Source of the DNA: a virus
Reading direction: 5' to 3' (one strand)
Virus record (IMG/VR): IMGVR_UViG_3300035665_000004
Coordinates: 57,947-121,946 of that record
DNA length: 64,000 bases
Shown in pieces: positions 1-64,000 of the stretch. Made by a program: the position numbers and the translations under genes. The first letter of the stretch is position 1. Every line of letters starts with the position of its first letter. Under the pieces are notes generated by a model. That model ran no database searches. It had not been told where the DNA came from and saw nothing but the letters and a program-made list of their open reading frames with translations.

Positions 1-2
1 TT

Positions 3-308
3 AGAGATATTAGTAAAGCTGGTGATTATGAATCTCAAATAAGAGATGAAATATTAAATTCTGTACAAATCCAACGGACATTACAAGATTATCAACGCAA
101 TTCATCCGATAAACGGTCGACTAGAGATTATTTAAAACAACATATTGATTTTTTGGTTAATGTTTCCCCAGGTAAAACAAAAAAAGATATTGTTTCCAAA
201 ATGACAATTGAACATGCGGCAGCCATTATGAAGATAGCTGCAAAAGCAGATGTTCCTGAAAAACTATTAAAGAAACATTTAAAACATCTCAAAAAAGAAT
301 ACACATAA
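3..308 (+). CDS. C-terminal end of an unrecognised protein (5' end outside window)
   Basis: An open frame enters from the left edge and ends at TAA 306-308, giving about 101 codons with no stop. The translated part is rich in Lys, Asp and Ile and ends in a basic helix (LLKKHLKHLKKEY). I recognise no domain. A hairpin follows the stop directly. The lack of stops, the codon use like its neighbours and the hairpin after the stop support a real gene, but its function cannot be inferred. Confidence 0.6.
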   Translation, partial: RDISKAGDYESQIRDEILNSVQIQRTLQDYQRNSSDKRSTRDYLKQHIDFLVNVSPGKTKKDIVSKMTIEHAAAIMKIAAKADVPEKLLKKHLKHLKKEYT

Positions 309-321
309 CATAACGTCTACA

Positions 322-366
322 CCCCACTACAAAAGTAAATTGATGTCAACTATGTTTGTAGTGGGG
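322..366 (+). terminator. Hairpin after the partial gene
   Basis: A perfect 12-bp inverted repeat (CCCCACTACAAA at 322-333 against 355-366) encloses a 21-nt loop. It lies 14 nt after the stop of the left-edge gene. No clear T-run follows on the + strand, so it may stabilise the mRNA or terminate inefficiently. Confidence 0.45.
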
Positions 367-398
367 TAGAAATAATTGTAACACTGAAACATTTTTAG

Positions 399-404
399 TA
401 TAAT
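399..404 (+). promoter_or_regulatory. -10-like TATAAT before the small DsbA-like gene
   Basis: A perfect TATAAT lies 44 nt before the start codon of the next gene and after the preceding hairpin. No convincing -35 box is visible. A Shine-Dalgarno AAGGAA at 435-440 precedes the ATG. Confidence 0.35.
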
Positions 405-447
405 TTATTTGTAGTTGAAATTTTAATTTTTTATAAGGAAAAACAAA

Positions 448-762
448 ATGATTGAATTCGATAATGGTCGAGTAACTGAAGTATTACGTGCATGTTTAAT
501 TATCGTTCAGCAGCAAGAAATGATTGATGAAGTAATTCCAGATATTGCTGATGAATTTGGTGTTAGTAAAGGTTCAGTTAAGAAAATTTGTATGGCATAC
601 GCAAAAGATACATTGCAGAAAACACAGGAAAAATTAGAAGATGAACGGTCAATGCTCGCAAACATTGAATTATTGATAGAAGCGGTTGAAAACATATCAC
701 CTTCAGATATTAAAGAAGTATATGAAGAATCAGATTTAAAAAAACCAGATGTTGAAGATTAG
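448..762 (+). CDS. Small acidic helical protein, possibly DsbA-like dsDNA-binding protein
   Basis: This 104-residue protein is almost entirely helical. Residues about 28-55 (IPDIADEFGVSKGSVKKI...) read like a helix-turn-helix, followed by Lys/Glu-rich helices and an acidic tail. The arrangement resembles T4 DsbA, a small dsDNA-binding protein of similar size in which a short helical hairpin precedes a Tyr/Lys/Asp helix. The gene has a good Shine-Dalgarno (AAGGAA) and its own -10 element. The DsbA comparison is from recalled sequence pattern only; an unrelated HTH regulator is equally possible. Confidence 0.45.
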   Translation: MIEFDNGRVTEVLRACLIIVQQQEMIDEVIPDIADEFGVSKGSVKKICMAYAKDTLQKTQEKLEDERSMLANIELLIEAVENISPSDIKEVYEESDLKKPDVED

Positions 763-834
763 TTACATTATTAAAAATTTTCTTTAGTTTTAACGTTAAA
801 GAATTTATAAATTACTTTTTTTGGGAGATTAACC

Positions 835-1242
835 ATGCATTTCAAAGGAAACATTATTATTACAGATCCATGTTATATTATTGATGAAGAAAATACTGAC
901 GATTGGGATGATTGTGAGTATGGTTGTAATATGGAAGAATTAGGTATCACCAACTATATTTGTCGGGATACACTTTATGGTGATTGGTCTTGTACTGTAT
1001 TCGATACTGTCAACGAAAACAAAATAGGAAATTTTTCTGCAGATGCTGGTATGGTTGCTGTTTTTTTACTTGATGAGGTTTTAAAATACAATCCACATTT
1101 CAACTATCATACCGAAAAACCAAATACCACAACACTTATTAAAAATTTTGATGGTGATGTAACTTTTGAGTTAAATGGAGATAATGTTCATGTAGTTGGT
1201 AAAGGAAACATCAATTTCAAATCAACACAAAATCAATTTTAA
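835..1242 (+). CDS. Conserved phage hypothetical protein with N-terminal ITDPCY motif
   Basis: A 135-residue acidic protein preceded by a strong GGGAG ribosome site. It begins with a short strand and the motif IIITDPCYII, then Asp/Glu/Trp-rich sequence and Cys residues at about 14, 27, 31, 43 and 52. The 'DPCY' opening is one I associate with small uncharacterised phage and bacterial proteins, but I can assign no reaction. A perfect terminator follows about 40 nt after the stop, so it is the last gene of its transcript. Confidence 0.55.
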   Translation: MHFKGNIIITDPCYIIDEENTDDWDDCEYGCNMEELGITNYICRDTLYGDWSCTVFDTVNENKIGNFSADAGMVAVFLLDEVLKYNPHFNYHTEKPNTTTLIKNFDGDVTFELNGDNVHVVGKGNINFKSTQNQF

Positions 1243-1282
1243 TATAGAAGTAAAATTTATTAGCTAAGTAGCAAAAAAAAAT

Positions 1283-1317
1283 AAACCCAATTAAAATTAA
1301 AAACTTTAATTGGGTTT
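1283..1317 (+). terminator. Rho-independent terminator
   Basis: A 13-bp stem (AAACCCAATTAAA at 1283-1295 against 1305-1317) with a 9-nt loop runs straight into a T-run on the + strand. The A-tract before it means it could also act on the - strand. Confidence 0.85.
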
Positions 1318-1592
1318 TTTAAAATATTTTTTTCAAATATAGAAAAGGAATTATCTATGACTACTCAAAAAAGAAATTTAAACTACCTTATTCTTTAGGG
1401 TGGGGTAGTTCACATTTTCATCCCTTATATTGTATAATTACTTAATAGAAGTTAGAGAACAGTTGGTATTCATTCCACTATTTTCTCTAGTACGGTAAAT
1501 ACTTTAGATTACTTTTCTTCTTTCTTAGTTATACAACTTAAAACTTTCTTTCACCAAATTTCATATTTTTAACGAAAATAACCGAGGCATAA
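1318..1592 (+). other. Leader region before the ClpP-like gene
   Basis: No confident gene lies here. A 13-codon ORF (1357-1398, MTTQKRNLNYLIL) has an AAGGA ribosome site, so it could be a leader peptide or a remnant. An imperfect AACTACC/GGTAGTT inverted repeat overlaps its end. A TATAAT at 1433-1438 is a candidate -10. Downstream, AGAGAACAGTTGG (about 1455-1467) can pair with CCACTATTTTCTCT (about 1477-1490), giving the ClpP-like gene a structured leader. Confidence 0.4.
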
Positions 1593-2492
1593 ATGAGAAA
1601 AAAATTACACAAACATACATCACATGATACCGAATTGATTCCTCAAAATATTTTTCCAAAACAAAAGAATGTCTACGTTGGTGAGGACCAAGATAGAAAT
1701 ATAGCGATTGTACTAATATATGGTGTTATTGATGAACCCGATGAGTATGTTGATGAACTATTAAAATTAAACTGTTTATCATCAAAATATGATGTTGTTG
1801 AAGTCACGTTAAATTCACCTGGTGGTAGTTTAAATACAACTGTTGATATGCTTTCAACAATTAATAAATTTGAGGTTGTTATTACTATTGGTAAAGGTGA
1901 GGTTGCATCTGCGGCATTTATGTTATGGGCAAGTGGTGATATTAGAGTAGTTACAGATTATTCAATGTACATGGCTCATAGAGAATCGTATGGTATGTAT
2001 GGAAAAACATCCGAACATAGAGATGCTGCTCAAACATTTGGTAAAGTGTATGAGGAGCTATTTGAGGAATGTTTTGGTGATTTATTAAATGATAAGGAAA
2101 AACTTATTGCTGAAAGATCTGAAACTTGGCTATCTTATAAAGATCTATTAGAAAGAGATAGAGTTATTAGTTATGATAAATATGTTGTTCCTACAAATCT
2201 TTATTCTGTTGTTGAATTGTTTGTTACCGATTCTGGTTCAATATTTATGAAGGACCCTGATTCGGATTCATTCAGAAGTGTAACTCTACAATATGGTGAC
2301 GAAGCTCTCGAAAATATGACCAACTATCTTTATGGTATTGCACCAATAACTAAAATGCCAACTGAGGTACCTACAACAAAACCTAAAGCGAATATATCTT
2401 CAAGATTGAAAAACAAAAATGTAAAATCTACCGATGATACGACATCGACAAACAAAAAACCAAAAAATAAAACTGGAGAAAACAATGAGTGA
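1593..2492 (+). CDS. clpP: ClpP-like serine peptidase (family S14)
   Basis: This 299-residue protein has a ClpP fold signature at residues 35-200: strand and oxyanion motif NSPGGS (74-79), nucleophile Ser106 in EVASAAFMLWASG, and His129 in MYMAHRES. The Ser-His spacing is close to that of bacterial ClpP. The usual third-residue region (ERDxxRDxFM in ClpP) reads ERSETWLS here, so the acid may be Glu177 or a nearby Asp; this is uncertain. Residues 215-299 form a basic, low-complexity extension absent from host ClpP. The stop overlaps the start of folE. Phage proteins of this fold can be head-maturation proteases, but ClpA and ClpS are also encoded near the right end of the window, so a role as the chamber of a phage Clp protease is plausible. 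Confidence 0.8.
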   Translation: MRKKLHKHTSHDTELIPQNIFPKQKNVYVGEDQDRNIAIVLIYGVIDEPDEYVDELLKLNCLSSKYDVVEVTLNSPGGSLNTTVDMLSTINKFEVVITIGKGEVASAAFMLWASGDIRVVTDYSMYMAHRESYGMYGKTSEHRDAAQTFGKVYEELFEECFGDLLNDKEKLIAERSETWLSYKDLLERDRVISYDKYVVPTNLYSVVELFVTDSGSIFMKDPDSDSFRSVTLQYGDEALENMTNYLYGIAPITKMPTEVPTTKPKANISSRLKNKNVKSTDDTTSTNKKPKNKTGENNE

Positions 2493-3360
2493 TTTATCTG
2501 AATTAGAAATCGAAAGAGCATTAGAAATAGCAAATATACACAAAGAGGGTAATAATATTACTCTGACTGATATTGACCATTATATAAAAAATGCTATAAG
2601 TGTTGAATTTAAATCTAAATTCCCAAATGACAATTTTGATGTATCGTGGCATACCTACAAAGCTATTGGTTGTTTCCCAGCATTGGGAAATGCCTATGAT
2701 ATTGGTATTTCAATTGATAAACCAACTCATTATCTAATGCGATTAGTTGCTACCTGGCATATTGAAAAAGCATTGAAAGCATTAAAATTTGACACCGATA
2801 ACGATCCAAATTTATTAAGTGAACCGGAATTTGCAAACATTGGTACTGCAGGTAGAATTGCGAAAATTTGGGCTGGTAGTAGTTTAGATCCAGAAAATAT
2901 TAGAGAATATGGTGATGGTAGATGGGTAAAACCACCAAGATTAGCAACTTTCCCTGCAAAAGATGCAGATCGTGGAAGACCAGTTACAGTAGTTATTAAT
3001 AATCCAGGTATTGGTAGTGTATGTTCACATCACTTTTTACCATACAGCATACAAAATTCTGAGAACAGCAAAATTGTTATTTCTTATATTCCCAACAAAA
3101 AATTATTGGGATTATCAAAAATTGGTAGATTTGTAGAATGGTGTTTAAATAGACCTTCTTTACAAGAAGAAGCGACTGAATTAATCTTTAAAAAAATTAA
3201 AGAAATTGCCGAAACAGATGATGTTTATGTTGGGTTGATTGAGTTAGAGCATAGCTGTGAGACCACACGAGGTAGCAAACAACATAGCACAACCACTACT
3301 GAGGATTATAGTGGTGCGTATAATGATATTACATATCGAAATTCGATTCTTAAATACTAG
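2485..3360 (+). CDS. folE: GTP cyclohydrolase I
   Basis: The enzyme converts GTP to 7,8-dihydroneopterin triphosphate, the first step of folate and of 7-deazaguanine (queuosine/archaeosine-type) synthesis. The chosen ATG lies behind GGAG and overlaps the stop of the ClpP-like gene, implying translational coupling; a longer frame from 2434 is inside that gene and unlikely. The zinc-binding and active-site signature is intact: CSHHFLPYS, then YIPNKKLLGLSKIGRFVEW, RPSLQEEATE, and LEHSCETTRGSKQ, which holds the third zinc ligand Cys. At 291 residues it is longer than the bacterial enzyme (about 220), with an N-terminal extension and inserts between residues 60 and 150. In phages folE often supports modified guanine in DNA, but no other gene of that pathway is in this window. 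Confidence 0.9.
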   Translation: MSDLSELEIERALEIANIHKEGNNITLTDIDHYIKNAISVEFKSKFPNDNFDVSWHTYKAIGCFPALGNAYDIGISIDKPTHYLMRLVATWHIEKALKALKFDTDNDPNLLSEPEFANIGTAGRIAKIWAGSSLDPENIREYGDGRWVKPPRLATFPAKDADRGRPVTVVINNPGIGSVCSHHFLPYSIQNSENSKIVISYIPNKKLLGLSKIGRFVEWCLNRPSLQEEATELIFKKIKEIAETDDVYVGLIELEHSCETTRGSKQHSTTTTEDYSGAYNDITYRNSILKY

Positions 3361-3367
3361 TTTGTCG

Positions 3368-3398
3368 ACCACATCATATAATTCATATATGATGTGGT
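3368..3398. terminator. Strong palindromic hairpin between folE and next gene
   Basis: A 13-bp stem, ACCACATCATATA (3368-3380) against 3386-3398, with a 5-nt loop, starts 8 nt after the folE stop. The tail on the + strand is A-rich, not T-rich, so it is not a canonical terminator in the direction of transcription. It may be an mRNA-stabilising or processing hairpin. Confidence 0.5.
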
Positions 3399-3421
3399 TA
3401 AAAAAATAAAGGTATCAAAAC

Positions 3422-3934
3422 ATGCAATACAATGAAAAATTATCGAATGAAAAATTAGGTGCATTTCAACAAGTTTCATCTGGTTATGATATTGGCAATT
3501 TATCAACACAAAACAAATCATTTATAAAATCAAAAACTAAAAATCCATTATCGTTCAAAATTAAAGATATTGAAACTGTTGGTAACTCCAGTGAAATATT
3601 AAAAGTTTTATTTTCTAATGGATTAGTAGCAAGGATAATTAAATTCACAGATAAAGAAAATCGTGCCTCATCATCATTCGATATAGTTGATGAATTAAAA
3701 AAAGAAATCTTAGTCAATACCGATAAATCATTTACTGGTGGTACTGGTATAGCAGAATCATTATTCAAAATAAATTTTATATCTCAATGGGAGGTGCCAA
3801 TATTTACAAAACTGTGTCGGGGTTTTATTTTAGGTGATCCAGAATCAATAAAAAAACTTATGTTTGACTACAACTTAAAAATAACAGAAGATACCGAATG
3901 GAAAATAAAAGAAATCATTGGAGTTAGCAAATGA
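3422..3934 (+). CDS. Unrecognised 170-residue protein coupled to a nuclease
   Basis: A mixed alpha/beta soluble protein without signal peptide or membrane segments. Its stop overlaps the start of the Cas4-like nuclease by 4 nt (ATGA), which suggests co-translation and perhaps a physical partnership in DNA processing. A Gly/Thr stretch (FTGGTGIAES) lies near residue 104. I recognise no family. The ribosome site is a weak AAAGG after the palindromic hairpin. Confidence 0.6.
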   Translation: MQYNEKLSNEKLGAFQQVSSGYDIGNLSTQNKSFIKSKTKNPLSFKIKDIETVGNSSEILKVLFSNGLVARIIKFTDKENRASSSFDIVDELKKEILVNTDKSFTGGTGIAESLFKINFISQWEVPIFTKLCRGFILGDPESIKKLMFDYNLKITEDTEWKIKEIIGVSK

Positions 3935-4653
3935 AATATGCCCCCTATTCTTTCTCCAAGATTCAAACCTTTTTTGAATGTCAGAAAAAATTTGAATACA
4001 CTTACGTTAATAAAATACCAATCGATTATGATTATGTTGACCCAATATACTTTAAAAGAGGTAGATTTTTACACGCCTATATAGCAGATAGATTAAATGG
4101 TGGTGATGGGCTAACTATAAGTCGACACAATATTGATATTGGTGAAAAACTAAAATTAGTAGAATTTGCAGATGTAACATTAAACAATGAATATATCAGT
4201 CTAACTTATGATTTTAATACCAATAAGGTTGAATCATTCGTTGCACTAGATCACGAATTAAAACCATCAAATAAAAAAAATAAATCGGCATTAAGTGGGT
4301 ATATTGATTATTATGCTGTTCATGATGATTATGGAATGATTGTAGATTGGAAATCAGGAAAATATCATAGTACCCCACACTACTTTCAACTCGAACTATA
4401 TGCGATTTGGATCTTCCAAAAATACCCAGAGGTAACAGAATTAGATTTAGTGTTTTATTATGTTGAGCATAATAAATTTCAAGTCAAAACAATAAATCCC
4501 AATGATGTTTTTGAATTAAAAACCACCCTTTCTGCAAAAATAACTATCATTGAAAATACAAACACCTTTGAGGTAAACAAATCAAAAAAATGTACATCCT
4601 GTCAATTTTTTAATGTGTGTAATTCTGAATTTGGTGTTGTTGGTGATATTTAA
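3931..4653 (+). CDS. Cas4/RecB-type PD-(D/E)XK exonuclease with Fe-S cysteines
   Basis: The 240-residue protein carries the hallmarks of the PDDEXK_1 (RecB/AddB/Cas4) group. These are the N-terminal YSFSKIQTFFEC, His48 in RGRFLHAY, Asp126 in SGYIDYY, the catalytic strand IVDWKSGK (Asp139, Lys141), Gln153 in FQLELYA, and C-terminal Cys221, Cys224 and Cys230, which with Cys17 can hold a 4Fe-4S cluster. Members resect DNA ends or act in recombination. It follows directly on the upstream gene (4-nt overlap) and ends before a two-sided terminator. There is no CRISPR array here, so a recombination or repair role in phage replication is more likely than adaptation. Confidence 0.85.
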   Translation: MKYAPYSFSKIQTFFECQKKFEYTYVNKIPIDYDYVDPIYFKRGRFLHAYIADRLNGGDGLTISRHNIDIGEKLKLVEFADVTLNNEYISLTYDFNTNKVESFVALDHELKPSNKKNKSALSGYIDYYAVHDDYGMIVDWKSGKYHSTPHYFQLELYAIWIFQKYPEVTELDLVFYYVEHNKFQVKTINPNDVFELKTTLSAKITIIENTNTFEVNKSKKCTSCQFFNVCNSEFGVVGDI

Positions 4654-4659
4654 AAAAAT

Positions 4660-4696
4660 GTATTTTTAAATCCTATATAATCATAGGATTTAAATA
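4660..4696. terminator. Terminator between convergent genes
   Basis: GTATTT...AAATCCTAT (4660-4676) pairs with ATAGGATTTAAATAC (4683-4696), a long AT-rich stem with one small bulge. It sits between the + strand nuclease stop and the - strand thioredoxin-like stop, so it probably serves both. Confidence 0.7.
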
Positions 4697-4704
4697 CGAA
4701 AATA

Positions 4705-5145
4705 TTATGTGATAGTTTTATAACCACCACCACTTTTATTAATACTACTATAAACTGAACCAATGTCAGTAGATATAGGTTTAGTTGCCACAGATTCGTT
4801 AGATGTATTCTGCTCGTTCATAATTTGAATAAGTGCTTTCTTTATAGCTTCCTCATATATAAAATTTGATACTTGACCAGCAATGTTTGCGTAAGGTTTA
4901 TTATTTTTCATAATCACCATTGCTGGAACGGTACTCATCAAAAAATACTGTGCCAATTTACCTGTTTCCTCATCTATTGCACAGGTATATATGTCAATTT
5001 TTCCACAAAATTTTTCATCAAAATTATCAAACATCTTGAAAATATTTTCTAAATTTGGGAGTTTATTAGAATAAAATAAAATCATAAATGTTCGACCATT
5101 AAATAAAACATCATCGATAATATCATCGGTTATCTTAGCAATCAT
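4705..5145 (-). CDS. Thioredoxin-fold protein lacking the CXXC redox pair
   Basis: 146 residues. The first about 100 fit thioredoxin: FMILFYSN strand, helix, DIYTCAIDEETG, then the cis-proline segment STVPAMVIMKNNKPY and a C-terminal helix. The place of the WCGPC active site reads FYSNKLPN, with no cysteine, so it cannot act as a normal oxidoreductase. Residues 105-146 are a Ser/Thr/Gly tail ending GGGYKTIT. It may be a structural or chaperone-like thioredoxin relative. The gene is the only - strand one in this part and diverges from the replication initiator across a long intergenic region. Confidence 0.65.
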   Translation of the reverse strand: MIAKITDDIIDDVLFNGRTFMILFYSNKLPNLENIFKMFDNFDEKFCGKIDIYTCAIDEETGKLAQYFLMSTVPAMVIMKNNKPYANIAGQVSNFIYEEAIKKALIQIMNEQNTSNESVATKPISTDIGSVYSSINKSGGGYKTIT

Positions 5146-5716
5146 ATTTTTTCTCCTTGGTATTATTAATCTACAGGATTATACAAAAAATATTTCTTAG
5201 TAATCTTTGAATTTTGTAGTTAAAGAATAAGATTTACTAGAATATGATAGTGGTGTTAAAACTATATATTAATAAGGTGTTTTTTTGCACATATTCCAAC
5301 AAAATTTATTTCATATGTATATTCGTATATTATTATCAAATCTGAATTTAATTTTGGTTTTTGTTATTGCTGAAAGCAATTATTCCTCAGAGGCTCCTCT
5401 TTAATATTCTTTAATATCTATTCTTTAGGAAAATATTTTTCATTTTTATGCTATATTAATAAAGTGTTTTAACTGGCAAGATGTGAAAAATCCATTTTAG
5501 TTTTGGTTGTGGTGGGAAAAAATCAATTTTAGTTTTGGTTGTTTTGACATGAAATCCATTTTAGTTTTGGTTGTGGTGGGAAAAAATCAATTTTAGTTTT
5601 GGTTGTTTGCTAATTGAAACAAATTTTGCAAGTATATTCAAAATTGATAAAAAACAATTTTTTTTATATAATAAAAATGTATAATATGATTATGAAATAA
5701 TCTTTGAGGTAAAAAA
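5146..5716. other. Putative plasmid-type replication origin region
   Basis: This is a 571-bp non-coding stretch between the thioredoxin-like gene and the Rep gene. It holds four regular iterons (listed separately), a degenerate iteron-like stretch at about 5345-5368 (TTTAATTTTGGTTTTTGTTA), a small ATTGC/GCAAT hairpin at about 5365-5379, and a very AT-rich tract at 5611-5700 with runs such as TTTTTTTTATATAATAAAAA that could serve as the unwinding element. TTATACAAA near 5178 is only a poor match to a DnaA box. TATAAT-like boxes around 5680-5690 probably drive rep, whose ribosome site is TTGAGG. Confidence 0.7.
5491..5606 (+). repeat. Four iterons at exact 32-bp spacing
   Basis: The 20-mer TCMATTTTAGTTTTGGTTGT (M = C or A) occurs at 5491-5510, 5523-5542, 5555-5574 and 5587-5606. 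The start-to-start distance is 32 bp each time, about three helical turns, so all four lie on the same face of the DNA. Copies 1 and 3 carry C, copies 2 and 4 carry A, and spacers 1 and 3 are identical, so the array also reads as a duplicated 64-bp unit. The last copy ends 110 bp before the Rep start. This is the classic layout of an iteron origin bound by a Rep_3 initiator. Confidence 0.85.
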
Positions 5717-6913
5717 ATGAAAACTCCCGATAAAATAAATACGGATCGGTATGAAGTAAACAAACCATCAGAACTGTGTCAAGTAATATTCATCAAGAAT
5801 TTTAAAAATGATTTTGAAATTTACAAAATTAGTCCTATGCAATTGGATCTAATAAATGGTATAATTTATAAGGTTCGGGAAATCATAATTAAGGAAAATT
5901 TAAACATCGATGATGAAATTCCATCTACATTATTCGACATAAAACTAAATGATTTTGCAAATATGTTTTCCGCTTATACTAATAACGACTATAAGGTTTT
6001 ACTTGAAAAACTTATAGAATTGTCAGAAATGAAAATTATTATAAATGCCCTAGGTAAAAATAAAGATATTGATGAAACAATCATGACTAGGTTTATTCAT
6101 GAGATACGACTATCAAAACATAAACATCAAAAAAACCAAAGAATTAGAGTTGCGATTTCTAATATTATAATTAACAGGTTTATTAACGTAAAAAAATATT
6201 TTTCCAAAATGTTTTTTACAATCCAATTTTCGATGGTATCAAAATACTCAAAGTTATTATATGAATTATTGAAAGATTATGAAAATATTAAAAAAATAGA
6301 ATTGACTGTAAATTCATTGCATGATTTACTAAATGTTGTTGAACCAAACCAACGCAAATGGACATTATTTAATCAAAATATTTTGAAAAAAGCTGTCAAT
6401 GAAATCAATGAAAAAGCAGATATTAAAGTTTTTTACGAACCTATTAAAGAAAGACCATCATCAACTGAAAGATTGCAGGTAACAAAAGTTAAATTTGTTA
6501 TCGAGAAACAAACGGAGTCAAGACTACAATCACTAGGGTTAATTCATGAATCGATAAAATCCAATAAGTTCTATAATAAGTCGAAAAATAAATTAGACAA
6601 ATTATTGAAAACTGGGTACAAACTAATCGATGAAGAAAAATGGATTGAAACCGACATCAAAAACAATGCTGTCCGATATGATGCTGAAATAAGAATTGAT
6701 AACTGGTTGAAAAATACACCACAAGATGATAAAAATAACATATATGCAATGCTTGCAAAAACACTTGATGATTGTGACGAACAATTTATTTATATTGATG
6801 GATATTTAATTAGAGGAGTTTTTTCGAATGATTCATATACTAGAAACCCAATGGAAACTATTTCTGTAATGAATGAGTTGATCAACCAAATTTCTTCAAA
6901 CTCAACCAATTAA
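5717..6913 (+). CDS. rep: Rep_3 (RepB-type) plasmid replication initiator
   Basis: The 398-residue protein has the tandem winged-helix layout of Rep_3 initiators (pi, RepE, RepA of iteron plasmids): an opening segment with NKPSELCQVIF, a middle helix with FSMVSKYSKLLYELLKDYEN and the second winged helix around VNSLHDLLNVVEP, then FNQNILKKAVNEINEKADIKV and a beta strand region VTKVKFVIEK. These motifs match the known order S-K-Y-(S/A)-x-x-L-Y-E-L-L-K. The C-terminal about 120 residues are an extra domain I do not recognise. It would bind the iterons just upstream and open the AT-rich tract. A plasmid-type topoisomerase III follows 57 nt downstream. The assignment rests on motif pattern plus iterons. 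Confidence 0.8.
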   Translation: MKTPDKINTDRYEVNKPSELCQVIFIKNFKNDFEIYKISPMQLDLINGIIYKVREIIIKENLNIDDEIPSTLFDIKLNDFANMFSAYTNNDYKVLLEKLIELSEMKIIINALGKNKDIDETIMTRFIHEIRLSKHKHQKNQRIRVAISNIIINRFINVKKYFSKMFFTIQFSMVSKYSKLLYELLKDYENIKKIELTVNSLHDLLNVVEPNQRKWTLFNQNILKKAVNEINEKADIKVFYEPIKERPSSTERLQVTKVKFVIEKQTESRLQSLGLIHESIKSNKFYNKSKNKLDKLLKTGYKLIDEEKWIETDIKNNAVRYDAEIRIDNWLKNTPQDDKNNIYAMLAKTLDDCDEQFIYIDGYLIRGVFSNDSYTRNPMETISVMNELINQISSNSTN

Positions 6914-6969
6914 AATGAACTTCATTATTTTTTTGTAAAATTAATAAAAAAACATGGAATAATAATATT

Positions 6970-9483
6970 ATGCTAAAAAATCCAAATCCAAATCAAGAAG
7001 TGATTGATTTTTATAATTTACTCAAAACCAATCCAGACAAACAGTGGTATGAATACGAGGAATACAAATTTGTATTAATTGCAGAAAAACCTAGTCAAAT
7101 AAAAAGTTTAAGAGCCGTACTTCCTAAAGGGAAACATATCAAAATAATTTCTTTAGCAGGGCATATCATGAGATTAAAAAATTTTGAAGAGTACGATTTA
7201 TCTTTAAAAGATAAATCCTGGTACAAAATGGTAAAAGATGATAATCTACCATTCATACCCAATGAATTTGAATCAGTAGTAAAAGAAAAATCCACAGGTA
7301 AATTCAGAACAGATTACAATGAAATGTTTTTATCGTTGAAGCGTTCGACAAAAGAAGCAGATTTCATTATTTCGGTAGCAGATCCAGATAATGAAGGGTG
7401 TTCATTGATGTATCAACCAGTTGATTATGCTGGTAATAGTCAAAAAATTCTTGGTCAAATCAATATGTCGAAGTTAGATTTTTTCTCATTACAGGAAGAA
7501 ATTAAAACATTTGATACAATCGATTATTTTAGTATGGCACAAGCAGGTATTGCGAGAAGTGAGTTTGATTGGACTTTTGGATTAAACAATACCATATTAG
7601 CATCCGTTCTATTAGGTGGCGGTCAAACATATCATATCGGAGGTGTTAAATCACCAGTATTGAGAATGGTCTATGATAGAATCAAAAGTATTGAATCATT
7701 CAAACCTGAAAAATATTGTCAGTTTTTAGGTGAAGCAAAACATACAAAAACTGGAGTAGATTTTAAATACATTGTTAAAGTTAAACAAAATGATACCGAA
7801 ATTATCAACACTCAGGATAAAATTGATATATTGGAAATGAAGATAAATGGTATGGACAAAGAAAACCCAGAAATATTGGGTGAAATAGGTAATTTATATG
7901 TGGAATTGGGAAAATTGCGATGGAAACTCAACGAATTAATTAAAGATTATGAATCCTCGGAACGAGACATTTACAATAGAACTATACGTACCAAAATAGA
8001 AAATGTAATCAAAGATGGTATGAAATTTAAAATATCAAATTTTGAGACTAAAAAAGGGTTAACTCAAAATCCACCTTTGGCATACTCATTAACCGATTTA
8101 CAGGCTGAGGCTGGTAACAGTCATAATTTTACACCAGCCAAAACATTAGAAATCGCACAGAAACTTTATGAAGGTCAATGGCAGTCTTATCCTCGAACGG
8201 ATAACAGATATTATGCAACTGGTGAGATGGCAAATATAAAGAAAATAATTCCAAATTTATTGGGATTAACAACTTTTTCTAATGTTAAAATACCTGTACC
8301 TTATAAGGTTAATACGGGAGTATTCAACTCAGCAAAAATTTCTGCTCATACAGGGTTATCACCAACAACCAAGGAAATAAAAGATTCATCATTAACTGGC
8401 GAAATGAAAACTATATATGATATGGTTTCAACAAGGTATCTAATTCAATTTATGGACAAATTTGAATACTACCAGGTAAAGTTGGATGTTGATGTTGATG
8501 TTGACATTTATATCACTACACATCAAAATATAGAAGTTAAAAAAGGATGGCGAGAATTATATAATCCTGCAAATATGTATGGTTTCAATTATGTACAAAA
8601 ACAAACATTACCAAATATGTTAATTGGTGATGAAATTGAAATACTATCTATCACTCGTGAAGATTTACAAACAAAACCATCACCAATGTTTAACGATTTT
8701 TCATTGTTGAAAGGTATGGAAAATATTGGTCGAATTTATTCAGAATTGGAGGGATTAGAAAAAGGCATTGGTACACCGGCCACAAGAGCCAGTATCTTGG
8801 ATCAGTTATTTAAGGCAAAATATTTAATTAAGAAAGGAAAAATTGTTGATTTGAGTCCAAAAGCTAAAATGCTCATTAAATTATTACCAGATGAAATGAC
8901 ATCACCAAAATTAAGAGCTGATATGGAAGCAAAGTTAAATGATATTATTTCCAATAAAATAACCAAATTAGATTATGAAACTGAATTTAAAGAATTGATT
9001 TCTGACCAAACTAAATCTTTATATGAAATTTCAAAAAATAACAAAATAGAAGTCATTGATAAAGCAACATTACCACCTTCAGATGCCCAAATAAAATTTG
9101 CAAATCAAATCGCAAAAGAATTAAAATTATCCATACCTAAAGAGGCTTTAAAATTAAAAGACGAGATGATGCAGTGGTTGAAAAAAAATGAAAAAAATAT
9201 GCCTCAACTTTTAAGTGAAAAACAGTATTTATTCCTTAAAGAATATGGTAGTGACGATGAAAAAATTGTTTCGATCTTAGAGGCTCAAGATAATAGAACA
9301 ATGACAAAAGAACAAAAGTTTGAAGCAAGTAAATGGTTAGGTTCGTTCATCAGAACTAGCAAATATCAAAAATTACGTGCCGCAAAAGGAGCAGCTACTA
9401 AAAAAAGAAATAGAGAGGAAAAAATGAAATCTTTAGGTGTTGTTGTACCTGATGTAAAGTTGAAATCTTTAAAAAAGAAATAG
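6970..9483 (+). CDS. topB: Type IA DNA topoisomerase, plasmid topoisomerase III type
   Basis: 837 residues. The N-terminal Toprim domain has the catalytic Glu in VLIAEKPSQI (residues 36-45) and the metal-binding acidic triad in ADPDNEG. The transesterification Tyr is residue 407 in QSYPRTDNRYY. Later core motifs include KGIGTPATRASILDQL and LSPKAKMLIKLLP. Residues about 270-345 are a charged helical insertion. After the core, a C-terminal domain starting PPSDAQIKFANQIAKELKL resembles the tail of plasmid and conjugative-element TopB/TraE proteins rather than host TopB zinc fingers. It removes negative supercoils or decatenates daughter molecules, and its position behind rep suggests a single acquired replication cassette. 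Confidence 0.88.
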   Translation: MLKNPNPNQEVIDFYNLLKTNPDKQWYEYEEYKFVLIAEKPSQIKSLRAVLPKGKHIKIISLAGHIMRLKNFEEYDLSLKDKSWYKMVKDDNLPFIPNEFESVVKEKSTGKFRTDYNEMFLSLKRSTKEADFIISVADPDNEGCSLMYQPVDYAGNSQKILGQINMSKLDFFSLQEEIKTFDTIDYFSMAQAGIARSEFDWTFGLNNTILASVLLGGGQTYHIGGVKSPVLRMVYDRIKSIESFKPEKYCQFLGEAKHTKTGVDFKYIVKVKQNDTEIINTQDKIDILEMKINGMDKENPEILGEIGNLYVELGKLRWKLNELIKDYESSERDIYNRTIRTKIENVIKDGMKFKISNFETKKGLTQNPPLAYSLTDLQAEAGNSHNFTPAKTLEIAQKLYEGQWQSYPRTDNRYYATGEMANIKKIIPNLLGLTTFSNVKIPVPYKVNTGVFNSAKISAHTGLSPTTKEIKDSSLTGEMKTIYDMVSTRYLIQFMDKFEYYQVKLDVDVDVDIYITTHQNIEVKKGWRELYNPANMYGFNYVQKQTLPNMLIGDEIEILSITREDLQTKPSPMFNDFSLLKGMENIGRIYSELEGLEKGIGTPATRASILDQLFKAKYLIKKGKIVDLSPKAKMLIKLLPDEMTSPKLRADMEAKLNDIISNKITKLDYETEFKELISDQTKSLYEISKNNKIEVIDKATLPPSDAQIKFANQIAKELKLSIPKEALKLKDEMMQWLKKNEKNMPQLLSEKQYLFLKEYGSDDEKIVSILEAQDNRTMTKEQKFEASKWLGSFIRTSKYQKLRAAKGAATKKRNREEKMKSLGVVVPDVKLKSLKKK

Positions 9484-9574
9484 ATGAAATAAGTTGATCT
9501 GAAAAAGAGAGGATTTAAAATTAATTTAAAAAAATAATATATTAATTAGACAATACAATCTATTAAAAATCAAA

Positions 9575-9605
9575 ATGGTGTGGAACAGAGATGTTTCCAC
9601 ACCAT
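9575..9605. terminator. Terminator between topB and the adhesin gene
   Basis: An 11-bp perfect stem (ATGGTGTGGAA at 9575-9585 against 9595-9605) with a 9-nt loop lies between the convergent topB and glycine-rich adhesin genes. No long T-run follows. The remaining 237 bp of the gap show no gene. Confidence 0.6.
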
Positions 9606-9720
9606 ATCAATATAAAAAAATTCACATAACACAATCAATTTAGTTAATTCTTTAGTTTAAAAAATTTACATCACAAAATGAAAAATCTACAAATGTAAAC
9701 TCATAATTGATATTTGTGTA

Positions 9721-10800
9721 TCACGCAATGAAAGTTATTTTTATATACCCTTCATAATCATTAAATGTGCCGATATTGGATATATTTGAACCATTAAATA
9801 CGGTAGAATCATCAAACTTACCATCGCTAGTTGCAATGGAAGTGGCTGTATTAATTATAAATGAACCGCCACCAATACCTGAAAGATAAGAACCACCCAT
9901 ACTTGTTTGACCACCTAAACCGCCAGAATAACCTCCACCTCCGCCACCAGAGTTATTACCCGAATGTCCACCACCACCGCCACCAAAACCACCTTGTGCA
10001 GCATTAGTTGTCGAGTTTCCTCCGGTACAATAAAATGGTCCTGAAGCAGATGAAACAGCCCCACCAACAAATGCTGCCCCGTGTGTGTATTGTTGAGCTG
10101 ATGAATCAGTAGCCATTGCCGCAGAATTAGTATAACCTGGATAATCTTCACCACTACCAAACCAACCACCTCCGCCACCACCATGATAACCTCGACCACC
10201 ATAACTTAATGTTGGGTGTGTTCCAGATACCGATGGAGAATAATTGTATCCTGTAAACAATGGTTGTCTTCTAGTTTGACCATTTATATATTCTTGTGTA
10301 GTCATACTACTGTAAAATCCAGCACCACCACCAGCAACAATAATTGGTGTGTTTGTACCATAAAGACAAATAAATGAACCACCACCACCACCAGAATATG
10401 ATGTTCCAGGTGCAATCGAACCTGTATCACCAGGTACTTGACCAACAACCATTTCTAACTTATCAGTTGTAGTAAATGGTATTCTTGCTCTAATTATTGC
10501 ACCTTTACCATTAGTAGATGGCGTAGTATATTGGCCTCTTGCACCTGCGATTTCAATCTCATAAATTCCAGTTTTGGGAATTTGAAACACCTGATACCCC
10601 TGTGCTCTCCCTTGATAGAAATAATTGGTATTTGATGCCCATGTTTGACTACTATATGTGGATTGTAATTGTGCTAATGTTGGACCGTGTCTACCAACTT
10701 TTCCACCAGGCGTAAATGTATGAGTCGTAAACCCAGTATATAATGTTGCTCCACCACCTGAAGATGTATTACTTAAAAAAGATAAATTAATACCACTCAT
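9721..10800 (-). CDS. Glycine-rich tail adhesin
   Basis: 359 residues. After about 60 residues the protein becomes a series of glycine runs (GGGGGS, GGGGGGW, GGGGGGHSG, GGGGGGYSG) separated by short variable segments, then a beta-rich end (GGGSFIINTA...GYIKITFIA). This layout is that of phage glycine-rich receptor-binding proteins, which act at the fibre tip with variable loops held by polyglycine-II-like sandwiches. IYEIEIAGARGQ and LEMVVGQVPGD are typical of bacterial and phage glycine-rich proteins of this kind. Its ATG overlaps the stop of the preceding fibre gene by 4 nt, so fibre and adhesin are probably made together. A paralogue lies at 42583-44049. Confidence 0.75.
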   Translation of the reverse strand: MSGINLSFLSNTSSGGGATLYTGFTTHTFTPGGKVGRHGPTLAQLQSTYSSQTWASNTNYFYQGRAQGYQVFQIPKTGIYEIEIAGARGQYTTPSTNGKGAIIRARIPFTTTDKLEMVVGQVPGDTGSIAPGTSYSGGGGGSFICLYGTNTPIIVAGGGAGFYSSMTTQEYINGQTRRQPLFTGYNYSPSVSGTHPTLSYGGRGYHGGGGGGWFGSGEDYPGYTNSAAMATDSSAQQYTHGAAFVGGAVSSASGPFYCTGGNSTTNAAQGGFGGGGGGHSGNNSGGGGGGYSGGLGGQTSMGGSYLSGIGGGSFIINTATSIATSDGKFDDSTVFNGSNISNIGTFNDYEGYIKITFIA

Positions 10801-11666
10801 GACACATTACCTGTAATTATACCAGTATTTGCATTATAAAAAAGAACAGTACATAATCCGCGTGAAGCGAGTGTTAAAGATGTTTTTGTTGTATTTGAAC
10901 CAGCAACATATGTTGTGATTGCAGAACAGGTAATTGTTAATGTGCTGGCAGTATTATTAAATATTGTGATAATATCACCAGCAGCAAAAACATTTGCGGG
11001 TACTGTTATTGCCCCATTAGTTCCTAAACTTACAAATTTACCGATATCAGAGGTTGATAAAGTATATGATGATGTTTTATCTGTACCAGATAAAGGCATA
11101 TTTCTATATCCAATATCTACTAAATCAATTTTACAATTCACTAAATTACCTGAAACTGGCGTTCCAAGTGCAGGATTTGTTCCAAGTTTAGAATTAACAG
11201 TATTTGTCAATGACGTGATTGCAGCATTATTAGATGTTACATAACCTGCGAATGCATTATCATTAGTTGTATCAACTGAGTTAATCAAAGTAACAATTTC
11301 AGCAAATGAATCTTTATCAGCAGATGATGCTGATAAAATAGCATCAATTCTAGCTTTTTCACTTGCTAAGTTATTGGTTAATGTTGTATCCGCAGCTTGT
11401 CTAGCTAATACCTCATTAGTTAAATTAGTGGTTAATGTGTTATCAGCATTTGTTCTTGAAGTTGCTTCAGAAGCAAGATTATTAGTTAATGTTGTGATAG
11501 CTGTTTCTCTAGATGTAACCTCAGTATTAATCGCAGCTTGTCTAGCTGTTGCTTCATTAGAAATTGCAGCAGTTAAAGTAGTAACTGCTGCTTGTCTGGC
11601 TGTAGCTTCATTGGTAACTGCTGTAGAAACTACACTACCCATTTTTTTAAAAATTGAATCAGGCAT
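10797..11666 (-). CDS. Tail fibre with conserved anchor and coiled-coil repeats
   Basis: 289 residues. The N-terminus DSIFKKMGSVVSTAV is an anchor shared with three other genes here (44626, 50802 and 52295). It is followed by repeated NEATARQAA / TSRETAITTL units forming a long coiled coil, a conserved block (SADKDSFAEIVTLINSVD), and a C-terminal beta-rich domain (residues about 200-289) with TVPANVFAAGDIITIFN. The repeats resemble the phage-tail repeats of T-odd fibres. A late-type promoter lies 70 bp upstream, and the glycine-rich adhesin follows with a 4-nt overlap. Confidence 0.8.
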   Translation of the reverse strand: MPDSIFKKMGSVVSTAVTNEATARQAAVTTLTAAISNEATARQAAINTEVTSRETAITTLTNNLASEATSRTNADNTLTTNLTNEVLARQAADTTLTNNLASEKARIDAILSASSADKDSFAEIVTLINSVDTTNDNAFAGYVTSNNAAITSLTNTVNSKLGTNPALGTPVSGNLVNCKIDLVDIGYRNMPLSGTDKTSSYTLSTSDIGKFVSLGTNGAITVPANVFAAGDIITIFNNTASTLTITCSAITTYVAGSNTTKTSLTLASRGLCTVLFYNANTGIITGNVS

Positions 11667-11735
11667 TTTTTATCTCCTTTTTTGGTTTGAAAGTATAAGT
11701 TGATGTTATTTATTTTTTACTAATAACACTAATTA

Positions 11736-11743
11736 TATTTATC
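11736..11743 (-). promoter_or_regulatory. T4-type late promoter (GATAAATA)
   Basis: On the - strand GATAAATA lies 70 nt before the fibre start, one base from the T4 late consensus TATAAATA. Thirteen bases upstream of it is GATGTC, an arrangement repeated near 42408 and 52019. Confidence 0.6.
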
Positions 11744-11819
11744 ACTCTTGCCACAAGACATCAACCTTTAGGTCGTGGATTCCTAACCAATTTTCAAAAA
11801 TACAATATTTTCCCAATAA

Positions 11820-12863
11820 TTATTTTTTTGCCGGATTTTTAATCGGTTCAATAATTTCTTTAGCATACCAACCTATTTGAAATTCTGTAGAATTTCTTTC
11901 TAATTGTTTAAGAGTGTTTTCACTACAATTCACAAAAATTGGGCAACCGTTATTTTTGTATGATTCAGTTAATTTACGTCTTGAGAGTTTATGTTTTTTG
12001 CAGAAATCATCAAAATTTCCATATGACGTACCAAACAAAGTACCATCCACACGGTAAACTGAAATCTTTTTAGAATTAGGGGAAACGTAAAAATCATAAG
12101 CATCAAACTCACGTTTGGTCACTACCTTATTTTTTCCATCTCTAATATCCAAAACAGTTACTCTATCCTCAGATACATGTTTAAAAAATTCATTTTGTTC
12201 ATATTCCATCTTAGAAACTAACTTGTATTTTTCAGCAATAACATCAAAAACTAAAACACACCCCTTATTTTGTCGAACATAATAATCGAATTCGTAAAAT
12301 TCTTTAGTTGTTACCTGAACTGTGGTTCCATTTCTAATATCAATAACAGAAACTTTTCCAGTAGCCGCAGTAATATATTGATCCGACGAATTATATTCAT
12401 TAACACTTATACTTTTGATAACGTTGTCTTTGGTATCAAAAACAGTAACGAACCCTTTTGTACAATGTTGGTAAAAATCAGTATTTTTTAATTCCTCTTT
12501 CACCACCAACTTTGTTAACCCAGTTCTCACATCAATAACTGGAACTAATCCTACAGTAGTGAAACCATTACTAATTGATTTAACTTTGTTATAATATTCG
12601 GTGTTTCTTGAAACATCATACAATTCGTGTAATCTTATTTCTTCATTGAGTGCATATTCTCTTGTTTCCCAAACTGATAATATTTCTTTTTTAAAATTTT
12701 CAATTCCACCAAATTTAATTGCATTCTTTAAAGGTGTAGAAGACCCCATATATTTCACATCTTTTTCTGGAGAAACTTTTGATGTTCTAACACCTATATA
12801 ATATTTTTGGTTATCGATAGGGACAGTATTAATTATTTTGTAAACATAATGATATTGTTTCAA
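11820..12863 (-). CDS. GIY-YIG homing endonuclease with tandem DNA-binding modules
   Basis: 347 residues. The nuclease domain covers residues 1-95: HYVYKIIN (the GIY half), YYIGVRTS (the YIG half), KYMGSSTPLKNAIKFGG, and the catalytic Glu in ALNEEIRLHELYDV, as in Seg-type phage endonucleases. Residues 105-270 hold about five repeats of some 40 residues reading roughly VxVxDxRxGxxxxVxxxEFxxxDFY, which I take as DNA-binding modules. Residues 280-320 (DDFCKKHKLSRRKLTES) look like a helix-turn-helix. Translation appears to start at TTG behind GGGAG. The gene diverges from the split polymerase fragment, 90 bp away, as expected of an enzyme that targets or created that break. Confidence 0.85.
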   Translation of the reverse strand: MKQYHYVYKIINTVPIDNQKYYIGVRTSKVSPEKDVKYMGSSTPLKNAIKFGGIENFKKEILSVWETREYALNEEIRLHELYDVSRNTEYYNKVKSISNGFTTVGLVPVIDVRTGLTKLVVKEELKNTDFYQHCTKGFVTVFDTKDNVIKSISVNEYNSSDQYITAATGKVSVIDIRNGTTVQVTTKEFYEFDYYVRQNKGCVLVFDVIAEKYKLVSKMEYEQNEFFKHVSEDRVTVLDIRDGKNKVVTKREFDAYDFYVSPNSKKISVYRVDGTLFGTSYGNFDDFCKKHKLSRRKLTESYKNNGCPIFVNCSENTLKQLERNSTEFQIGWYAKEIIEPIKNPAKK

Positions 12864-12917
12864 ATTTTCTCCCTGTGCTAAAAATTATTAATTTCCTAAC
12901 CATTATACAAACTATTG

Positions 12918-12923
12918 TATAAT
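12918..12923 (+). promoter_or_regulatory. -10-like TATAAT before the polymerase fragment
   Basis: TATTGTATAATATAATATA between the divergent endonuclease and polymerase genes contains a perfect TATAAT 31 nt before the chosen ATG. There is no clear -35. It would give the split polymerase C-half its own early-type transcript. Confidence 0.35.
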
Positions 12924-12953
12924 ATAATATATTCTTATTAATTGGTAAAAAAT

Positions 12954-14099
12954 ATGTTGAAAAAAGTTAAAGTTAAATCGGTTAAAAAAATTGATTATTC
13001 TGGTAAAGTATATGATGTAGTTATGAAAAGTAACCCACATACATTTTTTGCAAATAATATTTTGGTACATAATTCCTGTTATTTCAGAGTAATGGAGGCA
13101 GAAAACTTAGAACAGGCAGAAAAAATAAGTAGAGAGGTAGTTGACGCCTGTGATAAAAAATCTATCCCATCAATAGTTACCAATATTTTTAATGGTAATG
13201 ACATTATGCGTAGTGATTTTGAAGCAATTTCTCGATCAACACTGTCGTATGGTAAGAAAAAACAATACGCATTTCTTAAAGCCTGGGAGGATGGAGAAAC
13301 CTTACCAACTCCAAAATTAAGCATCACTGGTTTATCAATTAAAAGAAGTGATTCACCAAAACAGTTATCTACTGAAATGAAACCATTCTTTACCGAAATT
13401 ATGAAAGGTTTAACAAAAGAACAGATAAAAATCGCAATGGATAAAATTGAAAAAGATTATGATGCTCTACCAACATATGAATTGGCAGCTAAACGTTCAG
13501 CGAATAACTTATCAAAATATTTAAGGGCATTTAACTATGAATTAGTTAAAAAGGATAGACCATACAACATCGAAAAATTAGATGAGGCAGTTGAAAACGC
13601 TTGTGATGGGCGAGTATCCATCGATGATAAAATTTATGATGATTTCATGAGAACAGGCAAAGGTGTTTATTCCATCGAAAATAATAAATTGGTTAAAGAT
13701 ATAAAAGGTGATTTAATCATAGAGGCAAAAGTTAAAATGGTTATTCCATTTCATATCAAAGCATCGATACTTTATAATTATTTGTTAGAATTATACGATT
13801 TAAATGATTTCAATCCAATTTTAGATGGTGAAAAAATAAAATTATTTTATATTCAACCACAAAAATTTAATATAAAATACACGGATCTAGATGGAAACAA
13901 ATATGATATGATACAAACTTTTGATTGTATTGCGTTCCCATCAAACTCAAAAAAAATACCAAATTTTATCAATACATTTACACCAGACAAAAAAAGAATG
14001 TTGGATACTTATTTCTTTGGTAAAATGGAAACAATTTTTGATGTTATCGATTTTAATAAAGAAAAATTAGAAAATATATCAATGGATTTATTGTTTTGA
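12954..14099 (+). CDS. 43: C-terminal part of family B DNA polymerase fused to a C-intein
   Basis: Residues 1-40 are a split-intein C-fragment: VYDVVM (block F), then FFANNILVHN ending in the catalytic Asn40. The next residue, Ser41, is the first extein residue, encoded at 13074-13076. From there the sequence is the C-terminal quarter of a T4 gp43-like polymerase: SCYFRVMEAEN follows what must be the DTD of catalytic motif C, then SYGKKKQYAFLKAW, PKLSITGLSIKRSDSPKQ (palm/thumb), ending SMDLLF like the T4 tail FDMFDF that binds the clamp. The catalytic aspartates and the N-intein must come from another gene outside this window. The ATG at 12954 is preferred to an in-frame TTG at 12942. Confidence 0.88.
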   Translation: MLKKVKVKSVKKIDYSGKVYDVVMKSNPHTFFANNILVHNSCYFRVMEAENLEQAEKISREVVDACDKKSIPSIVTNIFNGNDIMRSDFEAISRSTLSYGKKKQYAFLKAWEDGETLPTPKLSITGLSIKRSDSPKQLSTEMKPFFTEIMKGLTKEQIKIAMDKIEKDYDALPTYELAAKRSANNLSKYLRAFNYELVKKDRPYNIEKLDEAVENACDGRVSIDDKIYDDFMRTGKGVYSIENNKLVKDIKGDLIIEAKVKMVIPFHIKASILYNYLLELYDLNDFNPILDGEKIKLFYIQPQKFNIKYTDLDGNKYDMIQTFDCIAFPSNSKKIPNFINTFTPDKKRMLDTYFFGKMETIFDVIDFNKEKLENISMDLLF

Positions 14100-14110
14100 T
14101 AGAATAATGT

Positions 14111-14153
14111 CTACAAAAGTGAAAAAAATACTAATTAATCAACATTTTTGTAG
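14111..14153 (+). terminator. Hairpin after the polymerase fragment
   Basis: CTACAAAA (14111-14118) pairs with TTTTGTAG (14146-14153) across a 27-nt loop, 12 nt after the stop. The following TTTCTATT is weakly T-rich. It may insulate the kinase gene from polymerase transcription. Confidence 0.4.
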
Positions 14154-14169
14154 TTTCTATTACAGGGGG

Positions 14170-14177
14170 CATAAATA
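14170..14177 (+). promoter_or_regulatory. Late-type promoter (CATAAATA) before the hybrid kinase
   Basis: CATAAATA is one base from TATAAATA and lies 31 nt before the kinase ATG. A transcript from here would have a leader of only about 25 nt without a Shine-Dalgarno, so translation would be weak or use other signals. Confidence 0.5.
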
Positions 14178-14208
14178 TATTCAATACCAACAATGATGAT
14201 TAATTATT

Positions 14209-16701
14209 ATGCCCACTAATATAAAAATTGATACCCTGACTATTGATATTTTGAATCATCTCAATATAATTGTGACCGACGCTAATAATAATATAACCTT
14301 TATTAGTGACAACTATTTAAATGCGTTGGAATATACTATCGATGAGGTTATTGGAAAAAATCCTATAATTTTTAGACATCCAACAATTAATAATCTACCA
14401 ATATTAAATTTTGTAAATAAAAATGGTGGACATTGGAACGGATTATTAAAAAATATTACAAAAAGTGGAAAAACTATATATTTCAATGCCGATATTTACA
14501 AAGATTATGATGAAAATGGTAATCATATTGGGTATCATTCAATACATACTGACATAACTACAACTATAACAAACCCCCATAAATTTATTTTTGATAATGA
14601 ACTTTTATCAATTATATTTTCAGAAAATATAGAATACCTAATCATCTGTTTGAGTGACGAGTTCGATGAAAATAAACACGAAATTATCAAGATTAGTCAC
14701 CCATTACTAGAATTGATAGGTATTGAAGCCGATAAATTAGTTGAGCAACACGCAAGTTTTGTAGATTTAATATCACCAAAGTCAATTTATTACAAAAATT
14801 TAAAACTGTTAATGCATGATCTTAACAATGAAAACCCATTACCGGTTGATATAAAAACGAAAAATAGGGATGCAAAATACAGAGTTTCATACACCCCTTT
14901 CAAATTCAATGATAAAGCAGCTCAATTATTTACGATGATTGACATAACCACCGAAATATCTTTTTCCGATCAACTCCAAAGTATAATAAAATCAAAAAAT
15001 GAATTTTTGGCAAATTTAGCCCACGAAATTAAAACTCCATTGAATGCAATTAATGGTTTTATTTCACTACTACAAATGCGTGAAACAAATAAAGAAAAAC
15101 TAGACTATATTGAATTAGTGTTGGAAAGTGTTAAACATGTAATAAACATTTCCAACGATACCATCGATTTTATTGGTATGGATAATAGTAAAATAGAGAT
15201 AAATCCTAGAGAATTTACACCAAAAGATATTCAGTCAACCATAGAAATATTTTTTGCAAAGAGTTTAGAAAAAAACATTGAATTGACTGCATATATTTCA
15301 CCACAATTACCAGAAATAATGTTTCAAGATATTTTGCGATTAAAACAAATCATAACCAATCTTATCAGTAATGCATTAAAATTCGTTAATGTTGATGGTA
15401 GAGGAACTATAGTGATAGAATGTCATTTCAACAATGACAAATTTTATTTTACTATTGTCGATAATGGAATTGGAATGTCCACAGAACAAATAGAAAATAT
15501 ATTTAATCCTTTTTATCAGGCATCAAAAGATACAAAAATGGTTTATGGTGGTACAGGGTTAGGATTGGCTGTTGTTAATCAAATAATTGAACTTATGGGT
15601 GGTAGTATTACTGTAGAAAGTGAACTCGGTGTAGGTTCAACATTTTCAGTTATTATACCAGTAAAATCAGTTAAAGAGTTTCAACATACAATTGGTCGAA
15701 TGGATATACCAAACATTTACATTTATGCCCCATCATTTTCCAATACAAAACATGAAATTTTAAAGAAATATCTGTTCGATTTTACAACCGCAAAGATCAA
15801 TAAAGTTGCAGAAATTGATACATTGAATTCAATAACGGATAGTGTGATACTACTTTATGTATGTGATACAGATATAAAAACTATACTCCAATTAAGTAAA
15901 ACAAATAGAATTATTGTAGTTAAAAAAATGGACATGGTTATCAACAATTTTACAAATTCGTCCGAAATAATAGAAATAAATTTACCCATTTTAGGATCAA
16001 AAATATATGATGCACTAAATTTACTAATATCCGGTAGAATGGAACAATTCTATAAAAATAACTTCTTAGATATGACAATATCTGGTAGAATATTGGTGGC
16101 AGATGATCAAGAATCGAATAGACTACTAATAAATCGATTATTATCATGTTATGATGTAACGATTGATGTAGTATGTGATGGTAGAGAGGCAGTTAATTAT
16201 TTTAAAAAGAGTATAATAGAAAACAAATCGTATTACGACTTAATATTGCTTGACGTCAACATGCCAATATTAAACGGCGTTGATGCCGCGAGAGAAATAA
16301 GACTTTTCGAAAAAATGAATAATATTACTAGAACTACAATAATATCATTAACAGCGGATAGATATACGGACAAAAATGATAGTAGATTGGTAGATATGGA
16401 TGAATATATACCCAAACCTATTAATTTAAAACGGATGTTATATCTAATTGTGAAATACACAACTGATCTAAAATTGGTTGATGAAAACTTGTTATACGAT
16501 GAAAAAATTAAAAAATTGAAAGAGATACGTGACGAATTTTTAAAACCAAATAATGAATTTAAAACAATGATAGACAATTATAAAAAACATTTTGATGGTT
16601 CGGAATTACCAATTATTGAAGGTTTAAAAGATTTAACTAATAAAAATGAATTCACTGCAAACTATAATAAAATTATGAAAATTTTTAGGAAGCACGGATG
16701 A
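14209..16701 (+). CDS. Soluble PAS hybrid histidine kinase with C-terminal receiver
   Basis: 830 residues and no membrane segment. Residues 10-125 form a PAS domain (TDANNNITFISDNYLNALEYT...EVIGKNP); residues 125-255 are a second, weaker PAS-like region. HisKA: His272 in FLANLAHEIKTPLNAINGF. HATPase: N box LKQIITNLISNALKF, G1 VDNGIGM, F box FNPFYQAS, G2 GGTGLGLAVV, all intact. Residues 495-620 are a degenerate receiver-like linker. The true receiver (625-760) has RILVADDQ, phospho-acceptor Asp682 in LILLDVNMP, the Thr/Ser site ISLTADR and Lys in YIPKPI. The about 80-residue helical tail lacks an HPt histidine motif. It should autophosphorylate and pass phosphate to its own receiver, then to a separate HPt such as that at 19457. 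Such a kinase is exceptional in a phage. Confidence 0.92.
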   Translation: MPTNIKIDTLTIDILNHLNIIVTDANNNITFISDNYLNALEYTIDEVIGKNPIIFRHPTINNLPILNFVNKNGGHWNGLLKNITKSGKTIYFNADIYKDYDENGNHIGYHSIHTDITTTITNPHKFIFDNELLSIIFSENIEYLIICLSDEFDENKHEIIKISHPLLELIGIEADKLVEQHASFVDLISPKSIYYKNLKLLMHDLNNENPLPVDIKTKNRDAKYRVSYTPFKFNDKAAQLFTMIDITTEISFSDQLQSIIKSKNEFLANLAHEIKTPLNAINGFISLLQMRETNKEKLDYIELVLESVKHVINISNDTIDFIGMDNSKIEINPREFTPKDIQSTIEIFFAKSLEKNIELTAYISPQLPEIMFQDILRLKQIITNLISNALKFVNVDGRGTIVIECHFNNDKFYFTIVDNGIGMSTEQIENIFNPFYQASKDTKMVYGGTGLGLAVVNQIIELMGGSITVESELGVGSTFSVIIPVKSVKEFQHTIGRMDIPNIYIYAPSFSNTKHEILKKYLFDFTTAKINKVAEIDTLNSITDSVILLYVCDTDIKTILQLSKTNRIIVVKKMDMVINNFTNSSEIIEINLPILGSKIYDALNLLISGRMEQFYKNNFLDMTISGRILVADDQESNRLLINRLLSCYDVTIDVVCDGREAVNYFKKSIIENKSYYDLILLDVNMPILNGVDAAREIRLFEKMNNITRTTIISLTADRYTDKNDSRLVDMDEYIPKPINLKRMLYLIVKYTTDLKLVDENLLYDEKIKKLKEIRDEFLKPNNEFKTMIDNYKKHFDGSELPIIEGLKDLTNKNEFTANYNKIMKIFRKHG

Positions 16702-16705
16702 CGAA

Positions 16706-16713
16706 TATAAATA
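16706..16713 (+). promoter_or_regulatory. T4-type late promoter (perfect TATAAATA)
   Basis: A perfect TATAAATA starts 4 nt after the hybrid-kinase stop and 28 nt before the holin-like ATG, with AAGGGGG as ribosome site between. It would drive the holin-like, coiled-coil, receiver and membrane-kinase genes as a late operon. Confidence 0.7.
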
Positions 16714-16733
16714 TCATAAAAAGGGGGTTATAG

Positions 16734-17123
16734 ATGCATATTTTGCTTGATTTAGATGTTTCACTATATATACTATTATTTTTTATCGCAGGTACGATAG
16801 GATTAGTAGTGCGTATAGATCAATGGGTCGAAGGAGATTTTTCACATCCAATCAAAGAAAACGGTACATTAGATATCCTCAGATCGTTTTGGTCGTATGT
16901 ATTAACATTCTTATTATCGGGATTATCGGGAGCAATTGTATCGATAGGGACAGGTTATATTTTAGAAAATAAGGATACAAACATAATGATCTTCACTGCT
17001 GTAATGATTGGTGCAATTGGAAAACTCATTTTTTATAAACTTGTGGAATGGGTACATTTTAAAGTTGATGATGTGTTGACACCTAAAAAAAATAATAACC
17101 AAGCACATAGAAGAGGGAAATGA
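16734..17123 (+). CDS. Three-TM holin-like membrane protein
   Basis: 129 residues with three hydrophobic segments at about 8-27 (SLYILLFFIAGTIGLVV), 52-77 (YVLTFLLSGLSGAIVSIGTG) and 82-104 (NIMIFTAVMIGAIGKLIFY), and a short, strongly basic tail (KKNNNQAHRRGK). Size, topology and charged C-terminus match class I holins, and the glycine-rich TM2/TM3 recall LydA-type holins. It has a strong ribosome site (AAGGGGG) and a perfect late promoter. Its stop overlaps the next start by 4 nt. The only endolysin in the window is 40 kb away. The holin call is by topology and context; an unrelated channel or kinase partner is possible. Confidence 0.6.
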   Translation: MHILLDLDVSLYILLFFIAGTIGLVVRIDQWVEGDFSHPIKENGTLDILRSFWSYVLTFLLSGLSGAIVSIGTGYILENKDTNIMIFTAVMIGAIGKLIFYKLVEWVHFKVDDVLTPKKNNNQAHRRGK

Positions 17124-17521
17124 TTATGGTTAACGATTTAATTGATTCTGTTGATTTAAATACTTCTGATGAGTGGAACCAAAAAAAAAGTGTTAACCTT
17201 ATTCGCCACACAGAAACTATCGATAAACTTGTTGTCCAAAATAAAACATTACAAAGAGAATTGCGTGAACTTTCAATACACGCGGAACAATTACAAAATA
17301 AATTATATGACAGCAATGTTAGAATTTCTAAAAATTTATTTTATATTGGATTATTTGCACTCGCTTATTTTGTTTACAGTGTAAATAGCAACCTAATAAT
17401 GTTAAACGATAAGTTAATTGAGATAAATGTTGTAGTTGCACAATACAAAGATATAACTGAAAAAAATAAGTTATACAATCAAATTATGACAGAACAAAAT
17501 GGTATTAATAAAACCAAATAA
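17120..17521 (+). CDS. Single-TM coiled-coil membrane protein
   Basis: 133 residues. Residues 25-70 are a charged heptad-like coiled coil (IDKLVVQNKTLQRELREL...HAEQLQNKLYDSN), residues 71-90 a transmembrane segment (NLFYIGLFALAYFVYSV), and the rest a short second helical tail. It overlaps the holin-like gene (ATGA) and precedes the receiver gene by 24 nt. A spanin, an antiholin or an adaptor joining the relay to the membrane are all compatible. It is not a standard inner-membrane spanin, in which the TM segment comes first. Confidence 0.6.
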   Translation: MIMVNDLIDSVDLNTSDEWNQKKSVNLIRHTETIDKLVVQNKTLQRELRELSIHAEQLQNKLYDSNVRISKNLFYIGLFALAYFVYSVNSNLIMLNDKLIEINVVVAQYKDITEKNKLYNQIMTEQNGINKTK

Positions 17522-17545
17522 TAATAGGGGAAAAGGGAGATAAAA

Positions 17546-18163
17546 ATGCTTAGTAATTTATTTGGTAAAAAAATTCGTAAAGTGGATTATCACAACACTA
17601 ATAAATCTGAAACACACAACTTCACAAATATGCAGGATCAAATCACATGGTTGACAGATAATGGTTGGGTAAATGGAAATACTTTCAATAAAAGTAACAA
17701 AAATATCCTGATAATGGATGACAGACAAGATATAATTTCCGCAGTCATTGATGATTTAGAAAGAATGGACGAAACTGAAATAATAAATCTAAATCATTTT
17801 AACCTGATAACTGTTTCATCAAAAAATGCAGGTTTTCACGTATTGGATATTTTAGAAAAAGCACCAAATATAACCATAGATTATGCACTATTAGATATTG
17901 TATTAGGTGGAAAAAAAATAGTAGATGGTGTAAAACAAATGGTAGATGGTGTTGATGTTGCAATACAAATATGGGAACGGTTTTCAACAGCACAGATACT
18001 TTTTTTTAGTGGTTGTATCATTGAAAATTCTAACGACCGTGATGATTTTAAAAACAGATTTACTAGTTATACACAAGAAGATATATCGGATTATTTGTTG
18101 CCAAAGGACATTGATTTTGATTCCGAAATCGATCAACTAGCAACATTTTTCAACGGTTTTTAA
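17546..18163 (+). CDS. Stand-alone receiver (response regulator without output domain)
   Basis: 205 residues. After an N-terminal extension of about 52 residues comes a receiver fold: NILIMDDRQDI (Asp58-Asp59), phospho-acceptor Asp117 in YALLDIVLGG, the Ser switch in ILFFSGC, and Lys in YLLPKDIDF. All catalytic positions are present. After Asp117 a short duplication (KIVDGVK / QMVDGVD) lengthens the beta3-alpha3 loop, where normal receivers have DxxMPxMDG. There is no DNA-binding or enzymatic output domain, so the output must be by protein contact. The ribosome site is strong (AAGGGAG) and the membrane kinase follows by 8 nt. Confidence 0.85.
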   Translation: MLSNLFGKKIRKVDYHNTNKSETHNFTNMQDQITWLTDNGWVNGNTFNKSNKNILIMDDRQDIISAVIDDLERMDETEIINLNHFNLITVSSKNAGFHVLDILEKAPNITIDYALLDIVLGGKKIVDGVKQMVDGVDVAIQIWERFSTAQILFFSGCIIENSNDRDDFKNRFTSYTQEDISDYLLPKDIDFDSEIDQLATFFNGF

Positions 18164-18171
18164 AATTATTT

Positions 18172-19455
18172 ATGGCTATCGATTTTAAAAATATAGCTAT
18201 TAGTAGTTTAACAATAACTGGGGTAACATTTGCGTCTGTGCTTTGCATAACAATTACTGTAAATTTATATACCACATTTACAATATCAAATGAATTCGAA
18301 CCATCAATAAATTTATTAGCTAGAAATTATATCAATTCAAAAAACTCACCAACATTATTGACGGATAATTTTACCGATTCTCAAATAAATGTAGTTATAT
18401 TTGATGAAGAAAAAAACAAAATATTTAAACTTAATAATAATTCTTTAATTGACATTAGTGATTCATCACCATTTCCAAAATTAATTAGTGTACCATTTGA
18501 TGTTTATATTTCTTCTATGACAACGTTTGAAATGTCCACACTTGCAACTATGTATAATGTAGACAATTTAAAAATAAAACTAGATATATATGATAAGAAG
18601 CATATAGCCGCCGATACATTTATAATGTTACTAATAACTAACAGTCTTATTTCTCATATTTTATATTTTAAATTAGTTGCTAGAAATAAACTGATATTGA
18701 AATCACTGATTAAAGTTGAACAATACGAATACGCTCTTTCACAAAGAACAACAGCAGATTTGGTAAGTATAACACATCATAAATTGAATACGCCCCTAAA
18801 GGTTTTAAATACAAAATCCAGAATGTTGATTGATATAATAAAATCACAGGATAACATTTCACAAAAAACATTAGATAAGGCTTTGTTGGATTATCATAGT
18901 ATTGAATCTTCATTAACCACAATTTCTGAGGTTACTGATACATTAAAATCATTTAATGATTTGAGTAAACATGAATTGAATTTATATAAATTGTTTAACG
19001 TTGCGAAAGAAACTACCAATGTATTGAATGATGATGAATTTGAAATTATATTAGATGAAAAAACTAAATTGTTCAATATTGATAAATCATATATAAATTC
19101 ACATGAAATGATTCAAATTTTTATAAATCAAATAAATTTTTCATTGTCAATGTTAGCAGATAAAATTCATATAAAAGTATTTAATACCTCAAATAATGTT
19201 ATGATATTATTATATTCTGATAATGGGAATATAATTACCGATGATATGATCGATGATCTAAATACCAATAATGAAATATTTGTAAATGCAGATACCAACC
19301 ATAAAAAAAATACACATTATGATTTAACTTTAAACTTTATTATTTTAAATTCGAAAGATTTTTCAAATATAAAAATTCTCTCATCTAATAGAAATGGAAA
19401 CATATTTGAGATTAAACTACCTGTTGTTCGAGCAGATGAAACAAAAAAATTTTAA
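18172..19455 (+). CDS. Membrane histidine kinase-like sensor with degenerate ATPase domain
   Basis: 427 residues. TM1 is at 8-32, followed by a periplasmic domain of about 115 residues and TM2 at 148-170, the usual sensor-kinase topology. The dimerisation/phosphotransfer helix has His203 in SITHHKLNTPLKVLN, keeping the H..L.TPL core. In the catalytic domain the N box (MIQIFINQINFSLSML) lacks the usual N-L-x-x-N-A pattern, G1 is reduced to LYSDNGN, and G2 is not recognisable. It may therefore be a phosphatase or phospho-acceptor rather than an active kinase, or depend on the hybrid kinase. It starts 8 nt after the receiver with almost no ribosome site, implying coupled translation, and ends 1 nt before the convergent HPt gene. 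Confidence 0.78.
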   Translation: MAIDFKNIAISSLTITGVTFASVLCITITVNLYTTFTISNEFEPSINLLARNYINSKNSPTLLTDNFTDSQINVVIFDEEKNKIFKLNNNSLIDISDSSPFPKLISVPFDVYISSMTTFEMSTLATMYNVDNLKIKLDIYDKKHIAADTFIMLLITNSLISHILYFKLVARNKLILKSLIKVEQYEYALSQRTTADLVSITHHKLNTPLKVLNTKSRMLIDIIKSQDNISQKTLDKALLDYHSIESSLTTISEVTDTLKSFNDLSKHELNLYKLFNVAKETTNVLNDDEFEIILDEKTKLFNIDKSYINSHEMIQIFINQINFSLSMLADKIHIKVFNTSNNVMILLYSDNGNIITDDMIDDLNTNNEIFVNADTNHKKNTHYDLTLNFIILNSKDFSNIKILSSNRNGNIFEIKLPVVRADETKKF

Positions 19456-19456
19456 A

Positions 19457-19801
19457 TCATTGGTTTTTTAAACTATCCATAAGATCATCAAACATAGGTC
19501 TTATTTCATGTAATGGTGTGCCTTTTCGAAGTTCTAACTCCATATCTTGACAAAGATCACTTTCATAATAAAAATCACCATACAATAGTAGATTTTTTAC
19601 TGAGTGTAACTTAGTAGAAACAGCCGATATATTGTTAATATCATCATTGAATAACATAGTATTGATTTCCAACAAAGTCTCTTCAATATTGTCTACCATT
19701 AAAGTTGCTTTTATACTAACCTCATCACCATTTAGAGTTTCACATAAAAAATCATATATAGCATCGTAAAATTTAATTCTATCAATTGATGAGTTCATCA
19801 T
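19457..19801 (-). CDS. Stand-alone HPt phosphotransfer protein
   Basis: About 114 residues, all helical. Helices 2-3 carry TKLHSVKNLLLYGDF (His66), matching the HPt signature A-H-x-L-K-G-x-x-x-x-(I/L)-G, followed by DLCQDMELELRKG, matching the C-x-x-(L/M)-E-x-x-x-R-x-G helix of HPt proteins. The glycine after Lys is replaced by Asn-Leu, a modest deviation. GGGGGAA before ATGATG sets the start; an upstream in-frame TTG is unlikely. It is transcribed toward the membrane kinase from the other strand. It supplies the step missing from the hybrid kinase, so the likely flow is kinase His272, Asp682, HPt His66, receiver Asp117. Confidence 0.75.
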   Translation of the reverse strand: MMNSSIDRIKFYDAIYDFLCETLNGDEVSIKATLMVDNIEETLLEINTMLFNDDINNISAVSTKLHSVKNLLLYGDFYYESDLCQDMELELRKGTPLHEIRPMFDDLMDSLKNQ

Positions 19802-19864
19802 AGTTTCCCCCAAAATACCACTTATATCTAAAAATTTAACACCAATATTAAAACTTCAAAAAAA

Positions 19865-21073
19865 TCAAATGAATGAATTGTGGGTTGATATATAACCAAC
19901 CAAAAACTCAAAAGAATTTTTATCAGGTTGTTTATACACCATATCTAAACATAAATTCAATAATAAGCCGACATCTTTACCACTAAAACCCATATTAATC
20001 AAATCGACACCATTAACTTTTAAATCTTTTATCATAATTGGACAGTTGGAATTTTTAATTATATTTAACAACTCTATATGGTTATTTATTGCGTTACCAT
20101 GAAAATATCGATGAAATTCCAAAATAATCTCTGTCAACTCAAAATCTTTTGAAACATTACTTAATACTTTTTTAATTTCAAAAGGAGTAATATCCTCGAT
20201 AGAATCTAAAAATTTTAATTGACTAACTATCTTTCTAAATGATATAGGTAATTTAAATTCTGGACACCAACCATTATGATATACCAAAGGTATTAAACTA
20301 TTAGTGTTTATCATATCGGTCAAAATAATATTCGACATTTGTTTATTATGATTTATAAAATCAAAATCCATAACATCACACAGTGAGTTTATAATGAAGG
20401 TTTTATCATCTGAGGTCAACTCAGGCAATGAAAAAATATTATTCAATTCACTATACACCCGTTCAAGTGACAATTTAGAAACATCAAACACTGTTTTTGC
20501 GTCAATCACTGTTTTTTCATCAAAACATAACCCCAACTTTAGTTTAAATCGCACAAACCTTAAAAACCTAAGATTATCTTCTCTGATTCTATCAATAGTA
20601 TTTCCAACAAATCGTAATTTCTTATTATTAATATCATCTAGCCCACCCATAACATCGACAAATTCGTTAGTAAGTGGATTAAACGCCATCGCATTTATAG
20701 TAAAATCTCTGCGAATTAAATCACCAGTTATAGAATCAGAAAATTCTATAGTTGCTCGTCTACCATCGGATGAAACATCATTTCTATACCTGGTTATTTC
20801 ATAATTTTCTCCATTCAAGTGAATGGTCAAGGTTCCATGATCTTCCCCAGTGCAGATAACATGATCAAACAATGTTTTAGTTATTTCTAATGGGCAATTT
20901 GTAGTAAAATCAATATCTTTGGGTTTTAAACCAAATAACAAATCTCTTACTGGTCCACCAACAATCCAGCATTCATATCCCAGGTGTAAATATTTTTCGA
21001 TGATGAACACTATATCATCACGCATATTTTGTGCTATATTATCATTAAATGACTTTTGTAAATTATGATGCAT
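19865..21073 (-). CDS. cca: CCA-adding tRNA nucleotidyltransferase
   Basis: 402 residues. The class II nucleotidyltransferase head is clear: CWIVGGPVRDLLFG, the metal-binding DIDFTTN, then YEITRYRND, RRDFTINAMAFNP, DVMGGLDDI and the nucleotide-recognition segment EDNLRFLRFVRF. The C-terminal about 200 helical residues are the tRNA-binding body, more diverged. The enzyme adds or repairs the 3' CCA of tRNAs without a template. No tRNA gene is visible in this window, so it presumably serves phage tRNAs elsewhere or repairs host tRNAs during infection. It is adjacent to the HPt gene on the same strand. Confidence 0.92.
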   Translation of the reverse strand: MHHNLQKSFNDNIAQNMRDDIVFIIEKYLHLGYECWIVGGPVRDLLFGLKPKDIDFTTNCPLEITKTLFDHVICTGEDHGTLTIHLNGENYEITRYRNDVSSDGRRATIEFSDSITGDLIRRDFTINAMAFNPLTNEFVDVMGGLDDINNKKLRFVGNTIDRIREDNLRFLRFVRFKLKLGLCFDEKTVIDAKTVFDVSKLSLERVYSELNNIFSLPELTSDDKTFIINSLCDVMDFDFINHNKQMSNIILTDMINTNSLIPLVYHNGWCPEFKLPISFRKIVSQLKFLDSIEDITPFEIKKVLSNVSKDFELTEIILEFHRYFHGNAINNHIELLNIIKNSNCPIMIKDLKVNGVDLINMGFSGKDVGLLLNLCLDMVYKQPDKNSFEFLVGYISTHNSFI

Positions 21074-21112
21074 GTGATGTCCAATTTAAAATATAAGTTG
21101 ACATATTATACT

Positions 21113-21151
21113 AAAATCCCCAAATATTACAAAAAAATAATTGGGGATTTT
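21113..21151 (-). terminator. Terminator after the 21160-21726 gene
   Basis: An 11-bp stem (AAAATCCCCAA at 21113-21123 against 21141-21151) with a 17-nt loop lies just past the stop and ends in TTTT on the - strand. A TATAAT on the - strand (about 21105-21110) directly after it could be the cca promoter. Confidence 0.65.
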
Positions 21152-21159
21152 AAATTATT

Positions 21160-21726
21160 TTAAACCAATCGCAAATATTTTCTTTCCAAGTATTTTATTA
21201 AACCAAATTCAAATCCTTGAAAATCATCAATTTTTATAAATTCGTTTTCTTTTCTAATATCATTGATTATATTTAAATCATGTTGAATTTCTATTTCTAA
21301 TCCATCAGTAACAGGCATAATCATAGTAAATGGATTTATAAGTTCATCCCTAGAACTTTTTTTACAGGTTGTTAATCTCCATAATGGGAATCGCACCATT
21401 TTTTCGCTCATGTCATCATTAAAATGAATGTACGCGTGAGCCAAACCATCATCAATTTCATATTCGGCATCATATATTGTAGTAAATGGTGTATTTACCG
21501 GATATTTTGTTGTTTTATCTAATAAATCATCAAAATTAATATTATCATCGATATGCCAATCACGCATAAAATAATCAAGTGGAAAATCCTTGTAAGAACT
21601 CCCACCCGTTTGACATTTTACACTATCATCATTAAAGCTTATAGGACTAACAACATAATTAAATAATCGATTATGCCTACATACCTTACCAATAAGCGAT
21701 GCTATTGAAATGTTATTAACACTCAC
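21160..21726 (-). CDS. Unrecognised phage protein
   Basis: About 188 residues. I place the start at a GTG (21726) because GGAG sits 9 nt before it, at the end of the upstream gene; an in-frame ATG at 21747 lies inside that gene and would precede this ribosome site. The protein is acidic and mixed alpha/beta, with MRDWHIDD, several Trp residues and a Cys-Lys-Lys segment. There are no membrane segments and no motif I know. The very close spacing to the upstream coiled-coil gene suggests the two are co-translated and may act together. Confidence 0.6.
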   Translation of the reverse strand: MSVNNISIASLIGKVCRHNRLFNYVVSPISFNDDSVKCQTGGSSYKDFPLDYFMRDWHIDDNINFDDLLDKTTKYPVNTPFTTIYDAEYEIDDGLAHAYIHFNDDMSEKMVRFPLWRLTTCKKSSRDELINPFTMIMPVTDGLEIEIQHDLNIINDIRKENEFIKIDDFQGFEFGLIKYLERKYLRLV

Positions 21727-21730
21727 AAAC

Positions 21731-22729
21731 TTACTCTCCACTAGCATTTTTTAATGAATCATCCCGTTTAACCTCCTGATTGCCATCTTTAAATGCCCAT
21801 TTATCATATAAATGTGTAGACATACCACGTTTTTTAATTTGTTCAATTGGTGCATTTTTATATTTTTCAACTAAATGATCAACAAAAACATCAACCGCAT
21901 CCATATTATCACCAAAACCATCACCTTTTTTAGCCATGTCAGCCATAACCTCCCGTTCAGTTTCTAAAAATGACATAATCTCAAATTGTACAAATGATGG
22001 ATTAATTCCCAATTGTTCCAGCCATTCTTGGTTTGGTTCATTGATATAACCAATTTGTCTACAACTTCTTAAAGATTGTAAAAAACATCTACGTAAATTA
22101 TAGGTGACATCGGAGGTTTCCATATCAATTTCATCCCAATTTTCTAAACCAAAATGTTTAACAATATCATCATACGCATCCTGATACATACCAATTTCTT
22201 TAACCGCTTGTTCAATGTGTACTCGACCATCGACCATTTTTGATTTGACTTCCTCTAATTCAATTTCAATTCGTTCTAAATCCAATTCCTTATAAACGGG
22301 AGTTGGATATTTTTTACCATCACCAACCTCTGCATCTAAAATTTCCTGTCTACGAAGTAATTTGCGTTTCAGATCATTTTGTTGTTTTAATAATCTGAAT
22401 TGTGCTTCCGATAATGCACCACGTTTAGTTTCAAGTTGGGCGTGAATTTGACGAATATTTCTTTCTGGGGTAGCTTCAGAAAGAGTTAATGCCAATGAAA
22501 CAAACTGAGTATTTGTTTTCGCAAATGCGTTTAAGCCCCTATTGATTTCGGGCATTCTTTCTGCAATTTCTTGCATTCTCGTATCATCAATAGTAACCAT
22601 TGAAAAATCTTCTTGACCAGCTCTGGTAGCAATTTTATGAAATGCAGTAGTTGTGAATTTTTCCAATAAGTTATTTTCTTTAGTAGTCAAAGAATTTTCT
22701 GTTTCTTGTTTTGTTAACGATGTACTCAT
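21731..22729 (-). CDS. Unrecognised coiled-coil phage protein
   Basis: 332 residues. Residues 85-190 are long charged helices (RQIHAQLETKRGALSEAQ..., KELDLERIEIELEEVKSKM) likely to form a coiled coil. A DxD-rich segment (LENWDEIDMETSD) and the C-terminal helical part (FLETEREVMADMAKK) follow. There is no signal peptide. Reserved for a structural or scaffold-like role by its shape only; I recognise no family. The ribosome site is AAGGG. Confidence 0.6.
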   Translation of the reverse strand: MSTSLTKQETENSLTTKENNLLEKFTTTAFHKIATRAGQEDFSMVTIDDTRMQEIAERMPEINRGLNAFAKTNTQFVSLALTLSEATPERNIRQIHAQLETKRGALSEAQFRLLKQQNDLKRKLLRRQEILDAEVGDGKKYPTPVYKELDLERIEIELEEVKSKMVDGRVHIEQAVKEIGMYQDAYDDIVKHFGLENWDEIDMETSDVTYNLRRCFLQSLRSCRQIGYINEPNQEWLEQLGINPSFVQFEIMSFLETEREVMADMAKKGDGFGDNMDAVDVFVDHLVEKYKNAPIEQIKKRGMSTHLYDKWAFKDGNQEVKRDDSLKNASGE

Positions 22730-22761
22730 TTTATTTTCCCTTTAAATAGTGTTAAATAGTT

Positions 22762-24483
22762 TTAACTTATTATACATTTTTTCCATTCAAAAACAGCTAT
22801 ACCACAATCCCAAATACGATTATAACCATTATTTTTCAAGTTTTCCCAAACTGATAGTTTTGAGGAATAGGTTACACAATGTGATTTCACCCAGTGATGT
22901 TCAATTTCATCGATAGATACCAAACCATCAAGAAATTTACCGAAAATGTGAAAATTCGGTGGTGTGGTTTTAACTTTGGTGAATCCAACTAAACTCAATA
23001 TTCGTTCGTCATCATACCGCATATTCAAAAAATATGTTATTTTTGAAACATCATAGGTTTTTAAAAAATAATCCCACAGTTTTTTAAAACCACCATCGAT
23101 TTCACAGTGTGTCTTAACACAAATTCGATTCAAAACAAAACTACCATAACTCCTTTTTGTGAACGTTATTACTAAAACTAAGTCATCATTATTAAAAAGA
23201 CCAAATTGTACATTTGATAAATCAGAACCTTGTAGATGATTATTTTCTAAAAAAACATCCTTTTCTTTTTTTGTTATTTCTTTTGCATCGCAGTGATCAA
23301 CATCAATCAAGATGTTGAATTGATCAAGATACCGGTTAATCAAAGATAACACGATATGTTTTTGTGAATTCCATTCAGTTTCGCAAATATGAATCAGCCG
23401 AATACCCTTTTCAGCACATTTTAGAGTTTTTTCTAAATGATATGATCTACCAACTCCCATTTTCTCACTATGCCACCAAATACCATTAAACTCAATTGCT
23501 AATTTCTTTGATGGAAAGTAAATATCTAACTCTTTTCCATCAAGAACAGTCCTATTGATTGATACTTATCTTCGATATTAATGCTTTCAAATAATTCAGT
23601 TTCCACCTTTGAAATCCCATTCAATTTTGGATTACAGTAATCACAAAATGGTTCACTGTAGATAGTGCTATTAAACTCATTACCACAATCATTACATAAC
23701 CACAAATAATGATAATCGATACCAATATAATCATCTGCTGAAAATAGTGGTTTACATTTTGAAAAGTTTAATATCACAGTATCATAATAATTTTTCCTAT
23801 GGGTTAAAAGACCAGCAGCACGTTTTTAGGATGCATTAATGGTGTTTTAAAACCAAATTTTTTTAAATTTGTTATCTCAGATTTACGTTTTACCGATTTT
23901 ACCTGTTGTGGATTAGTCACGTTATGATGTTTGGCGAAATAGTTTTTAACTTTTTGTTGTATCAATTTTGATTGAAAAGGAAAATCAACACCGATATTTT
24001 TTTGGTTTGTTTCCTTGATTTTGTTTTGAATCTTACGGTCGTTAAAATGATTCTCACAACCATAATTGATAATATTAGTCTTTTTAATTTTTTCTTTTGT
24101 TTCGGTGAGGTGCATATGGTGTTCAACACCATAAGTATCCAAACATTTTACTTTTTTAGCGTGATCAACGGAACAACCAAGTGAATACACATTAACCGAG
24201 TTATTAAACATTCGATTATTGTTACATGATGGATAACCACATATAAGTGGTGATAATATTTGATGTTTTAAAGAATATAATGCTTCTTTAGTAGATTTTG
24301 TCCAGGGAAATATTAGGTGCAAATCATCCAATAATTCCGGGGGTTTCAGTAATTTTTTTAATCCAACTACGGGTATTTACGATTTTGAGAAGAAAATTAT
24401 ATTTTGATATATTTGATTTGATTGAATTTTCACTGAATTTTGATACCACACTATTTTCCCCACCTTATTTTTTTGTATTTCAT
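22762..24483 (-). pseudogene. Decayed homing endonuclease (Vsr-like/Hef-like family)
   Basis: The region reads as one endonuclease of about 560 residues broken by at least three, probably four, frameshifts. Order on the - strand: a start near 24483 with NTRSWIKKITETPGI; a shift near 24325-24340; 24331-23804 with repeated NxGxxxPxxS/NP-type DNA-binding units (ENHFNDRKIQNK, NVTNPQQVKS); a shift in the A-run at 23823-23827; 23777-23526 with a zinc-finger-like CNDCGNEF...CDYC and the start of the nuclease domain; a shift near 23555-23575; then ELDIYFPSKKLAIEFNGIWWHSE (catalytic core) and a C-terminal domain with FGLFNNDDLVLVITF and RIWDCG. Adding one A at 23823-23827 joins the second and third parts exactly. 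It is either a dead mobile element or homopolymer sequencing errors. Confidence 0.8.
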
Positions 24484-24533
24484 TTTACAAAAAACTAAGA
24501 TGGAGAAAATTATGTGTTTAAGTTACTTATTTT

Positions 24534-25271
24534 TTAAACGCCTCTATCAGCATTATATGAATAAGCAGATGTAACAAATTGATTGATTTGTTCTTCTTTT
24601 TCAACAATTTCACTTATTGATTCAATGCCACCTTTTAAATCTGCTCTCATTTTCACTTCATCAGATAATAATGTAGCTGTTAATTTATCCATAGAATTTT
24701 TTGATGGATTTGCATCTTTTTGTGCCTGTGTTCTTGTGTTCCATTCATGTGCAAAATAATAAAGTGCCATTTGAGTAGCAACTTTAGTATCAGCAATATC
24801 ATCCTCAACGTCTACAATATTTCCTCTGATTTGATTTCTCAATACAGATTTAGCATCAAATTTTTGAATCCACGCTTTTGCGTTTTGATAAGGAATAATA
24901 TCTTCAGATGTAAAATTTTTCTGTGATTTATCATCTTTATAATCTAATGGTTCAATTACTGTACCATCTTTTACTCCATCAACACCAACAATAACTTGAC
25001 CTGGATTAAGTTCTAACCGAAGTTTATCGCCAAAACCATTTACATTATATGCAGGTGCATTATAAGCACCCTCATATCTAGGTCCGTTGATTGCAGCACT
25101 AAAATTATCATCAACAGGTTGTACATTAAACTCTTGAATAGATGAAATTGCAGAATCTGATACATCAACAACTACCCAACCATTAATGTTACCAACAATA
25201 TTGACATCTTGTACCTGTGGGGTTGTACCACCAAGTGTTTGAATGTCGTTAGTTTTTAAAATACCTTGCAT
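24534..25271 (-). CDS. Fibre-partner protein (third copy, diverged)
   Basis: 245 residues, placed 11 nt after the fibre gene 25283-26896. A central segment (IRGNIVDVEDDIADTKVA) matches the corresponding segment of the partners at 26910 and 29654, so it is a paralogue with a different N-terminus (MQGILKTNDIQTLGG). Helical C-terminal half. By position these proteins resemble fibre chaperones or fibre-tip caps encoded just behind T4-like long fibres; the exact job is inferred. It is the last gene of the fibre operon before the decayed endonuclease. Confidence 0.6.
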   Translation of the reverse strand: MQGILKTNDIQTLGGTTPQVQDVNIVGNINGWVVVDVSDSAISSIQEFNVQPVDDNFSAAINGPRYEGAYNAPAYNVNGFGDKLRLELNPGQVIVGVDGVKDGTVIEPLDYKDDKSQKNFTSEDIIPYQNAKAWIQKFDAKSVLRNQIRGNIVDVEDDIADTKVATQMALYYFAHEWNTRTQAQKDANPSKNSMDKLTATLLSDEVKMRADLKGGIESISEIVEKEEQINQFVTSAYSYNADRGV

Positions 25272-25282
25272 TTTTATTCTCC

Positions 25283-26896
25283 TTAGTTGCCAGATGTTGC
25301 GTCAAATTCTTGTCTAGACTGACCAATATTTCCAAAATAATTCGTATTACCTGGGGTATTTGCGTCAAAACTTCTAATTTGTCTCCAACCACACCAACCA
25401 TAACTCCAACCACCAGCAATACTTATAGTTACACCATTACTTGATGATGCTGCATGTGCCATATAATTACCAGTATTACCAAAATATGCTGAACCACCTG
25501 GCGTTGCGATAGTAAGGACTTCGATTGAACCACTAGGTGCCCACCAACCACCAAATACAAACCCTTTAACACCGTTTGTATTGCCAGTGTTACAATATCT
25601 GTTCCACCGTAATTCACCAAAGTATGAACCGTTTGATGGTGTGGCAATAGTGATATAGTCCATACTAGAAAAAATATTCCACCAGTTGTAATAACCACCA
25701 GCATTCACACCTTTAGTACCGTCAGTGATATGAGTGTTTGACCAGAAACGACCCACCCATGATGAACCAAAGTTTTTATAATTTGATGGTGTTGAAATAG
25801 TAACATATTCAACATCACTTCTACTCGCCCACCAACTATTCCAACCACCTGAAAATACTCCTTTCGATCCATCAGAAACACCCTGTGCAGCTAAAGCACG
25901 GTAAACTGCTTCACCAAAATATCTACTATTACCTGGAGTTGAAAATGTAATATATTGGTAGTTTGAAGACCAATTCCATCCAGGTCTTCCACCTTGATGC
26001 CATAAACCTCTACCACCACCAGTAACACCGATTGGATTTCCGTTTACACCACTGATACTTCCAAAATCACGACCATTCATAGGCGTTGATAATTGTACGT
26101 ATTCACTATCAACCCAATAACCGCACCACATATAGCCACCAGAATAAACCATTCTGTCACCCATAAACCCATAAACAGTTCTACCTAATCTAACAGCATT
26201 GTTCATGTCATAAATCAATTGTCCAAATTTTGCATTTGAAGCATCAAATGTTCCGATAGTTCTTTTTACAACTGCGATACCTGTTGATTTATTTAAAATA
26301 ATAACACCTGTTGGGATTTTAGAGACATCATCTTCATTAGAATTAACAGCATAAATGAATGAATCTTTGTTTATATGGTATTTACCTTTATCACCCAAAT
26401 AGATTGATTTATCTCTAATATATAAAGTTCTAAATCTGTTACTATATGAACCTAAATCGTGTGTTTCATTTTTATCTGGAACAATGTTTCCAGATGTTGA
26501 GAATTTTTTCTCCATTACTACTGAACCAGTGATTGTACCACCAGATTTATCAAACTTATCAGAAATATCAACATATGTTAATACCCATGTTTTGATTTCT
26601 TGTGTAGTTCTACCACCAATTTTAGAAACATTGTGTCCCCATTTAGTACCATTGAAAATTTTCAATGTTTTATCTTTTGTATTATACCACATTTGCCCTT
26701 TTAATGGGTCTTCTGGTGCCTTATCATATGCAAAATTTTCAAGGATTTTAACGAAGTTTTGGTTGAAATCCTCGATATATGATTCCGCACCTCTACCGAT
26801 TAAAGCTGTAGAGATAACATCTTTTAAGACCTCTTTAGAACTAACATCGGCGATTACCTCACCGCGAGTATTTTTTACTGTAATTACTGTTGTCAT
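25283..26896 (-). CDS. Tail fibre with propeller-like repeats (copy 1)
   Basis: 537 residues. The N-terminal domain (LIGRGAESYIEDFNQNFVKI, LKGQMWYNTKDKTLKIFNG) is shared with 27570, 30328 and 41924 and is probably the attachment domain. A middle segment (ETHDLGSYSNRFRTLYIRD, then KDSFIYAVNSNEDD) is also conserved. Residues 240-530 comprise about six repeats of some 45-50 residues reading GxxGGWxxxxxxxVEYVTISTPSNxxxFG, resembling Kelch-like blades found in fibres of environmental phages. It probably forms a receptor-binding propeller. Repeats here are unusually rich in Trp. The partner gene follows 11 nt on. Confidence 0.78.
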   Translation of the reverse strand: MTTVITVKNTRGEVIADVSSKEVLKDVISTALIGRGAESYIEDFNQNFVKILENFAYDKAPEDPLKGQMWYNTKDKTLKIFNGTKWGHNVSKIGGRTTQEIKTWVLTYVDISDKFDKSGGTITGSVVMEKKFSTSGNIVPDKNETHDLGSYSNRFRTLYIRDKSIYLGDKGKYHINKDSFIYAVNSNEDDVSKIPTGVIILNKSTGIAVVKRTIGTFDASNAKFGQLIYDMNNAVRLGRTVYGFMGDRMVYSGGYMWCGYWVDSEYVQLSTPMNGRDFGSISGVNGNPIGVTGGGRGLWHQGGRPGWNWSSNYQYITFSTPGNSRYFGEAVYRALAAQGVSDGSKGVFSGGWNSWWASRSDVEYVTISTPSNYKNFGSSWVGRFWSNTHITDGTKGVNAGGYYNWWNIFSSMDYITIATPSNGSYFGELRWNRYCNTGNTNGVKGFVFGGWWAPSGSIEVLTIATPGGSAYFGNTGNYMAHAASSSNGVTISIAGGWSYGWCGWRQIRSFDANTPGNTNYFGNIGQSRQEFDATSGN

Positions 26897-26909
26897 TATT
26901 TACTCCCTA

Positions 26910-27554
26910 TTATAGCTTTTTAGTAAGATAATAATTGTCAACTACTTTAGCAATTTCAACTTCTAAATTGACAACGTCTTCAATTTTTTTCAAATCATTT
27001 TCGATAGTTGATAGTGCATCAATGTTATCAGCAACAGCAACATCTAAATCATCCAAAACTGTTTTAAATCTACTTTTACTTTTATCTTCATCAGATTTTA
27101 CACGCCAATCATCAACAACAAAGGTGATTAAACTTTGAACAATTCTTTTTAAGTCGACTAAATCATCTTCAACATCTTTTATTTCTCTTACTTTCGCTCT
27201 AGTTATTATTTTGGATTCTAAATTATTTATAAACTTTTCAGCCAAATCCATATTTTCTTTATCTGTTTCTGATAAAGATATTTCAATTTCTAAACCAGCT
27301 GGAGCACCCAATTTACCAATATTTGGATCACTACTCAATTCAACATCTTCAACCAATAATCTATCCAATACTTGTAACCCTCTGACAACTTCGGAGGGAA
27401 CTGCAATAAAATCAAATTCTTTGTAGAAATGTGCTTTTTCATCTGGACAATTTGCTAAATTCCAACCTTTATAGTAGGCTAACCCAACTTCAATACCCTG
27501 AGGATGAACACCACCGATGCCAGGAATATTATTTTCTTTATAAATTACATACAT
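26910..27554 (-). CDS. Fibre-partner protein (copy 2)
   Basis: 214 residues, paralogous to 29654-30307: both start with YVIYKENNIPGIGGVxPxGIE / GLAYYKGWNL, a compact beta segment, and share ITRAKVREIKDVEDDLVDLK before a helical C-terminus. It lies between two fibre genes with 13-15 nt gaps. A chaperone or cap for the neighbouring fibre is the best guess, from position only. Confidence 0.6.
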   Translation of the reverse strand: MYVIYKENNIPGIGGVHPQGIEVGLAYYKGWNLANCPDEKAHFYKEFDFIAVPSEVVRGLQVLDRLLVEDVELSSDPNIGKLGAPAGLEIEISLSETDKENMDLAEKFINNLESKIITRAKVREIKDVEDDLVDLKRIVQSLITFVVDDWRVKSDEDKSKSRFKTVLDDLDVAVADNIDALSTIENDLKKIEDVVNLEVEIAKVVDNYYLTKKL

Positions 27555-27569
27555 TGTTTAAACTCCTTA

Positions 27570-29636
27570 TTAGTTACCTGAGAAATATGCTGAAAATCTA
27601 ATTCCAACACTAGCATTTCCGAATGTTGTTGCCGAACCACCATTTGCATATGATAAATAATCCAAAGTAGTTAAATATTGACTTCCACTAGCGGCTACCA
27701 TTCTACTATCATTTGAAACTGGATCCGCAGTATGTCTAGAATAAGTTAATGTTCCGAAACTTGTTGAATTACTTGGTGTTGCCAATGTTAATTTTTCAAC
27801 ATTGTTGGTGATACCAGCACCATTATTACCTGCAGCCCATAAACCATGTGTACCATTTGATGTAGCACCTGTCCAACCTCTAGAAGTTTGCATCTTACCA
27901 AAATAAATTGAATTGCTTGGTGTAGAAATAGTGACATATCTGTATTCTTGTGCGTTCCATGCAGCAGCACCTCTATCAAAAATAGCTTTAACACCATCAG
28001 AAACAGCAGCATTCCAGTAAGCAGATGTACCTAAATCAGCAAACTTAACAGCGTTCATTGGGGTTGAGAATAACACATAATATGAAGACCCAGCATCATT
28101 TCCACCACCAAAAGTAATTGCGGTAGTACCATCAGAAGCCGCTGCAGATGAATTACCTGCATTATATGTACCAAAATCAACAGCATTGCCAGGTGTTGCG
28201 ATAGTAACATATTGAATGCCACCATATGAATGTTGCCAGAATGATAAACCTCTTACACCATCAGATGCACCCGCAGAATGTCCACCAGATCTACATGAGC
28301 CAAACTGAGTTGAATTTCCTGTAGTTGGAATTGAAACTGCTTGGATATACCCATGTGACCACGAACCCATCCACAAACCTTTGTCACCATTAAAGTTATA
28401 GTTATTTCCACCAATAACAACACCGTATTTTTTATCACCAGATAATTTTTTAAAAGTATTATTATCTGTTGAACCAACAAATGATGCTTTTTTAACAATT
28501 GCTTCACCTGTAGCTCTATTCAAAATCAATGATCCCACTGGAATATTTGTTACTGAATCAGTTTCTTTTTCTACAGTGTAAACAAAAGAATTTTTGTTGA
28601 ATGATTTACCATCACCCATATAAATTGAATTGTCTTCTGATAAATGTAATCTTCTGAAACTTTTATCAACTGTACCTAAATCTTGAATTTCATTACCTGT
28701 TGGTGCTATGCTATCTTTTAAAGTTACTGAACCAGAAAATACAACTGAACCATTAACTGTACCACCAGTTTTATCAAATTTAACAGATAAATCGATACCT
28801 GACAAAATATAACTTCTTAAAGTTTTTAAATCTCTACCATCAATAGTTTCAGATGATGAACCCCATGTAGTACCATTCCAAACTAACAAATTATCATTTG
28901 TTGCGTTTGGAGATATTAATGATGTGTGAGGACTCATACCTTCAGTAGGTACTAATGATTCAAATGATGCATGTGCGAATGCGTAAGTTTTAGCATCATA
29001 ACCCTGTAAATCTTCTGAAATAATACCGAATTTTCCAGTACCAATTGCAGCATATGGATAACGATTCACATCTTTAATTTTATGCCACGCTTGTGAACCC
29101 AATGCACCCATTTTAGTATTTAAATCTTTGTTTGTGCCAATGGCATCATACGACACCAAAACAAACATTTCCGATTCACCAACTGTGCCTAATTTAGATG
29201 CAAGTTGAGTACAGGCAGATGATGCACCATACACGTCATAATTAGTAATAGATTTAACTTTTGTTTTGAACGTATTGTCAAAAATCATAAGTGTTAAACC
29301 ACGTTTAACAGGTACTTTCATATCTACACCATTAATATAGATATAGCAATCTGCCTTATAATTAGTTCCAGTACCTCTAACAGATACAATGTTTGAACCT
29401 TTTTTAGAATACCAAAGTTGACCTATTTGTGGTTTTTTCGGAGCAGTTTTTGATGAGAAATTTTCTAATAATCTATAGAAATTTTCATTTACCTGCTTCA
29501 AATAACTTTCAACACCTTTAGCAAATAAGTTAATAGAAGTGCTGGTAGTGTCTATAGCATTTGGTGTAGTAGTATTGATTGATGCCACCAACGCATTAGC
29601 TGTATTTCTGACTTCAATTTTAGTTTTTACCGTCAT
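27570..29636 (-). CDS. Tail fibre with propeller-like repeats (copy 2, long N-terminus)
   Basis: 688 residues. It has the same attachment domain (FAKGVESYLKQVNENFYRL, KPQIGQLWYSKKGSN), but with an inserted domain of about 150 residues at 75-240 (VSVRGTGTNYKADCYIYINGV ... IKDVNRYPYAAIGTGKF) that copies 1 and 3 lack. The conserved middle segment QDLGTVDKSFRRLHL and the repeats (YVTIATPGNAVDFG-type, about five) follow. The insert includes a repeated-looking 'YINGVDMKVPVKRGLTLM' beta unit that may be an extra sugar-binding module. It belongs to the same operon as its neighbours. Confidence 0.78.
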   Translation of the reverse strand: MTVKTKIEVRNTANALVASINTTTPNAIDTTSTSINLFAKGVESYLKQVNENFYRLLENFSSKTAPKKPQIGQLWYSKKGSNIVSVRGTGTNYKADCYIYINGVDMKVPVKRGLTLMIFDNTFKTKVKSITNYDVYGASSACTQLASKLGTVGESEMFVLVSYDAIGTNKDLNTKMGALGSQAWHKIKDVNRYPYAAIGTGKFGIISEDLQGYDAKTYAFAHASFESLVPTEGMSPHTSLISPNATNDNLLVWNGTTWGSSSETIDGRDLKTLRSYILSGIDLSVKFDKTGGTVNGSVVFSGSVTLKDSIAPTGNEIQDLGTVDKSFRRLHLSEDNSIYMGDGKSFNKNSFVYTVEKETDSVTNIPVGSLILNRATGEAIVKKASFVGSTDNNTFKKLSGDKKYGVVIGGNNYNFNGDKGLWMGSWSHGYIQAVSIPTTGNSTQFGSCRSGGHSAGASDGVRGLSFWQHSYGGIQYVTIATPGNAVDFGTYNAGNSSAAASDGTTAITFGGGNDAGSSYYVLFSTPMNAVKFADLGTSAYWNAAVSDGVKAIFDRGAAAWNAQEYRYVTISTPSNSIYFGKMQTSRGWTGATSNGTHGLWAAGNNGAGITNNVEKLTLATPSNSTSFGTLTYSRHTADPVSNDSRMVAASGSQYLTTLDYLSYANGGSATTFGNASVGIRFSAYFSGN

Positions 29637-29653
29637 TTTTAATCTCCCTTAAC

Positions 29654-30307
29654 TTATTTCAATTGATCAACGTAGTTAGATTTTACAATTCTAGCAATGA
29701 TAGATTCATCTTTAATAATTGTAGTTATTTTATTAAGAATTTTGTCATTGTTGATTCTCAAATCTTTACCACTTAACGATTCGACAAATGAATTCATTAA
29801 ATCTTTAATTGGGTATTTTTCTTTCTCAGCATCAGTTTTCGTTGAAAAATCTTCTGCTATATAACCCAATAAGAATTCAACTAATAACTTTGTATCAGCC
29901 AAATCATCTTCAAAATCTTTGAATGTTCTAATTTTTGCTCTAGTGATGAATTTCAATTCCAACTTGTCTATATAATCCTTTGCTAACTCAGATAAAACTG
30001 TTTCTTCCTCAGTTAATGCTCTATTATGTTCTGCAGCTTCCACGGCAATACCATTTGGAAGTACAGGAAGATCTAGTTCCGCTTGAATTTGAGTATATTT
30101 TGTTTTCCCCAATAATTTTAAACCAACCGCAATTGATTTGGAAATTGGGTATAATTTGAATTCTGAAAATTTTACAAATTCATCTAATTGCATTGTACAT
30201 AATTTCCAACCACGATATTCTGCCAACCCAATTTCAATTCCCGTTGGGTTTACACCACCCACCAAAGGAATAATATTTTCTTTATATATTGCGTAAATAA
30301 TTTCCAT
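29654..30307 (-). CDS. Fibre-partner protein (copy 1 of the family)
   Basis: 217 residues, close paralogue of 26910-27554 with the same opening (YAIYKENIIPLVGGVNPTGIE) and central ITRAKIRTFKDFEDDLADTK. C-terminal helices are diverged. It directly follows the first fibre gene of the operon. No catalytic motif is visible. A fibre-specific chaperone, changed in step with its fibre, would explain the three diverged copies. Confidence 0.6.
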   Translation of the reverse strand: MEIIYAIYKENIIPLVGGVNPTGIEIGLAEYRGWKLCTMQLDEFVKFSEFKLYPISKSIAVGLKLLGKTKYTQIQAELDLPVLPNGIAVEAAEHNRALTEEETVLSELAKDYIDKLELKFITRAKIRTFKDFEDDLADTKLLVEFLLGYIAEDFSTKTDAEKEKYPIKDLMNSFVESLSGKDLRINNDKILNKITTIIKDESIIARIVKSNYVDQLK

Positions 30308-30327
30308 TTTTTTGTTCCTTATAATTA

Positions 30328-31962
30328 TTAATTACCAGATACACTTGATGGTCTAGCACTTCTTGTTTGTGCCAATGATCCAAAGAATGTAGAATTGCCT
30401 GGGGTTGAAATAGTAATATATTCCATAGTAGTATTCCATAATGAACCAACTAATACCCCACGAATGCCATTTGATACACCTGCACCATCATAAGCGTTTC
30501 CAGTTAATTTACCAAATTGTTGTGCGTTACTTGTAGTAGCAATTGTAAAATATTCGATGTTATTCCAACCAGCTCTTGAATAACCACCCATAATAACACC
30601 TTTAATCGCATCAGTTACAGGTACACCATGTGCACCATAGTTGTATGTACATGAACCAAAATAAGTTGAATTACCTAATGTTTGGATAGTGATGTACTCT
30701 AATACTGAATCCCAACCATTTCTGGAATATCCACCAAAAACTCCTCTAGTACCAGATGAAACAGCAGTACCCCAATACCCTTGTGCAACAGAACCAAATT
30801 TTGATGCGTTTCCTGGGGTTTCAATTGTAACATAGTTAGATATATTATGGTGGCCGGATGGTCCTGTACTTGTCGCATTATATGCTGGACCAATAACACC
30901 TCTAGTGCCATCGGATACACAAGATGAACCATAGTTTTCATAACCAATAGTACCAAAATTTGTCGCATTACCAGGGGTTGCAATAGTTACATAATCCATT
31001 TTACCATTATTTGCAGTATTATACCCCATCCAACCACCTTGGAATACACCACGCACACCATTTGACATACCACAACCCATATGCGACCTACCATAAGTTA
31101 AATTGCCAAAATTTGATGAATTGGATGTTGTTGGGATACTAATTTTATCAATAGATGCAGATGAATAACCACTTGATGGAGTATAACCCCCTGCAATCAA
31201 ACCAGTATTACCTAAGAATGAGAATTTATTACCACCGATAACCGCAGAATTTTGTTTATCATCCGCTAATTTTCTGAATGTCGAATTGTTTTTCCCAAAT
31301 GTACCAGTTGATTTTTTAATAATTGCTTCACCCGTTTCTTGATGTAAAATAATAGCACCAAGTGGAAATTTTGAAACATCTGTTTCATCAGATGCAACCG
31401 CATACACAAAATTATGAGGTTTGAATGTCAACCCCTTAGATTCATCACCTAATCTAATACCATCCTCTTGTAAATAGATGTTTCTAAATCTATTATTTTC
31501 ACCACCCAATGAAACTGTATCAGTTGTACTTGGTAACATTGGTTGTTGAATTTGTACAGCACCGTTAACATTTATTTCACCTGTAACATTACCGCCAGTT
31601 TTAGATAATTTACCAGTAGTATCAATACCAGCCAAAGTATATTCTCTGATTCCATCAAGAGTTTTACCACTTAATGTGGTTGAATTTGACAACCATGCAG
31701 TATCAGTTTTATAATTTATTTTATCATTTGCTGAATCATACCATACTTGACCGGCTACTTTTCCTGCATCAGTCGAAGCTTTTGGTGGTGCTACATCACC
31801 TGAAAAATTTTCTAACAATTTAACAAAATTGTTATTAATTACAAGCATGTAATCTTCGACACTTTCACCAATTAAAGCAGTATCGAATGTTGAGTTGATG
31901 GTTTTATCACCAACAGTTACAATATTCTGTCCCGCAGTATTCGTTACTGTAATATTAGCCAT
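30328..31962 (-). CDS. Tail fibre with propeller-like repeats (copy 3)
   Basis: 544 residues and the first gene of the triple fibre operon. Attachment domain: LIGESVEDYMLVINNNFVKL, then AGQVWYDSANDKINYK. Middle: TVSLGGENNRFRNIYLQ and KPHNFVYAVASDETD. From residue 240 there are about six repeats of the GGYSRxGWxxxEYITIxTxGNSxxFG type. A late-type promoter (32010-32017) lies 48 nt upstream, and AAGGAG precedes the ATG. Sequence differences between the three fibres are concentrated in the repeats, consistent with different receptors. Confidence 0.8.
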   Translation of the reverse strand: MANITVTNTAGQNIVTVGDKTINSTFDTALIGESVEDYMLVINNNFVKLLENFSGDVAPPKASTDAGKVAGQVWYDSANDKINYKTDTAWLSNSTTLSGKTLDGIREYTLAGIDTTGKLSKTGGNVTGEINVNGAVQIQQPMLPSTTDTVSLGGENNRFRNIYLQEDGIRLGDESKGLTFKPHNFVYAVASDETDVSKFPLGAIILHQETGEAIIKKSTGTFGKNNSTFRKLADDKQNSAVIGGNKFSFLGNTGLIAGGYTPSSGYSSASIDKISIPTTSNSSNFGNLTYGRSHMGCGMSNGVRGVFQGGWMGYNTANNGKMDYVTIATPGNATNFGTIGYENYGSSCVSDGTRGVIGPAYNATSTGPSGHHNISNYVTIETPGNASKFGSVAQGYWGTAVSSGTRGVFGGYSRNGWDSVLEYITIQTLGNSTYFGSCTYNYGAHGVPVTDAIKGVIMGGYSRAGWNNIEYFTIATTSNAQQFGKLTGNAYDGAGVSNGIRGVLVGSLWNTTMEYITISTPGNSTFFGSLAQTRSARPSSVSGN

Positions 31963-32009
31963 ATTAAATTTCTCCTTAGATTTTCAGATATATTTATTTC
32001 ATTTTTATT

Positions 32010-32017
32010 TATTTATA
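32010..32017 (-). promoter_or_regulatory. T4-type late promoter (TATAAATA)
   Basis: A perfect TATAAATA on the - strand, 48 nt before the first triple-fibre gene. It lies in the 109-bp divergent gap with the RNase H gene. Confidence 0.7.
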
Positions 32018-32071
32018 ATGGTTGAGTTAATTATTGTAAAATTACATCATCTTAAATAAAAAAGGAAAAAA

Positions 32072-33211
32072 ATGAAAAATTTACTTATTGATTTTGCAAA
32101 TTTAACAGCCATCACTAGATTTGGTATAATGTCAAAAAATGCATCGACTCTACTAATGGAGGATGAAGAATGGGAAAATTACTTTTTAGATGCAATGTTA
32201 GTTTCACTCGCAAATTATATAAATGTTTTGAAAGCAGACAGAGTTATTTTAACAGGTGAAAGTAAATCATGGAGAAAAACATTTTATCCACTATACAAAG
32301 CGAATCGTGATGCAAACAAAGAAGCCGATGAAAAACTAGATTTATTTTATAACGCTGTGAATAAAGCAACTGCGTTTATGGAAGATTTTACCAACGCAAA
32401 AGTTATTAGAACCAGTGGTGCTGAAGGTGATGATATTATTGCAGTATTAACTCAAAAATTTTCAGCGGAAGGTGAAAAAACCGTAATCGTTTCGACCGAT
32501 GGAGATTTTAAACAGTTGCTGCGATTCAAAGGGGTTAGAATTTTTCACCCCATAAAAAAAGCCTATATTACTGAATACTCACATTTAGAATATATCACTA
32601 AAATAATTAAAGGTGATGCAGGTGACAATGTACCAACAACTTATCCAAGAATAAAACCTGAAGTGTTGGAGTCAATCGCATTAGATGAAAAGCATTTGGA
32701 ACATCATTTCGATATTGTTGATAAAACTATTGGCCGTCAAAAATTCTTCATTGCGAAATTTTTAGAAATTGATGAGATTCCATCAGATTTAACAACCGAT
32801 GAATGGGAAGAAGTTATATCGATTGCAAAAGAAAAGAAAACAAAATTGCTCAATGCAATCACACTAGCAAAAAATGATGATACTTATAAAACAAATACTG
32901 AGTTACAAAGAAAAGAAAAACGATTGAAAGATATTATTAAAATGGCTAAAAAAGAAAACATTACGGAACCTAGATTATTTAGTATAATAAATTCATTTAG
33001 AGATGGTTTTCACAGAAACAAAAAATTAATATGTTTGCATATTGACAATATACCTGAACATATTACCAATAATATACTTGATGAATACAACCGAGATCAT
33101 AGTGCGTCAAAACAGTCAGAATTTCTAAAATTTGTTAGAAATCACAAATTAAAAGAATTTGCTTTTGGTTCAGAATGGAATACTTTAAAGGCAATACAAA
33201 AAAATATTTAG
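32072..33211 (+). CDS. rnh: T4-type RNase H / 5'-3' FEN-family nuclease
   Basis: 379 residues. Metal-binding motifs of the FEN/T4 RNase H family are in order: LLIDFAN near the start, the arch region SWRKTFYPLYKANRDANK, GAEGDDIIAVL, STDGDFKQLL and KGDAGDNVP. The helical C-terminal domain (residues 240-379) is diverged. The enzyme removes RNA primers and adjacent DNA from Okazaki fragments behind the phage replication fork. It is a + strand gene in a - strand structural region and diverges from the fibre operon. An AAAAAGG ribosome site precedes the ATG. Confidence 0.9.
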   Translation: MKNLLIDFANLTAITRFGIMSKNASTLLMEDEEWENYFLDAMLVSLANYINVLKADRVILTGESKSWRKTFYPLYKANRDANKEADEKLDLFYNAVNKATAFMEDFTNAKVIRTSGAEGDDIIAVLTQKFSAEGEKTVIVSTDGDFKQLLRFKGVRIFHPIKKAYITEYSHLEYITKIIKGDAGDNVPTTYPRIKPEVLESIALDEKHLEHHFDIVDKTIGRQKFFIAKFLEIDEIPSDLTTDEWEEVISIAKEKKTKLLNAITLAKNDDTYKTNTELQRKEKRLKDIIKMAKKENITEPRLFSIINSFRDGFHRNKKLICLHIDNIPEHITNNILDEYNRDHSASKQSEFLKFVRNHKLKEFAFGSEWNTLKAIQKNI

Positions 33212-33222
33212 GAATATTAATC

Positions 33223-34161
33223 ATGGTAACACCATTTAAAAACAAATTTGTAGTTAATTTTCACCACGCAGATTTTGATGGTGCAATAAGTGGTAGTTGC
33301 GTTAGTGCTGCTTTAGGTATCGACAACGTCATCAGTAAAGCATACAGCATTGCAAAAGTTGGCAATGCTGTCAACAATATTATAGGTGATACCGATTTGG
33401 TATTATTAACCGATATTAGCGTATATAAAGATGATTTATTGAAATTAGTGCCCTATATGAAAAAAAATAAACTTATCATATATGACCACCACATAAACGA
33501 ACATTCTAAAGAAACATTTTCAAAGTTTGAAACCGATACACACAGTATCCTTGATCCAGACTTATGTGGTTCGACTATAACTTGGTATAAATTGAGTGAA
33601 TATTACCCACACAATAGTAAATTACAAGATTTGGAACAAATAGTATATCTTAGTGATGTTTATGATATGTGGAGAACTAACAACCCAGATTTTGAATATG
33701 CCTCAACACTTAATGATTTACTAGATTATAAGATAGGTTATAACCCCGATACCTTCAGAGAAAGATTTTTGAAAAACCCGGATCCCTATAATTTATCATT
33801 CGATGAAAAAATGATCATAGAAAGAAAAAAACTTAAACATTATAGTAATTTGAAAATTATGGAAAAAAACGCTATAATTTTTGATTATAAAAAACATGTT
33901 TTTGTTATGGTAGAAGCAAATGCTACGGATTATACAAAAATGCATTTTATGAATTTGATACTTGAAACTGAAAATGTAGATATGTTTATTTTTAAATATA
34001 CTGGAACAACACAATGTTCAATAAGAATACCCAATAAACAGTCGAAAATTAAAGATTTAAATGATTGGTATGAAGATTTTGGTTGTATTGGTCATGAAAA
34101 AGCCGGAGGAATATCAGTGAATGAATTCCCCCGGTTAAAAAAAGTTTTAGAAAATATCTAA
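33223..34161 (+). CDS. DHH-family phosphoesterase (NrnA/RecJ-like)
   Basis: About 312 residues from the ATG at 33223, chosen because AGGA precedes it; an earlier frame start lies inside the RNase H gene. DHH motifs: VNFHHADFDGA (metal-binding D-x-D), LLTDIS, IYDHHINEH (the DHH motif) and YLSDVYDMW. The C-terminal DHHA1-like end is C-I-GHEKAGGISV, the usual substrate-binding GG loop. Such enzymes degrade short oligoribonucleotides, pAp or cyclic dinucleotides. It follows the RNase H by 11 nt, suggesting joint turnover of primer fragments; destruction of a host cyclic-nucleotide signal is an alternative. Confidence 0.82.
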   Translation: MVTPFKNKFVVNFHHADFDGAISGSCVSAALGIDNVISKAYSIAKVGNAVNNIIGDTDLVLLTDISVYKDDLLKLVPYMKKNKLIIYDHHINEHSKETFSKFETDTHSILDPDLCGSTITWYKLSEYYPHNSKLQDLEQIVYLSDVYDMWRTNNPDFEYASTLNDLLDYKIGYNPDTFRERFLKNPDPYNLSFDEKMIIERKKLKHYSNLKIMEKNAIIFDYKKHVFVMVEANATDYTKMHFMNLILETENVDMFIFKYTGTTQCSIRIPNKQSKIKDLNDWYEDFGCIGHEKAGGISVNEFPRLKKVLENI

Positions 34162-34163
34162 AA

Positions 34164-34388
34164 TTATTTTGATTTCAATAACACTACAGATGCTTCAATA
34201 GCAAGATTCAACATATGTGAAGCATAATCTTCACTAATGCTTTTTGCTGCATCTAACACTTTTTCTCTTTTTTCTGAACCACTAAGAGTTTCATCAGTTG
34301 CAACTGTAGCAACCAACGATTGTATTTTACTGAATACGTCATGTCCAATTATATAACGCATTGTTTGTATCAAAAACCACTGCCACAT
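34164..34388 (-). CDS. Small unrecognised protein behind the giant structural gene
   Basis: 74 residues from the ATG at 34388, which has AAAGGAG 8 nt upstream; the longer frame runs through a hairpin and is unlikely. It starts with a hydrophobic aromatic helix (MWQWFLIQTMRYIIG), then two charged helices (SGSEKREKVLDAAKSI, SHMLNLAIEASVVLL). One short hydrophobic N-terminus could be membrane-peripheral. It is convergent with the DHH gene with only 2 nt between stops. Function unknown. Confidence 0.55.
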   Translation of the reverse strand: MWQWFLIQTMRYIIGHDVFSKIQSLVATVATDETLSGSEKREKVLDAAKSISEDYASHMLNLAIEASVVLLKSK

Positions 34389-34415
34389 ATTATTTTCTCC
34401 TTTATATTGAAAATT

Positions 34416-34445
34416 ATCCCTGTGAAAATATAACTTCACAGGGAT
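34416..34445 (-). terminator. Hairpin between the giant gene and the small gene
   Basis: An 11-bp perfect stem, ATCCCTGTGAA at 34416-34426 against 34435-34445, with an 8-nt loop, starts 7 nt past the giant gene's stop; AATTTTC follows on the - strand. It could be a partial terminator that lowers expression of the small gene. Confidence 0.65.
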
Positions 34446-34452
34446 TTAAAAA

Positions 34453-37400
34453 CTACATAGTTTTTGTTGCCTGAGCACCTAAGATAGCTGTAAGTTGTGT
34501 AACGAGCATAGTTTTAAAATTAACTTTACTATACGCATTAGTTGCAACCGCTTCAACTATTGGTGCACCAGCAGCAGTAGTATAAACCGTAGATTTTTTA
34601 GTTACTAATTCCTGCATCCACTTATCGATTTCAAATGAAGTAACTGTATCTAAACCAGCTAAATAGTTAATACCATCTTTAAACATCGCATCGATTTGTG
34701 TTTTAGTATAATACGTAGGTGTTGTCATACTAATAGAAACATTAAGTCTTGACACCCATTTATTAATATCCGCCGAACTTATTGGATCGATACCATTTGA
34801 CAATTTTAAACCAGCTTTAACAATTTCAAATGCTTCTTCTTTGTTATAAGCACCATTTGTACTAGGTATTGGTCTGAATTCATCCGCTCTTGCTATCGCA
34901 TTACCAGTAGTCATATCGGGTTGTACTGTATATCCCAACGCAGAGAATTTACCTGGATTCACAACATCTTTATTATCAATCCAGTTTTCTAAAGATGTAT
35001 GGAATGCTCCAAGTTCTGTATCATTGATAGCAGTTCCTTTTGTCAAAATATGATCTCTGATTTTACTTAAACCACTAATCAATATCAATTTAGTTTCAAG
35101 TTTAGTGAAATAACCGGTTGCATCACCTTTAATGCTAGATGTTAATGATTTCAATTTTGCTGCCCAATTATCTAAACGCATTTTAGTAATTTCTACAGCA
35201 TTATCCATATTAGATGTAGTCATATACTTAATGTTAGCTTTATAATCGGTTGGGTTCCAACCTAATTGAACATAATGTCCACCATCACTTTCAGAATAAG
35301 CCAAGTCAATTCTATACCAACCAGATACTGCAAAATCATATGAATACGCAGTATCTCTACAGCAATATTTATTTCTAGCAATAATCTCTTTATTGATAAA
35401 CACTGCATGTGGATCATCACCATTCAATTTAACATTGTCAATTTTAAATGGTGTACTAACAAAAATCCATGTGGTATAAATCGCATGGTAATTATGTACG
35501 TTACCCCAAACAGTTGGTCCAGCAATAAATCCAGAGTTGAATTCATTACCCAACACATCAGTGTATGTTTTTGTTAATGAGTTGGTTTTAACATTTTTAG
35601 TTGCAACCGGTGTTCTACCATTTTCTAAGAAATCTTGAACTAATTCAAGGTTTTTAGAACCTAAGAAACCAGCGTATCTAACACCTAACCACTCCCAATT
35701 AGTAACATTATCAGTTCCAACTGGAGGCAATACTCTAGCAGACGATGCTAAAATAAACCCTTCGTAAATCAACTCCAATGTTTCCGCTCTTGAATAGAAC
35801 TCGGCACTAACATCAACACCTAAATTTTTAACAGATAATCTCTTAATCCAACGATCTAATTCAGTTGCAGATAACATAGTTTTACCTGTAACTGTTTTTA
35901 ATACAGTAACTAAGAATTTCATGAATTCCAACTTAGTATATGGTCCTTCCATGTTTTCAACAAACGCAGTAATCATATCAGAGATATATACTTTATTTGG
36001 TCTTTGAAGAACTGCACCTGAAGTATCTTTCAACCCATAACCATTACCAGTTGATGATCTCCAACTATCAAATGCATCATTATCCATATCACCAACGATA
36101 CCATCAATAGTATCAATCAACAAATTTTTACTAATATCTTTAGTAAATACATTTGCAGATAAATCTGCTAAATGGGTATTTGTTGTTTCTAATCCCAATG
36201 TTAATACTGCATCTTGTGCATTCATATCTTTTCTAATTGCTGCCTCAGTTGTAGCAATATGTTTGTACAATAAATTTGCAGTAGTATTGATATAATTAGT
36301 AGTTTGATCGAATTTAATATGTGTTTCTTCAGTTAAATCAACCAATTTTTTATAATTTTTATCAACCGCCAGTTCAAGATCTTCAATTCTTTTTCTTTGA
36401 TCATTTGCATCAATTCTTAAATCGATAATATCCCTAGTGTTGATTTCATCATATAATAACCCATCTGGTCTATAAGTAGTTTTTGATACCATAGAACCAC
36501 CAGCTTTATAATCAATTGAGAATAACCAACGCAACATAACTTTGAATTTGGCTTTTCTATCTCTACCAACAGATGAAGTTTCCAATGTCGCATGACGTTC
36601 ATCAACTAAAGTAAACCCTGTAATGTCATCTGCAAAATTAGGTTTATCTTCAGATACATAGATACCATTAATAAAGAATCCAGTACCATTATCATTGAAT
36701 TCTGGGTGGTAAACACCTTGGTTTCTTCTATTAATAATTGCAACTGGAATAGCATGAACATAACCATTATATGATAAAGGTGTTTTTTCCTCAACTGTAA
36801 ATAATGAATCATCATACAATTTACCTTCTTTATATAATAAAGAATTATGGCTAGATGCAATAATTAGATTACCACCCGCAAAAATTTGAGCAGTTTCTAA
36901 AATAGGTTGACCAGCTTTACCTACACCATCAGCAGTTGTATATGTACCAATTTCTCTGGTTACTATTCTTGATGTAACGGGCGATTTACCTTGGAATCTC
37001 AACCCTTGAGACATGTAATCAGATGTACCTTTGAAATAGTTATTAAATAAGTTAAGAGCAACAACTCTTGTTCTATATCTAACTTGAATTAATGTTTCCC
37101 CACTATAATATAAATTATGGTCGGCATTTCTAAAGATTGTAGTTCTTTCAACATCAGATAACGCAGATAATTTCCAGCCTTTACCCACCGTCGTATCTTC
37201 TACAAATGTACTATTGATATATTTTATCTCATCTGCATCAGCCGCTTCAAATGATGTGCCACCATAATAGTTATATACGATGTCACCTTTTTGGAACATT
37301 TGACAGTATTTCTTAGCACCACCATCAATTACTGTAGATTCGCCAGAAACAGTATCATAAAATACGTGGTCAAATACAGTTGTTGGTACGCCATCAGCAG

Positions 37401-40400
37401 TTGTTCCTTGATATTGTACGTTACCAAATGGGAAAATAAATCCTGTTTCAGAAACATCTTCGTGCCATGTTTCAATGAACACTAAATCTTTTCTTTCCAA
37501 TACTACGATGTCAATCAAATCAAACGCATCATTTCTTCTAACAACAACATTCTGTCCAACAGAATCAATCATTGATAATGTTAATGTTTGACCATCCTGG
37601 ACATAATCATCCCCTTCAGACCAATTAATTTGTTCATGTACAACCTCAAATGGAATTTCTGTACCATCATCATACTCGATATTGAAATCAATAGCAAATG
37701 TTAATTCTCCACCCTGTGATGCAACTCTTGTTGAAGTAAATACGTCTACACCAGAAGATAATAAACGAACAACAACCTCATCAGTTGCTTTAGTATGTAA
37801 AATAGTAAACGTTTTTCCAAATCTATAATAACCAACTTTAGATCCAGTAATATCTTCCCACATATTTAATAAAGGTGTTTCAACACCCGAAATAGTTCTT
37901 GATATAAACTGTACTTTGCCTGTAGTTGGATTTATTCCAGTTTCCACCATAAAATTTCTAGTGTAACTGTATTCATAAATATTTTCACCATCTTCATTAA
38001 GAATAGGTTCGCCAAGTGCATCAACTTTTACTTTTTTCAATACAAACTGATCAACGTTAGTTGCCAATACAGCTTTTATAGTTGTTTTAACTCCTGCAGT
38101 CATAATGTCAGTAATTTCAAAAGCATCAATTGCTGCATCATTAAGAACATGAACTGCCGCAGTAATTATATTAGATTTCGCAACTTGTAAATATTCATTA
38201 ACTTTTGTATCGGATGTGTTTAATACTGATAAACCATCACCTCTACCGCTTGGAACTAAATATGTTAGCGACAAACCATCAGATTTAGATAACAGTTCTG
38301 CTTGACCTGCCCAAATTTTTTCCAATTCAATCCAATATCTGTTTGGTGTTAAATCCAATGCCAGTTTATAATACTGTCTCAAAATCTCTTTTTGTACGTT
38401 TTCTGGTTGACGCAATAAAGATTCTCTGGTAGTTGGTACAAATTTACCATTCACCATTTTACCTTTTGTTGGACCAATGTACTTATAAAATTTAACATTT
38501 GCTTTATCAAAAACAACATCACCATTAGTTAATGTTTTTCCATCTGGTAACAAATCGCCCATAAACCACGTATATTCATGTCCATATAATGCTTGTGGAA
38601 CCACAATATCAAACTTATTTTTAATAATTTCGAATGGTATGGTAACAGTAGGTTGAACTACAGTTGAATTAAAATCAATTTTCAATTCAGCCTGTGGAGC
38701 TTGAATTCTACTCAATACCATAGAATCAGTTATTTGTGCAGTTGTAAGATACAATACATAGTTAGATAAGAAATATTCATCACCATAAATCATCGCAGCA
38801 TCTTCATTTTTTGCAACTGTTTGGATGCCAGTTAAATTTAACAAAAATTTATTTGCTCTATTGTTAGTATAAGTTGACCAATATTTGATATTTTCAAGTA
38901 TTAGAATATATGAGGCTAACGCAGGATTTTTATCTAGCATAAAATTAGCATCATTAATAACAAACATATTCGAACCATTATTCGCAGCGATACGCTCTAT
39001 GCTGTAAGTAGGTTTAGTAATAATAACCATTTCACCAGTTACAGGATTTTGTTCCCACACTCTTCTGATAACTGTAAATCTGATTGTGTCACCTTCAGCA
39101 GCATCAATAATTCTAAAGTTTTGTCCTTTACGTTCATATTCTAATTCATAAACAGTAACATCTTCCCAAAATACGCTAAGTGGGTCAACTATAATTGCTT
39201 TATTATCACCCATTTGTTCATATGCTAATGGTGAACCAGTATATTGGTAATATCTATTATTTTTAGCCTTAACAATATCATGAAAATCTAATTGTTTACC
39301 TGCGGTTAATAACTCACCTTCAGTCCAATCAAAATGATTACCTGTTAAAGGTTCGGGCATAACGATGTCACCAGTATTATTTTTCCAATGGCCAGCAACA
39401 TCATTTGTTAATACAGTTGCTGTATTAGGTGAACCTTTTTTCTCCAATCTTAAAATAATATCTTTTTTACCAACACGTTTAACATAAAGTGTATCACCTT
39501 TTTTAGTATCTTCATTAAATTCTAAATCTTTAGATAATTTCAATACTGCTTCCACATTATAATCAAAATATCTTGCTAATTGTGTGCCATTTCTAGTTAA
39601 AACTACGTTACCTTGAACAAAGTTAAAAGGTACTGAAATAACTAAATTCAATACATCTTCCAACACATTTTCAGTTTCAAACAACGGTGACAATTCAGAA
39701 TATGCTACGGTTACTTCAGTTTCAGTACCATCAGCTGCAATAGTAACCATTTTAGTAGCATCAACAACATAAACTTTGGTACCATCTAATTTTTGGAATA
39801 CTCTGTAACCATCCAAGCTAGTTAACTGAATTTGTTGACTATACTCGTTTTCAACATAAGTTCTTAAATTTTCTGAATCAAAGAAAAATACCAATCCGTT
39901 CGCTTTGTAGAACATTTGATTAGAAACTACAGCTGTATCGGTATTAGTAATTGTCCCAGAAAAAATTTCCTGTACATCTTGTGCGGGTGTATATAATTTT
40001 CCTTCAGAATCGATATAATAAATATCTTTATTTTTCTTTCTATAATACTTAGTACCAACTTTATGATGATAATAAAATTCTTTACCTTTACTATATTTTG
40101 GTGATGATGATAATGGTCCAACCATAACTGCATTTAAAGTTCCATCAACAAAAGTAATAGGACGATAAACGTTTGGTTTGTCACCAGCATTATTAAGTGT
40201 ATTGGTAAACACCCCATTTTTATCTAATACAGTCATGTCATTAGTATCTTGGAACATCACAGTATCAATTCTGTAATAAGCCAATGATTCAGTATTAATG
40301 GTATAAACTGGTGTATCAAGTGCACCATTAGAAATATTATCAGTCACCTGAATTTTACCAGTTGCAGGTATTTCTGAACCAATCGACAAATAAGTTCTAT

Positions 40401-41667
40401 AATCTGTATCATATACCAATTTATATTTTGGTCCACCAACTTCGGCTTGCCAGAACATCAATGAAGGGTCTGCGGAAATTTCATCATCTGACAAAACCAC
40501 ATTTTCTCCATCTACACCAATATCATATTTTCTAAATTGGTGATAATAGAATAATTTTGAACTTTCAACGAATACATTAATACCATTTTCAGAAATATAA
40601 GTATAATCACTACCACCAGAAACTAAAGGTGCTGTAACTTTATCAAATTTTGATGCAGATACTAAAGTAGTTACTAATTCCTGATTATCCATACCGTTTA
40701 CAGTGGTAGCAACTACATTATATGTAACCAACATTGGTTTAGTAGTTGTAACATCTTGTTCAACACCATCAATAACATCCCTAACCGTTACAGTCATGGT
40801 TTCCAAATATACTTGGTTATCATTACGTTTCAAGGGAACTTTAACCACATTTGTACCAATAGGACTTTTGATTTCAAATAATGCAGACGTTTGAGGATCA
40901 ACATATTTAACACCAGCATTTTCATCATAAATCATATCAAAACTAAACACTGAACCGAATGTATTAGTAAATTTTGTATATGGTTCAACCAATAAATCTG
41001 TAGGTGCATTTTGTCTATAACTTCTACCATCAACATTCAAATAAAATAAATTTGATGCCTCATCAGTGTAATAATAAATGGTATTATTACCTTCTATGAT
41101 TTTAGAAAGTTGTAATTTGTTAGAATCTGTGATTCTTTTTTTGATTGCAATTTGAATAGCACGGTCTAAAACAGTTTTTGCCCGTGTAACTTTTTTACTA
41201 GGTTGAAACTTCATTACCATATCATTGTCTTCTGGGAAGAAAACAGGTAAATTTGGTGCAATTGGCAATTTCATCATTTTACTCATATCTTGACCGATAT
41301 TACCAACGGTATAATTCAAAATATGTCCACCAATACTAATACCTCTTTTTTGACCATCAATAGTTCTTGGTTCAAAAGGTGATTCATTAGTATTTAAATT
41401 TGAAACCCAAACACCAGTGTCACCTTGTTCGCCAGTTCTGAATGGCACAAAGTTTCTATTGATTTCAATAAACCCTGATTTTTCGAGATTTCTTTTATTT
41501 ACTTCGACATCACGTTCAACCTGTGTAGTTTCTGGTAATCCAAAAATCACATTGATTTCCGCAACTCGATTATCCAAATAATCTAAGATGCTACCTTCTT
41601 TAGCTTTAAGATCATTACTGATCTTAGTAAAGACTTCGGCATGTAACTGATCTAATCTAATACCCAT
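34453..41667 (-). CDS. Giant (2404-residue) structural protein, probable proximal tail fibre
   Basis: One uninterrupted 7.2-kb frame. The N-terminus (RLDQLHAEVFTKISNDLKAKEGS) is helical. Residues 100-1450 are dominated by beta-strand modules with YY/YYxD patterns recurring about every 60-100 residues (FYYHHKVGTKYYRK, YYTDEASNLFYL, HDIVKAKNNRYYQY), plausibly a repeated fibre-shaft domain. Residues 1650-1760 are coiled coil (NDQRKRIEDLELAVDKNY...). Residues about 2000-2100 resemble a PA14-like sugar-binding sandwich (HAVFINKEIIARNKYC, VSGWYRIDLAYSESDGGHYVQLGW). At least four C-terminal segments repeat a TKTQIDAMF...ISSADINKWVSRL theme. It has a late promoter and a long structured leader. It could equally be a baseplate hub or tape-like component, but the PA14-like part favours adhesion. 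Confidence 0.7.
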   Translation of the reverse strand: MGIRLDQLHAEVFTKISNDLKAKEGSILDYLDNRVAEINVIFGLPETTQVERDVEVNKRNLEKSGFIEINRNFVPFRTGEQGDTGVWVSNLNTNESPFEPRTIDGQKRGISIGGHILNYTVGNIGQDMSKMMKLPIAPNLPVFFPEDNDMVMKFQPSKKVTRAKTVLDRAIQIAIKKRITDSNKLQLSKIIEGNNTIYYYTDEASNLFYLNVDGRSYRQNAPTDLLVEPYTKFTNTFGSVFSFDMIYDENAGVKYVDPQTSALFEIKSPIGTNVVKVPLKRNDNQVYLETMTVTVRDVIDGVEQDVTTTKPMLVTYNVVATTVNGMDNQELVTTLVSASKFDKVTAPLVSGGSDYTYISENGINVFVESSKLFYYHQFRKYDIGVDGENVVLSDDEISADPSLMFWQAEVGGPKYKLVYDTDYRTYLSIGSEIPATGKIQVTDNISNGALDTPVYTINTESLAYYRIDTVMFQDTNDMTVLDKNGVFTNTLNNAGDKPNVYRPITFVDGTLNAVMVGPLSSSPKYSKGKEFYYHHKVGTKYYRKKNKDIYYIDSEGKLYTPAQDVQEIFSGTITNTDTAVVSNQMFYKANGLVFFFDSENLRTYVENEYSQQIQLTSLDGYRVFQKLDGTKVYVVDATKMVTIAADGTETEVTVAYSELSPLFETENVLEDVLNLVISVPFNFVQGNVVLTRNGTQLARYFDYNVEAVLKLSKDLEFNEDTKKGDTLYVKRVGKKDIILRLEKKGSPNTATVLTNDVAGHWKNNTGDIVMPEPLTGNHFDWTEGELLTAGKQLDFHDIVKAKNNRYYQYTGSPLAYEQMGDNKAIIVDPLSVFWEDVTVYELEYERKGQNFRIIDAAEGDTIRFTVIRRVWEQNPVTGEMVIITKPTYSIERIAANNGSNMFVINDANFMLDKNPALASYILILENIKYWSTYTNNRANKFLLNLTGIQTVAKNEDAAMIYGDEYFLSNYVLYLTTAQITDSMVLSRIQAPQAELKIDFNSTVVQPTVTIPFEIIKNKFDIVVPQALYGHEYTWFMGDLLPDGKTLTNGDVVFDKANVKFYKYIGPTKGKMVNGKFVPTTRESLLRQPENVQKEILRQYYKLALDLTPNRYWIELEKIWAGQAELLSKSDGLSLTYLVPSGRGDGLSVLNTSDTKVNEYLQVAKSNIITAAVHVLNDAAIDAFEITDIMTAGVKTTIKAVLATNVDQFVLKKVKVDALGEPILNEDGENIYEYSYTRNFMVETGINPTTGKVQFISRTISGVETPLLNMWEDITGSKVGYYRFGKTFTILHTKATDEVVVRLLSSGVDVFTSTRVASQGGELTFAIDFNIEYDDGTEIPFEVVHEQINWSEGDDYVQDGQTLTLSMIDSVGQNVVVRRNDAFDLIDIVVLERKDLVFIETWHEDVSETGFIFPFGNVQYQGTTADGVPTTVFDHVFYDTVSGESTVIDGGAKKYCQMFQKGDIVYNYYGGTSFEAADADEIKYINSTFVEDTTVGKGWKLSALSDVERTTIFRNADHNLYYSGETLIQVRYRTRVVALNLFNNYFKGTSDYMSQGLRFQGKSPVTSRIVTREIGTYTTADGVGKAGQPILETAQIFAGGNLIIASSHNSLLYKEGKLYDDSLFTVEEKTPLSYNGYVHAIPVAIINRRNQGVYHPEFNDNGTGFFINGIYVSEDKPNFADDITGFTLVDERHATLETSSVGRDRKAKFKVMLRWLFSIDYKAGGSMVSKTTYRPDGLLYDEINTRDIIDLRIDANDQRKRIEDLELAVDKNYKKLVDLTEETHIKFDQTTNYINTTANLLYKHIATTEAAIRKDMNAQDAVLTLGLETTNTHLADLSANVFTKDISKNLLIDTIDGIVGDMDNDAFDSWRSSTGNGYGLKDTSGAVLQRPNKVYISDMITAFVENMEGPYTKLEFMKFLVTVLKTVTGKTMLSATELDRWIKRLSVKNLGVDVSAEFYSRAETLELIYEGFILASSARVLPPVGTDNVTNWEWLGVRYAGFLGSKNLELVQDFLENGRTPVATKNVKTNSLTKTYTDVLGNEFNSGFIAGPTVWGNVHNYHAIYTTWIFVSTPFKIDNVKLNGDDPHAVFINKEIIARNKYCCRDTAYSYDFAVSGWYRIDLAYSESDGGHYVQLGWNPTDYKANIKYMTTSNMDNAVEITKMRLDNWAAKLKSLTSSIKGDATGYFTKLETKLILISGLSKIRDHILTKGTAINDTELGAFHTSLENWIDNKDVVNPGKFSALGYTVQPDMTTGNAIARADEFRPIPSTNGAYNKEEAFEIVKAGLKLSNGIDPISSADINKWVSRLNVSISMTTPTYYTKTQIDAMFKDGINYLAGLDTVTSFEIDKWMQELVTKKSTVYTTAAGAPIVEAVATNAYSKVNFKTMLVTQLTAILGAQATKTM

Positions 41668-41868
41668 AATGTGTATTCTCCCATATAGTTAATTTTAAAA
41701 TTATGTTACTGCTTTGTTGAATATCATCATGATTTATGCATGGGAGGAATTTTATAGACAAATTCACATAATCGTGAATACAAAGAATATAAAAGTTACC
41801 ACATGCCGTCACAAAGGTATTCAACGCCAATTCCGAGACGGTTTTCCAGGAAATGGTTTCTTATTTTT
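41668..41868 (-). other. Structured 200-nt leader of the giant gene
   Basis: Between the late promoter and the ATG (ribosome site TGGGAG) the - strand RNA can form several helices. An outer ACCA/TGGT encloses CCGTC/GACGG (around 41813-41860), and ATTCACGATTATGTGAAT (about 41763-41780) forms a 6-bp hairpin. There is no ORF of note. This leader is much longer than those of other late genes here. Confidence 0.45.
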
Positions 41869-41876
41869 ATTTATAC
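41869..41876 (-). promoter_or_regulatory. T4-type late promoter (TATAAATA)
   Basis: A perfect TATAAATA on the - strand, 202 nt before the giant structural gene. Confidence 0.65.
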
Positions 41877-41923
41877 TAAACTTACTTTTTTAAGTCATCA
41901 ATTCAAATTATTTAAACCACCAA

Positions 41924-42382
41924 TTAATTAGAAATAATTATTATATCTGCTCGTTTTGAATTTGGAATAATAATGGTATTTCCATTCTGATTATATTCAA
42001 ATGTAGATAAAGTTAACCCATTTCTCGTTATATCGAATGAATTATTAACTATATCAAAAGAGGGGGTAAGTGGCTGTTCTTTTTTAGTAAGTTTAAATTC
42101 ATCTCTACGTTTAACAGGAGTTAACTCTACCCATCCACTCCCATGAAACAATTTTATAATTTGTTCAGATGTATCATACCACAGTTGTCCAGGCATAGAA
42201 TTTTCAGGGGGAACATCATCTGCAAAATTTTGTAATATTTTCAATAAATTTTCATTATTAGTTTTTATCAAATCTGTTGCACCTTTACCAATTAATTTTA
42301 TACCCGCTAACTCTTTTATAGTTTTATTAGGCACATCGGCTAAGGAGGCGTAACCATCTGTTTTAGTTAATATGATTGACAT
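41924..42382 (-). CDS. Short protein with fibre attachment domain only
   Basis: 152 residues. Residues 20-85 match the N-terminal domain of the three propeller fibres (LIGKGATDLIKTNNENLLKILQNFADDVPPENSMPGQLWYD), but instead of repeats it ends in about 65 residues with a small beta unit (FDITRNGLTLSTFEYNQNGN) and a hydrophobic end (ADIIIISN). It could be a short fibre, a plug for the attachment site or a truncated relic. It has its own late-type promoter (42408), which argues that it is expressed. Confidence 0.65.
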   Translation of the reverse strand: MSIILTKTDGYASLADVPNKTIKELAGIKLIGKGATDLIKTNNENLLKILQNFADDVPPENSMPGQLWYDTSEQIIKLFHGSGWVELTPVKRRDEFKLTKKEQPLTPSFDIVNNSFDITRNGLTLSTFEYNQNGNTIIIPNSKRADIIIISN

Positions 42383-42407
42383 ATATGATCCTTTAAAATT
42401 TTTAAAA

Positions 42408-42415
42408 TATTTATC
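42408..42415 (-). promoter_or_regulatory. T4-type late promoter (GATAAATA)
   Basis: GATAAATA on the - strand, 26 nt before the short fibre-domain gene. GATGTC lies 11 nt upstream of it, as at 11736 and 52019 (13 nt there). Confidence 0.6.
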
Positions 42416-42526
42416 CTCTTTGGCATGACATCGGACTAAAGTCTAAGAATAGATAGGAAAGTTCTTAATTAATTTTTTAAAACCAGAGTATTTTCATGAT
42501 GATTGTTTGTAGGAAAAAAAGTCAAA

Positions 42527-42563
42527 AATAAGGTCTACCCAGAAATATGATGTAGACCTTATT
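42527..42563 (-). terminator. Terminator after the second adhesin gene
   Basis: A 12-bp stem, ATAAGGTCTAC (42527-42538) against GTAGACCTTAT (42552-42563), followed on the - strand by TTTTTG. It lies 20 nt past the stop of the glycine-rich adhesin. Confidence 0.8.
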
Positions 42564-42582
42564 TTAATTGCATAAATTTAGA

Positions 42583-44049
42583 TTACATTGCTTTAATTAA
42601 CAAATAACCCAATGCACCTGCACCACCTGCAGACGATTTATGTGTACCAGGAGCACGTTCACCTGGGGATGCTAGTTTTGGAGCAACGATTGAATCTGGA
42701 TAAATTCCACCACCGCCACCACCGCCATATCCTGGGTTTGCACTACCACAAACACCTGCACCGCCACCGCCACCTGCACCATAACCAATACCACCCTCAC
42801 CAATACCCGATTTAGGATAAGCAGTATATGTTGGATGTGTTACATTTGGTTGTGGTAAACTTCTACCACCAGTACCATATAATATATGATATGTCGATAG
42901 TGAGGAATACAACGCAGAACCCTGTCCAGTACCTGCACTAAATGTTGATGATCCAGTAGAATCACCACCTGCAGAACCACCATTACCACCATCACCGCCT
43001 GGCGGATTAGATTCTCCATTTGATGCACCTTCACCACCACCAGAACCACCAGAACCACCACCAGCACCAGAACCGTTAAATGATGGTATGCCACCACCAG
43101 CACCACCAGCTGCTGTAAAGATAACTGAATTATTAGACATATCAGTTACAGTAGTTGCGATCCCATTACCACCAACTTTATATGCTTGACCGACACCACC
43201 AGAACCTACGGTAACTTTATACGTTCTATCAGCATACAAATACACGTTACTAGCAATGTTTAATACCCCAGAACCACCACCACCGCCAGAAGAATGCCCA
43301 ACATCCGTTGAACCAGATGAAGCACCACCTGCACCACCGCCACCTAAACCAATCAATACATAATTTCCAGATGCAGCAGGTTGGAAAGTTTTATCTCCAG
43401 CAACGTTAAAATGTGTTTCACCGACACCACCTAACTGTGCAGGTTTACTAATAGATAATGAAACTGATAAATCATGTGTTAAACCACCTTCGGTTAATCT
43501 TATGGTAATAACTTTACTTCCTTCAATAACATTATCTAATGTCATGGTTAGTGATTCTTGACTTGCAATACCTGTTGTTTTTGAAAATGTCATACCTACA
43601 GGTACATTTAAGATACTAAATGAATTAGTAGCATTAATTGCAGGTCCACCATTCCCATAAAAAATTTGGAATGTTGTTGTACTACCATTTTGAATATTAC
43701 TACCAACATTTAGCGTATGACGCATAAATCCAATAACATTATCTACTACAGCAGATATTGTTTTAGTAACTGTGGATGATACATTTCCAGCAGTGTCAGT
43801 TGCGTATGCAGAGTATGTATAATTACCCGATGAAGCAAAAGTTGTAATAAACGATGCAGCATTACCACTTGCTGGGTAAACCGTGGTTACATTTGATGAA
43901 TTAGTAACAGTAAATGACGCGATATTTCCACCATTACTTGAACCATCTAAAGTCGTTGAAAATTGCGAACCCACAGGTACCTGTGGTAATAAATTAAAAT
44001 TTACGGAAATTGCCACTTTACGACGTGGCGAATTTTGTTGGAGAAACAT
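42583..44049 (-). CDS. Large glycine-rich adhesin with Ig-like N-terminal part
   Basis: 488 residues. Residues 1-210 are beta-rich with two Ig/cadherin-like units (SVNFNLLPQVPVGSQF..., NYTYSAYATDTAGNVSSTVT). Residues 220-488 are glycine runs (GGGGAGGASSG, GGGGGSGV, GGAGGG, GGGGGAGVC, GGGGGGGI) divided by variable loops, as in the adhesin at 9721. The C-terminus GALGYLLIKAM closes the sandwich. It lies 12 nt behind a small fibre gene and ends at a strong terminator, so 45276-42583 is one fibre/adhesin transcript. A role as receptor-binding tip is inferred from composition and context. Confidence 0.72.
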   Translation of the reverse strand: MFLQQNSPRRKVAISVNFNLLPQVPVGSQFSTTLDGSSNGGNIASFTVTNSSNVTTVYPASGNAASFITTFASSGNYTYSAYATDTAGNVSSTVTKTISAVVDNVIGFMRHTLNVGSNIQNGSTTTFQIFYGNGGPAINATNSFSILNVPVGMTFSKTTGIASQESLTMTLDNVIEGSKVITIRLTEGGLTHDLSVSLSISKPAQLGGVGETHFNVAGDKTFQPAASGNYVLIGLGGGGAGGASSGSTDVGHSSGGGGGSGVLNIASNVYLYADRTYKVTVGSGGVGQAYKVGGNGIATTVTDMSNNSVIFTAAGGAGGGIPSFNGSGAGGGSGGSGGGEGASNGESNPPGGDGGNGGSAGGDSTGSSTFSAGTGQGSALYSSLSTYHILYGTGGRSLPQPNVTHPTYTAYPKSGIGEGGIGYGAGGGGGAGVCGSANPGYGGGGGGGIYPDSIVAPKLASPGERAPGTHKSSAGGAGALGYLLIKAM

Positions 44050-44061
44050 AATTACCTCCTC

Positions 44062-44610
44062 TTACATAGTTCCAGTGATTACACACGCAAAATCAGCAAG
44101 TGTTGAATCAACTGTTACTGGTGAAACAATCGCAATAATATCACCGGCAACAAGTGTAATTTCTGGTGTAGAAATTGTTCCCGTTGTAGAACCAGAAGAA
44201 AATGTTACTGTTCCAACAACAGAACCATTTTTAGTAACCTTGAAAACTGTCGATAAGGTTGCTGAAATTCCAGATTTCATGTAACTACCATTCATATTAG
44301 CAGGGATAGTAACGTTGCGTGGAACAATCACTTTTACTAAAGTTTCACCAGATAATGGTTTACCGTTAACAAATTGTGCAATGTCAAATGGTAATGATGT
44401 TGGTGCACCACCACCAGTTCCAGAGGTAGATGCAACACCAATTTTTTCCCAAGCCCCTTTTGCATTCTTTTTATATTGTACACCATCATCTTTTTCAACA
44501 GTAGTATTAGTTGGTGCGTTTACAACATCACTAGCAACGGAAACAACATTATTATTTTTACTTGCATCACCAACATAGCTAGTGAACTTAAATTTACTTA
44601 AAACACCCAT
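44062..44610 (-). CDS. Small fibre-linked protein (LSKFKF family)
   Basis: 182 residues. The first about 60 (MGVLSKFKFTSYVGDASK, then VEKDDGVQYKKNAKGAWEKI) match the start of 50212-50769, so both share an attachment or linker domain. The rest is beta-rich (LVKVIVPRNVTIPANMNGS...TISTPEITLVAGDIIAIVS), close in style to trimeric fibre tips. It follows the coiled-coil fibre by 15 nt and precedes the large adhesin by 12 nt. Confidence 0.65.
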   Translation of the reverse strand: MGVLSKFKFTSYVGDASKNNNVVSVASDVVNAPTNTTVEKDDGVQYKKNAKGAWEKIGVASTSGTGGGAPTSLPFDIAQFVNGKPLSGETLVKVIVPRNVTIPANMNGSYMKSGISATLSTVFKVTKNGSVVGTVTFSSGSTTGTISTPEITLVAGDIIAIVSPVTVDSTLADFACVITGTM

Positions 44611-44625
44611 ATCAATATACTCCTA

Positions 44626-45276
44626 TTAAATACCAAACCAAGTTAAAACATTACTATCATTAGTAGCCATATACAGTAAACCTGTGTCGGTATCTTTCCA
44701 TATTGAGCCATCGGTTGCAGACACTGGTGCATTTGCTTGTTGATAATATCTTATATAACCTGAACTAGAAACACCATCAAATAGAGTAGCATCAGCAGCT
44801 TTTTCAGTTTTACCCAATTTACCACTCACAGCGGCATCATTTGATAAAACATAACCAGCAAATGCATTATCATTAGTAGTATCAACTGAGTTAATCAAAG
44901 TAACGATTTCAGCAAATGAATCTTTATCAGCAGATGATGCAGATAAAATAGCATCAATTCTGGCTTTTTCTGTATTAACTGCGACTTTATACGCAGCATC
45001 TAAAGCAGAAATGGTATTTGTTAGAGTGGTATCAGCAGATTGTCTCGCAGATGTTTCCGCAGCTAAATTATTTGTTAGAGTGGTATCAGCAGATTGTCTC
45101 GCAGATGTTTCCGCAGCTAAATTATTTGTTAGAGTGGTATCAGCAGATTGTCTCGCAGATGTTTCCGCAGCTAAATTGTTGGACAATGTGGTATTTCCCG
45201 CCTGTCTAGCAGATGCTTCAGTCGCAACTGAAGCAGCAATAACACTACCCATTTTTTTAAAAATTGAATCGACCAT
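44626..45276 (-). CDS. Short tail fibre with exact tandem coiled-coil repeats
   Basis: 216 residues. The anchor DSIFKKMGSVIAASV is followed by three identical 18-residue units (ADTTLTNNLAAETSARQS), encoded by an exact 54-bp tandem repeat, then the conserved block with SADKDSFAEIVTLI and a C-terminal GSIWKDTDTGLLYMATND end shared with 50802-51335. A late promoter lies 77 nt upstream. The shaft length can plausibly change by repeat slippage. Confidence 0.8.
   Translation of the reverse strand: MVDSIFKKMGSVIAASVATEASARQAGNTTLSNNLAAETSARQSADTTLTNNLAAETSARQSADTTLTNNLAAETSARQSADTTLTNTISALDAAYKVAVNTEKARIDAILSASSADKDSFAEIVTLINSVDTTNDNAFAGYVLSNDAAVSGKLGKTEKAADATLFDGVSSSGYIRYYQQANAPVSATDGSIWKDTDTGLLYMATNDSNVLTWFGI
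45021..45177. repeat. Three tandem copies of a 54-bp unit
   Basis: Units start at 45021, 45075 and 45129. The first two are identical over 54 bp and the third over its first about 49 bp. 54 bp is 18 codons, so copy changes keep the frame. It lies inside the coiled-coil shaft of the fibre at 44626-45276. Confidence 0.9.
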
Positions 45277-45352
45277 TTTTTATTCTCCCATTTATAAACA
45301 TAGTTTTACTAAACGTAAGTTATATAAACCTAAAATATTATATAACTTATGA

Positions 45353-45360
45353 TATTTATA
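45353..45360 (-). promoter_or_regulatory. T4-type late promoter (TATAAATA)
   Basis: A perfect TATAAATA on the - strand, 77 nt before the short tail-fibre gene and just downstream of a strong hairpin. Confidence 0.65.
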
Positions 45361-45393
45361 TCTCTGAGAGATTTACATCTTTGGTGGTTGAAA

Positions 45394-45427
45394 TCACAGT
45401 GAATATTTTTCACAATATTCACTGTGA
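45394..45427 (-). terminator. Strong hairpin after the Cys-rich gene
   Basis: A 14-bp perfect stem (TCACAGTGAATATT at 45394-45407 against 45414-45427) with a 6-nt loop lies 21 nt past the stop of the gene at 45449. The T-run after it is poor (TTTC), but its place between that stop and the next promoter supports termination. Confidence 0.65.
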
Positions 45428-45448
45428 CAAAATTATTTTAACTGAGTA

Positions 45449-46465
45449 TTATTGAATTAAACTGTCACACAGTTTACATTTCCAGCAATCAAAGTTACAA
45501 TTTCTAATAGTTTTTAACCACTCCTGCCATTTTTCATCAGAAACATTATACTTACTTTTCAATATTTGGAATTCATCTACTAAATGAGTATTCGTATCAA
45601 AATGGGATACTATTGCTAAACTATTTTCAAAAACTTTTCTGTTTTCTCTACCATGCATTTTAAATACATCAACTATTTCCAAACCTTGTAAAAATTCTTG
45701 ATCATATACAATATTAGCTCTTTTAAAACCATAACTTTTATCTTCTCTTTCCCATTTAATACAAGAGATAGAATTCATTTCGGATTTAAAAAACACTTTA
45801 TTTTGTGTAGTTGGATTATTATTTACATTGTACAAATAATGTTCCTCTTGAATGGGACAGTTACCAACACAACTTTCATTATATAAAATTGATAATCTCA
45901 ATTTTTTACCTAGTTTTTGTTGTGCTGCATTTCGTGCTTCATCAATTAATTTCAGTTTTTCCTGACTTCTCATCAAATTCCTATCAAGATTAACATAATC
46001 AAAACCATTAATAAATGAATCATAAACCTGTCTTGGTTCTGTTAATGCCCACAAAACCGTATTTTTTAAATATAAATCAGGAAATTCTCTCTGAATATCT
46101 CCAAACATCAACCAACTTGTAAATGGTAAAGTTGCACTTCTAACACCAGATTCATACAACGATTTAAAATTCGCAATCCATATTTTCAAATTTTGATAAT
46201 TTGGTGAAATAAACTTATTATTAAAAGTTGCGGAAATAGGTACACCTGTTTTATACTGAACATACAACGCAGTATCAATCGAAGCCGCGGAATCCTCATT
46301 ATAAAAAATAGTACCCATTGCATCTTGATTAAATGGTGGTATTCTACTAGTAAAATAAATATCAAATATTGATTCCCGGTTTTCAATCAAAAATGGAATA
46401 ATATCATTATCTAAATATTCAGGGGCAATATCTGGGTATAATGGAATGGTAAACTGTTTTTTCAT
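45449..46465 (-). CDS. Cysteine-rich protein, possibly U32 peptidase-like
   Basis: 338 residues. It opens with IPLYPDIAPEYLDNDIIPFLIENRESIFDIYFTSRIPPF, reads as an alpha/beta barrel, and carries NESCVGNCPIQEEHYLYN, SISCIKW and a terminal NCNFDCWKCKLC, seven or more cysteines that could bind an iron-sulfur cluster. The C-x-x-x-C-P-x-x-x-x-H-x-x-Y pattern and barrel-like layout remind me of the U32 peptidase-like family (UbiU/UbiV, RlhA), whose members use Fe-S clusters in hydroxylation. This is a weak, recalled resemblance. Such an enzyme among fibre genes is odd and could modify a virion protein or RNA. Confidence 0.4.
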   Translation of the reverse strand: MKKQFTIPLYPDIAPEYLDNDIIPFLIENRESIFDIYFTSRIPPFNQDAMGTIFYNEDSAASIDTALYVQYKTGVPISATFNNKFISPNYQNLKIWIANFKSLYESGVRSATLPFTSWLMFGDIQREFPDLYLKNTVLWALTEPRQVYDSFINGFDYVNLDRNLMRSQEKLKLIDEARNAAQQKLGKKLRLSILYNESCVGNCPIQEEHYLYNVNNNPTTQNKVFFKSEMNSISCIKWEREDKSYGFKRANIVYDQEFLQGLEIVDVFKMHGRENRKVFENSLAIVSHFDTNTHLVDEFQILKSKYNVSDEKWQEWLKTIRNCNFDCWKCKLCDSLIQ

Positions 46466-46471
46466 AAAAGT

Positions 46472-47158
46472 TTACTCAGCATCATCTTCATCGGATTTAA
46501 TTAATAATGTGTCCAACATTAATTTTTGTGATTCTGGTTTCATACCAGAAACAGTATGTTCCTCAATTGCGGCAATATAAAGATTTGAACTAACTGCATG
46601 ACTAACAGCATTTTGAACAATTAGATTTTGGTGTTCTTGTGGCATACTCATGATAGCATCTAAAACACCTTTACCAATTCTACCAGTTGTCATAATATCA
46701 ACTTGTGCCTCCTTAATAAATTTGTTAATCCAATATTCTTCTTCACCATTACCATCGAGCATTAATTCTTCCATGTTTCCACATTTTTCTTTAAGAACTG
46801 CGTATTCTTTTTCCAAAACATTAATTTCATATTCCATATTCATTACATTTTTTCTTAATGCTGATAAATCAATTTCTCTACGAGAAATTTTAAGTTCCTG
46901 TATTTCACGGTCGATCCCATTACACACTGAAATGTTTTGTTGAAGAAGTTTAATTTCCAACTCCTCAATTTTGATGTCCGTTTGATATAGTTTATGATTT
47001 TTATAGCGAGTTTCTAATTCTAATAATATTTGTCTTAGAATTCTATGGGGGGTTAATTTCTCACCAACAACAAAATGGTCAATTTGATATTGACTCATAC
47101 TGGTGTGGTGTTTTGTGATTAAATCTTCAATTTCTGTTTTGTAAGTAGGTTCTACCAT
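46472..47158 (-). CDS. Unrecognised coiled-coil protein
   Basis: About 228 residues from the ATG at 47158, which follows GAGGAG; an in-frame TTG upstream overlaps that ribosome site. Residues 45-145 are charged helices (HKLYQTDIKIEELEIKLLQQ..., YEINVLEKEYAVLKEKCGN) forming a likely coiled coil; the C-terminus is acidic (KSDEDDAE). It lies 6 nt before the Cys-rich gene, so the two are probably co-translated. No known domain. Confidence 0.6.
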   Translation of the reverse strand: MVEPTYKTEIEDLITKHHTSMSQYQIDHFVVGEKLTPHRILRQILLELETRYKNHKLYQTDIKIEELEIKLLQQNISVCNGIDREIQELKISRREIDLSALRKNVMNMEYEINVLEKEYAVLKEKCGNMEELMLDGNGEEEYWINKFIKEAQVDIMTTGRIGKGVLDAIMSMPQEHQNLIVQNAVSHAVSSNLYIAAIEEHTVSGMKPESQKLMLDTLLIKSDEDDAE

Positions 47159-47220
47159 AATATTTCTCCTCAAGGATGTTTAAAATTATAGAACCTATTT
47201 TACATTACTTTATTCCAAAA

Positions 47221-47913
47221 TTAGAATGTTTCAACAGAAATTTTCAATTCATTTAATGCAGCATCAGTTGCAGCTGTTTGAATTTGTGTTTCTAAAGCTT
47301 GTTTAGAACCAATAAGTTCAGAAACTAAACCTTGATATATAGTTGCTTTTTCAACAACTTTTTGTGCTAATTCATCAACAGTGATACCTCTACCAACTGC
47401 AATACCTGATAATAAAGGTGTTGCTGCAGTTGAATCTGCTAAAAATGCTTTTGCTTCAGCTAACTGTGAATCCCATGTAGATTTTTCAATAGATGAAAAT
47501 TGATTAAAATACGATGATAATTTTTTGTCTAAATTTCTATTAAGTGCAAGTACTAAAATGAATTTTTTAGAGTTTACTTGACTAACTTTTTGTGCATCAG
47601 TTAAAGAAACTAATATTTTTTCTTTTCCTTCATTTACTGCACCAAATGCACTGAATTTTGACACTTCACCATCAACAACATGAAAATGTTGTAAACCACT
47701 TGCAATTTCTTCCGTAACTTCAACCATGTTGAATCCATCAACGATTACAGGTGTATAACCAACAAACCACGAATCCAAACCAATCATGACTGTAGATGGG
47801 ACAAATTGTTTAATAGCCGAATTTGGTGTTTCACCAATACTATTTGGTGTGTACAATACAATTTTTTTACCAGAGATCAAATCTCCTAAATTTACGTCCG
47901 CTTCAATTGACAT
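47221..47913 (-). CDS. Tail fibre assembly protein, DUF4376-like
   Basis: 230 residues. The C-terminal about 100 (STWDSQLAEAKAFLAD, ATPLLSGIAVGRGITVDELA, LIGSKQALETQI) carry the pattern of the DUF4376 tail-fibre assembly family: W-x-x-Q-x-x-E-A-x-A-(Y/F)-L, then TP-L-L-x-x-(L/I)-A-x-x-R-G-I. The N-terminal part is beta-rich. Members sit behind fibre genes and help fibre folding or attachment. Here it closes a run of three HxH-containing fibre genes. Confidence 0.7.
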   Translation of the reverse strand: MSIEADVNLGDLISGKKIVLYTPNSIGETPNSAIKQFVPSTVMIGLDSWFVGYTPVIVDGFNMVEVTEEIASGLQHFHVVDGEVSKFSAFGAVNEGKEKILVSLTDAQKVSQVNSKKFILVLALNRNLDKKLSSYFNQFSSIEKSTWDSQLAEAKAFLADSTAATPLLSGIAVGRGITVDELAQKVVEKATIYQGLVSELIGSKQALETQIQTAATDAALNELKISVETF

Positions 47914-47925
47914 ATAAACTCCTAA

Positions 47926-48144
47926 TTATTTAATATTATTAACTTTAATTTGAAGTTGATTTAACGCATCATTTAGTGATGAAATACGTGAATCAACTTC
48001 AGTTTTCGTATAGTAACGAGTTGCGTGTGAATGGTTATTATCAGTAATACTGATTTGTGGAGTATCTTTAACAAAGTTCCAATCTACTTTTCCCGCAGCA
48101 TCTACTACGTTATTACCATTGATTTCAAATGTTTTTACTTGCAT
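47926..48144 (-). CDS. Mini-fibre with the HxH N-terminal module only
   Basis: 72 residues. It matches the start of the next two fibre genes: FEINGNNVVDAAGKVDWNFVKDTP, then NHSHATRYYTKTEVDSRI and a short coiled coil. The HxH motif occurs in fibre proteins that trap a metal ion along the trimer axis. It could be a functional short fibre or the remnant of a longer one. Confidence 0.6.
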   Translation of the reverse strand: MQVKTFEINGNNVVDAAGKVDWNFVKDTPQISITDNNHSHATRYYTKTEVDSRISSLNDALNQLQIKVNNIK

Positions 48145-48158
48145 TTCAATCTCCTTTA

Positions 48159-49148
48159 TTAAGCTTCAATACCAGAACCGCCAGTTAAATCAACACTACA
48201 TGATCCTGCCGCAGCAACAACTTCTGTAGCCCACGTAATTTTCTGGACATTAGTTTGACTTGAACCAGAAATACTATAGCCGTCAAATTCACAAGCTAAC
48301 ATATTAGCATTAGAAAAATTAATAGTAAATAACGGCAATTGAATAACACTATCAGAAACATAAGAATGTTTAATATTTGAATCTGTGTTTGCAATCCAAT
48401 AACCATACGTACCATTTCTATTTAATCCAGCAGGTGTTCCAGTTACCGCAAATGAAATTGTTGCTGCAGATGTACTTGTACTATAAGTATATTTATATGA
48501 TGTATTTGTACCTGTTGCCTTAGTTAATCCATAAGTGTAACTTGATAACATCGGTCTTCCTGCAGATGTTGATGTTGCAGATGTTCTTGTTTCCCATATA
48601 TCAGTGGTAGTATCAATAGTAGCCCAAGATCCTGAACCATTAGTGATATAACCTCTCGATTGTACAGCATGGTCAACTAAAGAACCACCCATACCAATAG
48701 GACAACTGTTAGTATTTGCAGCAGACTGTGTTGAATGTGTAAATTTTGTTACCGTTTGGTTTGTATTGGTCATGTATCCACGGATTTTAGAGGATATACT
48801 CGGACTATTATTTGGTGAATGTGATAATAAACCACCTAAATTCGATGTCGTTTGTGTAGTTTTATCATACTTACAAACACTAGAACCATTTGATGCTCCA
48901 CCACCAATATAAGCAGTAGTTTTAATACCAACCGCTTCAATTTGTACTCTAATACTTTCCAATGTACTGTTTACAGTGTTAAACATACTATCGGTTTGTG
49001 TTGATAAATAGTGTACTGCATTGTGATCGTGACCAGAAGCAGATACAATAGTAGCAGGAGTATTTTTGAATTTTGCCCATGCAACCTTTCCATCGGTTTC
49101 AATAACTTGAATACCCGCAACTGTTAAACTTTTAAGTGCTGTTGTCAT
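48159..49148 (-). CDS. Tail fibre with HxH module and beta-rich tip (copy 1)
   Basis: 329 residues. N-terminal module: LTVAGIQVIETDGKVAWAKF, then SGHDHNAVHYL. A short coiled coil (NTVNSTLESIRVQIEAV) leads to a Ser/Thr/Gly/Asn-rich beta domain of about 240 residues ending in VQKITWATEVVAAAG. It is paralogous with 49158-50198 over the N-terminus and the last strands (QKxxWxTEV), but differs in the middle, as expected of alternative receptor-binding tips. The same IGGGASNG / YMTNTNQT-type units recur internally, suggesting a small propeller. Confidence 0.72.
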   Translation of the reverse strand: MTTALKSLTVAGIQVIETDGKVAWAKFKNTPATIVSASGHDHNAVHYLSTQTDSMFNTVNSTLESIRVQIEAVGIKTTAYIGGGASNGSSVCKYDKTTQTTSNLGGLLSHSPNNSPSISSKIRGYMTNTNQTVTKFTHSTQSAANTNSCPIGMGGSLVDHAVQSRGYITNGSGSWATIDTTTDIWETRTSATSTSAGRPMLSSYTYGLTKATGTNTSYKYTYSTSTSAATISFAVTGTPAGLNRNGTYGYWIANTDSNIKHSYVSDSVIQLPLFTINFSNANMLACEFDGYSISGSSQTNVQKITWATEVVAAAGSCSVDLTGGSGIEA

Positions 49149-49157
49149 AATATCCTC

Positions 49158-50198
49158 CTATGCCTCAGCCGTTCCAGCAGATGACTGTTCATATGCCAAA
49201 TCACCACCAATTACCAAAGAAGCAACTTCCGTTGTCCATATCATTTTTTGTACTTTACCATGTTGAGTATTATCCGCACCACCACTGTATCCACCCATCA
49301 AATAAGCAGCTGTATCGCCACCAACTGCATTACTTTCAGAAAAGTTAATTGAAAATACCGATATTGTTGTTGATGTATCGGTAATCATATTAATGCGATG
49401 ATTTGCATTAGTAAAACCAACCCAATAACCAACATCTTTATTTCTAGAAACCCCAACCATTTGCCAACCAGAACCACCTGTACTTGCGGCTGCAGAAGAT
49501 GTACCAGTAGCATAGATATATTTATAAAAACCCGAACTACCCGTTCCACCAGCATAACCAAAGGTTGCACTTGATAACATCTGTCTACCATCGGTATAAG
49601 CCGAGGCACTTGCCAAACCTGAATAAGTTTTAGTTACTGGATTTAATAATGTCCATTGGTTACTATTATTTGTTAAAAATATCTTCGTTTGTTGATATAA
49701 ATCATAAAGTGTACCATTGATAGTATATGGTGCATTTCCAGCAACAGTTGAACATGTTTCAGTCGCATAAGTGATACTATCACTTTTTGATCTATCAGTC
49801 ATGTCATGGAAAAATCCAACTTTTTCAGATGAACTACCAGGTGAGTAATAACAAGTAACACTAGAGATTTGACCCATATCAGAACCAGTTTCGGTTGTTG
49901 CGTTAAATCTTTGAACTCTAAGTGTTTTAATCCCTGTTGAACCTTTATAACCACCATTTAAATAACCCTTTGTTTTTAACGGTCTTGATGTTAAAGATTT
50001 TGTTATTTCTTGCACAGTATTCATTGTTGTAGTAAATCTATCTTCGATAGATGCCTTTGATGAATAAAGTGAATCATGGTTGTGGTTTGAAGTATCAACA
50101 ACTGAAGCTGGCACGTTTTTAATTGCGTTATAACTTATCTTACCACTAGAATCAATGATAACTGAACCGTTATAACTTATTTGTTTAAACTTAGCCAT
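49158..50198 (-). CDS. Tail fibre with HxH module and beta-rich tip (copy 2)
   Basis: 346 residues. Opening ISYNGSVIIDSSGKISYNAIKNVPASV, then SNHNHDSLYSS (HxH), a coiled coil and a beta-rich domain with YLNGGYKGSTG, DMTDRSKSDSITYATE and AAYLMGGYSGGADN. The end VQKMIWTTEVASLV matches its neighbour. It lies 10 nt before copy 1 in the same transcript. The GGY/GG repeats recall the propeller fibres at 25-32 kb, but the spacing is less regular. Confidence 0.72.
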   Translation of the reverse strand: MAKFKQISYNGSVIIDSSGKISYNAIKNVPASVVDTSNHNHDSLYSSKASIEDRFTTTMNTVQEITKSLTSRPLKTKGYLNGGYKGSTGIKTLRVQRFNATTETGSDMGQISSVTCYYSPGSSSEKVGFFHDMTDRSKSDSITYATETCSTVAGNAPYTINGTLYDLYQQTKIFLTNNSNQWTLLNPVTKTYSGLASASAYTDGRQMLSSATFGYAGGTGSSGFYKYIYATGTSSAAASTGGSGWQMVGVSRNKDVGYWVGFTNANHRINMITDTSTTISVFSINFSESNAVGGDTAAYLMGGYSGGADNTQHGKVQKMIWTTEVASLVIGGDLAYEQSSAGTAEA

Positions 50199-50211
50199 AA
50201 GTTGACCTCCA

Positions 50212-50769
50212 TTATTTAATTTGTTGTTTCAACTCATCGATTTGAGCTTGTTGACTTTTAACTACTTCAACTAACAATGCAGTTAATCTACCATAATTCA
50301 TACCTTCAACTTCACCTTCAGAGGTTTTATCAACAATTTCAGGTAATACTTTTTCAACTTCTTCAGCAATAAAACCAATATCTTTTTTACCACTTACTTT
50401 CCAATCATAAGAAACACCTTGTAACTGTGAAATCGTTTCAAAAGCATTCTGTAATGGCACAACATTCTCTTTAAATCTAATTGATGACGTTTCAACGAAA
50501 TCAGTCACAGTTAAAGTTCCATTGACTGTGACGTTACCAGTAATAGTCCCACCAGTAACTTTAAGGTACGTACTACCCAAATCAACTACCGCTGGTGGAA
50601 TTTTTTCCCAACTACCTTTAGTATTCTTTTTAAATTGTGTACCATCGTCTTTTTCAAAAATTGAATTTGTTGGTGCTGATGTTACAAGTGCTGGATTTGA
50701 AATAGTAGTATTATCTTTACTACTATCACCCACATATGTTTTGAATTTGAATTTACTTAAATAACCCAT
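50212..50769 (-). CDS. Fibre protein with S74 intramolecular chaperone domain
   Basis: 185 residues. Residues 1-60 share the LSKFKFKTYVGDSSK / FEKDDGTQFKK opening with 44062-44610. After a short beta part (TGGTITGNVTVNGTLTV) residues about 92-185 form a peptidase S74 (endosialidase-type) chaperone: SSIRFKENVVPL, FIAEEVEKVLPEIV, YGRLTALLVEVVKSQQAQI. The Ser and Lys of SSIRFK fit the self-cleavage dyad. Such domains fold the trimeric fibre and are then released. It is unusual that so little fibre precedes the chaperone, so it may act on a neighbouring fibre in trans. Confidence 0.82.
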   Translation of the reverse strand: MGYLSKFKFKTYVGDSSKDNTTISNPALVTSAPTNSIFEKDDGTQFKKNTKGSWEKIPPAVVDLGSTYLKVTGGTITGNVTVNGTLTVTDFVETSSIRFKENVVPLQNAFETISQLQGVSYDWKVSGKKDIGFIAEEVEKVLPEIVDKTSEGEVEGMNYGRLTALLVEVVKSQQAQIDELKQQIK

Positions 50770-50801
50770 TTTTTATCTCCTTTAAATTGTATTCAATCAG
50801 A

Positions 50802-51335
50802 TTACATACCTAACCATGTTAAAACACCTGCATCATTTGCAGCCATATATAACACGCCAGTATCAGTGTCTTTCCAAATTGAACCATCAACAGCAGTTGC
50901 TGGAGCATTTGCTTGTTGGAAGAATCTGATATAACCAGTTGAATCGACACCAGCTAATTTTTGTGAATCTGCAGCTGTAGCAGTAGTAGATAACTTACCA
51001 TCAATGCTGGTCTGTAATGTTGAAACTGCATTTGTTCTTGCAGTTATTTCACTAGTGATTGACGCTGATAATGTTGCGTCAGCAGATTTATAAGCTGAAT
51101 CTAATGCAGAAATAGTATTTGTTAACGTTGTAATTGCAGCTTGTCTCGCAGATGTTTCAGATGCGATTGCTGTTTGTCTAGCAGCTACTTCAGCAGAAAC
51201 CGCAGATTGTCTAGCATTTGTTTCGGAAGTAAGTGACGTTTGTAACGCAGTATCCGCGTTTTGTCTAGTAGTAGCTTCCGTTTGAACTGCAGTGGCAATA
51301 ACACTACCCATTTTTTTAAAAATTGAATCAGGCAT
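50802..51335 (-). CDS. Short tail fibre with conserved anchor
   Basis: 177 residues: anchor DSIFKKMGSVIATAV, then alternating TEATTRQNADTAL / SETNARQSAVSAEVAARQ coiled-coil units, and the terminal block GSIWKDTDTGVLYMAANDAGVLTW shared with 44626-45276. It lacks the SADKDSFAEI block. It is followed within 33 nt by the S74 protein, an order also seen at 45276-44062 (anchor fibre, then LSKFKF protein). Confidence 0.78.
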   Translation of the reverse strand: MPDSIFKKMGSVIATAVQTEATTRQNADTALQTSLTSETNARQSAVSAEVAARQTAIASETSARQAAITTLTNTISALDSAYKSADATLSASITSEITARTNAVSTLQTSIDGKLSTTATAADSQKLAGVDSTGYIRFFQQANAPATAVDGSIWKDTDTGVLYMAANDAGVLTWLGM

Positions 51336-51370
51336 TTTTTATCTCCTTTTTTGATAATTTTTCTAAAGAA

Positions 51371-51401
51371 AAGGTGGTAATTTTTTAAAATTTACCACCT
51401 T
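51371..51401 (-). terminator. Terminator after the 51414-51905 gene
   Basis: A 10-bp stem AAGGTGGTAA (51371-51380) against TTACCACCTT (51392-51401), followed on the - strand by TTTTC. Read-through would feed the fibre operon below. Confidence 0.7.
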
Positions 51402-51413
51402 CGCCAATGAATT

Positions 51414-51905
51414 TTATGCTATGCCCATACCAGCATTAAATTCATTCAATTCATTGTTGGTTAATACTATATAAATTCCACCAAAGAATCCACCAAGATT
51501 ATTTTCATAACCAGTTACTACTCTGTTAGTAAATCCATCAAGGAATTCACCCATTTCTTGATCAAATCCATCATTCTCGTTGAAAAAGTTGTTGATTCTT
51601 TCCGCAACTAAAGGACTTTGTGCAACTACTTGTTTAGCAAATGTTACATCAGGATTATATCCAGTAACAACTTTTGGAAAATATGTCAATTTTTGAACTA
51701 ATGGTAATGTTTCTTTATCAGCGTTTTGATCGTTGAATGGTAAAACCGTAACTTGTGTATGTTGACCAGAATTAGTTGCATCCTGTGCGATAACAATCAC
51801 AGGTAAATTATTAGCAGCTTCCGCTTTTGCTAATGCTGGACCTTTGATCATTTCAATCGTTTTAAAATGAAATACTTCTAGTGGTTGAATACTTAAATCT
51901 ATCAT
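51414..51905 (-). CDS. Unrecognised tail-region protein
   Basis: 163 residues, acidic, with a beta-rich first half (LPVIVIAQDATNSGQHTQVTVLPF) and a helical/glycine-rich second half (FFNENDGFDQEMGEFLDGF, NNLGGFFGGIYIVL). No domain recognised. It has two late-type promoters upstream and its own terminator, so it may be expressed at high level as a virion component. Confidence 0.6.
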   Translation of the reverse strand: MIDLSIQPLEVFHFKTIEMIKGPALAKAEAANNLPVIVIAQDATNSGQHTQVTVLPFNDQNADKETLPLVQKLTYFPKVVTGYNPDVTFAKQVVAQSPLVAERINNFFNENDGFDQEMGEFLDGFTNRVVTGYENNLGGFFGGIYIVLTNNELNEFNAGMGIA

Positions 51906-51943
51906 ATCAATTCTCCTATCATGTGTTTAATATGTTACTCTTT

Positions 51944-51951
51944 TATTTATA
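51944..51951 (-). promoter_or_regulatory. T4-type late promoter (TATAAATA)
   Basis: A perfect TATAAATA on the - strand, 39 nt before the gene at 51414-51905. Confidence 0.65.
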
Positions 51952-52018
51952 TCTTCAGCCATATTATTTGAAAATCACAATGGCATAGAAATCAAATTTA
52001 TCTTACTTTGATCACAGT

Positions 52019-52026
52019 TATTTATC
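52019..52026 (-). promoter_or_regulatory. Second late-type promoter (GATAAATA)
   Basis: GATAAATA on the - strand, preceded 13 nt upstream by GATGTC, the same arrangement as at 11736. Confidence 0.55.
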
Positions 52027-52227
52027 ACTACTGTAGAAAGACATCGAAATTTAGGTTGGGAGTGGTAGGTAATTCACATTTTTTATGAAAATAATTGAAC
52101 TTGTCAACATTTAGTTTACAATCATTAAAACCGGTAATGATGATTTGTGGTCTCTCGAACAGAAGAATATAATTAATCTTTTAGTGATTAAAACTCAGGA
52201 ATATTGGTCATTTAAGGACATAAGAAC

Positions 52228-52261
52228 AAAACACCCTTTAATATTAACTAAAGGGTGTTTT
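52228..52261 (-). terminator. Terminator after the 52295-54172 fibre
   Basis: A 13-bp stem AAAACACCCTTTA (52228-52240) against TAAAGGGTGTTTT (52249-52261) with an 8-nt loop, starting 34 nt after the fibre stop and running into TTTTG on the - strand. Confidence 0.85.
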
Positions 52262-52294
52262 GACATATTAACAAGATGAAAATATGTATATTTT

Positions 52295-54172
52295 CTATGC
52301 GGGTAAATCAGTTCTATTAATAATCCAATAATAGAAATCAGCATATGGGTTGGTTCTTATAGACAACATAATTCTTGAATTTGGTAACAAATTCAATTTC
52401 ATATAGCTGCCACCACCAAATCCAACCATTTTTGACCATGATTTAGTCCAGGCATAAGTTGATGTATTAATAGACCATTTGGAAATAGTTAAAAAGGATG
52501 CAGATGGATGCACAATCAACCAACTATTCGCACCATCGGGAACAATACATGCACCACCAAAATTAGGGTCAGACCCAAAACCTACAGATGTTCCCGCAGT
52601 TGAGGTAACATCTGAATATGAGGTATATGAATTATAAAGATATGTTTTTGCACCATGATATACTAATACTGCCCCTGTACTCAACGCAACACCCCAAAAC
52701 TGGGATGATGATAAGGGGTTATCCCAACCACCAGCACCAGCATTCACATCATTATATGAGGTGGAGCTACCGGAAAATACTCTTGCGTAACATTGTGATC
52801 CACTTTGATACCAATGTGTTACACCAGAAATAGCAGTATTTGCAGTTGTACTGTTTGCTTGTAACAAGAATTGCATTACTGGAGATGTAGATGTTGTTGC
52901 CCCTGGGTTATATACCGAAACAGATGGTGATTCTGGATTTCTAAAATCCAAACCATGAATTCTAGTTCTAGAATCGGATGCACTATAACCAGTATTTGCA
53001 CCTAACCAACCTGAACCATCAGAATCCGGCAATCCAAAATATTGTCCATTATGATCGTGAATACCTTGTGAATTGTCAGTACCAGATTGATAAATATGTC
53101 TAGCAGTGTTATTGGCATTTAAAATAGCAGTTGCGTAACCCATAACGTGCGAACCATTACCTGGCCATGGAATGTTACCACTGTAATGAAACGAACCGGA
53201 TTTATTATCAGATACCATCGAACAAGTAGAAAAATCGTATGGTGATGAGTTATTAGTCCACAATTTTGTTGCGGTACCAACAGTAACCGTATTATCTGCA
53301 TTTACTTGAAATGGTAAAATAGTTGAACAACAACCACCTATAGCGATTGGTCTGTATCCACCTTGCATCAACCCAAACTGTGCTACACCCGCAGATACAC
53401 CATCAGTTCTTTGTACTAACCAACCATAACTTTGAGTATTTGTATTGTTCCAGTTAATATCTGGAAAATACTGTGATAATGAAATTGAACCTGTAGCGGC
53501 AAAAGTTATTCCCGTCGAACTACTACTTGAACCACCAGAAATAGTAATATCCCCTGAACCAACCAGTGAATTACCATTTATAGTTTTTAGTCCAGTAGTA
53601 GATAATTTTGCATCTAACGCAGATTGTAACCCAGTAACAGTGGAAATAGAGTGATTATGTGAATCATCAACAACAGTAGTAGTTATTGAAACATTACCAG
53701 TACCATCAAATGAAACTGACCCAGTAACATCACTAGTCAAAGAAATAGTTCTTGCAGTTGCTAATTTAGTTGCTGCTGTTGCAGTTGCAGTTAGACCTAA
53801 TTTACCATCAATGTTTGTTTGTAATGTATTCACCGCAGTAGTTCTAGCTGTAACTTCATTAGCCAATGCAGTATTGTTTGATGTAACATATGATGCGAAT
53901 GCGTTATCATTAGTAGTATCAACTGAGTTAATCAAAGTAACAATTTCAGCAAATGAATCTTTATCAGCAGATGATGCTGATAAAATAGCATCAATTCTAG
54001 CTTTTTCGGTATTGATAGCATTTGTTAAAGTTGTATCAGCAGATTGTCTAGAATTTGTTTCAGATGTAAGTGCAGTCTGTAAAGTCGTATCTGCATTTTG
54101 TCTAGCGGTAGCTTCATTTGCAACCGCTGTTGCAACTACACTACCCATTTTTTTAAAAATTGAATCAACCAT
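52295..54172 (-). CDS. Long tail fibre with conserved anchor and beta-rich tip
   Basis: 625 residues. Anchor DSIFKKMGSVVATAV and coiled-coil units (SETNSRQSADTTLTNA), the conserved SADKDSFAEIVTLI block, then the phage-fibre motif KTINGNSLVGSGDITISGG at about residue 205. The remaining about 400 residues are a beta-rich Ser/Gly/Asn domain with many Trp and Tyr (NTNTQSYGWLVQRTDG, GWLGANTGYSASDSRTRIHG, YYWIINRTDLPA), presumably the receptor-binding tip. Of the four anchor-sharing genes it is the only one that carries its own large tip instead of leaving that to a downstream gene. Confidence 0.8.
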   Translation of the reverse strand: MVDSIFKKMGSVVATAVANEATARQNADTTLQTALTSETNSRQSADTTLTNAINTEKARIDAILSASSADKDSFAEIVTLINSVDTTNDNAFASYVTSNNTALANEVTARTTAVNTLQTNIDGKLGLTATATAATKLATARTISLTSDVTGSVSFDGTGNVSITTTVVDDSHNHSISTVTGLQSALDAKLSTTGLKTINGNSLVGSGDITISGGSSSSSTGITFAATGSISLSQYFPDINWNNTNTQSYGWLVQRTDGVSAGVAQFGLMQGGYRPIAIGGCCSTILPFQVNADNTVTVGTATKLWTNNSSPYDFSTCSMVSDNKSGSFHYSGNIPWPGNGSHVMGYATAILNANNTARHIYQSGTDNSQGIHDHNGQYFGLPDSDGSGWLGANTGYSASDSRTRIHGLDFRNPESPSVSVYNPGATTSTSPVMQFLLQANSTTANTAISGVTHWYQSGSQCYARVFSGSSTSYNDVNAGAGGWDNPLSSSQFWGVALSTGAVLVYHGAKTYLYNSYTSYSDVTSTAGTSVGFGSDPNFGGACIVPDGANSWLIVHPSASFLTISKWSINTSTYAWTKSWSKMVGFGGGSYMKLNLLPNSRIMLSIRTNPYADFYYWIINRTDLPA

Positions 54173-54199
54173 TTTTATTCTCCATATTATTATAAAATT

Positions 54200-54685
54200 T
54201 TAAACACCTAATTGAGCAACTACTGCGTCAAACTCTTCAACAGTTGCGGTCGATCTTATTTGTAATTCTGTGGCGTTTCCATCAACTCTTAATTGTTCAA
54301 CTTGTTCAAACAATGTATTCAACTCATGTAATTTATCAGTTTCATCTGTACTGATTGTACCATTAACTAATTTCAATGTAAGTTGAACAGCTTTTGCGGT
54401 AAGATTCCGTTGCTTTACTTCATCACCAACTAATGAAATAATAGTAGCGGCTGTTTCTGCGTCAATTTCGTGACATTTTGCATCTTTAAGTAAATTCAAA
54501 TCTGTGAAATCTACGGTGTCTAATAACAAAACATTTGAGTTTGTCAATAACGAAAATTTTATTCTTGCATCAGTGGGCATAATTCCCACAATCAAACTTT
54601 GTAATGAAACTTGTAATAACACTTTTGTCGTTTCATCAGATTCCTGTTCGATATATTTTCTTAGTAAAGTAATGTATTTTTCCAT
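54200..54685 (-). CDS. Unrecognised helical protein heading the fibre region
   Basis: 161 residues, mostly helical, acidic, without membrane segments (MEKYITLLRKYIEQESDETTKVLL, then CHEIDAETAATIISLVGDE). A late-type promoter is 63 nt upstream, and the long fibre follows 28 nt on. It could be a fibre chaperone or attachment protein by position; no motif supports a specific role. Confidence 0.55.
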   Translation of the reverse strand: MEKYITLLRKYIEQESDETTKVLLQVSLQSLIVGIMPTDARIKFSLLTNSNVLLLDTVDFTDLNLLKDAKCHEIDAETAATIISLVGDEVKQRNLTAKAVQLTLKLVNGTISTDETDKLHELNTLFEQVEQLRVDGNATELQIRSTATVEEFDAVVAQLGV

Positions 54686-54747
54686 TTTAGTTTCCTTGCA
54701 TAAAAATAATATTGAAATGTATATTTTTTCTACTATACACCCTACCT

Positions 54748-54755
54748 ATATTTAT
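54748..54755 (-). promoter_or_regulatory. T4-type late promoter (GATAAATA)
   Basis: GATAAATA on the - strand, 63 nt before the gene at 54200-54685. GATGTC is not present upstream here. Confidence 0.5.
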
Positions 54756-54839
54756 CATGTGCACGATAAATTACCACCCTTTAAAAAAGTATTGTAAAAT
54801 AATTTTTGCGGATGATAACTTAAAAATTGGATCTACAGC

Positions 54840-55895
54840 ATGGATAATTGGACAAAAAATACAATCTTAAAAAAAATCCATAATGGTGAAGTAAAACAAT
54901 CAACTGTTATTTGGAAAAAATTATCTACGAACGACTTAACCGAAATTGAAAATTCTCCAGGTATTAAAAAAGTAGAAAAACTATACAACTGGTTGTATGA
55001 TAACCCATCGGTGAATTGTAAACAATGTTATTCTAGCAAAGTATCATTTAGAAATTTCACCAAAGGATATGCAACTTTTTGCTCACCACAATGTTCAGGC
55101 GATTGGTACAGAACCAATGAAACAAATGAACAAAAAAAAGTAAAAGGTAATAAGATTTCTAAAACATTGAATTCCAAATCTGTGAATGAATGGAAATTAA
55201 CGATAAGTAAAAGAAAACAAGAAAAATTTAAAAAATATGGTGATGAAAATTTTAACAATAGAGTTAAACACTGTAATACGATGCTATCAAGATACAATGT
55301 CAAGTATCCATTACAAATACAAGAAATCAATACCAAATTTAAAAATACCATAGCGACAAAGGATTGGTCACAATCCATCAAATTGCGTAAACAAACCCTA
55401 CTAAAAAACACAGGATTTGAACATCAATTAAAAAACCCAGTGGTGAAAGAAAAAATTAAAATTTCAAATTTCAAAAAATTTGGAGTTGAAAACCCAAGTC
55501 AATGTCCGGTGGTAGCAAAAAACAAACTAAAATCCTCCTATTTAAAAAAGGAATATATTTTTCCCAGTGGTCGAAAAGAATTAGTTCAAGGTTATGAACA
55601 TTTTGAAATTACCAGATTATTGAAAATTTACCACGAAGATGATATTGTAATCAATCAATTGGAAATGCCAGAAATTTGGTATTTTAAAGATGGTAAAAAA
55701 CATAGGTACTTTCCAGATATTTTCATACCAAAAGAAAACAAAATTATTGAGGTAAAAAGTGATTATACTTTAAAATTACATTTAGAAGCAAATTTACTCA
55801 AAAAATTAAGATGTCTCGAATTGGGGTTTAATTTTGAATTTAGGATATATGATGCTAATATGAATTTGTTAGATGAGGAGGAATTTTTCAATTAA
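54840..55895 (+). CDS. Vsr-like (EDxHD-type) homing endonuclease
   Basis: 351 residues. An N-terminal helical part (SPGIKKVEKLYNWLYDNP) leads to a zinc-finger-like CKQCYSS...CSPQC and a basic middle region with repeated DNA-binding units (KYGDENFNNR, RYNVKYPLQI, KFGVENPSQC). The nuclease domain at residues 235-351 has GYEHFEITRLLKIYHEDDIV, HRYFPDIFIP and IIEVKSDYTLK, the pattern of the Vsr-related family found beside fractured phage genes. It converges on the topoisomerase gene that ends in an N-intein, 28 nt between stops. It appears intact, unlike the relative at 22762-24483. Its start has no clear ribosome site. Confidence 0.85.
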   Translation: MDNWTKNTILKKIHNGEVKQSTVIWKKLSTNDLTEIENSPGIKKVEKLYNWLYDNPSVNCKQCYSSKVSFRNFTKGYATFCSPQCSGDWYRTNETNEQKKVKGNKISKTLNSKSVNEWKLTISKRKQEKFKKYGDENFNNRVKHCNTMLSRYNVKYPLQIQEINTKFKNTIATKDWSQSIKLRKQTLLKNTGFEHQLKNPVVKEKIKISNFKKFGVENPSQCPVVAKNKLKSSYLKKEYIFPSGRKELVQGYEHFEITRLLKIYHEDDIVINQLEMPEIWYFKDGKKHRYFPDIFIPKENKIIEVKSDYTLKLHLEANLLKKLRCLELGFNFEFRIYDANMNLLDEEEFFN

Positions 55896-55923
55896 TTCTT
55901 CCTCATCCTAATCCATTACAAAT

Positions 55924-57561
55924 TTAGAAATGTAAGTGTTTTTTTCTTAGTAATTTATGAATTTCAGGTTTGAGATTATTAGTTTCAACAATCTCTATTT
56001 GTTGATTTTCAACATTAAAGATGGGATGTTTATGATTTTCGGAAAATGATAAACCACTACCATCTACAGAAATAACCCACTCTTCTTTCTCAATGGTATC
56101 GTTAACAATCACAGATTTTAACTCACCCGTATGTGTTAGAACTCGTTCACCAATAATCACATCACTAATTTTTTTATTTCCAAATTCAGTATGGATAAGA
56201 GTATCTGACTTTACACAATCCCCTTCAGAAAAAGCAATACTACAAATTGACCTATCTTTAGAATAACAATCAATTAACTTATGAAGTTTTCCTCGTTTCC
56301 CTTTCTGATTTTTTTTCACCTTAGCCATATCAGAAATACGTTGTCTAAATTCGGCTCTTGATAAAACTTCGTCAACCCAATCTTTGTTTTGAGAAATAAA
56401 TTTACCAATATTATCTATCACCATTTTGTCAATATGTTTTTTGATCTCTGGGGAAATCAAACGTGTTTTTGATTGATTGTCATATCGAGGATTTTTCATT
56501 TTTACATCGGCAATAACCAACATATTATGTCTAACATCATGTTTATTAAGTTCAATCTTTCTTTTCTTACATTCAGATTTAAGTTTTTCAGTTACAGATG
56601 AAAAGAAAGTATTGAAAAACATAAATGCTGCTGTCCCACCTTCAAATAACAAAGAGGAATTAACATAAACAAATACTTTTTCATCAATACCCTGATACTT
56701 ATCCAAAATTAAATAATATTTTGCTGTGAATTCTGGATCAACATATTTAAATTCAAAAAATCTATCAGAAACATTTTTGATGTATTCACCCATACCACCT
56801 TTGAAACAAAAATCTTCCTCAATATGTTCTTCCTCACCATCTGCATCCAACTGTTTTCGAGAATAACTCATTTCAATTTCTGGATTATTAAGAGCAATTT
56901 CAAAAACTCGATTTTCGATTAATTCTGGATCAATTTCAGTAGTAGCAAATTGAGTTAAAGTAGTATCAAATTTAAATTCAGTACCAGTACCAGTATCTTT
57001 ACCTTTATAAATGTTTATTGATGGGGGATCAATTGAATTTGTACCATCCCTATACATCTGTTCATAAAACTTACCATCTCGTTTAATCGAAACTTGAAAT
57101 TCTTCGGATAACATAGCAACAACCGAACTACCAACACCATTAGTTCCAATAACACCACTATCTTTTGAGGAATCATCGAAATTTCTTCCAGAACGCAATT
57201 CTGTGAATACTGTTTCGGGAGTATATCTTCCTGTTTGTGGATGTACGTCAATAGGTACACCACGACCATTATCAACAACTTTAAATCTATTATCGACAAC
57301 ATTATGAAACACCGATATTTTCTTATCTTTCTTTTTTAATTGTGTTAATTCATCAATAGAATTGTCAACAATTTCATTAAATGATTTATATAATGCTGGA
57401 ATAAAATCTTTTTGTTTTATAAAAATATCATTTTTTTCAAAAATTGGCATTTCATAAGATGTCATTTCGGTTGAACCAACATATATTTGTGATCTCAAAC
57501 GACAATGATCTCTATCGGATAATACCTGAATATCGCTTGATGAATAACTCTTATCGGTCAT
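55924..57561 (-). CDS. 39: Topoisomerase II ATPase subunit (gp39-like) ending in an N-intein
   Basis: 545 residues. GHKL ATPase motifs: NEIVDNSIDE, VVDNGRGVPID, GTNGVGSSVVAML; the transducer domain follows to residue about 400. The protein reaches the Toprim motif ICSIAFSEGD, and then the frame becomes an intein N-fragment of 97 residues: Cys1 at 56215-56217 (CVKSDTLI, block A), VIIGERVLTH, and block B SENHKHPIF, ending LRKKHLHF. The insertion point EGD|S is the conserved Toprim loop of GyrB-type enzymes. The rest of the Toprim domain with the matching C-intein must be encoded elsewhere. A Vsr-like homing endonuclease abuts the break. Confidence 0.9.
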   Translation of the reverse strand: MTDKSYSSSDIQVLSDRDHCRLRSQIYVGSTEMTSYEMPIFEKNDIFIKQKDFIPALYKSFNEIVDNSIDELTQLKKKDKKISVFHNVVDNRFKVVDNGRGVPIDVHPQTGRYTPETVFTELRSGRNFDDSSKDSGVIGTNGVGSSVVAMLSEEFQVSIKRDGKFYEQMYRDGTNSIDPPSINIYKGKDTGTGTEFKFDTTLTQFATTEIDPELIENRVFEIALNNPEIEMSYSRKQLDADGEEEHIEEDFCFKGGMGEYIKNVSDRFFEFKYVDPEFTAKYYLILDKYQGIDEKVFVYVNSSLLFEGGTAAFMFFNTFFSSVTEKLKSECKKRKIELNKHDVRHNMLVIADVKMKNPRYDNQSKTRLISPEIKKHIDKMVIDNIGKFISQNKDWVDEVLSRAEFRQRISDMAKVKKNQKGKRGKLHKLIDCYSKDRSICSIAFSEGDCVKSDTLIHTEFGNKKISDVIIGERVLTHTGELKSVIVNDTIEKEEWVISVDGSGLSFSENHKHPIFNVENQQIEIVETNNLKPEIHKLLRKKHLHF

Positions 57562-57760
57562 ATAAATTTCTCCAATTTGTAAATATTTTTTATATTATAT
57601 TATATTATACACTATTTTGATGAAAAAATGACAAATTTTACGAAGGTATTTGTTTGAATTTTGATTAAAAATAATATCATTAAATTATACTATTTTAGTC
57701 AACCATCCTTAATGAGTTTGAGTGAGTGTAACACGAGTGAACAAACTATTGAAAATATTA

Positions 57761-58234
57761 TTAGAATTCTGTACCAAACGGTGGTAATACAATGGGGGCA
57801 ACCTTGAATTTATCCCACCCTAGATGATCGGGATGTAAAAAAACTATAGAAGTAACTATGGTCATGCGAAATATTTCACCCAAATCATCAAATTTTTTAC
57901 TATAAGTATTCAATAAATACCCAAGAGTATTCAACAATCTTTGATATTCTTTTTCATCAGGTTGATAAATATCAACTAATTGTTCCACCAACCAACTATA
58001 TTCAAACACATATTCGGTTTCAACACATAGCCAGTTTCCACGCAATTTTTTTGTTATGTCGTTAATACCTTCATTAGTAATAAACAACCCATCTTTTTGC
58101 CATATGGTATCAGTAACATCAAAATAATTTGAATCCATCACACATTCAATTAAACTATCCAACAATTCAAAATATTTTTCATTATCAGTATTCGATCTAA
58201 CCTCACATAATACTTGACCAATAATTGTATCCAT
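57761..58234 (-). CDS. Unrecognised acidic protein
   Basis: About 157 residues from the ATG at 58234; an ATG 12 nt earlier overlaps the GGAG ribosome site. Helical and acidic, with Trp/Tyr-rich LRGNWLCVETEYVFEYSWLV and a C-terminus LPPFGTEF. No domain recognised. A late-type promoter lies about 100 nt upstream. The 199 bp between its stop and the topoisomerase start hold no visible gene. Confidence 0.55.
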   Translation of the reverse strand: MDTIIGQVLCEVRSNTDNEKYFELLDSLIECVMDSNYFDVTDTIWQKDGLFITNEGINDITKKLRGNWLCVETEYVFEYSWLVEQLVDIYQPDEKEYQRLLNTLGYLLNTYSKKFDDLGEIFRMTIVTSIVFLHPDHLGWDKFKVAPIVLPPFGTEF

Positions 58235-58332
58235 GTAAAACTCCATAATTTATTTTTTCCCTGATTATGTTAAAAACCATTAATTCATTATAATTATAAT
58301 ACCAAAATGTTGAAATAGGTGTATTCAATATT

Positions 58333-58340
58333 TATTTATC
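58333..58340 (-). promoter_or_regulatory. Late-type promoter (GATAAATA)
   Basis: GATAAATA on the - strand about 100 nt before the gene at 57761-58234; an overlapping AATAAATA lies 4 nt further on. Confidence 0.45.
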
Positions 58341-58379
58341 CGTGTGCCAAGTTAATAACAAAAAAAATGCAATAAAAAA

Positions 58380-58417
58380 GTGGGTCTACCAAGATATTTC
58401 TTCTTAATAGCACCCAC
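58380..58417 (-). terminator. Terminator after the endolysin gene
   Basis: GTGGGT (58380-58385) pairs with ACCCAC (58412-58417) on the - strand across a 26-nt loop, followed by CTTTTTTATT. Confidence 0.6.
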
Positions 58418-58430
58418 CAATTTTTAAAAT

Positions 58431-59051
58431 CTATGCTTTCCTAGTAACATTATAGAAAATATGCCCACCAATCATGACAGTTATTCGCATTCTCCTACAC
58501 CATTTAGGTTTAACATGTCTTTCATGATAGAATTCTGCACCACCGGTAACATCATCTAATTCACCTAGTAATGCCAATAATGCAATTTCTTTTGATTCCG
58601 CATATGATAATCCCCTATGAGGTATATTACTGCGTTTATCACACGTCCAACTAAAAGCACAACTTCTATTGTTGCGAGAATAAACCACCCCACATACTGA
58701 TTTACCATATTTGCCACTACTAACTCTTTTCAAAGTTACATTGGCAATCGCAATCTTCCCTTTCCTAGATTCCCCACCAGCTTCAAAATAAATATTATCC
58801 GCTAAACAGGATAAATCATTAGAACTTTTCACCCCCGAGTTTCTAGAGTTGTTTTTCGATATTTTATTTTCACTTACCAATTTAGGATTTATAGATGTTG
58901 AAAATGCCGTCTTTGCTTCATGTTTAACCGGTTTTTTAGTATTTGAACTAACAACTTTTGAATTTTCTTTAACATCTTTTATTGATGCCTCAGATACATT
59001 AACATGAAACATAAACGCTATCGCCCATAAAATGCAATGCGTATTTTTCAT
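58431..59051 (-). CDS. Secreted SleB-type cell wall hydrolase (probable endolysin)
   Basis: 206 residues. Residues 1-22 form a Sec signal peptide (MKNTHCILWAIAFMFHVNVSEA, cleavage after SEA). Residues 23-80 are a Ser/Lys/Asn linker. The domain 82-206 is the Hydrolase_2/SleB fold: LADNIYFEAGGESRKGKIAIANVTLKR with the catalytic Glu in YFEAGGE, then SVCGVVYS and SCAFSWTC. Enzymes of this type cleave peptidoglycan glycan strands. As an exported endolysin it could act without a holin pore, which matters for the lysis hypothesis at 16.7 kb. The - strand -10 at 59086-59091 is a promoter candidate. Confidence 0.85.
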   Translation of the reverse strand: MKNTHCILWAIAFMFHVNVSEASIKDVKENSKVVSSNTKKPVKHEAKTAFSTSINPKLVSENKISKNNSRNSGVKSSNDLSCLADNIYFEAGGESRKGKIAIANVTLKRVSSGKYGKSVCGVVYSRNNRSCAFSWTCDKRSNIPHRGLSYAESKEIALLALLGELDDVTGGAEFYHERHVKPKWCRRMRITVMIGGHIFYNVTRKA

Positions 59052-59548
59052 TTTTTTCCCTCAATAATCTTTATAACGATAAATCATTATAACGTTTCTA
59101 TTTGTAACTCTAATCTCTCCAATTATGAAAACCACATATACATTCTTTATGATTCCCTCAACAATTCCATTTCAATGAAACTGTATATATCCGAGGATTA
59201 TTAGCGTTCCACATTCAGTTGTTTTTTGTTATATTACTAAATGAAGAAACTTTTAACTAAACTACTATTCCTCTTTACCCTTGAGAATCGTTTTAAGTTT
59301 TAACCACCAATAATTCCACTACATACAACATTATTATACCATAAAAACTGATATTTTTACTAACAATGTTCCTCATGATGTAGTCAAATTAGAAAAAAGT
59401 TACACTAATGTAGTTTTATTTTACAAAAAAAATATAAAATAATACAACCTACTATTTATATATGTCAAAAAATATTTTTATAGTACAGTTTTGAAATAGT
59501 GGTATAAATAAAAGAATAAAACATCACAAATAAAGAGGAAAAAATGTT
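59052..59548. other. Divergent intergenic region
   Basis: No confident gene in about 500 bp. It holds the endolysin -10 (TATAAT on the - strand at 59086-59091) within a direct repeat of TTATAACG, two very short ORFs (16 and 20 codons, no clear ribosome sites), and at the right end the late promoter 59503-59510 for the gene at 59549. Confidence 0.5.
59503..59510 (+). promoter_or_regulatory. T4-type late promoter (TATAAATA)
   Basis: A perfect TATAAATA on the + strand, 39 nt before the ATG at 59549. Confidence 0.7.
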
Positions 59549-59998
59549 ATGAAATTGATGACTATTTTAAAAGAAGTTAGAGAATTAGAAAATGTGCATA
59601 TGCTATTGGAAGCAGAAAGAAAAGAGATCAATACCATTTACAATGAATCCACAGATGATTCCTTATTCCCAGGTTTTGACATAAATCAATCATACTCTAA
59701 AGAAAAAGCAAAAAGTATTATAGTTAAGGCACAGAACAATAAAAAAGTTGCTGCGGTCAGAGATGATATTATCGCTGCAATCATTGATAATAACCCACAA
59801 ATAAATGATATTAAAACTTTATTGAAATCAAAAACTAAAAACCAAATTACAGTTGACTATTTAACATTATTAGCAGCGGCTCATGGTGGTGAAGATAAAC
59901 TACTTGCGGCATCTGGTGATGAAAAAAGTTTCTTTCAAAAAATCTATGATTTACTTCCAAAAAAATCTGAAACCACAGATACTAAAAATTCAGATTGA
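59549..59998 (+). CDS. Unrecognised late protein
   Basis: 149 residues, helical, with acidic N-terminus and a Lys/Ser tail. A hydrophobic stretch LLAAAHGGEDKLLAA lies near residue 110. The late promoter and strong AGAGGAA suggest a virion or maturation protein made in quantity. A two-codon reading frame (ATGTTATGA at 59544) overlaps the start codon, so ribosomes may load there and re-initiate. A strong two-sided terminator follows. Function unknown. Confidence 0.6.
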   Translation: MKLMTILKEVRELENVHMLLEAERKEINTIYNESTDDSLFPGFDINQSYSKEKAKSIIVKAQNNKKVAAVRDDIIAAIIDNNPQINDIKTLLKSKTKNQITVDYLTLLAAAHGGEDKLLAASGDEKSFFQKIYDLLPKKSETTDTKNSD

Positions 59999-60031
59999 TA
60001 GTAAACCATTTTCAACATTATTTCAGACGTT

Positions 60032-60063
60032 AAAAAAAGGAGATTTTAAAATCTCCTTTTTTT
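60032..60063. terminator. Bidirectional terminator
   Basis: A 16-bp perfect palindrome (AAAAAAAGGAGATTTT against its complement) with A- and T-runs on both sides lies between the + strand late gene and the - strand clpA. Confidence 0.9.
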
Positions 60064-60083
60064 CAAAATGAAAAAATTAAAAA

Positions 60084-62393
60084 TTAAACATTTTCATTAA
60101 TTTGTTCTTTCTTTGATTTGACATCTAATTTCTTTGCATCTAAATCCTCTTGAGATGTATATTTGAGAGAAATTTCACCATCTTTTGAAACATCAACCTT
60201 AACTCTACCACCTTTAGACAATATACCCAACACAATTTCCTTAGCTATAGGTTTTTTAACAAGGTCTTGTATAACTCGCTTCATAGGTCTAGCACCTAAT
60301 TCTTTATCAAACCCTCTTTCAGCCATAAGTTCTTTTGCAGCTTTAGTAACTGTAAGTTGAACATTTTTGGTTTTAAGTTGATCTCGCACCTCATTAAGAA
60401 TTTTTTCAGCAACTTTAAAAATTTGTTCGTTTCCAAGCACATTGAAACTAATAATACCATCCAATCGATTTCTGAATTCTGGTGAAAATATTTTTTCAAT
60501 TTCTACTTTTGATTTTGATTTTGCCGCATCCTCATTACCAAAACCAACAGTTTTACCAATCTTTGTTCCGGCATTAGTAGTGAAAATAATAAACACATTT
60601 CGGAAATCAGCTTTCGTTCCATCGGATGATGTTAATTCTGCTTCTTCTAAGATTTGAAGAAACGTATTTTGAATTTTAGAATGGGATTTCTCAAATTCAT
60701 CGAGCAACAAAATACAATGTGGATGTTTTTTAATATCGTTGATTAATCGACCACCTTCTTCATAACCAACATAACCTTGTGATGAACCAGTTAACTTAGA
60801 TACACTGGCTTCTTCCATATACTCACTACAATCGATACGCATTAATTTAAGATTTCCGAGTTGTAGTGAAAGTTGTCTTGCCAATTCAGTTTTACCCGTA
60901 CCTGAATTACCCGCTAACAAAAAAGCACCCAACGGTTTATTAGGTTCATTTAAACCTGCTCTCCCCATCATAATCTTATCTACAATTTCATCTACAGCGT
61001 GATCTTGCCCATACAATTTTGTTTTGATATTTTCTGATAAATTTGCCAATCCTAATTTATCATCACCTTCTTCAATTACTACTGGAACTCTAGCTTTTTT
61101 AGAAATTAAATCGGTAATATCCTTTTCTTTAATCGCAATTCTATTATCTGTATTATTTTTAAGTTTGATAATTGAACCAACCTCATCAACAATATCAATT
61201 GCTTTATCTGGGAAATGAAGATCAACTAAATGTTTTCCACTTAAAGACACAATCTGTTTTAAAATTTTATCAGTATATGAAACATTATGGTATTCTTCAA
61301 ATGTTTGCTTCAAACCTTTAAGAATTGCAAACGTAGTTTCTTCATCGGGTTCAGTAATATCAATTTTTTGAAATCTTCGCAACATTGGTTTATTTTTATC
61401 AACCGTACTTTTTGCCTCTTCATACGTAGTTGCACCTGCAATTCTAATTTTACCATTCAACATAGCAGGTTTTAAAATATTTGTTGCATCTAACTGATTA
61501 GAACTATTTGCACCTAAACCGAACATAGTGTGAAATTCATCAATAAATGCTATACAATTTTCTTTGCTTTCCAACTCTTTGAGAATATCTTGTAAACGTT
61601 TTTCAAAATCACCACGAAATTTAGCACCAGCAATCATCGCAGTTACATCAATAGAAAATACTTGCCACCCTGAAATTTGTTTTGGTACAGAACCACCAAC
61701 AATATCAAGGGCTAATTTTTCAGCACACGCAGACTTACCCACTCCAGCCTCACCAACTAACAAAGGATTATTCTTCTTTTTTCGACATAAAATTTGTATC
61801 ATTCGTTCAGTTTCTTCATCTCGTCCAATAACAGGATCTAATTTACCATCACGGGCTAATTCTGTTAAATTTGTGGAGTATAACTCTAACGCTGATTTTT
61901 TCTTTGTTTTTCTACCATTACCAGTATTTTCAGATTGTGGTGGGTATTCTTCATCAACGTGTTCTGGTTCACGAATTTCAGTAATATACTCTTTTAATAC
62001 ATAGGCATCAACACCATATTTACTCATTAAAAATACAGCCATTGTATCTTGTTCGGTAAACATTGCTATCAACAAATCTTCAACCTTTGAGATTTTACCA
62101 GATGATTGAGTATGGAATATGAGATGTTGTAAAATCTTTTTAAACATAATTGTTTGTTTTGGGTGTTTAGCATTTTCAATTTTCTCGATCTCATTAGTCA
62201 AAAATAAATCTACTTCACTGCGTAATTTTTTCCAATCAACATCCAAATCAATCATCAGATTTTGTACCTCTTTCGTACCCAACGAAACAAATAGAATATT
62301 TTCCAATAACAAATATTCCTGTTGTCTCTCAGAAGCATCAACCCATGCTTTGTTGATAATATCTTCTACTTCGGCACTTAATAATTTAATCAT
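60084..62393 (-). CDS. clpA: ClpA AAA+ unfoldase
   Basis: 769 residues, the normal ClpA length. The Clp_N domain is diverged (residues 1-150). D1 has GEAGVGKSACAEKLAL (Walker A) and CIAFIDEFHTMFG (Walker B); D2 has AGNSGTGKTELARQLS and ILLLDEFEKSH, with sensor FTTNAGTK. Both arginine-finger regions are recognisable. At the place of the ClpP-docking loop (IGL/IGF in hosts) the sequence KIGKTVGFGNED offers VGF, so docking to a ClpP ring looks preserved. It unfolds substrates and feeds them to ClpP. ClpS lies just upstream on the same strand and a ClpP-like gene is at the left end, so a phage-specific ClpAPS is plausible. Confidence 0.93.
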   Translation of the reverse strand: MIKLLSAEVEDIINKAWVDASERQQEYLLLENILFVSLGTKEVQNLMIDLDVDWKKLRSEVDLFLTNEIEKIENAKHPKQTIMFKKILQHLIFHTQSSGKISKVEDLLIAMFTEQDTMAVFLMSKYGVDAYVLKEYITEIREPEHVDEEYPPQSENTGNGRKTKKKSALELYSTNLTELARDGKLDPVIGRDEETERMIQILCRKKKNNPLLVGEAGVGKSACAEKLALDIVGGSVPKQISGWQVFSIDVTAMIAGAKFRGDFEKRLQDILKELESKENCIAFIDEFHTMFGLGANSSNQLDATNILKPAMLNGKIRIAGATTYEEAKSTVDKNKPMLRRFQKIDITEPDEETTFAILKGLKQTFEEYHNVSYTDKILKQIVSLSGKHLVDLHFPDKAIDIVDEVGSIIKLKNNTDNRIAIKEKDITDLISKKARVPVVIEEGDDKLGLANLSENIKTKLYGQDHAVDEIVDKIMMGRAGLNEPNKPLGAFLLAGNSGTGKTELARQLSLQLGNLKLMRIDCSEYMEEASVSKLTGSSQGYVGYEEGGRLINDIKKHPHCILLLDEFEKSHSKIQNTFLQILEEAELTSSDGTKADFRNVFIIFTTNAGTKIGKTVGFGNEDAAKSKSKVEIEKIFSPEFRNRLDGIISFNVLGNEQIFKVAEKILNEVRDQLKTKNVQLTVTKAAKELMAERGFDKELGARPMKRVIQDLVKKPIAKEIVLGILSKGGRVKVDVSKDGEISLKYTSQEDLDAKKLDVKSKKEQINENV

Positions 62394-62593
62394 CTCTTTA
62401 TTCCTTGTTTCAAAATTATAATTTTACACAATAGTTTTAAAGTTCACTGAATAGAATCATAGAAATTTAAATAACTGGGGTGTTAACCAAAACAAACCAC
62501 ATCTTTAATTAAAATATAACTATCGCAAACACAACAAAAACATATCCTACAAATATGATACTAAATTTTTTTATATTTTAAAAAACGAATGTG

Positions 62594-62621
62594 AAAAAAG
62601 GAATCAAATGATTCCTTTTTT
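62594..62621. terminator. Terminator between clpS and clpA
   Basis: A 12-bp stem AAAAAAGGAATC (62594-62605) against GATTCCTTTTTT (62610-62621) with a 4-nt loop, directly after the clpS stop. The long gap to clpA (236 bp) has no other gene. Confidence 0.85.
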
Positions 62622-62629
62622 TCATATTT

Positions 62630-62926
62630 TCAAATTTTCTTCATGATAGTTCTTAGTGGTTGTTTATTTGCTTTTGCGAATTCCGATGCAGCGTAAACTT
62701 TTGATTCGGCTATTTCCTTGGTATAGATACCACATAAACCCTCTCCACCAGAATGTACACTAGCAGTAATATCATTTGCTTCTAATTCTGATTTATTAAA
62801 AATCGTAATCAATGTCATTACTACAAATTGCCAGGTACTATAATCATCATTCAATATAAAAACCGCATATTTACTCGGTCTTTTAATCTTAGTTTTTTCT
62901 TCTACTTCAGGCAATGAAACACTCAA
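62630..62926 (-). CDS. clpS: ClpS adaptor
   Basis: 98 residues with the full ClpS signature: YAVFILNDDYSTWQFVVMTL, then VHSGGEGLCGIYTKEIAESKV and the C-terminal helix. ClpS delivers proteins with N-degron residues to ClpA. Asn-Asp-Asp and the His of VHSGG, which contact the N-terminal residue, are retained. Translation starts at TTG behind GAGGAG, since there is no in-frame ATG upstream. With clpA and clpP in the same window this would give a complete N-degron pathway under phage control. Confidence 0.93.
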   Translation of the reverse strand: MSVSLPEVEEKTKIKRPSKYAVFILNDDYSTWQFVVMTLITIFNKSELEANDITASVHSGGEGLCGIYTKEIAESKVYAASEFAKANKQPLRTIMKKI

Positions 62927-62997
62927 AATAAACTCCTCAAATAATAATTAAGATATAGAATATTATACTATATTTTTGACACTTATTTCACAATTTA

Positions 62998-63999
62998 TTA
63001 TTTTTGGTTTATGCCACCATAATAGGATATATTACTTTTTTCACCTAATAATTTGACATAATTCACATAATCTATGTATTCACATCCGATTAACGCAAAT
63101 TGCTTCTTACCATTTTTATAAATTTGTTCCAATTGTGTTGCGTTTGATCCACCAGAAATATCACTGTCAGAAAATAAAATAATGTTAAAGTTTTTTTCAA
63201 ACAGAGTTTTAAGGGTAACGGTAACTAATGATGACAATTCAGTTGCACCATCAAAGCGTTTAGTGAATAAAATATCAGTAGATTCCGTACATTTTACTTC
63301 CGATTTACCAGTTGCAATAAAATCATGTATATCATCAACAATACCATATTTTTTCTTCTGTACATCTACTTTATAAATGTGTACATCATTTGCGTATTTC
63401 AAAACATACATTGTACCATTTAACTTTGAAGCATTCACTTTTAACAGTTGCATAATATCATTTTGCATCTTACCTAAATACTCACCCATCGAACCAGATG
63501 TATCCAATACAAAGCATAAGCTAATTTTATCACTTTTATTATCACGCATACCAGGTTTTACAACACCGACACCAGTTTGAGCAATAGAAACCATCGATGA
63601 TGTGGTTCTTCTCGATGGTTTGGAATAAGATTCATCTTTTACTACCCCACTTGGAATCATCTTTTTAATGAGTGTTTTCCAATCTAGTGATGGTTTATAC
63701 TTCTTATTATCTAATCCATAAGACTGTCCATCGGCTGAATTTTTACCAGAACCAGTATTTTCACCACTCATCATTTTTGATAGATCACCTGGAGATGGTA
63801 AATTTTTATTTACATCACCAACAGTTGAACCAGAAGCATCATTTTGCCCATCACTCAAAATAGAATTATTTTTCTTTCTGACATTATCCATATCATTAAT
63901 TTCAGCGGCTTTTTCTTCTCTTGCTCGTCTTTCATTATCGGCAATACCATCAAGGGCTTCAGCTTCTTTTCTTTTCTGTTCATCGGGATCAGTTCCTTG
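62998..63999 (-). CDS. VWA-domain (CobT/DUF2201-like) protein, 5' end outside window
   Basis: The frame stays open to the window edge (333 codons seen), so the ATG at 63891 need not be the start; the part before it is charged and repetitive (EQKRKEAEALDGIADNERRAREEK). Middle: KPSLDWKTLIKKMIP. The von Willebrand factor A domain follows with the MIDAS motif VLDTSGSMG, later Thr and Asp sites in FDGATELSSLV and ILFSDSDISGGS. The layout matches the metallopeptidase-like VWA proteins (DUF2201 C-terminus) that are often paired with a MoxR-type AAA+ ATPase. Its partner should lie to the right of the window. Role in phage unknown. Confidence 0.75.
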   Translation of the reverse strand, partial: QGTDPDEQKRKEAEALDGIADNERRAREEKAAEINDMDNVRKKNNSILSDGQNDASGSTVGDVNKNLPSPGDLSKMMSGENTGSGKNSADGQSYGLDNKKYKPSLDWKTLIKKMIPSGVVKDESYSKPSRRTTSSMVSIAQTGVGVVKPGMRDNKSDKISLCFVLDTSGSMGEYLGKMQNDIMQLLKVNASKLNGTMYVLKYANDVHIYKVDVQKKKYGIVDDIHDFIATGKSEVKCTESTDILFTKRFDGATELSSLVTVTLKTLFEKNFNIILFSDSDISGGSNATQLEQIYKNGKKQFALIGCEYIDYVNYVKLLGEKSNISYYGGINQK

Positions 64000-64000
64000 T

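What the first reader, a model, noticed from the sequence alone, without database searches (positions are those of the whole stretch)
14209..19801. A complete phage-encoded phosphorelay wrapped around holin-like membrane genes
Seen: an intact PAS hybrid kinase (His272, Asp682), a three-TM holin-like protein, a coiled-coil TM protein, a stand-alone receiver (Asp117), a membrane kinase-like protein (His203) and a stand-alone HPt (His66), packed in 5.6 kb. A perfect T4-type late promoter drives the middle operon. Known: His-Asp-His-Asp relays need exactly these parts, and phages rarely carry any histidine kinase. Inference: the phage reads a cytoplasmic signal (PAS) and an envelope signal (periplasmic domain) and sends phosphate to a receiver that acts by protein contact, possibly on the adjacent membrane proteins, to time or delay lysis, like a signalling-based lysis inhibition. 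An alternative is interference with host two-component circuits.
Basis: partly seen in the sequence, partly recalled or inferred. Interest (0 to 1): 0.94.

Follow-up and report, generated by a model that had tools for sequence, protein, structure and literature searches.

The report
Phage carrying its own phosphorelay genes
A large T4-like virus of bacteria carries, in one swappable block, genes that look like a full bacterial signalling relay (sensor kinase, phosphate carrier and receiver) plus membrane proteins, apparently switched on late in infection; what the relay controls is unknown, and the proposed link to the timing of cell bursting has no direct support.

Summary
Window 14209-19801 lies in a 122-kb T4-like phage contig. 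It encodes an intact soluble PAS hybrid histidine kinase (His272, Asp682, all ATP boxes), a divergent stand-alone receiver (D58/D59, D117, S155, K187), a BarA-type HPt, and two small membrane proteins. The "membrane kinase" keeps a histidine-kinase fold and His203, but its H-box Glu is Lys, G1 is partial and G2 is lost: it is most likely a pseudokinase. T4-type late boxes precede all three transcription units; in a syntenic 290-kb relative such boxes are about tenfold enriched upstream of genes. That relative lacks the whole cassette. Between the same flanks it carries a flagellin and other cargo, with a CheY-like receiver just beyond, so this is a variable cargo island, not a contaminant or simple assembly join. 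"Holin-like" rests on topology only: no holin family matches, and the phage's GH19 endolysin lies 40 kb away. Most likely this is a late-expressed phage phosphorelay whose receiver acts by protein contact; rewiring of host responses is the main rival. Phosphate flow is inferred, not shown. New variant of a known kind: phage histidine kinases are known, but I found no report of one with HPt, receiver and pseudokinase.

The parts
14170..14177 (+). CATAAATA, putative T4-type late promoter box 32 nt upstream of the kinase
   Evidence: CATAAATA is upstream of starts in 5 of 12 cases in this phage against 0.46 expected; in the relative G001 this variant is not clearly enriched (3 of 41 against 1.3)
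14209..16701 (+). soluble PAS-HisKA-HATPase-REC hybrid histidine kinase, 830 aa, His272 and Asp682, catalytic boxes intact, no TM segment
16706..16713 (+). TATAAATA, T4-type late promoter box 21 nt upstream of the middle operon
16734..17123 (+). 129-aa three-TM membrane protein of unknown family (holin-like by topology only)
17120..17521 (+). 133-aa protein: N-terminal Glu/Lys-rich, probably coiled-coil part, one TM (76-95), short C-terminal tail; unknown family
   Evidence: coiled coil judged by eye
17546..18163 (+). 205-aa divergent stand-alone receiver, D58/D59, D117, S155, K187, no output domain recognised
   Evidence: hhalign 36.2 against shuffles at most 23.6; only plasmid tblastn hits, both weak, are response regulators
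18172..19455 (+). 427-aa membrane protein with two TM segments, ~108-aa loop, DHp plus degenerate ATPase domain: probable pseudo-histidine-kinase; His203 kept, H-box Glu replaced by Lys204, G2 box lost
19457..19801 (-). stand-alone BarA-type HPt (His66 counted from the ATG at 19801)
   Evidence: against:
12942..14099 (+). left flank: DNA polymerase C-terminal part with intein C-half, syntenic with G001 (75% identical)
19865..21073 (-). right flank: tRNA nucleotidyltransferase, syntenic with G001 (40% identical)

Best explanation
A phage-encoded multistep phosphorelay carried in a variable cargo island and expressed late. The soluble PAS hybrid kinase senses a cytoplasmic state (energy, redox or ligand), autophosphorylates His272 and passes the phosphate to its own Asp682 (inferred from intact motifs). 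The separate HPt takes it from Asp682 (inferred) and hands it to the stand-alone receiver Asp117 (inferred). The receiver has no DNA-binding part, so it acts by protein contact. The co-operonic membrane pseudokinase, whose DHp helices are the usual docking surface for receivers, probably binds this receiver and tunes or localises it at the membrane rather than phosphorylating it from ATP. The target is a membrane-proximal process in the infected cell, either the two co-operonic membrane proteins or a host machine. Shown: parts, motifs, gene order, phage context, promoter statistics. Inferred: phosphate flow, pairing, target.
For: Intact catalytic motifs of the kinase. The kinase ends after REC without a recognised HPt, and an HPt of the same BarA type lies in the cassette. 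Receiver and pseudokinase genes are adjacent in one operon, 8 nt apart, and both exceed shuffle controls. Late-type boxes precede all three transcription units, while the upstream tRNA nucleotidyltransferase lacks one. Each ORF is intact and codon usage is near that of the phage (0.969; 5th percentile of control groups 0.978). Other T4-like records carry an HK-REC hybrid plus a separate receiver about 1 kb away. The relative carries a CheY-like receiver close to the same place.
Against: No phosphotransfer data. The HPt is below detection by PF01627 and by a small HPt profile. The receiver is below detection by PF00072. The kinase and HPt are not in one operon. No second phage with this cassette was found, so co-conservation cannot be tested.
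Confidence: 0.45

Rival explanations
1. Host rewiring: the kinase and HPt feed phosphate into, or drain it from, host response regulators (motility, envelope or Csr/Gac-like circuits), while the phage receiver and pseudokinase act as decoys or phosphate sinks.
For: Between the same flanks the relative carries a flagellin, and a CheY-like receiver (closest PDB match the 3gwg CheY homolog, E=2.6e-36) lies just beyond the right-hand flank gene, i.e. host-behaviour cargo. The kinase and HPt resemble the host-type BarA relay. Phage proteins that act on host two-component systems exist (PIT4, PMC10714779); phiCDHM1 carries an HK without its own regulator (PMC3901668).
Against: The phage supplies its own stand-alone receiver, co-expressed with membrane proteins. 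Host unknown. Late-type promoters are late for reprogramming a host.
Confidence: 0.3
2. Signalling-based lysis timing: the receiver or pseudokinase controls the three-TM and coiled-coil TM proteins acting as holin and antiholin.
For: The two membrane genes share the late-type operon with receiver and pseudokinase; three-TM topology.
Against: No match to holin, antiholin or spanin families. The GH19 endolysin and SLT transglycosylase lie about 40 kb away beside another two-TM protein. A 290-kb relative does without the cassette.
Confidence: 0.1
3. Passing cargo: host-derived genes caught in a recombination hot spot, diverging without a selected phage role.
For: The island differs completely in the relative; GIY-YIG-type endonuclease genes lie next to it in both phages.
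Against: All six ORFs intact, codon usage close to the phage's, phage-type late boxes upstream, catalytic motifs kept.
Confidence: 0.1
4. Contaminant or chimeric assembly.
For: Only one contig carries it.
Against: Both flanks are syntenic with an independent 290-kb phage contig; composition and codon usage match the phage.
Confidence: 0.03

Closest known systems
BarA/GacS/LetS-type unorthodox kinase relay (HK-REC-HPt to UvrY/GacA)
   Same: HK-REC order; best NCBIfam match of the kinase (2.8e-69) and only NCBIfam match of the HPt are both BarA
   Different: Soluble, PAS sensor, no TM segment; HPt on a separate gene and strand; receiver without DNA-binding output
Rcs and CckA-ChpT-type relays
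   Same: separate phosphotransfer protein; a degenerate DHp-CA protein takes part (RcsD, ChpT; own knowledge)
   Different: Here an HPt and a membrane pseudokinase coexist in a phage; no RcsB or CtrA-like DNA-binding regulator
Phage-encoded histidine kinases (phiCDHM1 AgrC, PMC3901668; PHROG 20458, 857)
   Same: histidine kinase in a phage genome
   Different: phiCDHM1 has no response regulator or HPt; no relay reported in what I searched
cREC divergent receivers of jumbo phages (PMC7824862, PMC9503650)
   Same: divergent stand-alone receiver in a large phage
   Different: cREC is described as never found with histidine kinases and sits with NAD/RNA-repair genes; PF20274 gives no match here
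T4 lysis inhibition (holin T, antiholin RI)
   Same: late-expressed membrane proteins in a T4-like phage (analogy only)
   Different: T4 uses direct antiholin-holin contact (PMC11413866), no phosphorelay; no family match here

Membership tests
hybrid histidine kinase | HisKA H-box His, N/G1/G2 boxes, REC with phospho-Asp | tested here: met
BarA/GacS-type unorthodox kinase | TM/HAMP sensor and fused C-terminal HPt | tested here: not met
   no TM segment; HPt on a separate gene; below the NCBIfam BarA cut-off 890 bits
HPt phosphotransfer protein | PF01627 match | tested here: not met
   none at E<=10
HPt phosphotransfer protein | helical domain with phospho-His aligned to a solved HPt | tested here: met
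   3myf E=1e-4, His aligned to His; BarA HPt segment 9e-4; generic small-profile test inconclusive
receiver domain | acid pocket DD, phospho-Asp, Ser/Thr in strand 4, Lys in strand 5 | tested here: met
   D58/D59, D117, S155, K187
receiver domain | PF00072 match | tested here: not met
   supported only by profile alignment with controls
response regulator with DNA-binding output | output domain | tested here: not met
   no domain found
active membrane sensor histidine kinase (18172-19455) | HE/HD dyad in the H-box and ATP-lid G boxes | tested here: not met
   HK in place of HE, G1 partial, G2 lost
pseudokinase of the DHp-CA fold (ChpT/DivL-like) | DHp-CA fold with degenerate ATP site | tested here: met
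   hhalign 48.2 against shuffles at most 27.3; above the topoisomerase ATPase 37.3
cREC | PF20274 match and NAD/RNA-repair context | tested here: not met
   context
holin | match to a holin family | tested here: not met
holin | timed membrane permeabilisation | not testable with these tools
   needs expression assay
T4-type late transcription | TATAAATA placed upstream of late genes | tested here: met
   42 of 127 against 4.1 expected in G001; 6 of 17 against 0.65 here

The most novel reading that the evidence does not exclude
A virus encodes a complete, self-contained His-Asp-His-Asp phosphorelay, with a pseudokinase regulator, that reads the state of the infected cell and controls a late membrane process such as lysis through protein contact rather than transcription.
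Probability: 0.12. Interest if true: 0.92.

Novelty: new variant of a known kind. Interest (0 to 1): 0.62.

Why it matters
Phages are known to sense their surroundings through repressors, peptides and quorum receptors. A phage-owned multistep phosphorelay would be a different decision device, rapid and reversible, and could be tested in vitro with four purified proteins. The finding that the same genomic slot holds a flagellin (with a CheY-like receiver close by) in a relative and a phosphorelay here points to an island in which large T4-like phages exchange host-behaviour and signalling genes.

Tried and rejected
Single-sequence AlphaFold of the receiver and membrane protein gave mean pLDDT 35 and 32, so no fold search was run. 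Single-protein scans for relatives of receiver, pseudokinase, DNA polymerase part, tRNA nucleotidyltransferase, kinase, HPt and three-TM protein in viral contigs found nothing; the relative was found only through the topoisomerase. The kinase scan of bacterial genomes gave only distant generic kinases, so neither source nor host could be named. Pfam cREC, LydA-type holin and PF01627 gave no match. A small HPt profile was inconclusive. sigma-70-like promoters in the region are not above chance. Literature searches found no report of a phage phosphorelay, within the open-access library only.

Full report
WHAT IS THERE. The window is bases 57947-121946 of a linear 121,946-bp viral record of a T4-like phage. 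It encodes topoisomerase II, a T4-type clamp loader, split DNA polymerase, ClpA/ClpS and tail genes, judged by homology and sequence. The six ORFs are at the stated positions. The kinase (14209-16701) has PAS, HisKA, HATPase_c and Response_reg domains, all above the Pfam cut-offs, with His272, NLISNA, DNGIG, GTGLGL and Asp682 and no TM segment. Its best full-architecture match is BarA (2.8e-69 over 261-759).

THE WEAK MEMBERS. The receiver and the membrane kinase-like protein match nothing convincing in Pfam, PHROGs, NCBIfam or PDB sequences. I therefore built profiles from 78 receiver and 69 histidine-kinase segments taken from fetched loci and used shuffled and same-window controls. The receiver aligns from residue 53 with hhalign score 36.2, against at most 23.6 in 250 shuffles and 23.4 in the best unrelated window ORF. 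The membrane protein aligns over 195-417 with score 48.2, against at most 27.3, above the phage topoisomerase ATPase (37.3), a true relative. Independent tblastn hits agree: two weak plasmid hits of the receiver are response regulators, and annotated plasmid hits of the membrane protein are PAS sensor proteins. The receiver keeps the acid pocket, phospho-Asp, Ser and Lys. The membrane protein keeps His203 but has Lys in place of the H-box Glu, only part of G1, and no G2. I read it as a pseudokinase.

THE HPt. It matches the HPt domain 3myf (E=1e-4) with His on His, and BarA's HPt segment (9e-4). It fails PF01627 and a five-sequence HPt profile. I call it probable. The kinase lacks a recognised HPt of its own, so the separate HPt supplies the missing relay step.

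PROMOTERS. TATAAATA is not more frequent than chance in the window, but its placement is not random: 6 of 17 copies in the whole contig and 42 of 127 in the relative lie within 60 nt upstream of a gene, against 0.65 and 4.1 expected; permuted 8-mers are upstream in 12% and 8%. Late-type boxes stand before the middle operon (TATAAATA, exact), the kinase (CATAAATA) and the HPt (TATAAGTG, variant); none before the tRNA nucleotidyltransferase. The CATAAATA variant is enriched here (5 of 12 against 0.46) but not clearly in the relative.

CONTEXT. The closest relative, G001 (289,880 bp; topoisomerase 72% identical), is syntenic with the window over much of its length, but every cassette gene is missing from it. 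Between the same flanks, DNA polymerase C-part and tRNA nucleotidyltransferase, G001 has DnaJ-like, flagellin and NMN-adenylyltransferase-like genes; a GIY-YIG-type nuclease and a CheY-like receiver lie just beyond the tRNA nucleotidyltransferase (names of DnaJ, nucleotidyltransferase and nuclease read from sequence by eye). The receiver is closest to the CheY homolog 3gwg (2.6e-36) and the gene at 28322 is a flagellin. I recall 3gwg as Helicobacter CheY, which would hint at a Campylobacterota host for G001 (inference). The cassette is thus cargo in a variable island. Contamination or chimerism is unlikely.

RARITY. Of 37 topoisomerase-bearing viral records, 3 carry a true histidine kinase. 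Two of them, from one sample, carry a PAS-HK-REC hybrid with a separate 124-aa receiver about 1 kb away. PHROGs hold several HK-containing families. Phage kinases are uncommon but recurrent.

LYSIS. The two membrane proteins are holin-like by topology only. The recognisable lysis enzymes are a GH19 endolysin with a peptidoglycan-binding domain (contig 31346-32212) and an SLT transglycosylase (33920-34516), beside a two-TM protein (34498-34821), about 40 kb from the cassette. Lysis control remains possible, without positive evidence.

MECHANISM. Best supported: a late-expressed phage phosphorelay, kinase His272 to Asp682 to HPt to receiver Asp117, the receiver acting by protein contact and the membrane pseudokinase tuning or anchoring it. 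Every transfer step is inferred from motifs. The main rival is rewiring of host regulators, suggested by the host-behaviour cargo of the relative. The cREC explanation for the receiver was tested and not met (PMC7824862, PMC9503650).

NOVELTY. Phage histidine kinases are known (phiCDHM1 AgrC, no response regulator, PMC3901668). I found no report of a phage carrying hybrid kinase, HPt, receiver and pseudokinase together, within an open-access library. Hence a new variant of a known kind.

Noticed in passing
G001, locus L102: 8322-9125 and 13590-13964: A 290-kb T4-like phage record carries an apparently complete flagellin gene and a CheY-like chemotaxis receiver, flagellin in the same variable island and CheY just beyond it. 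Unusual phage cargo, worth its own study.
   Followed up: partly
contig 42937-43752 and window 12942-14099: DNA polymerase is split into two genes about 27 kb apart; the N-part ends in what looks like an intein N-half after DTDSV and the C-part begins with an intein C-half ending in HN followed by SCYFR. Probable trans-splicing; same split in G001.
   Followed up: partly
window 55924-57561: Topoisomerase II large subunit ends in what looks like an intein N-half just after SEGD; the matching C-half was not found in this contig.
   Followed up: partly
window 11820-12863: GIY-YIG-type homing endonuclease (by eye) next to the split polymerase and the cargo island; another near the island in G001.
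   Followed up: no
window 60084-62926: Phage-encoded ClpA-like and ClpS-like genes side by side, also in G001.
   Followed up: no
L117 7146-10245 and L118 6840-10012: Two related T4-like records carry a PAS-HK-REC hybrid kinase and a separate 124-aa receiver about 1 kb downstream: an independent phage two-component set.
   Followed up: partly
window 16440-16701: The kinase tail beyond REC (residues about 745-830) looks helical and might be a decayed HPt remnant.
   Followed up: no

Follow-up and report, generated by a model that had tools for sequence, protein, structure and literature searches.

The clpS–clpA locus analysed here raises the question of whether this virus owns a complete ClpA–ClpS–ClpP protease, and which peptidase its unfoldase and adaptor would serve. 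We analysed a window of 64,000 nucleotides that comprises bases 57,947–121,946 of the virus record IMGVR_UViG_3300035665_000004 (G000, 121,946 bases in total); coordinates are those of the window unless a record is named. An earlier reading based on the sequence alone (the sequence-only reading) had proposed that adaptor, unfoldase and a ClpP-like peptidase are all present, and this was confirmed: ClpA reaches 819.7 bits to TIGR02639, ClpS 84.4 bits to PF02617 (cut-off 23) and a protein with the ClpP fold 42–43 bits to PF00574 (cut-off 20). The span 60084–62926, which had been said to hold the whole set, contains only ClpA and ClpS, and the gene of the ClpP-like protein lies on the opposite strand at a distance of 58 kb. 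We consider it fairly probable that ClpS and ClpA feed a canonical ClpP and that the ClpP-like protein works apart from them, as a peptidase that neither docks to ClpA nor serves as prohead protease. Such a reading separates the true ClpP partner from a ClpP-like decoy that goes under the same annotation name, and it adds a further group of jumbo phages to those with an N-degron unfoldase of their own.

For comparison, we used two sister records, G001 (IMGVR_UViG_3300026521_000003, 289,880 bases) and G002 (3300026484_000295, 172,404 bases). The neighbourhood of clpA and clpS and the neighbourhood of the ClpP-like gene are syntenic between G000 and G001. The capsid protein gp23 and the T4-type S77 protease are present in both sisters and were not found in G000; likewise, the 11 successive ORFs around the ClpP of G001 (59.2–69.8 kb, ClpP included) had no matches in G000. 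Lacking the head genes as well as the surroundings of ClpP, G000 is, judged by its gene content, a fragment. Scans of viral records for the rest of the window virus recovered only sisters, one of them a 306-kb record with a 77% match to the sister ClpP.

The clpA gene (60084–62393, minus strand) encodes a two-ring AAA+ unfoldase of 769 amino acids with an N-domain and the rings D1 and D2. The protein aligns end to end with ClpA of Escherichia coli (E=5e-192, 643 bits), and in this alignment the Walker A and B motifs of both rings and the arginine fingers are intact. The pore loops KFRGD and GYVG are kept. The VGF docking tripeptide that had been noticed before was borne out as well: it occupies residues 616–618, aligns with the IGL/IGF loop and fits the pattern (I/L/V)G(F/L). 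The N-domain, which serves ClpS, shows similarity to E. coli ClpA starting at residue 2, with the SSG(K/R) stretch retained. TIGR02639 is the best of all NCBIfam models for this protein; since its equivalog cut-off of 993 was missed and the Pfam model Clp_N (PF02861) had no match anywhere in the G000 record, the window ClpA is a divergent member of its family.

ClpA as such is common in phages. At least 591 stretches in IMG/VR match the ClpA profile, possibly with relatives of the ClpB/ClpC type among them, 80% of the window ClpA is covered by matches in 55 phage records with annotation, and a full-length ClpA family exists in PHROGs (phrog_4871). Furthermore, ClpA has been described as a core gene of aquatic 'moraphages' (PMC12619734). 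When viral contigs were scanned with the window ClpA as a single sequence, no matches were obtained and profile scans were needed. In the ClpA tree, the phage proteins fall outside the bacterial sample on long branches, and we therefore draw no conclusion on the host. The top ClpA match, 'Acinetobacter phage MD-2021a' (CAKLQF02/CAKLQH02), was rejected: these are bacterial contigs with argC, tig and clpX aboard, and they were left out of the phage counts. As they are filed as phage, these records mislead searches for ClpA, ClpS and ClpP.

Phage ClpA might act mainly as an unfolding chaperone, in virion assembly or disaggregation, without any proteolysis. Roles in assembly have been suggested (Attai et al. 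2018, PMC6102473; Iyer et al. 2021, PMC7824862), and ClpA was found without ClpS in 17 of 22 virus records, many of which are fragments. However, the protein retains its docking tripeptide, and this phage group co-encodes ClpS as well as canonical ClpP, which makes a purely chaperone role unlikely.

The clpS gene (62630–62926, minus strand) encodes an N-degron adaptor of 98 amino acids, whose TTG start is supported by a preceding GAGGAG ribosome site. The conserved core is preceded by an N-terminal extension of about 16 residues, and the NCBIfam equivalog cut-offs are not reached. Glu79 and Lys84, which face ClpA in the E. coli complex, are kept. It had been claimed that ClpS retains the residues of its N-degron pocket, and this holds in part: Asn34, Asp35 and His66, which bind the alpha-amino group, are all kept, but both methionines of the pocket are replaced, the gate Met40 by Trp and the wall Met62 by Thr (E. 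coli numbering), in the window and the sister alike. Met at gate and wall is typical of ClpS but not universal, and gates with Arg, Gln or Tyr exist. In Caulobacter, Met53 and Met75 are the pocket residues, and the Met40 gate of E. coli excludes beta-branched residues (PMC12493166).

We compared both positions to bacterial proteins. Position 62 is Met in all 73 bacterial ClpS nearest to the window protein, and the gate in the same proteins is Met (69) or Gln (4). A further sample of 50 bacterial ClpS, taken from genomes across one bacterial phylum, has Met (48) or Thr (2) at position 62 and Met (46) or Arg (4) at the gate. Thr at the Met62 position was observed in seven of ten phage-type ClpS compared to 2 of the 123 sampled bacterial ClpS. 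The Fisher value obtained in this comparison with bacteria (1e-5) overstates the case because the phage sequences are related to each other. For at least four of the Thr-bearing proteins, independent evidence marks the source record as phage, as G001, G010 and G014 carry a T4-type gp23 and SCTP-2 is an isolated phage; G007, G016 and G017 are called phage by the IMG/VR classing. To our knowledge, which here covers open-access papers, this change of the phage ClpS pocket has so far not been described. It provides a testable difference and opens the question of whether phages retune the N-degron rule of their host. That the reshaped ClpS selects other N-terminal residues than the host ClpS and feeds these to a phage ClpAP is a tentative proposal, which we deem possible but doubtful. 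A search of the records for a Leu/Phe-tRNA-protein transferase, an enzyme that would create N-degrons, gave no hit. Nor did any evidence on substrates turn up for the two roles suggested by the sequence-only reading, the degradation of cleaved host proteins and the processing of virion proteins.

Within the window, clpS is located upstream of clpA on the minus strand, with 236 bases between the genes. A hairpin with a T-run in this gap, directly behind clpS (62593–62622, minus strand), is a possible terminator; as RNA, it folds better than shuffled sequences (z = -4.1), and a terminator consensus scan of both strands yielded one hit, which equals chance. Due to the gap and the possible terminator, joint expression of clpS and clpA is not assured in the window. 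In G001, the two genes are adjacent (14 bases apart), and their products are 68% (ClpS) and 77% (ClpA) identical to the window proteins. Upstream of clpS, the window encodes a VWA-type protein (62998–63891, minus strand), which corresponds to the C-terminal part of a DUF2201/VWA protein. A VWA-type neighbour also precedes clpS in the sister, where an AAA+ ATPase comes before the VWA gene. This might be a module of four genes in the order AAA–VWA–ClpS–ClpA (L004:45-4849).

The ClpP-like protein of the window, here termed class B, has 299 amino acids and is encoded at 1593–2492 on the plus strand. The top PDB matches of its AlphaFold model in Foldseek are all ClpP. The core is modelled confidently (about residues 27–190), the mean pLDDT of 65.8 stems from disordered ends, and residues 243–299 are modelled as disordered. 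Ser106 and His129 of the catalytic triad are kept, and Glu177 takes the place of the Asp (E. coli D171), such that the protein has Ser-His-Glu in place of Ser-His-Asp. The third catalytic region, which the sequence-only reading had called unusual, is in addition one residue shorter. Glu177 is conserved in all three members of the genus, and Glu can act as triad acid in other serine hydrolases. The tail of 85 residues that had been called basic carries a net charge of only +2; it is basic over its last 50 residues (net +6). As a separate observation, the C-termini of divergent phage ClpP-like proteins are rich in Lys and Arg (window 1593–2492, L005:4989-5816, L003:381-1076, L027 and L028), and such an end is absent from canonical phage ClpPs.

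In the alignment, the N-terminal ClpP motif GERSxDIxSRLL is absent from the ClpP-like protein. The docking cleft for the unfoldase is lost as well, with the substitutions Y62->T, F82->K, M92->K, F112->V and L114->T (E. coli mature numbering; cleft positions taken from activator-bound ClpP, PMC6853987). Hydrophobic residues occupy 5 of 10 cleft positions (3 are polar or charged) compared to 10 of 10 in the canonical ClpP of the sister and 7–10 of 10 in other phage canonical ClpPs. The best-matching family is phrog_1827, with the ClpP of KVP40 and the Clp protease of XacN1 as distant kin. These proteins share the lost cleft and the Lys/Arg-rich C-terminus with the window protein; they differ in the third catalytic position, which is mostly Asp in the family proteins compared and Glu in the window genus. 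Both sisters carry the ClpP-like gene with the same neighbours (60–61% identity).

The sequence-only reading took this protein for the peptidase of a ClpAPS machine owned by the phage. In favour of this, it has the ClpP fold, Ser and His are kept, and the Glu is a possible triad acid. Besides the lost cleft and the missing N-terminal motif, however, its distribution argues against it: its family is common in phages that have no ClpA, and the protein is matched in 349 of the phage records listed, 167 of them from Vibrio, compared to ClpA in only 7 Vibrio records. The two genes are therefore largely uncoupled. Among 22 further ClpA-bearing virus records, 10 encode a PF00574 protein, all with 100–270 bits, and none has a match in the low score range of the window protein (~43 bits). 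Furthermore, the sisters encode a separate canonical ClpP. Of the proposed phage ClpAPS set, we retain the delivery of N-degrons by ClpS and ClpA, which is well supported at the sequence level by the ATPase motifs, the pore and docking loops, Glu79 and Lys84, and find it very unlikely that the ClpP-like protein is the peptidase. It could nevertheless dock through another surface or assemble into mixed rings.

Could the ClpP-like protein instead be a head maturation protease? This had been named as the case that would speak against its role as ClpA partner, and matches to 'head maturation protease' profiles exist (phrog_1684, phrog_94 and NF045542); they are weak, the last reaching 45.7 bits with a cut-off of 120, and the best score is obtained for phrog_1827, whose category is not head. 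The gene adjoins a GTP cyclohydrolase and a Cas4-like exonuclease, and in G001 the head cluster has its own T4-type S77 prohead protease together with gp23 and a scaffold-like gene between them. A role in head maturation therefore seems highly improbable.

A second ClpP-like gene is encoded outside the window (G000:40381-41076, plus strand; 231 amino acids, phrog_26628). Its product is nearest to a 'ClpP' of Campylobacter phage (38–39%) and has equally few hydrophobic cleft residues; no counterpart was seen in the sister records.

Which ClpP does the phage ClpA serve? G001 and G002 encode a canonical ClpP of 211 amino acids (E=4.5e-63), which is located at ~61 kb in G001. E. coli D171 corresponds to the second Asp of the DTERD motif, and by that count the Ser-His-Asp triad of the sister ClpP is intact. 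No ClpX above the cut-off was found in either sister. No canonical ClpP is present within the 121,946 bases of G000, and this absence is consistent with a virus that has no ClpP of its own, where phage ClpA and ClpS act on host ClpP and redirect the host barrel. The VGF loop is of the general IGF/IGL type, the docking clefts of bacterial ClpP are conserved, and recruitment of host ClpAP by phage ClpS has been proposed (Iyer et al. 2021, PMC7824862). However, G000 is a fragment in which the whole ClpP neighbourhood is missing, and both sister records encode canonical ClpP. As G000 also misses gp23 and the S77 protease, the most plausible reason for the absent ClpP is that the sequence is incomplete, and we regard a virus that depends on host ClpP as rather unlikely.

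Under the reading that we favour, phage ClpS would bind a protein with a destabilising N-terminus and contact the N-domain of ClpA, which would then thread the protein into ClpP. These steps follow the known ClpAPS cycle (PMC9663308), and for the window phage we infer them from the conserved motifs. ClpA would dock on a canonical ClpP barrel, which is phage-encoded in the sister and, by analogy, presumably also in the window virus, for which host ClpP is possible as well. The ClpP-like protein would be a separate, divergent Ser-His-Glu peptidase of the ClpP fold that does not dock to ClpA, is no prohead protease and probably acts without an AAA+ partner. The sequences show the motifs of ClpA and ClpS, the lost docking features of the ClpP-like protein and, in the sister, a separate ClpP and the S77 prohead protease; complex formation, activity and a role in infection are inferred.

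Full Clp sets are already known in jumbo phages. Agrobacterium phage Atu_ph07 encodes seven Clp proteins, with ClpX, ClpA, ClpB, ClpS and two ClpP-type proteins among them (Attai et al. 2018, PMC6102473). It resembles the case studied here in its ClpA, its ClpS and the combination of a ClpP with a further, ClpP-like protein; it differs by its ClpX and ClpB, and its ClpA is only ~34% identical to the window ClpA. Pseudomonas phage PA5oct encodes ClpX, ClpS, ClpP and ClpA. The PA5oct/MIJ3 group shares ClpA, ClpS and a canonical ClpP (for which ESI-MS/MS is noted in the record), whereas its genes are scattered, it has ClpX and FtsH, and its ClpS has Met at both pocket positions. Six Clp ORFs have been reported for phage AP-J-162 (PMC11242549), and ClpP, ClpS and ClpA of jumbo phages have been discussed by Iyer et al. 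2021 (PMC7824862). Compared to the E. coli system, the domain order, the docking loop and the N-degron-binding core agree; the differences are the exchanges of Met40 and Met62 in ClpS and the ClpP-like protein, which has no ClpP orthology.

Lastly, we observed further genes in the record. A DNA polymerase-like gene is apparently split by a split intein into two parts that are ~27 kb apart (G000:42937-43752, plus strand, L003:2937-3752; and window 12942–14099, plus strand). After a DTDS motif, the upstream ORF ends with the N-terminal region of an intein (TIGR01445, 42 bits, above cut-off), and the window ORF opens with the C-terminal part of an intein that ends in ...VHNS. A GyrB-like topoisomerase subunit (55924–57561, minus strand) runs into a stretch that resembles an intein N-terminus (CVKSDTLIHTEFG..., Hint_2 E=0.03), where its ORF terminates early. 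The window also encodes a hybrid sensor kinase with PAS, HisKA, HATPase and receiver domains (14209–16701, plus strand), which is unusual for a phage; it is followed by ORFs that resemble a receiver-type protein and a membrane kinase (17546–18163 and 18172–19455, plus strand), both with zero Pfam matches. A large type IA topoisomerase is encoded at 6970–9483 on the plus strand (PF01131, 262 bits).
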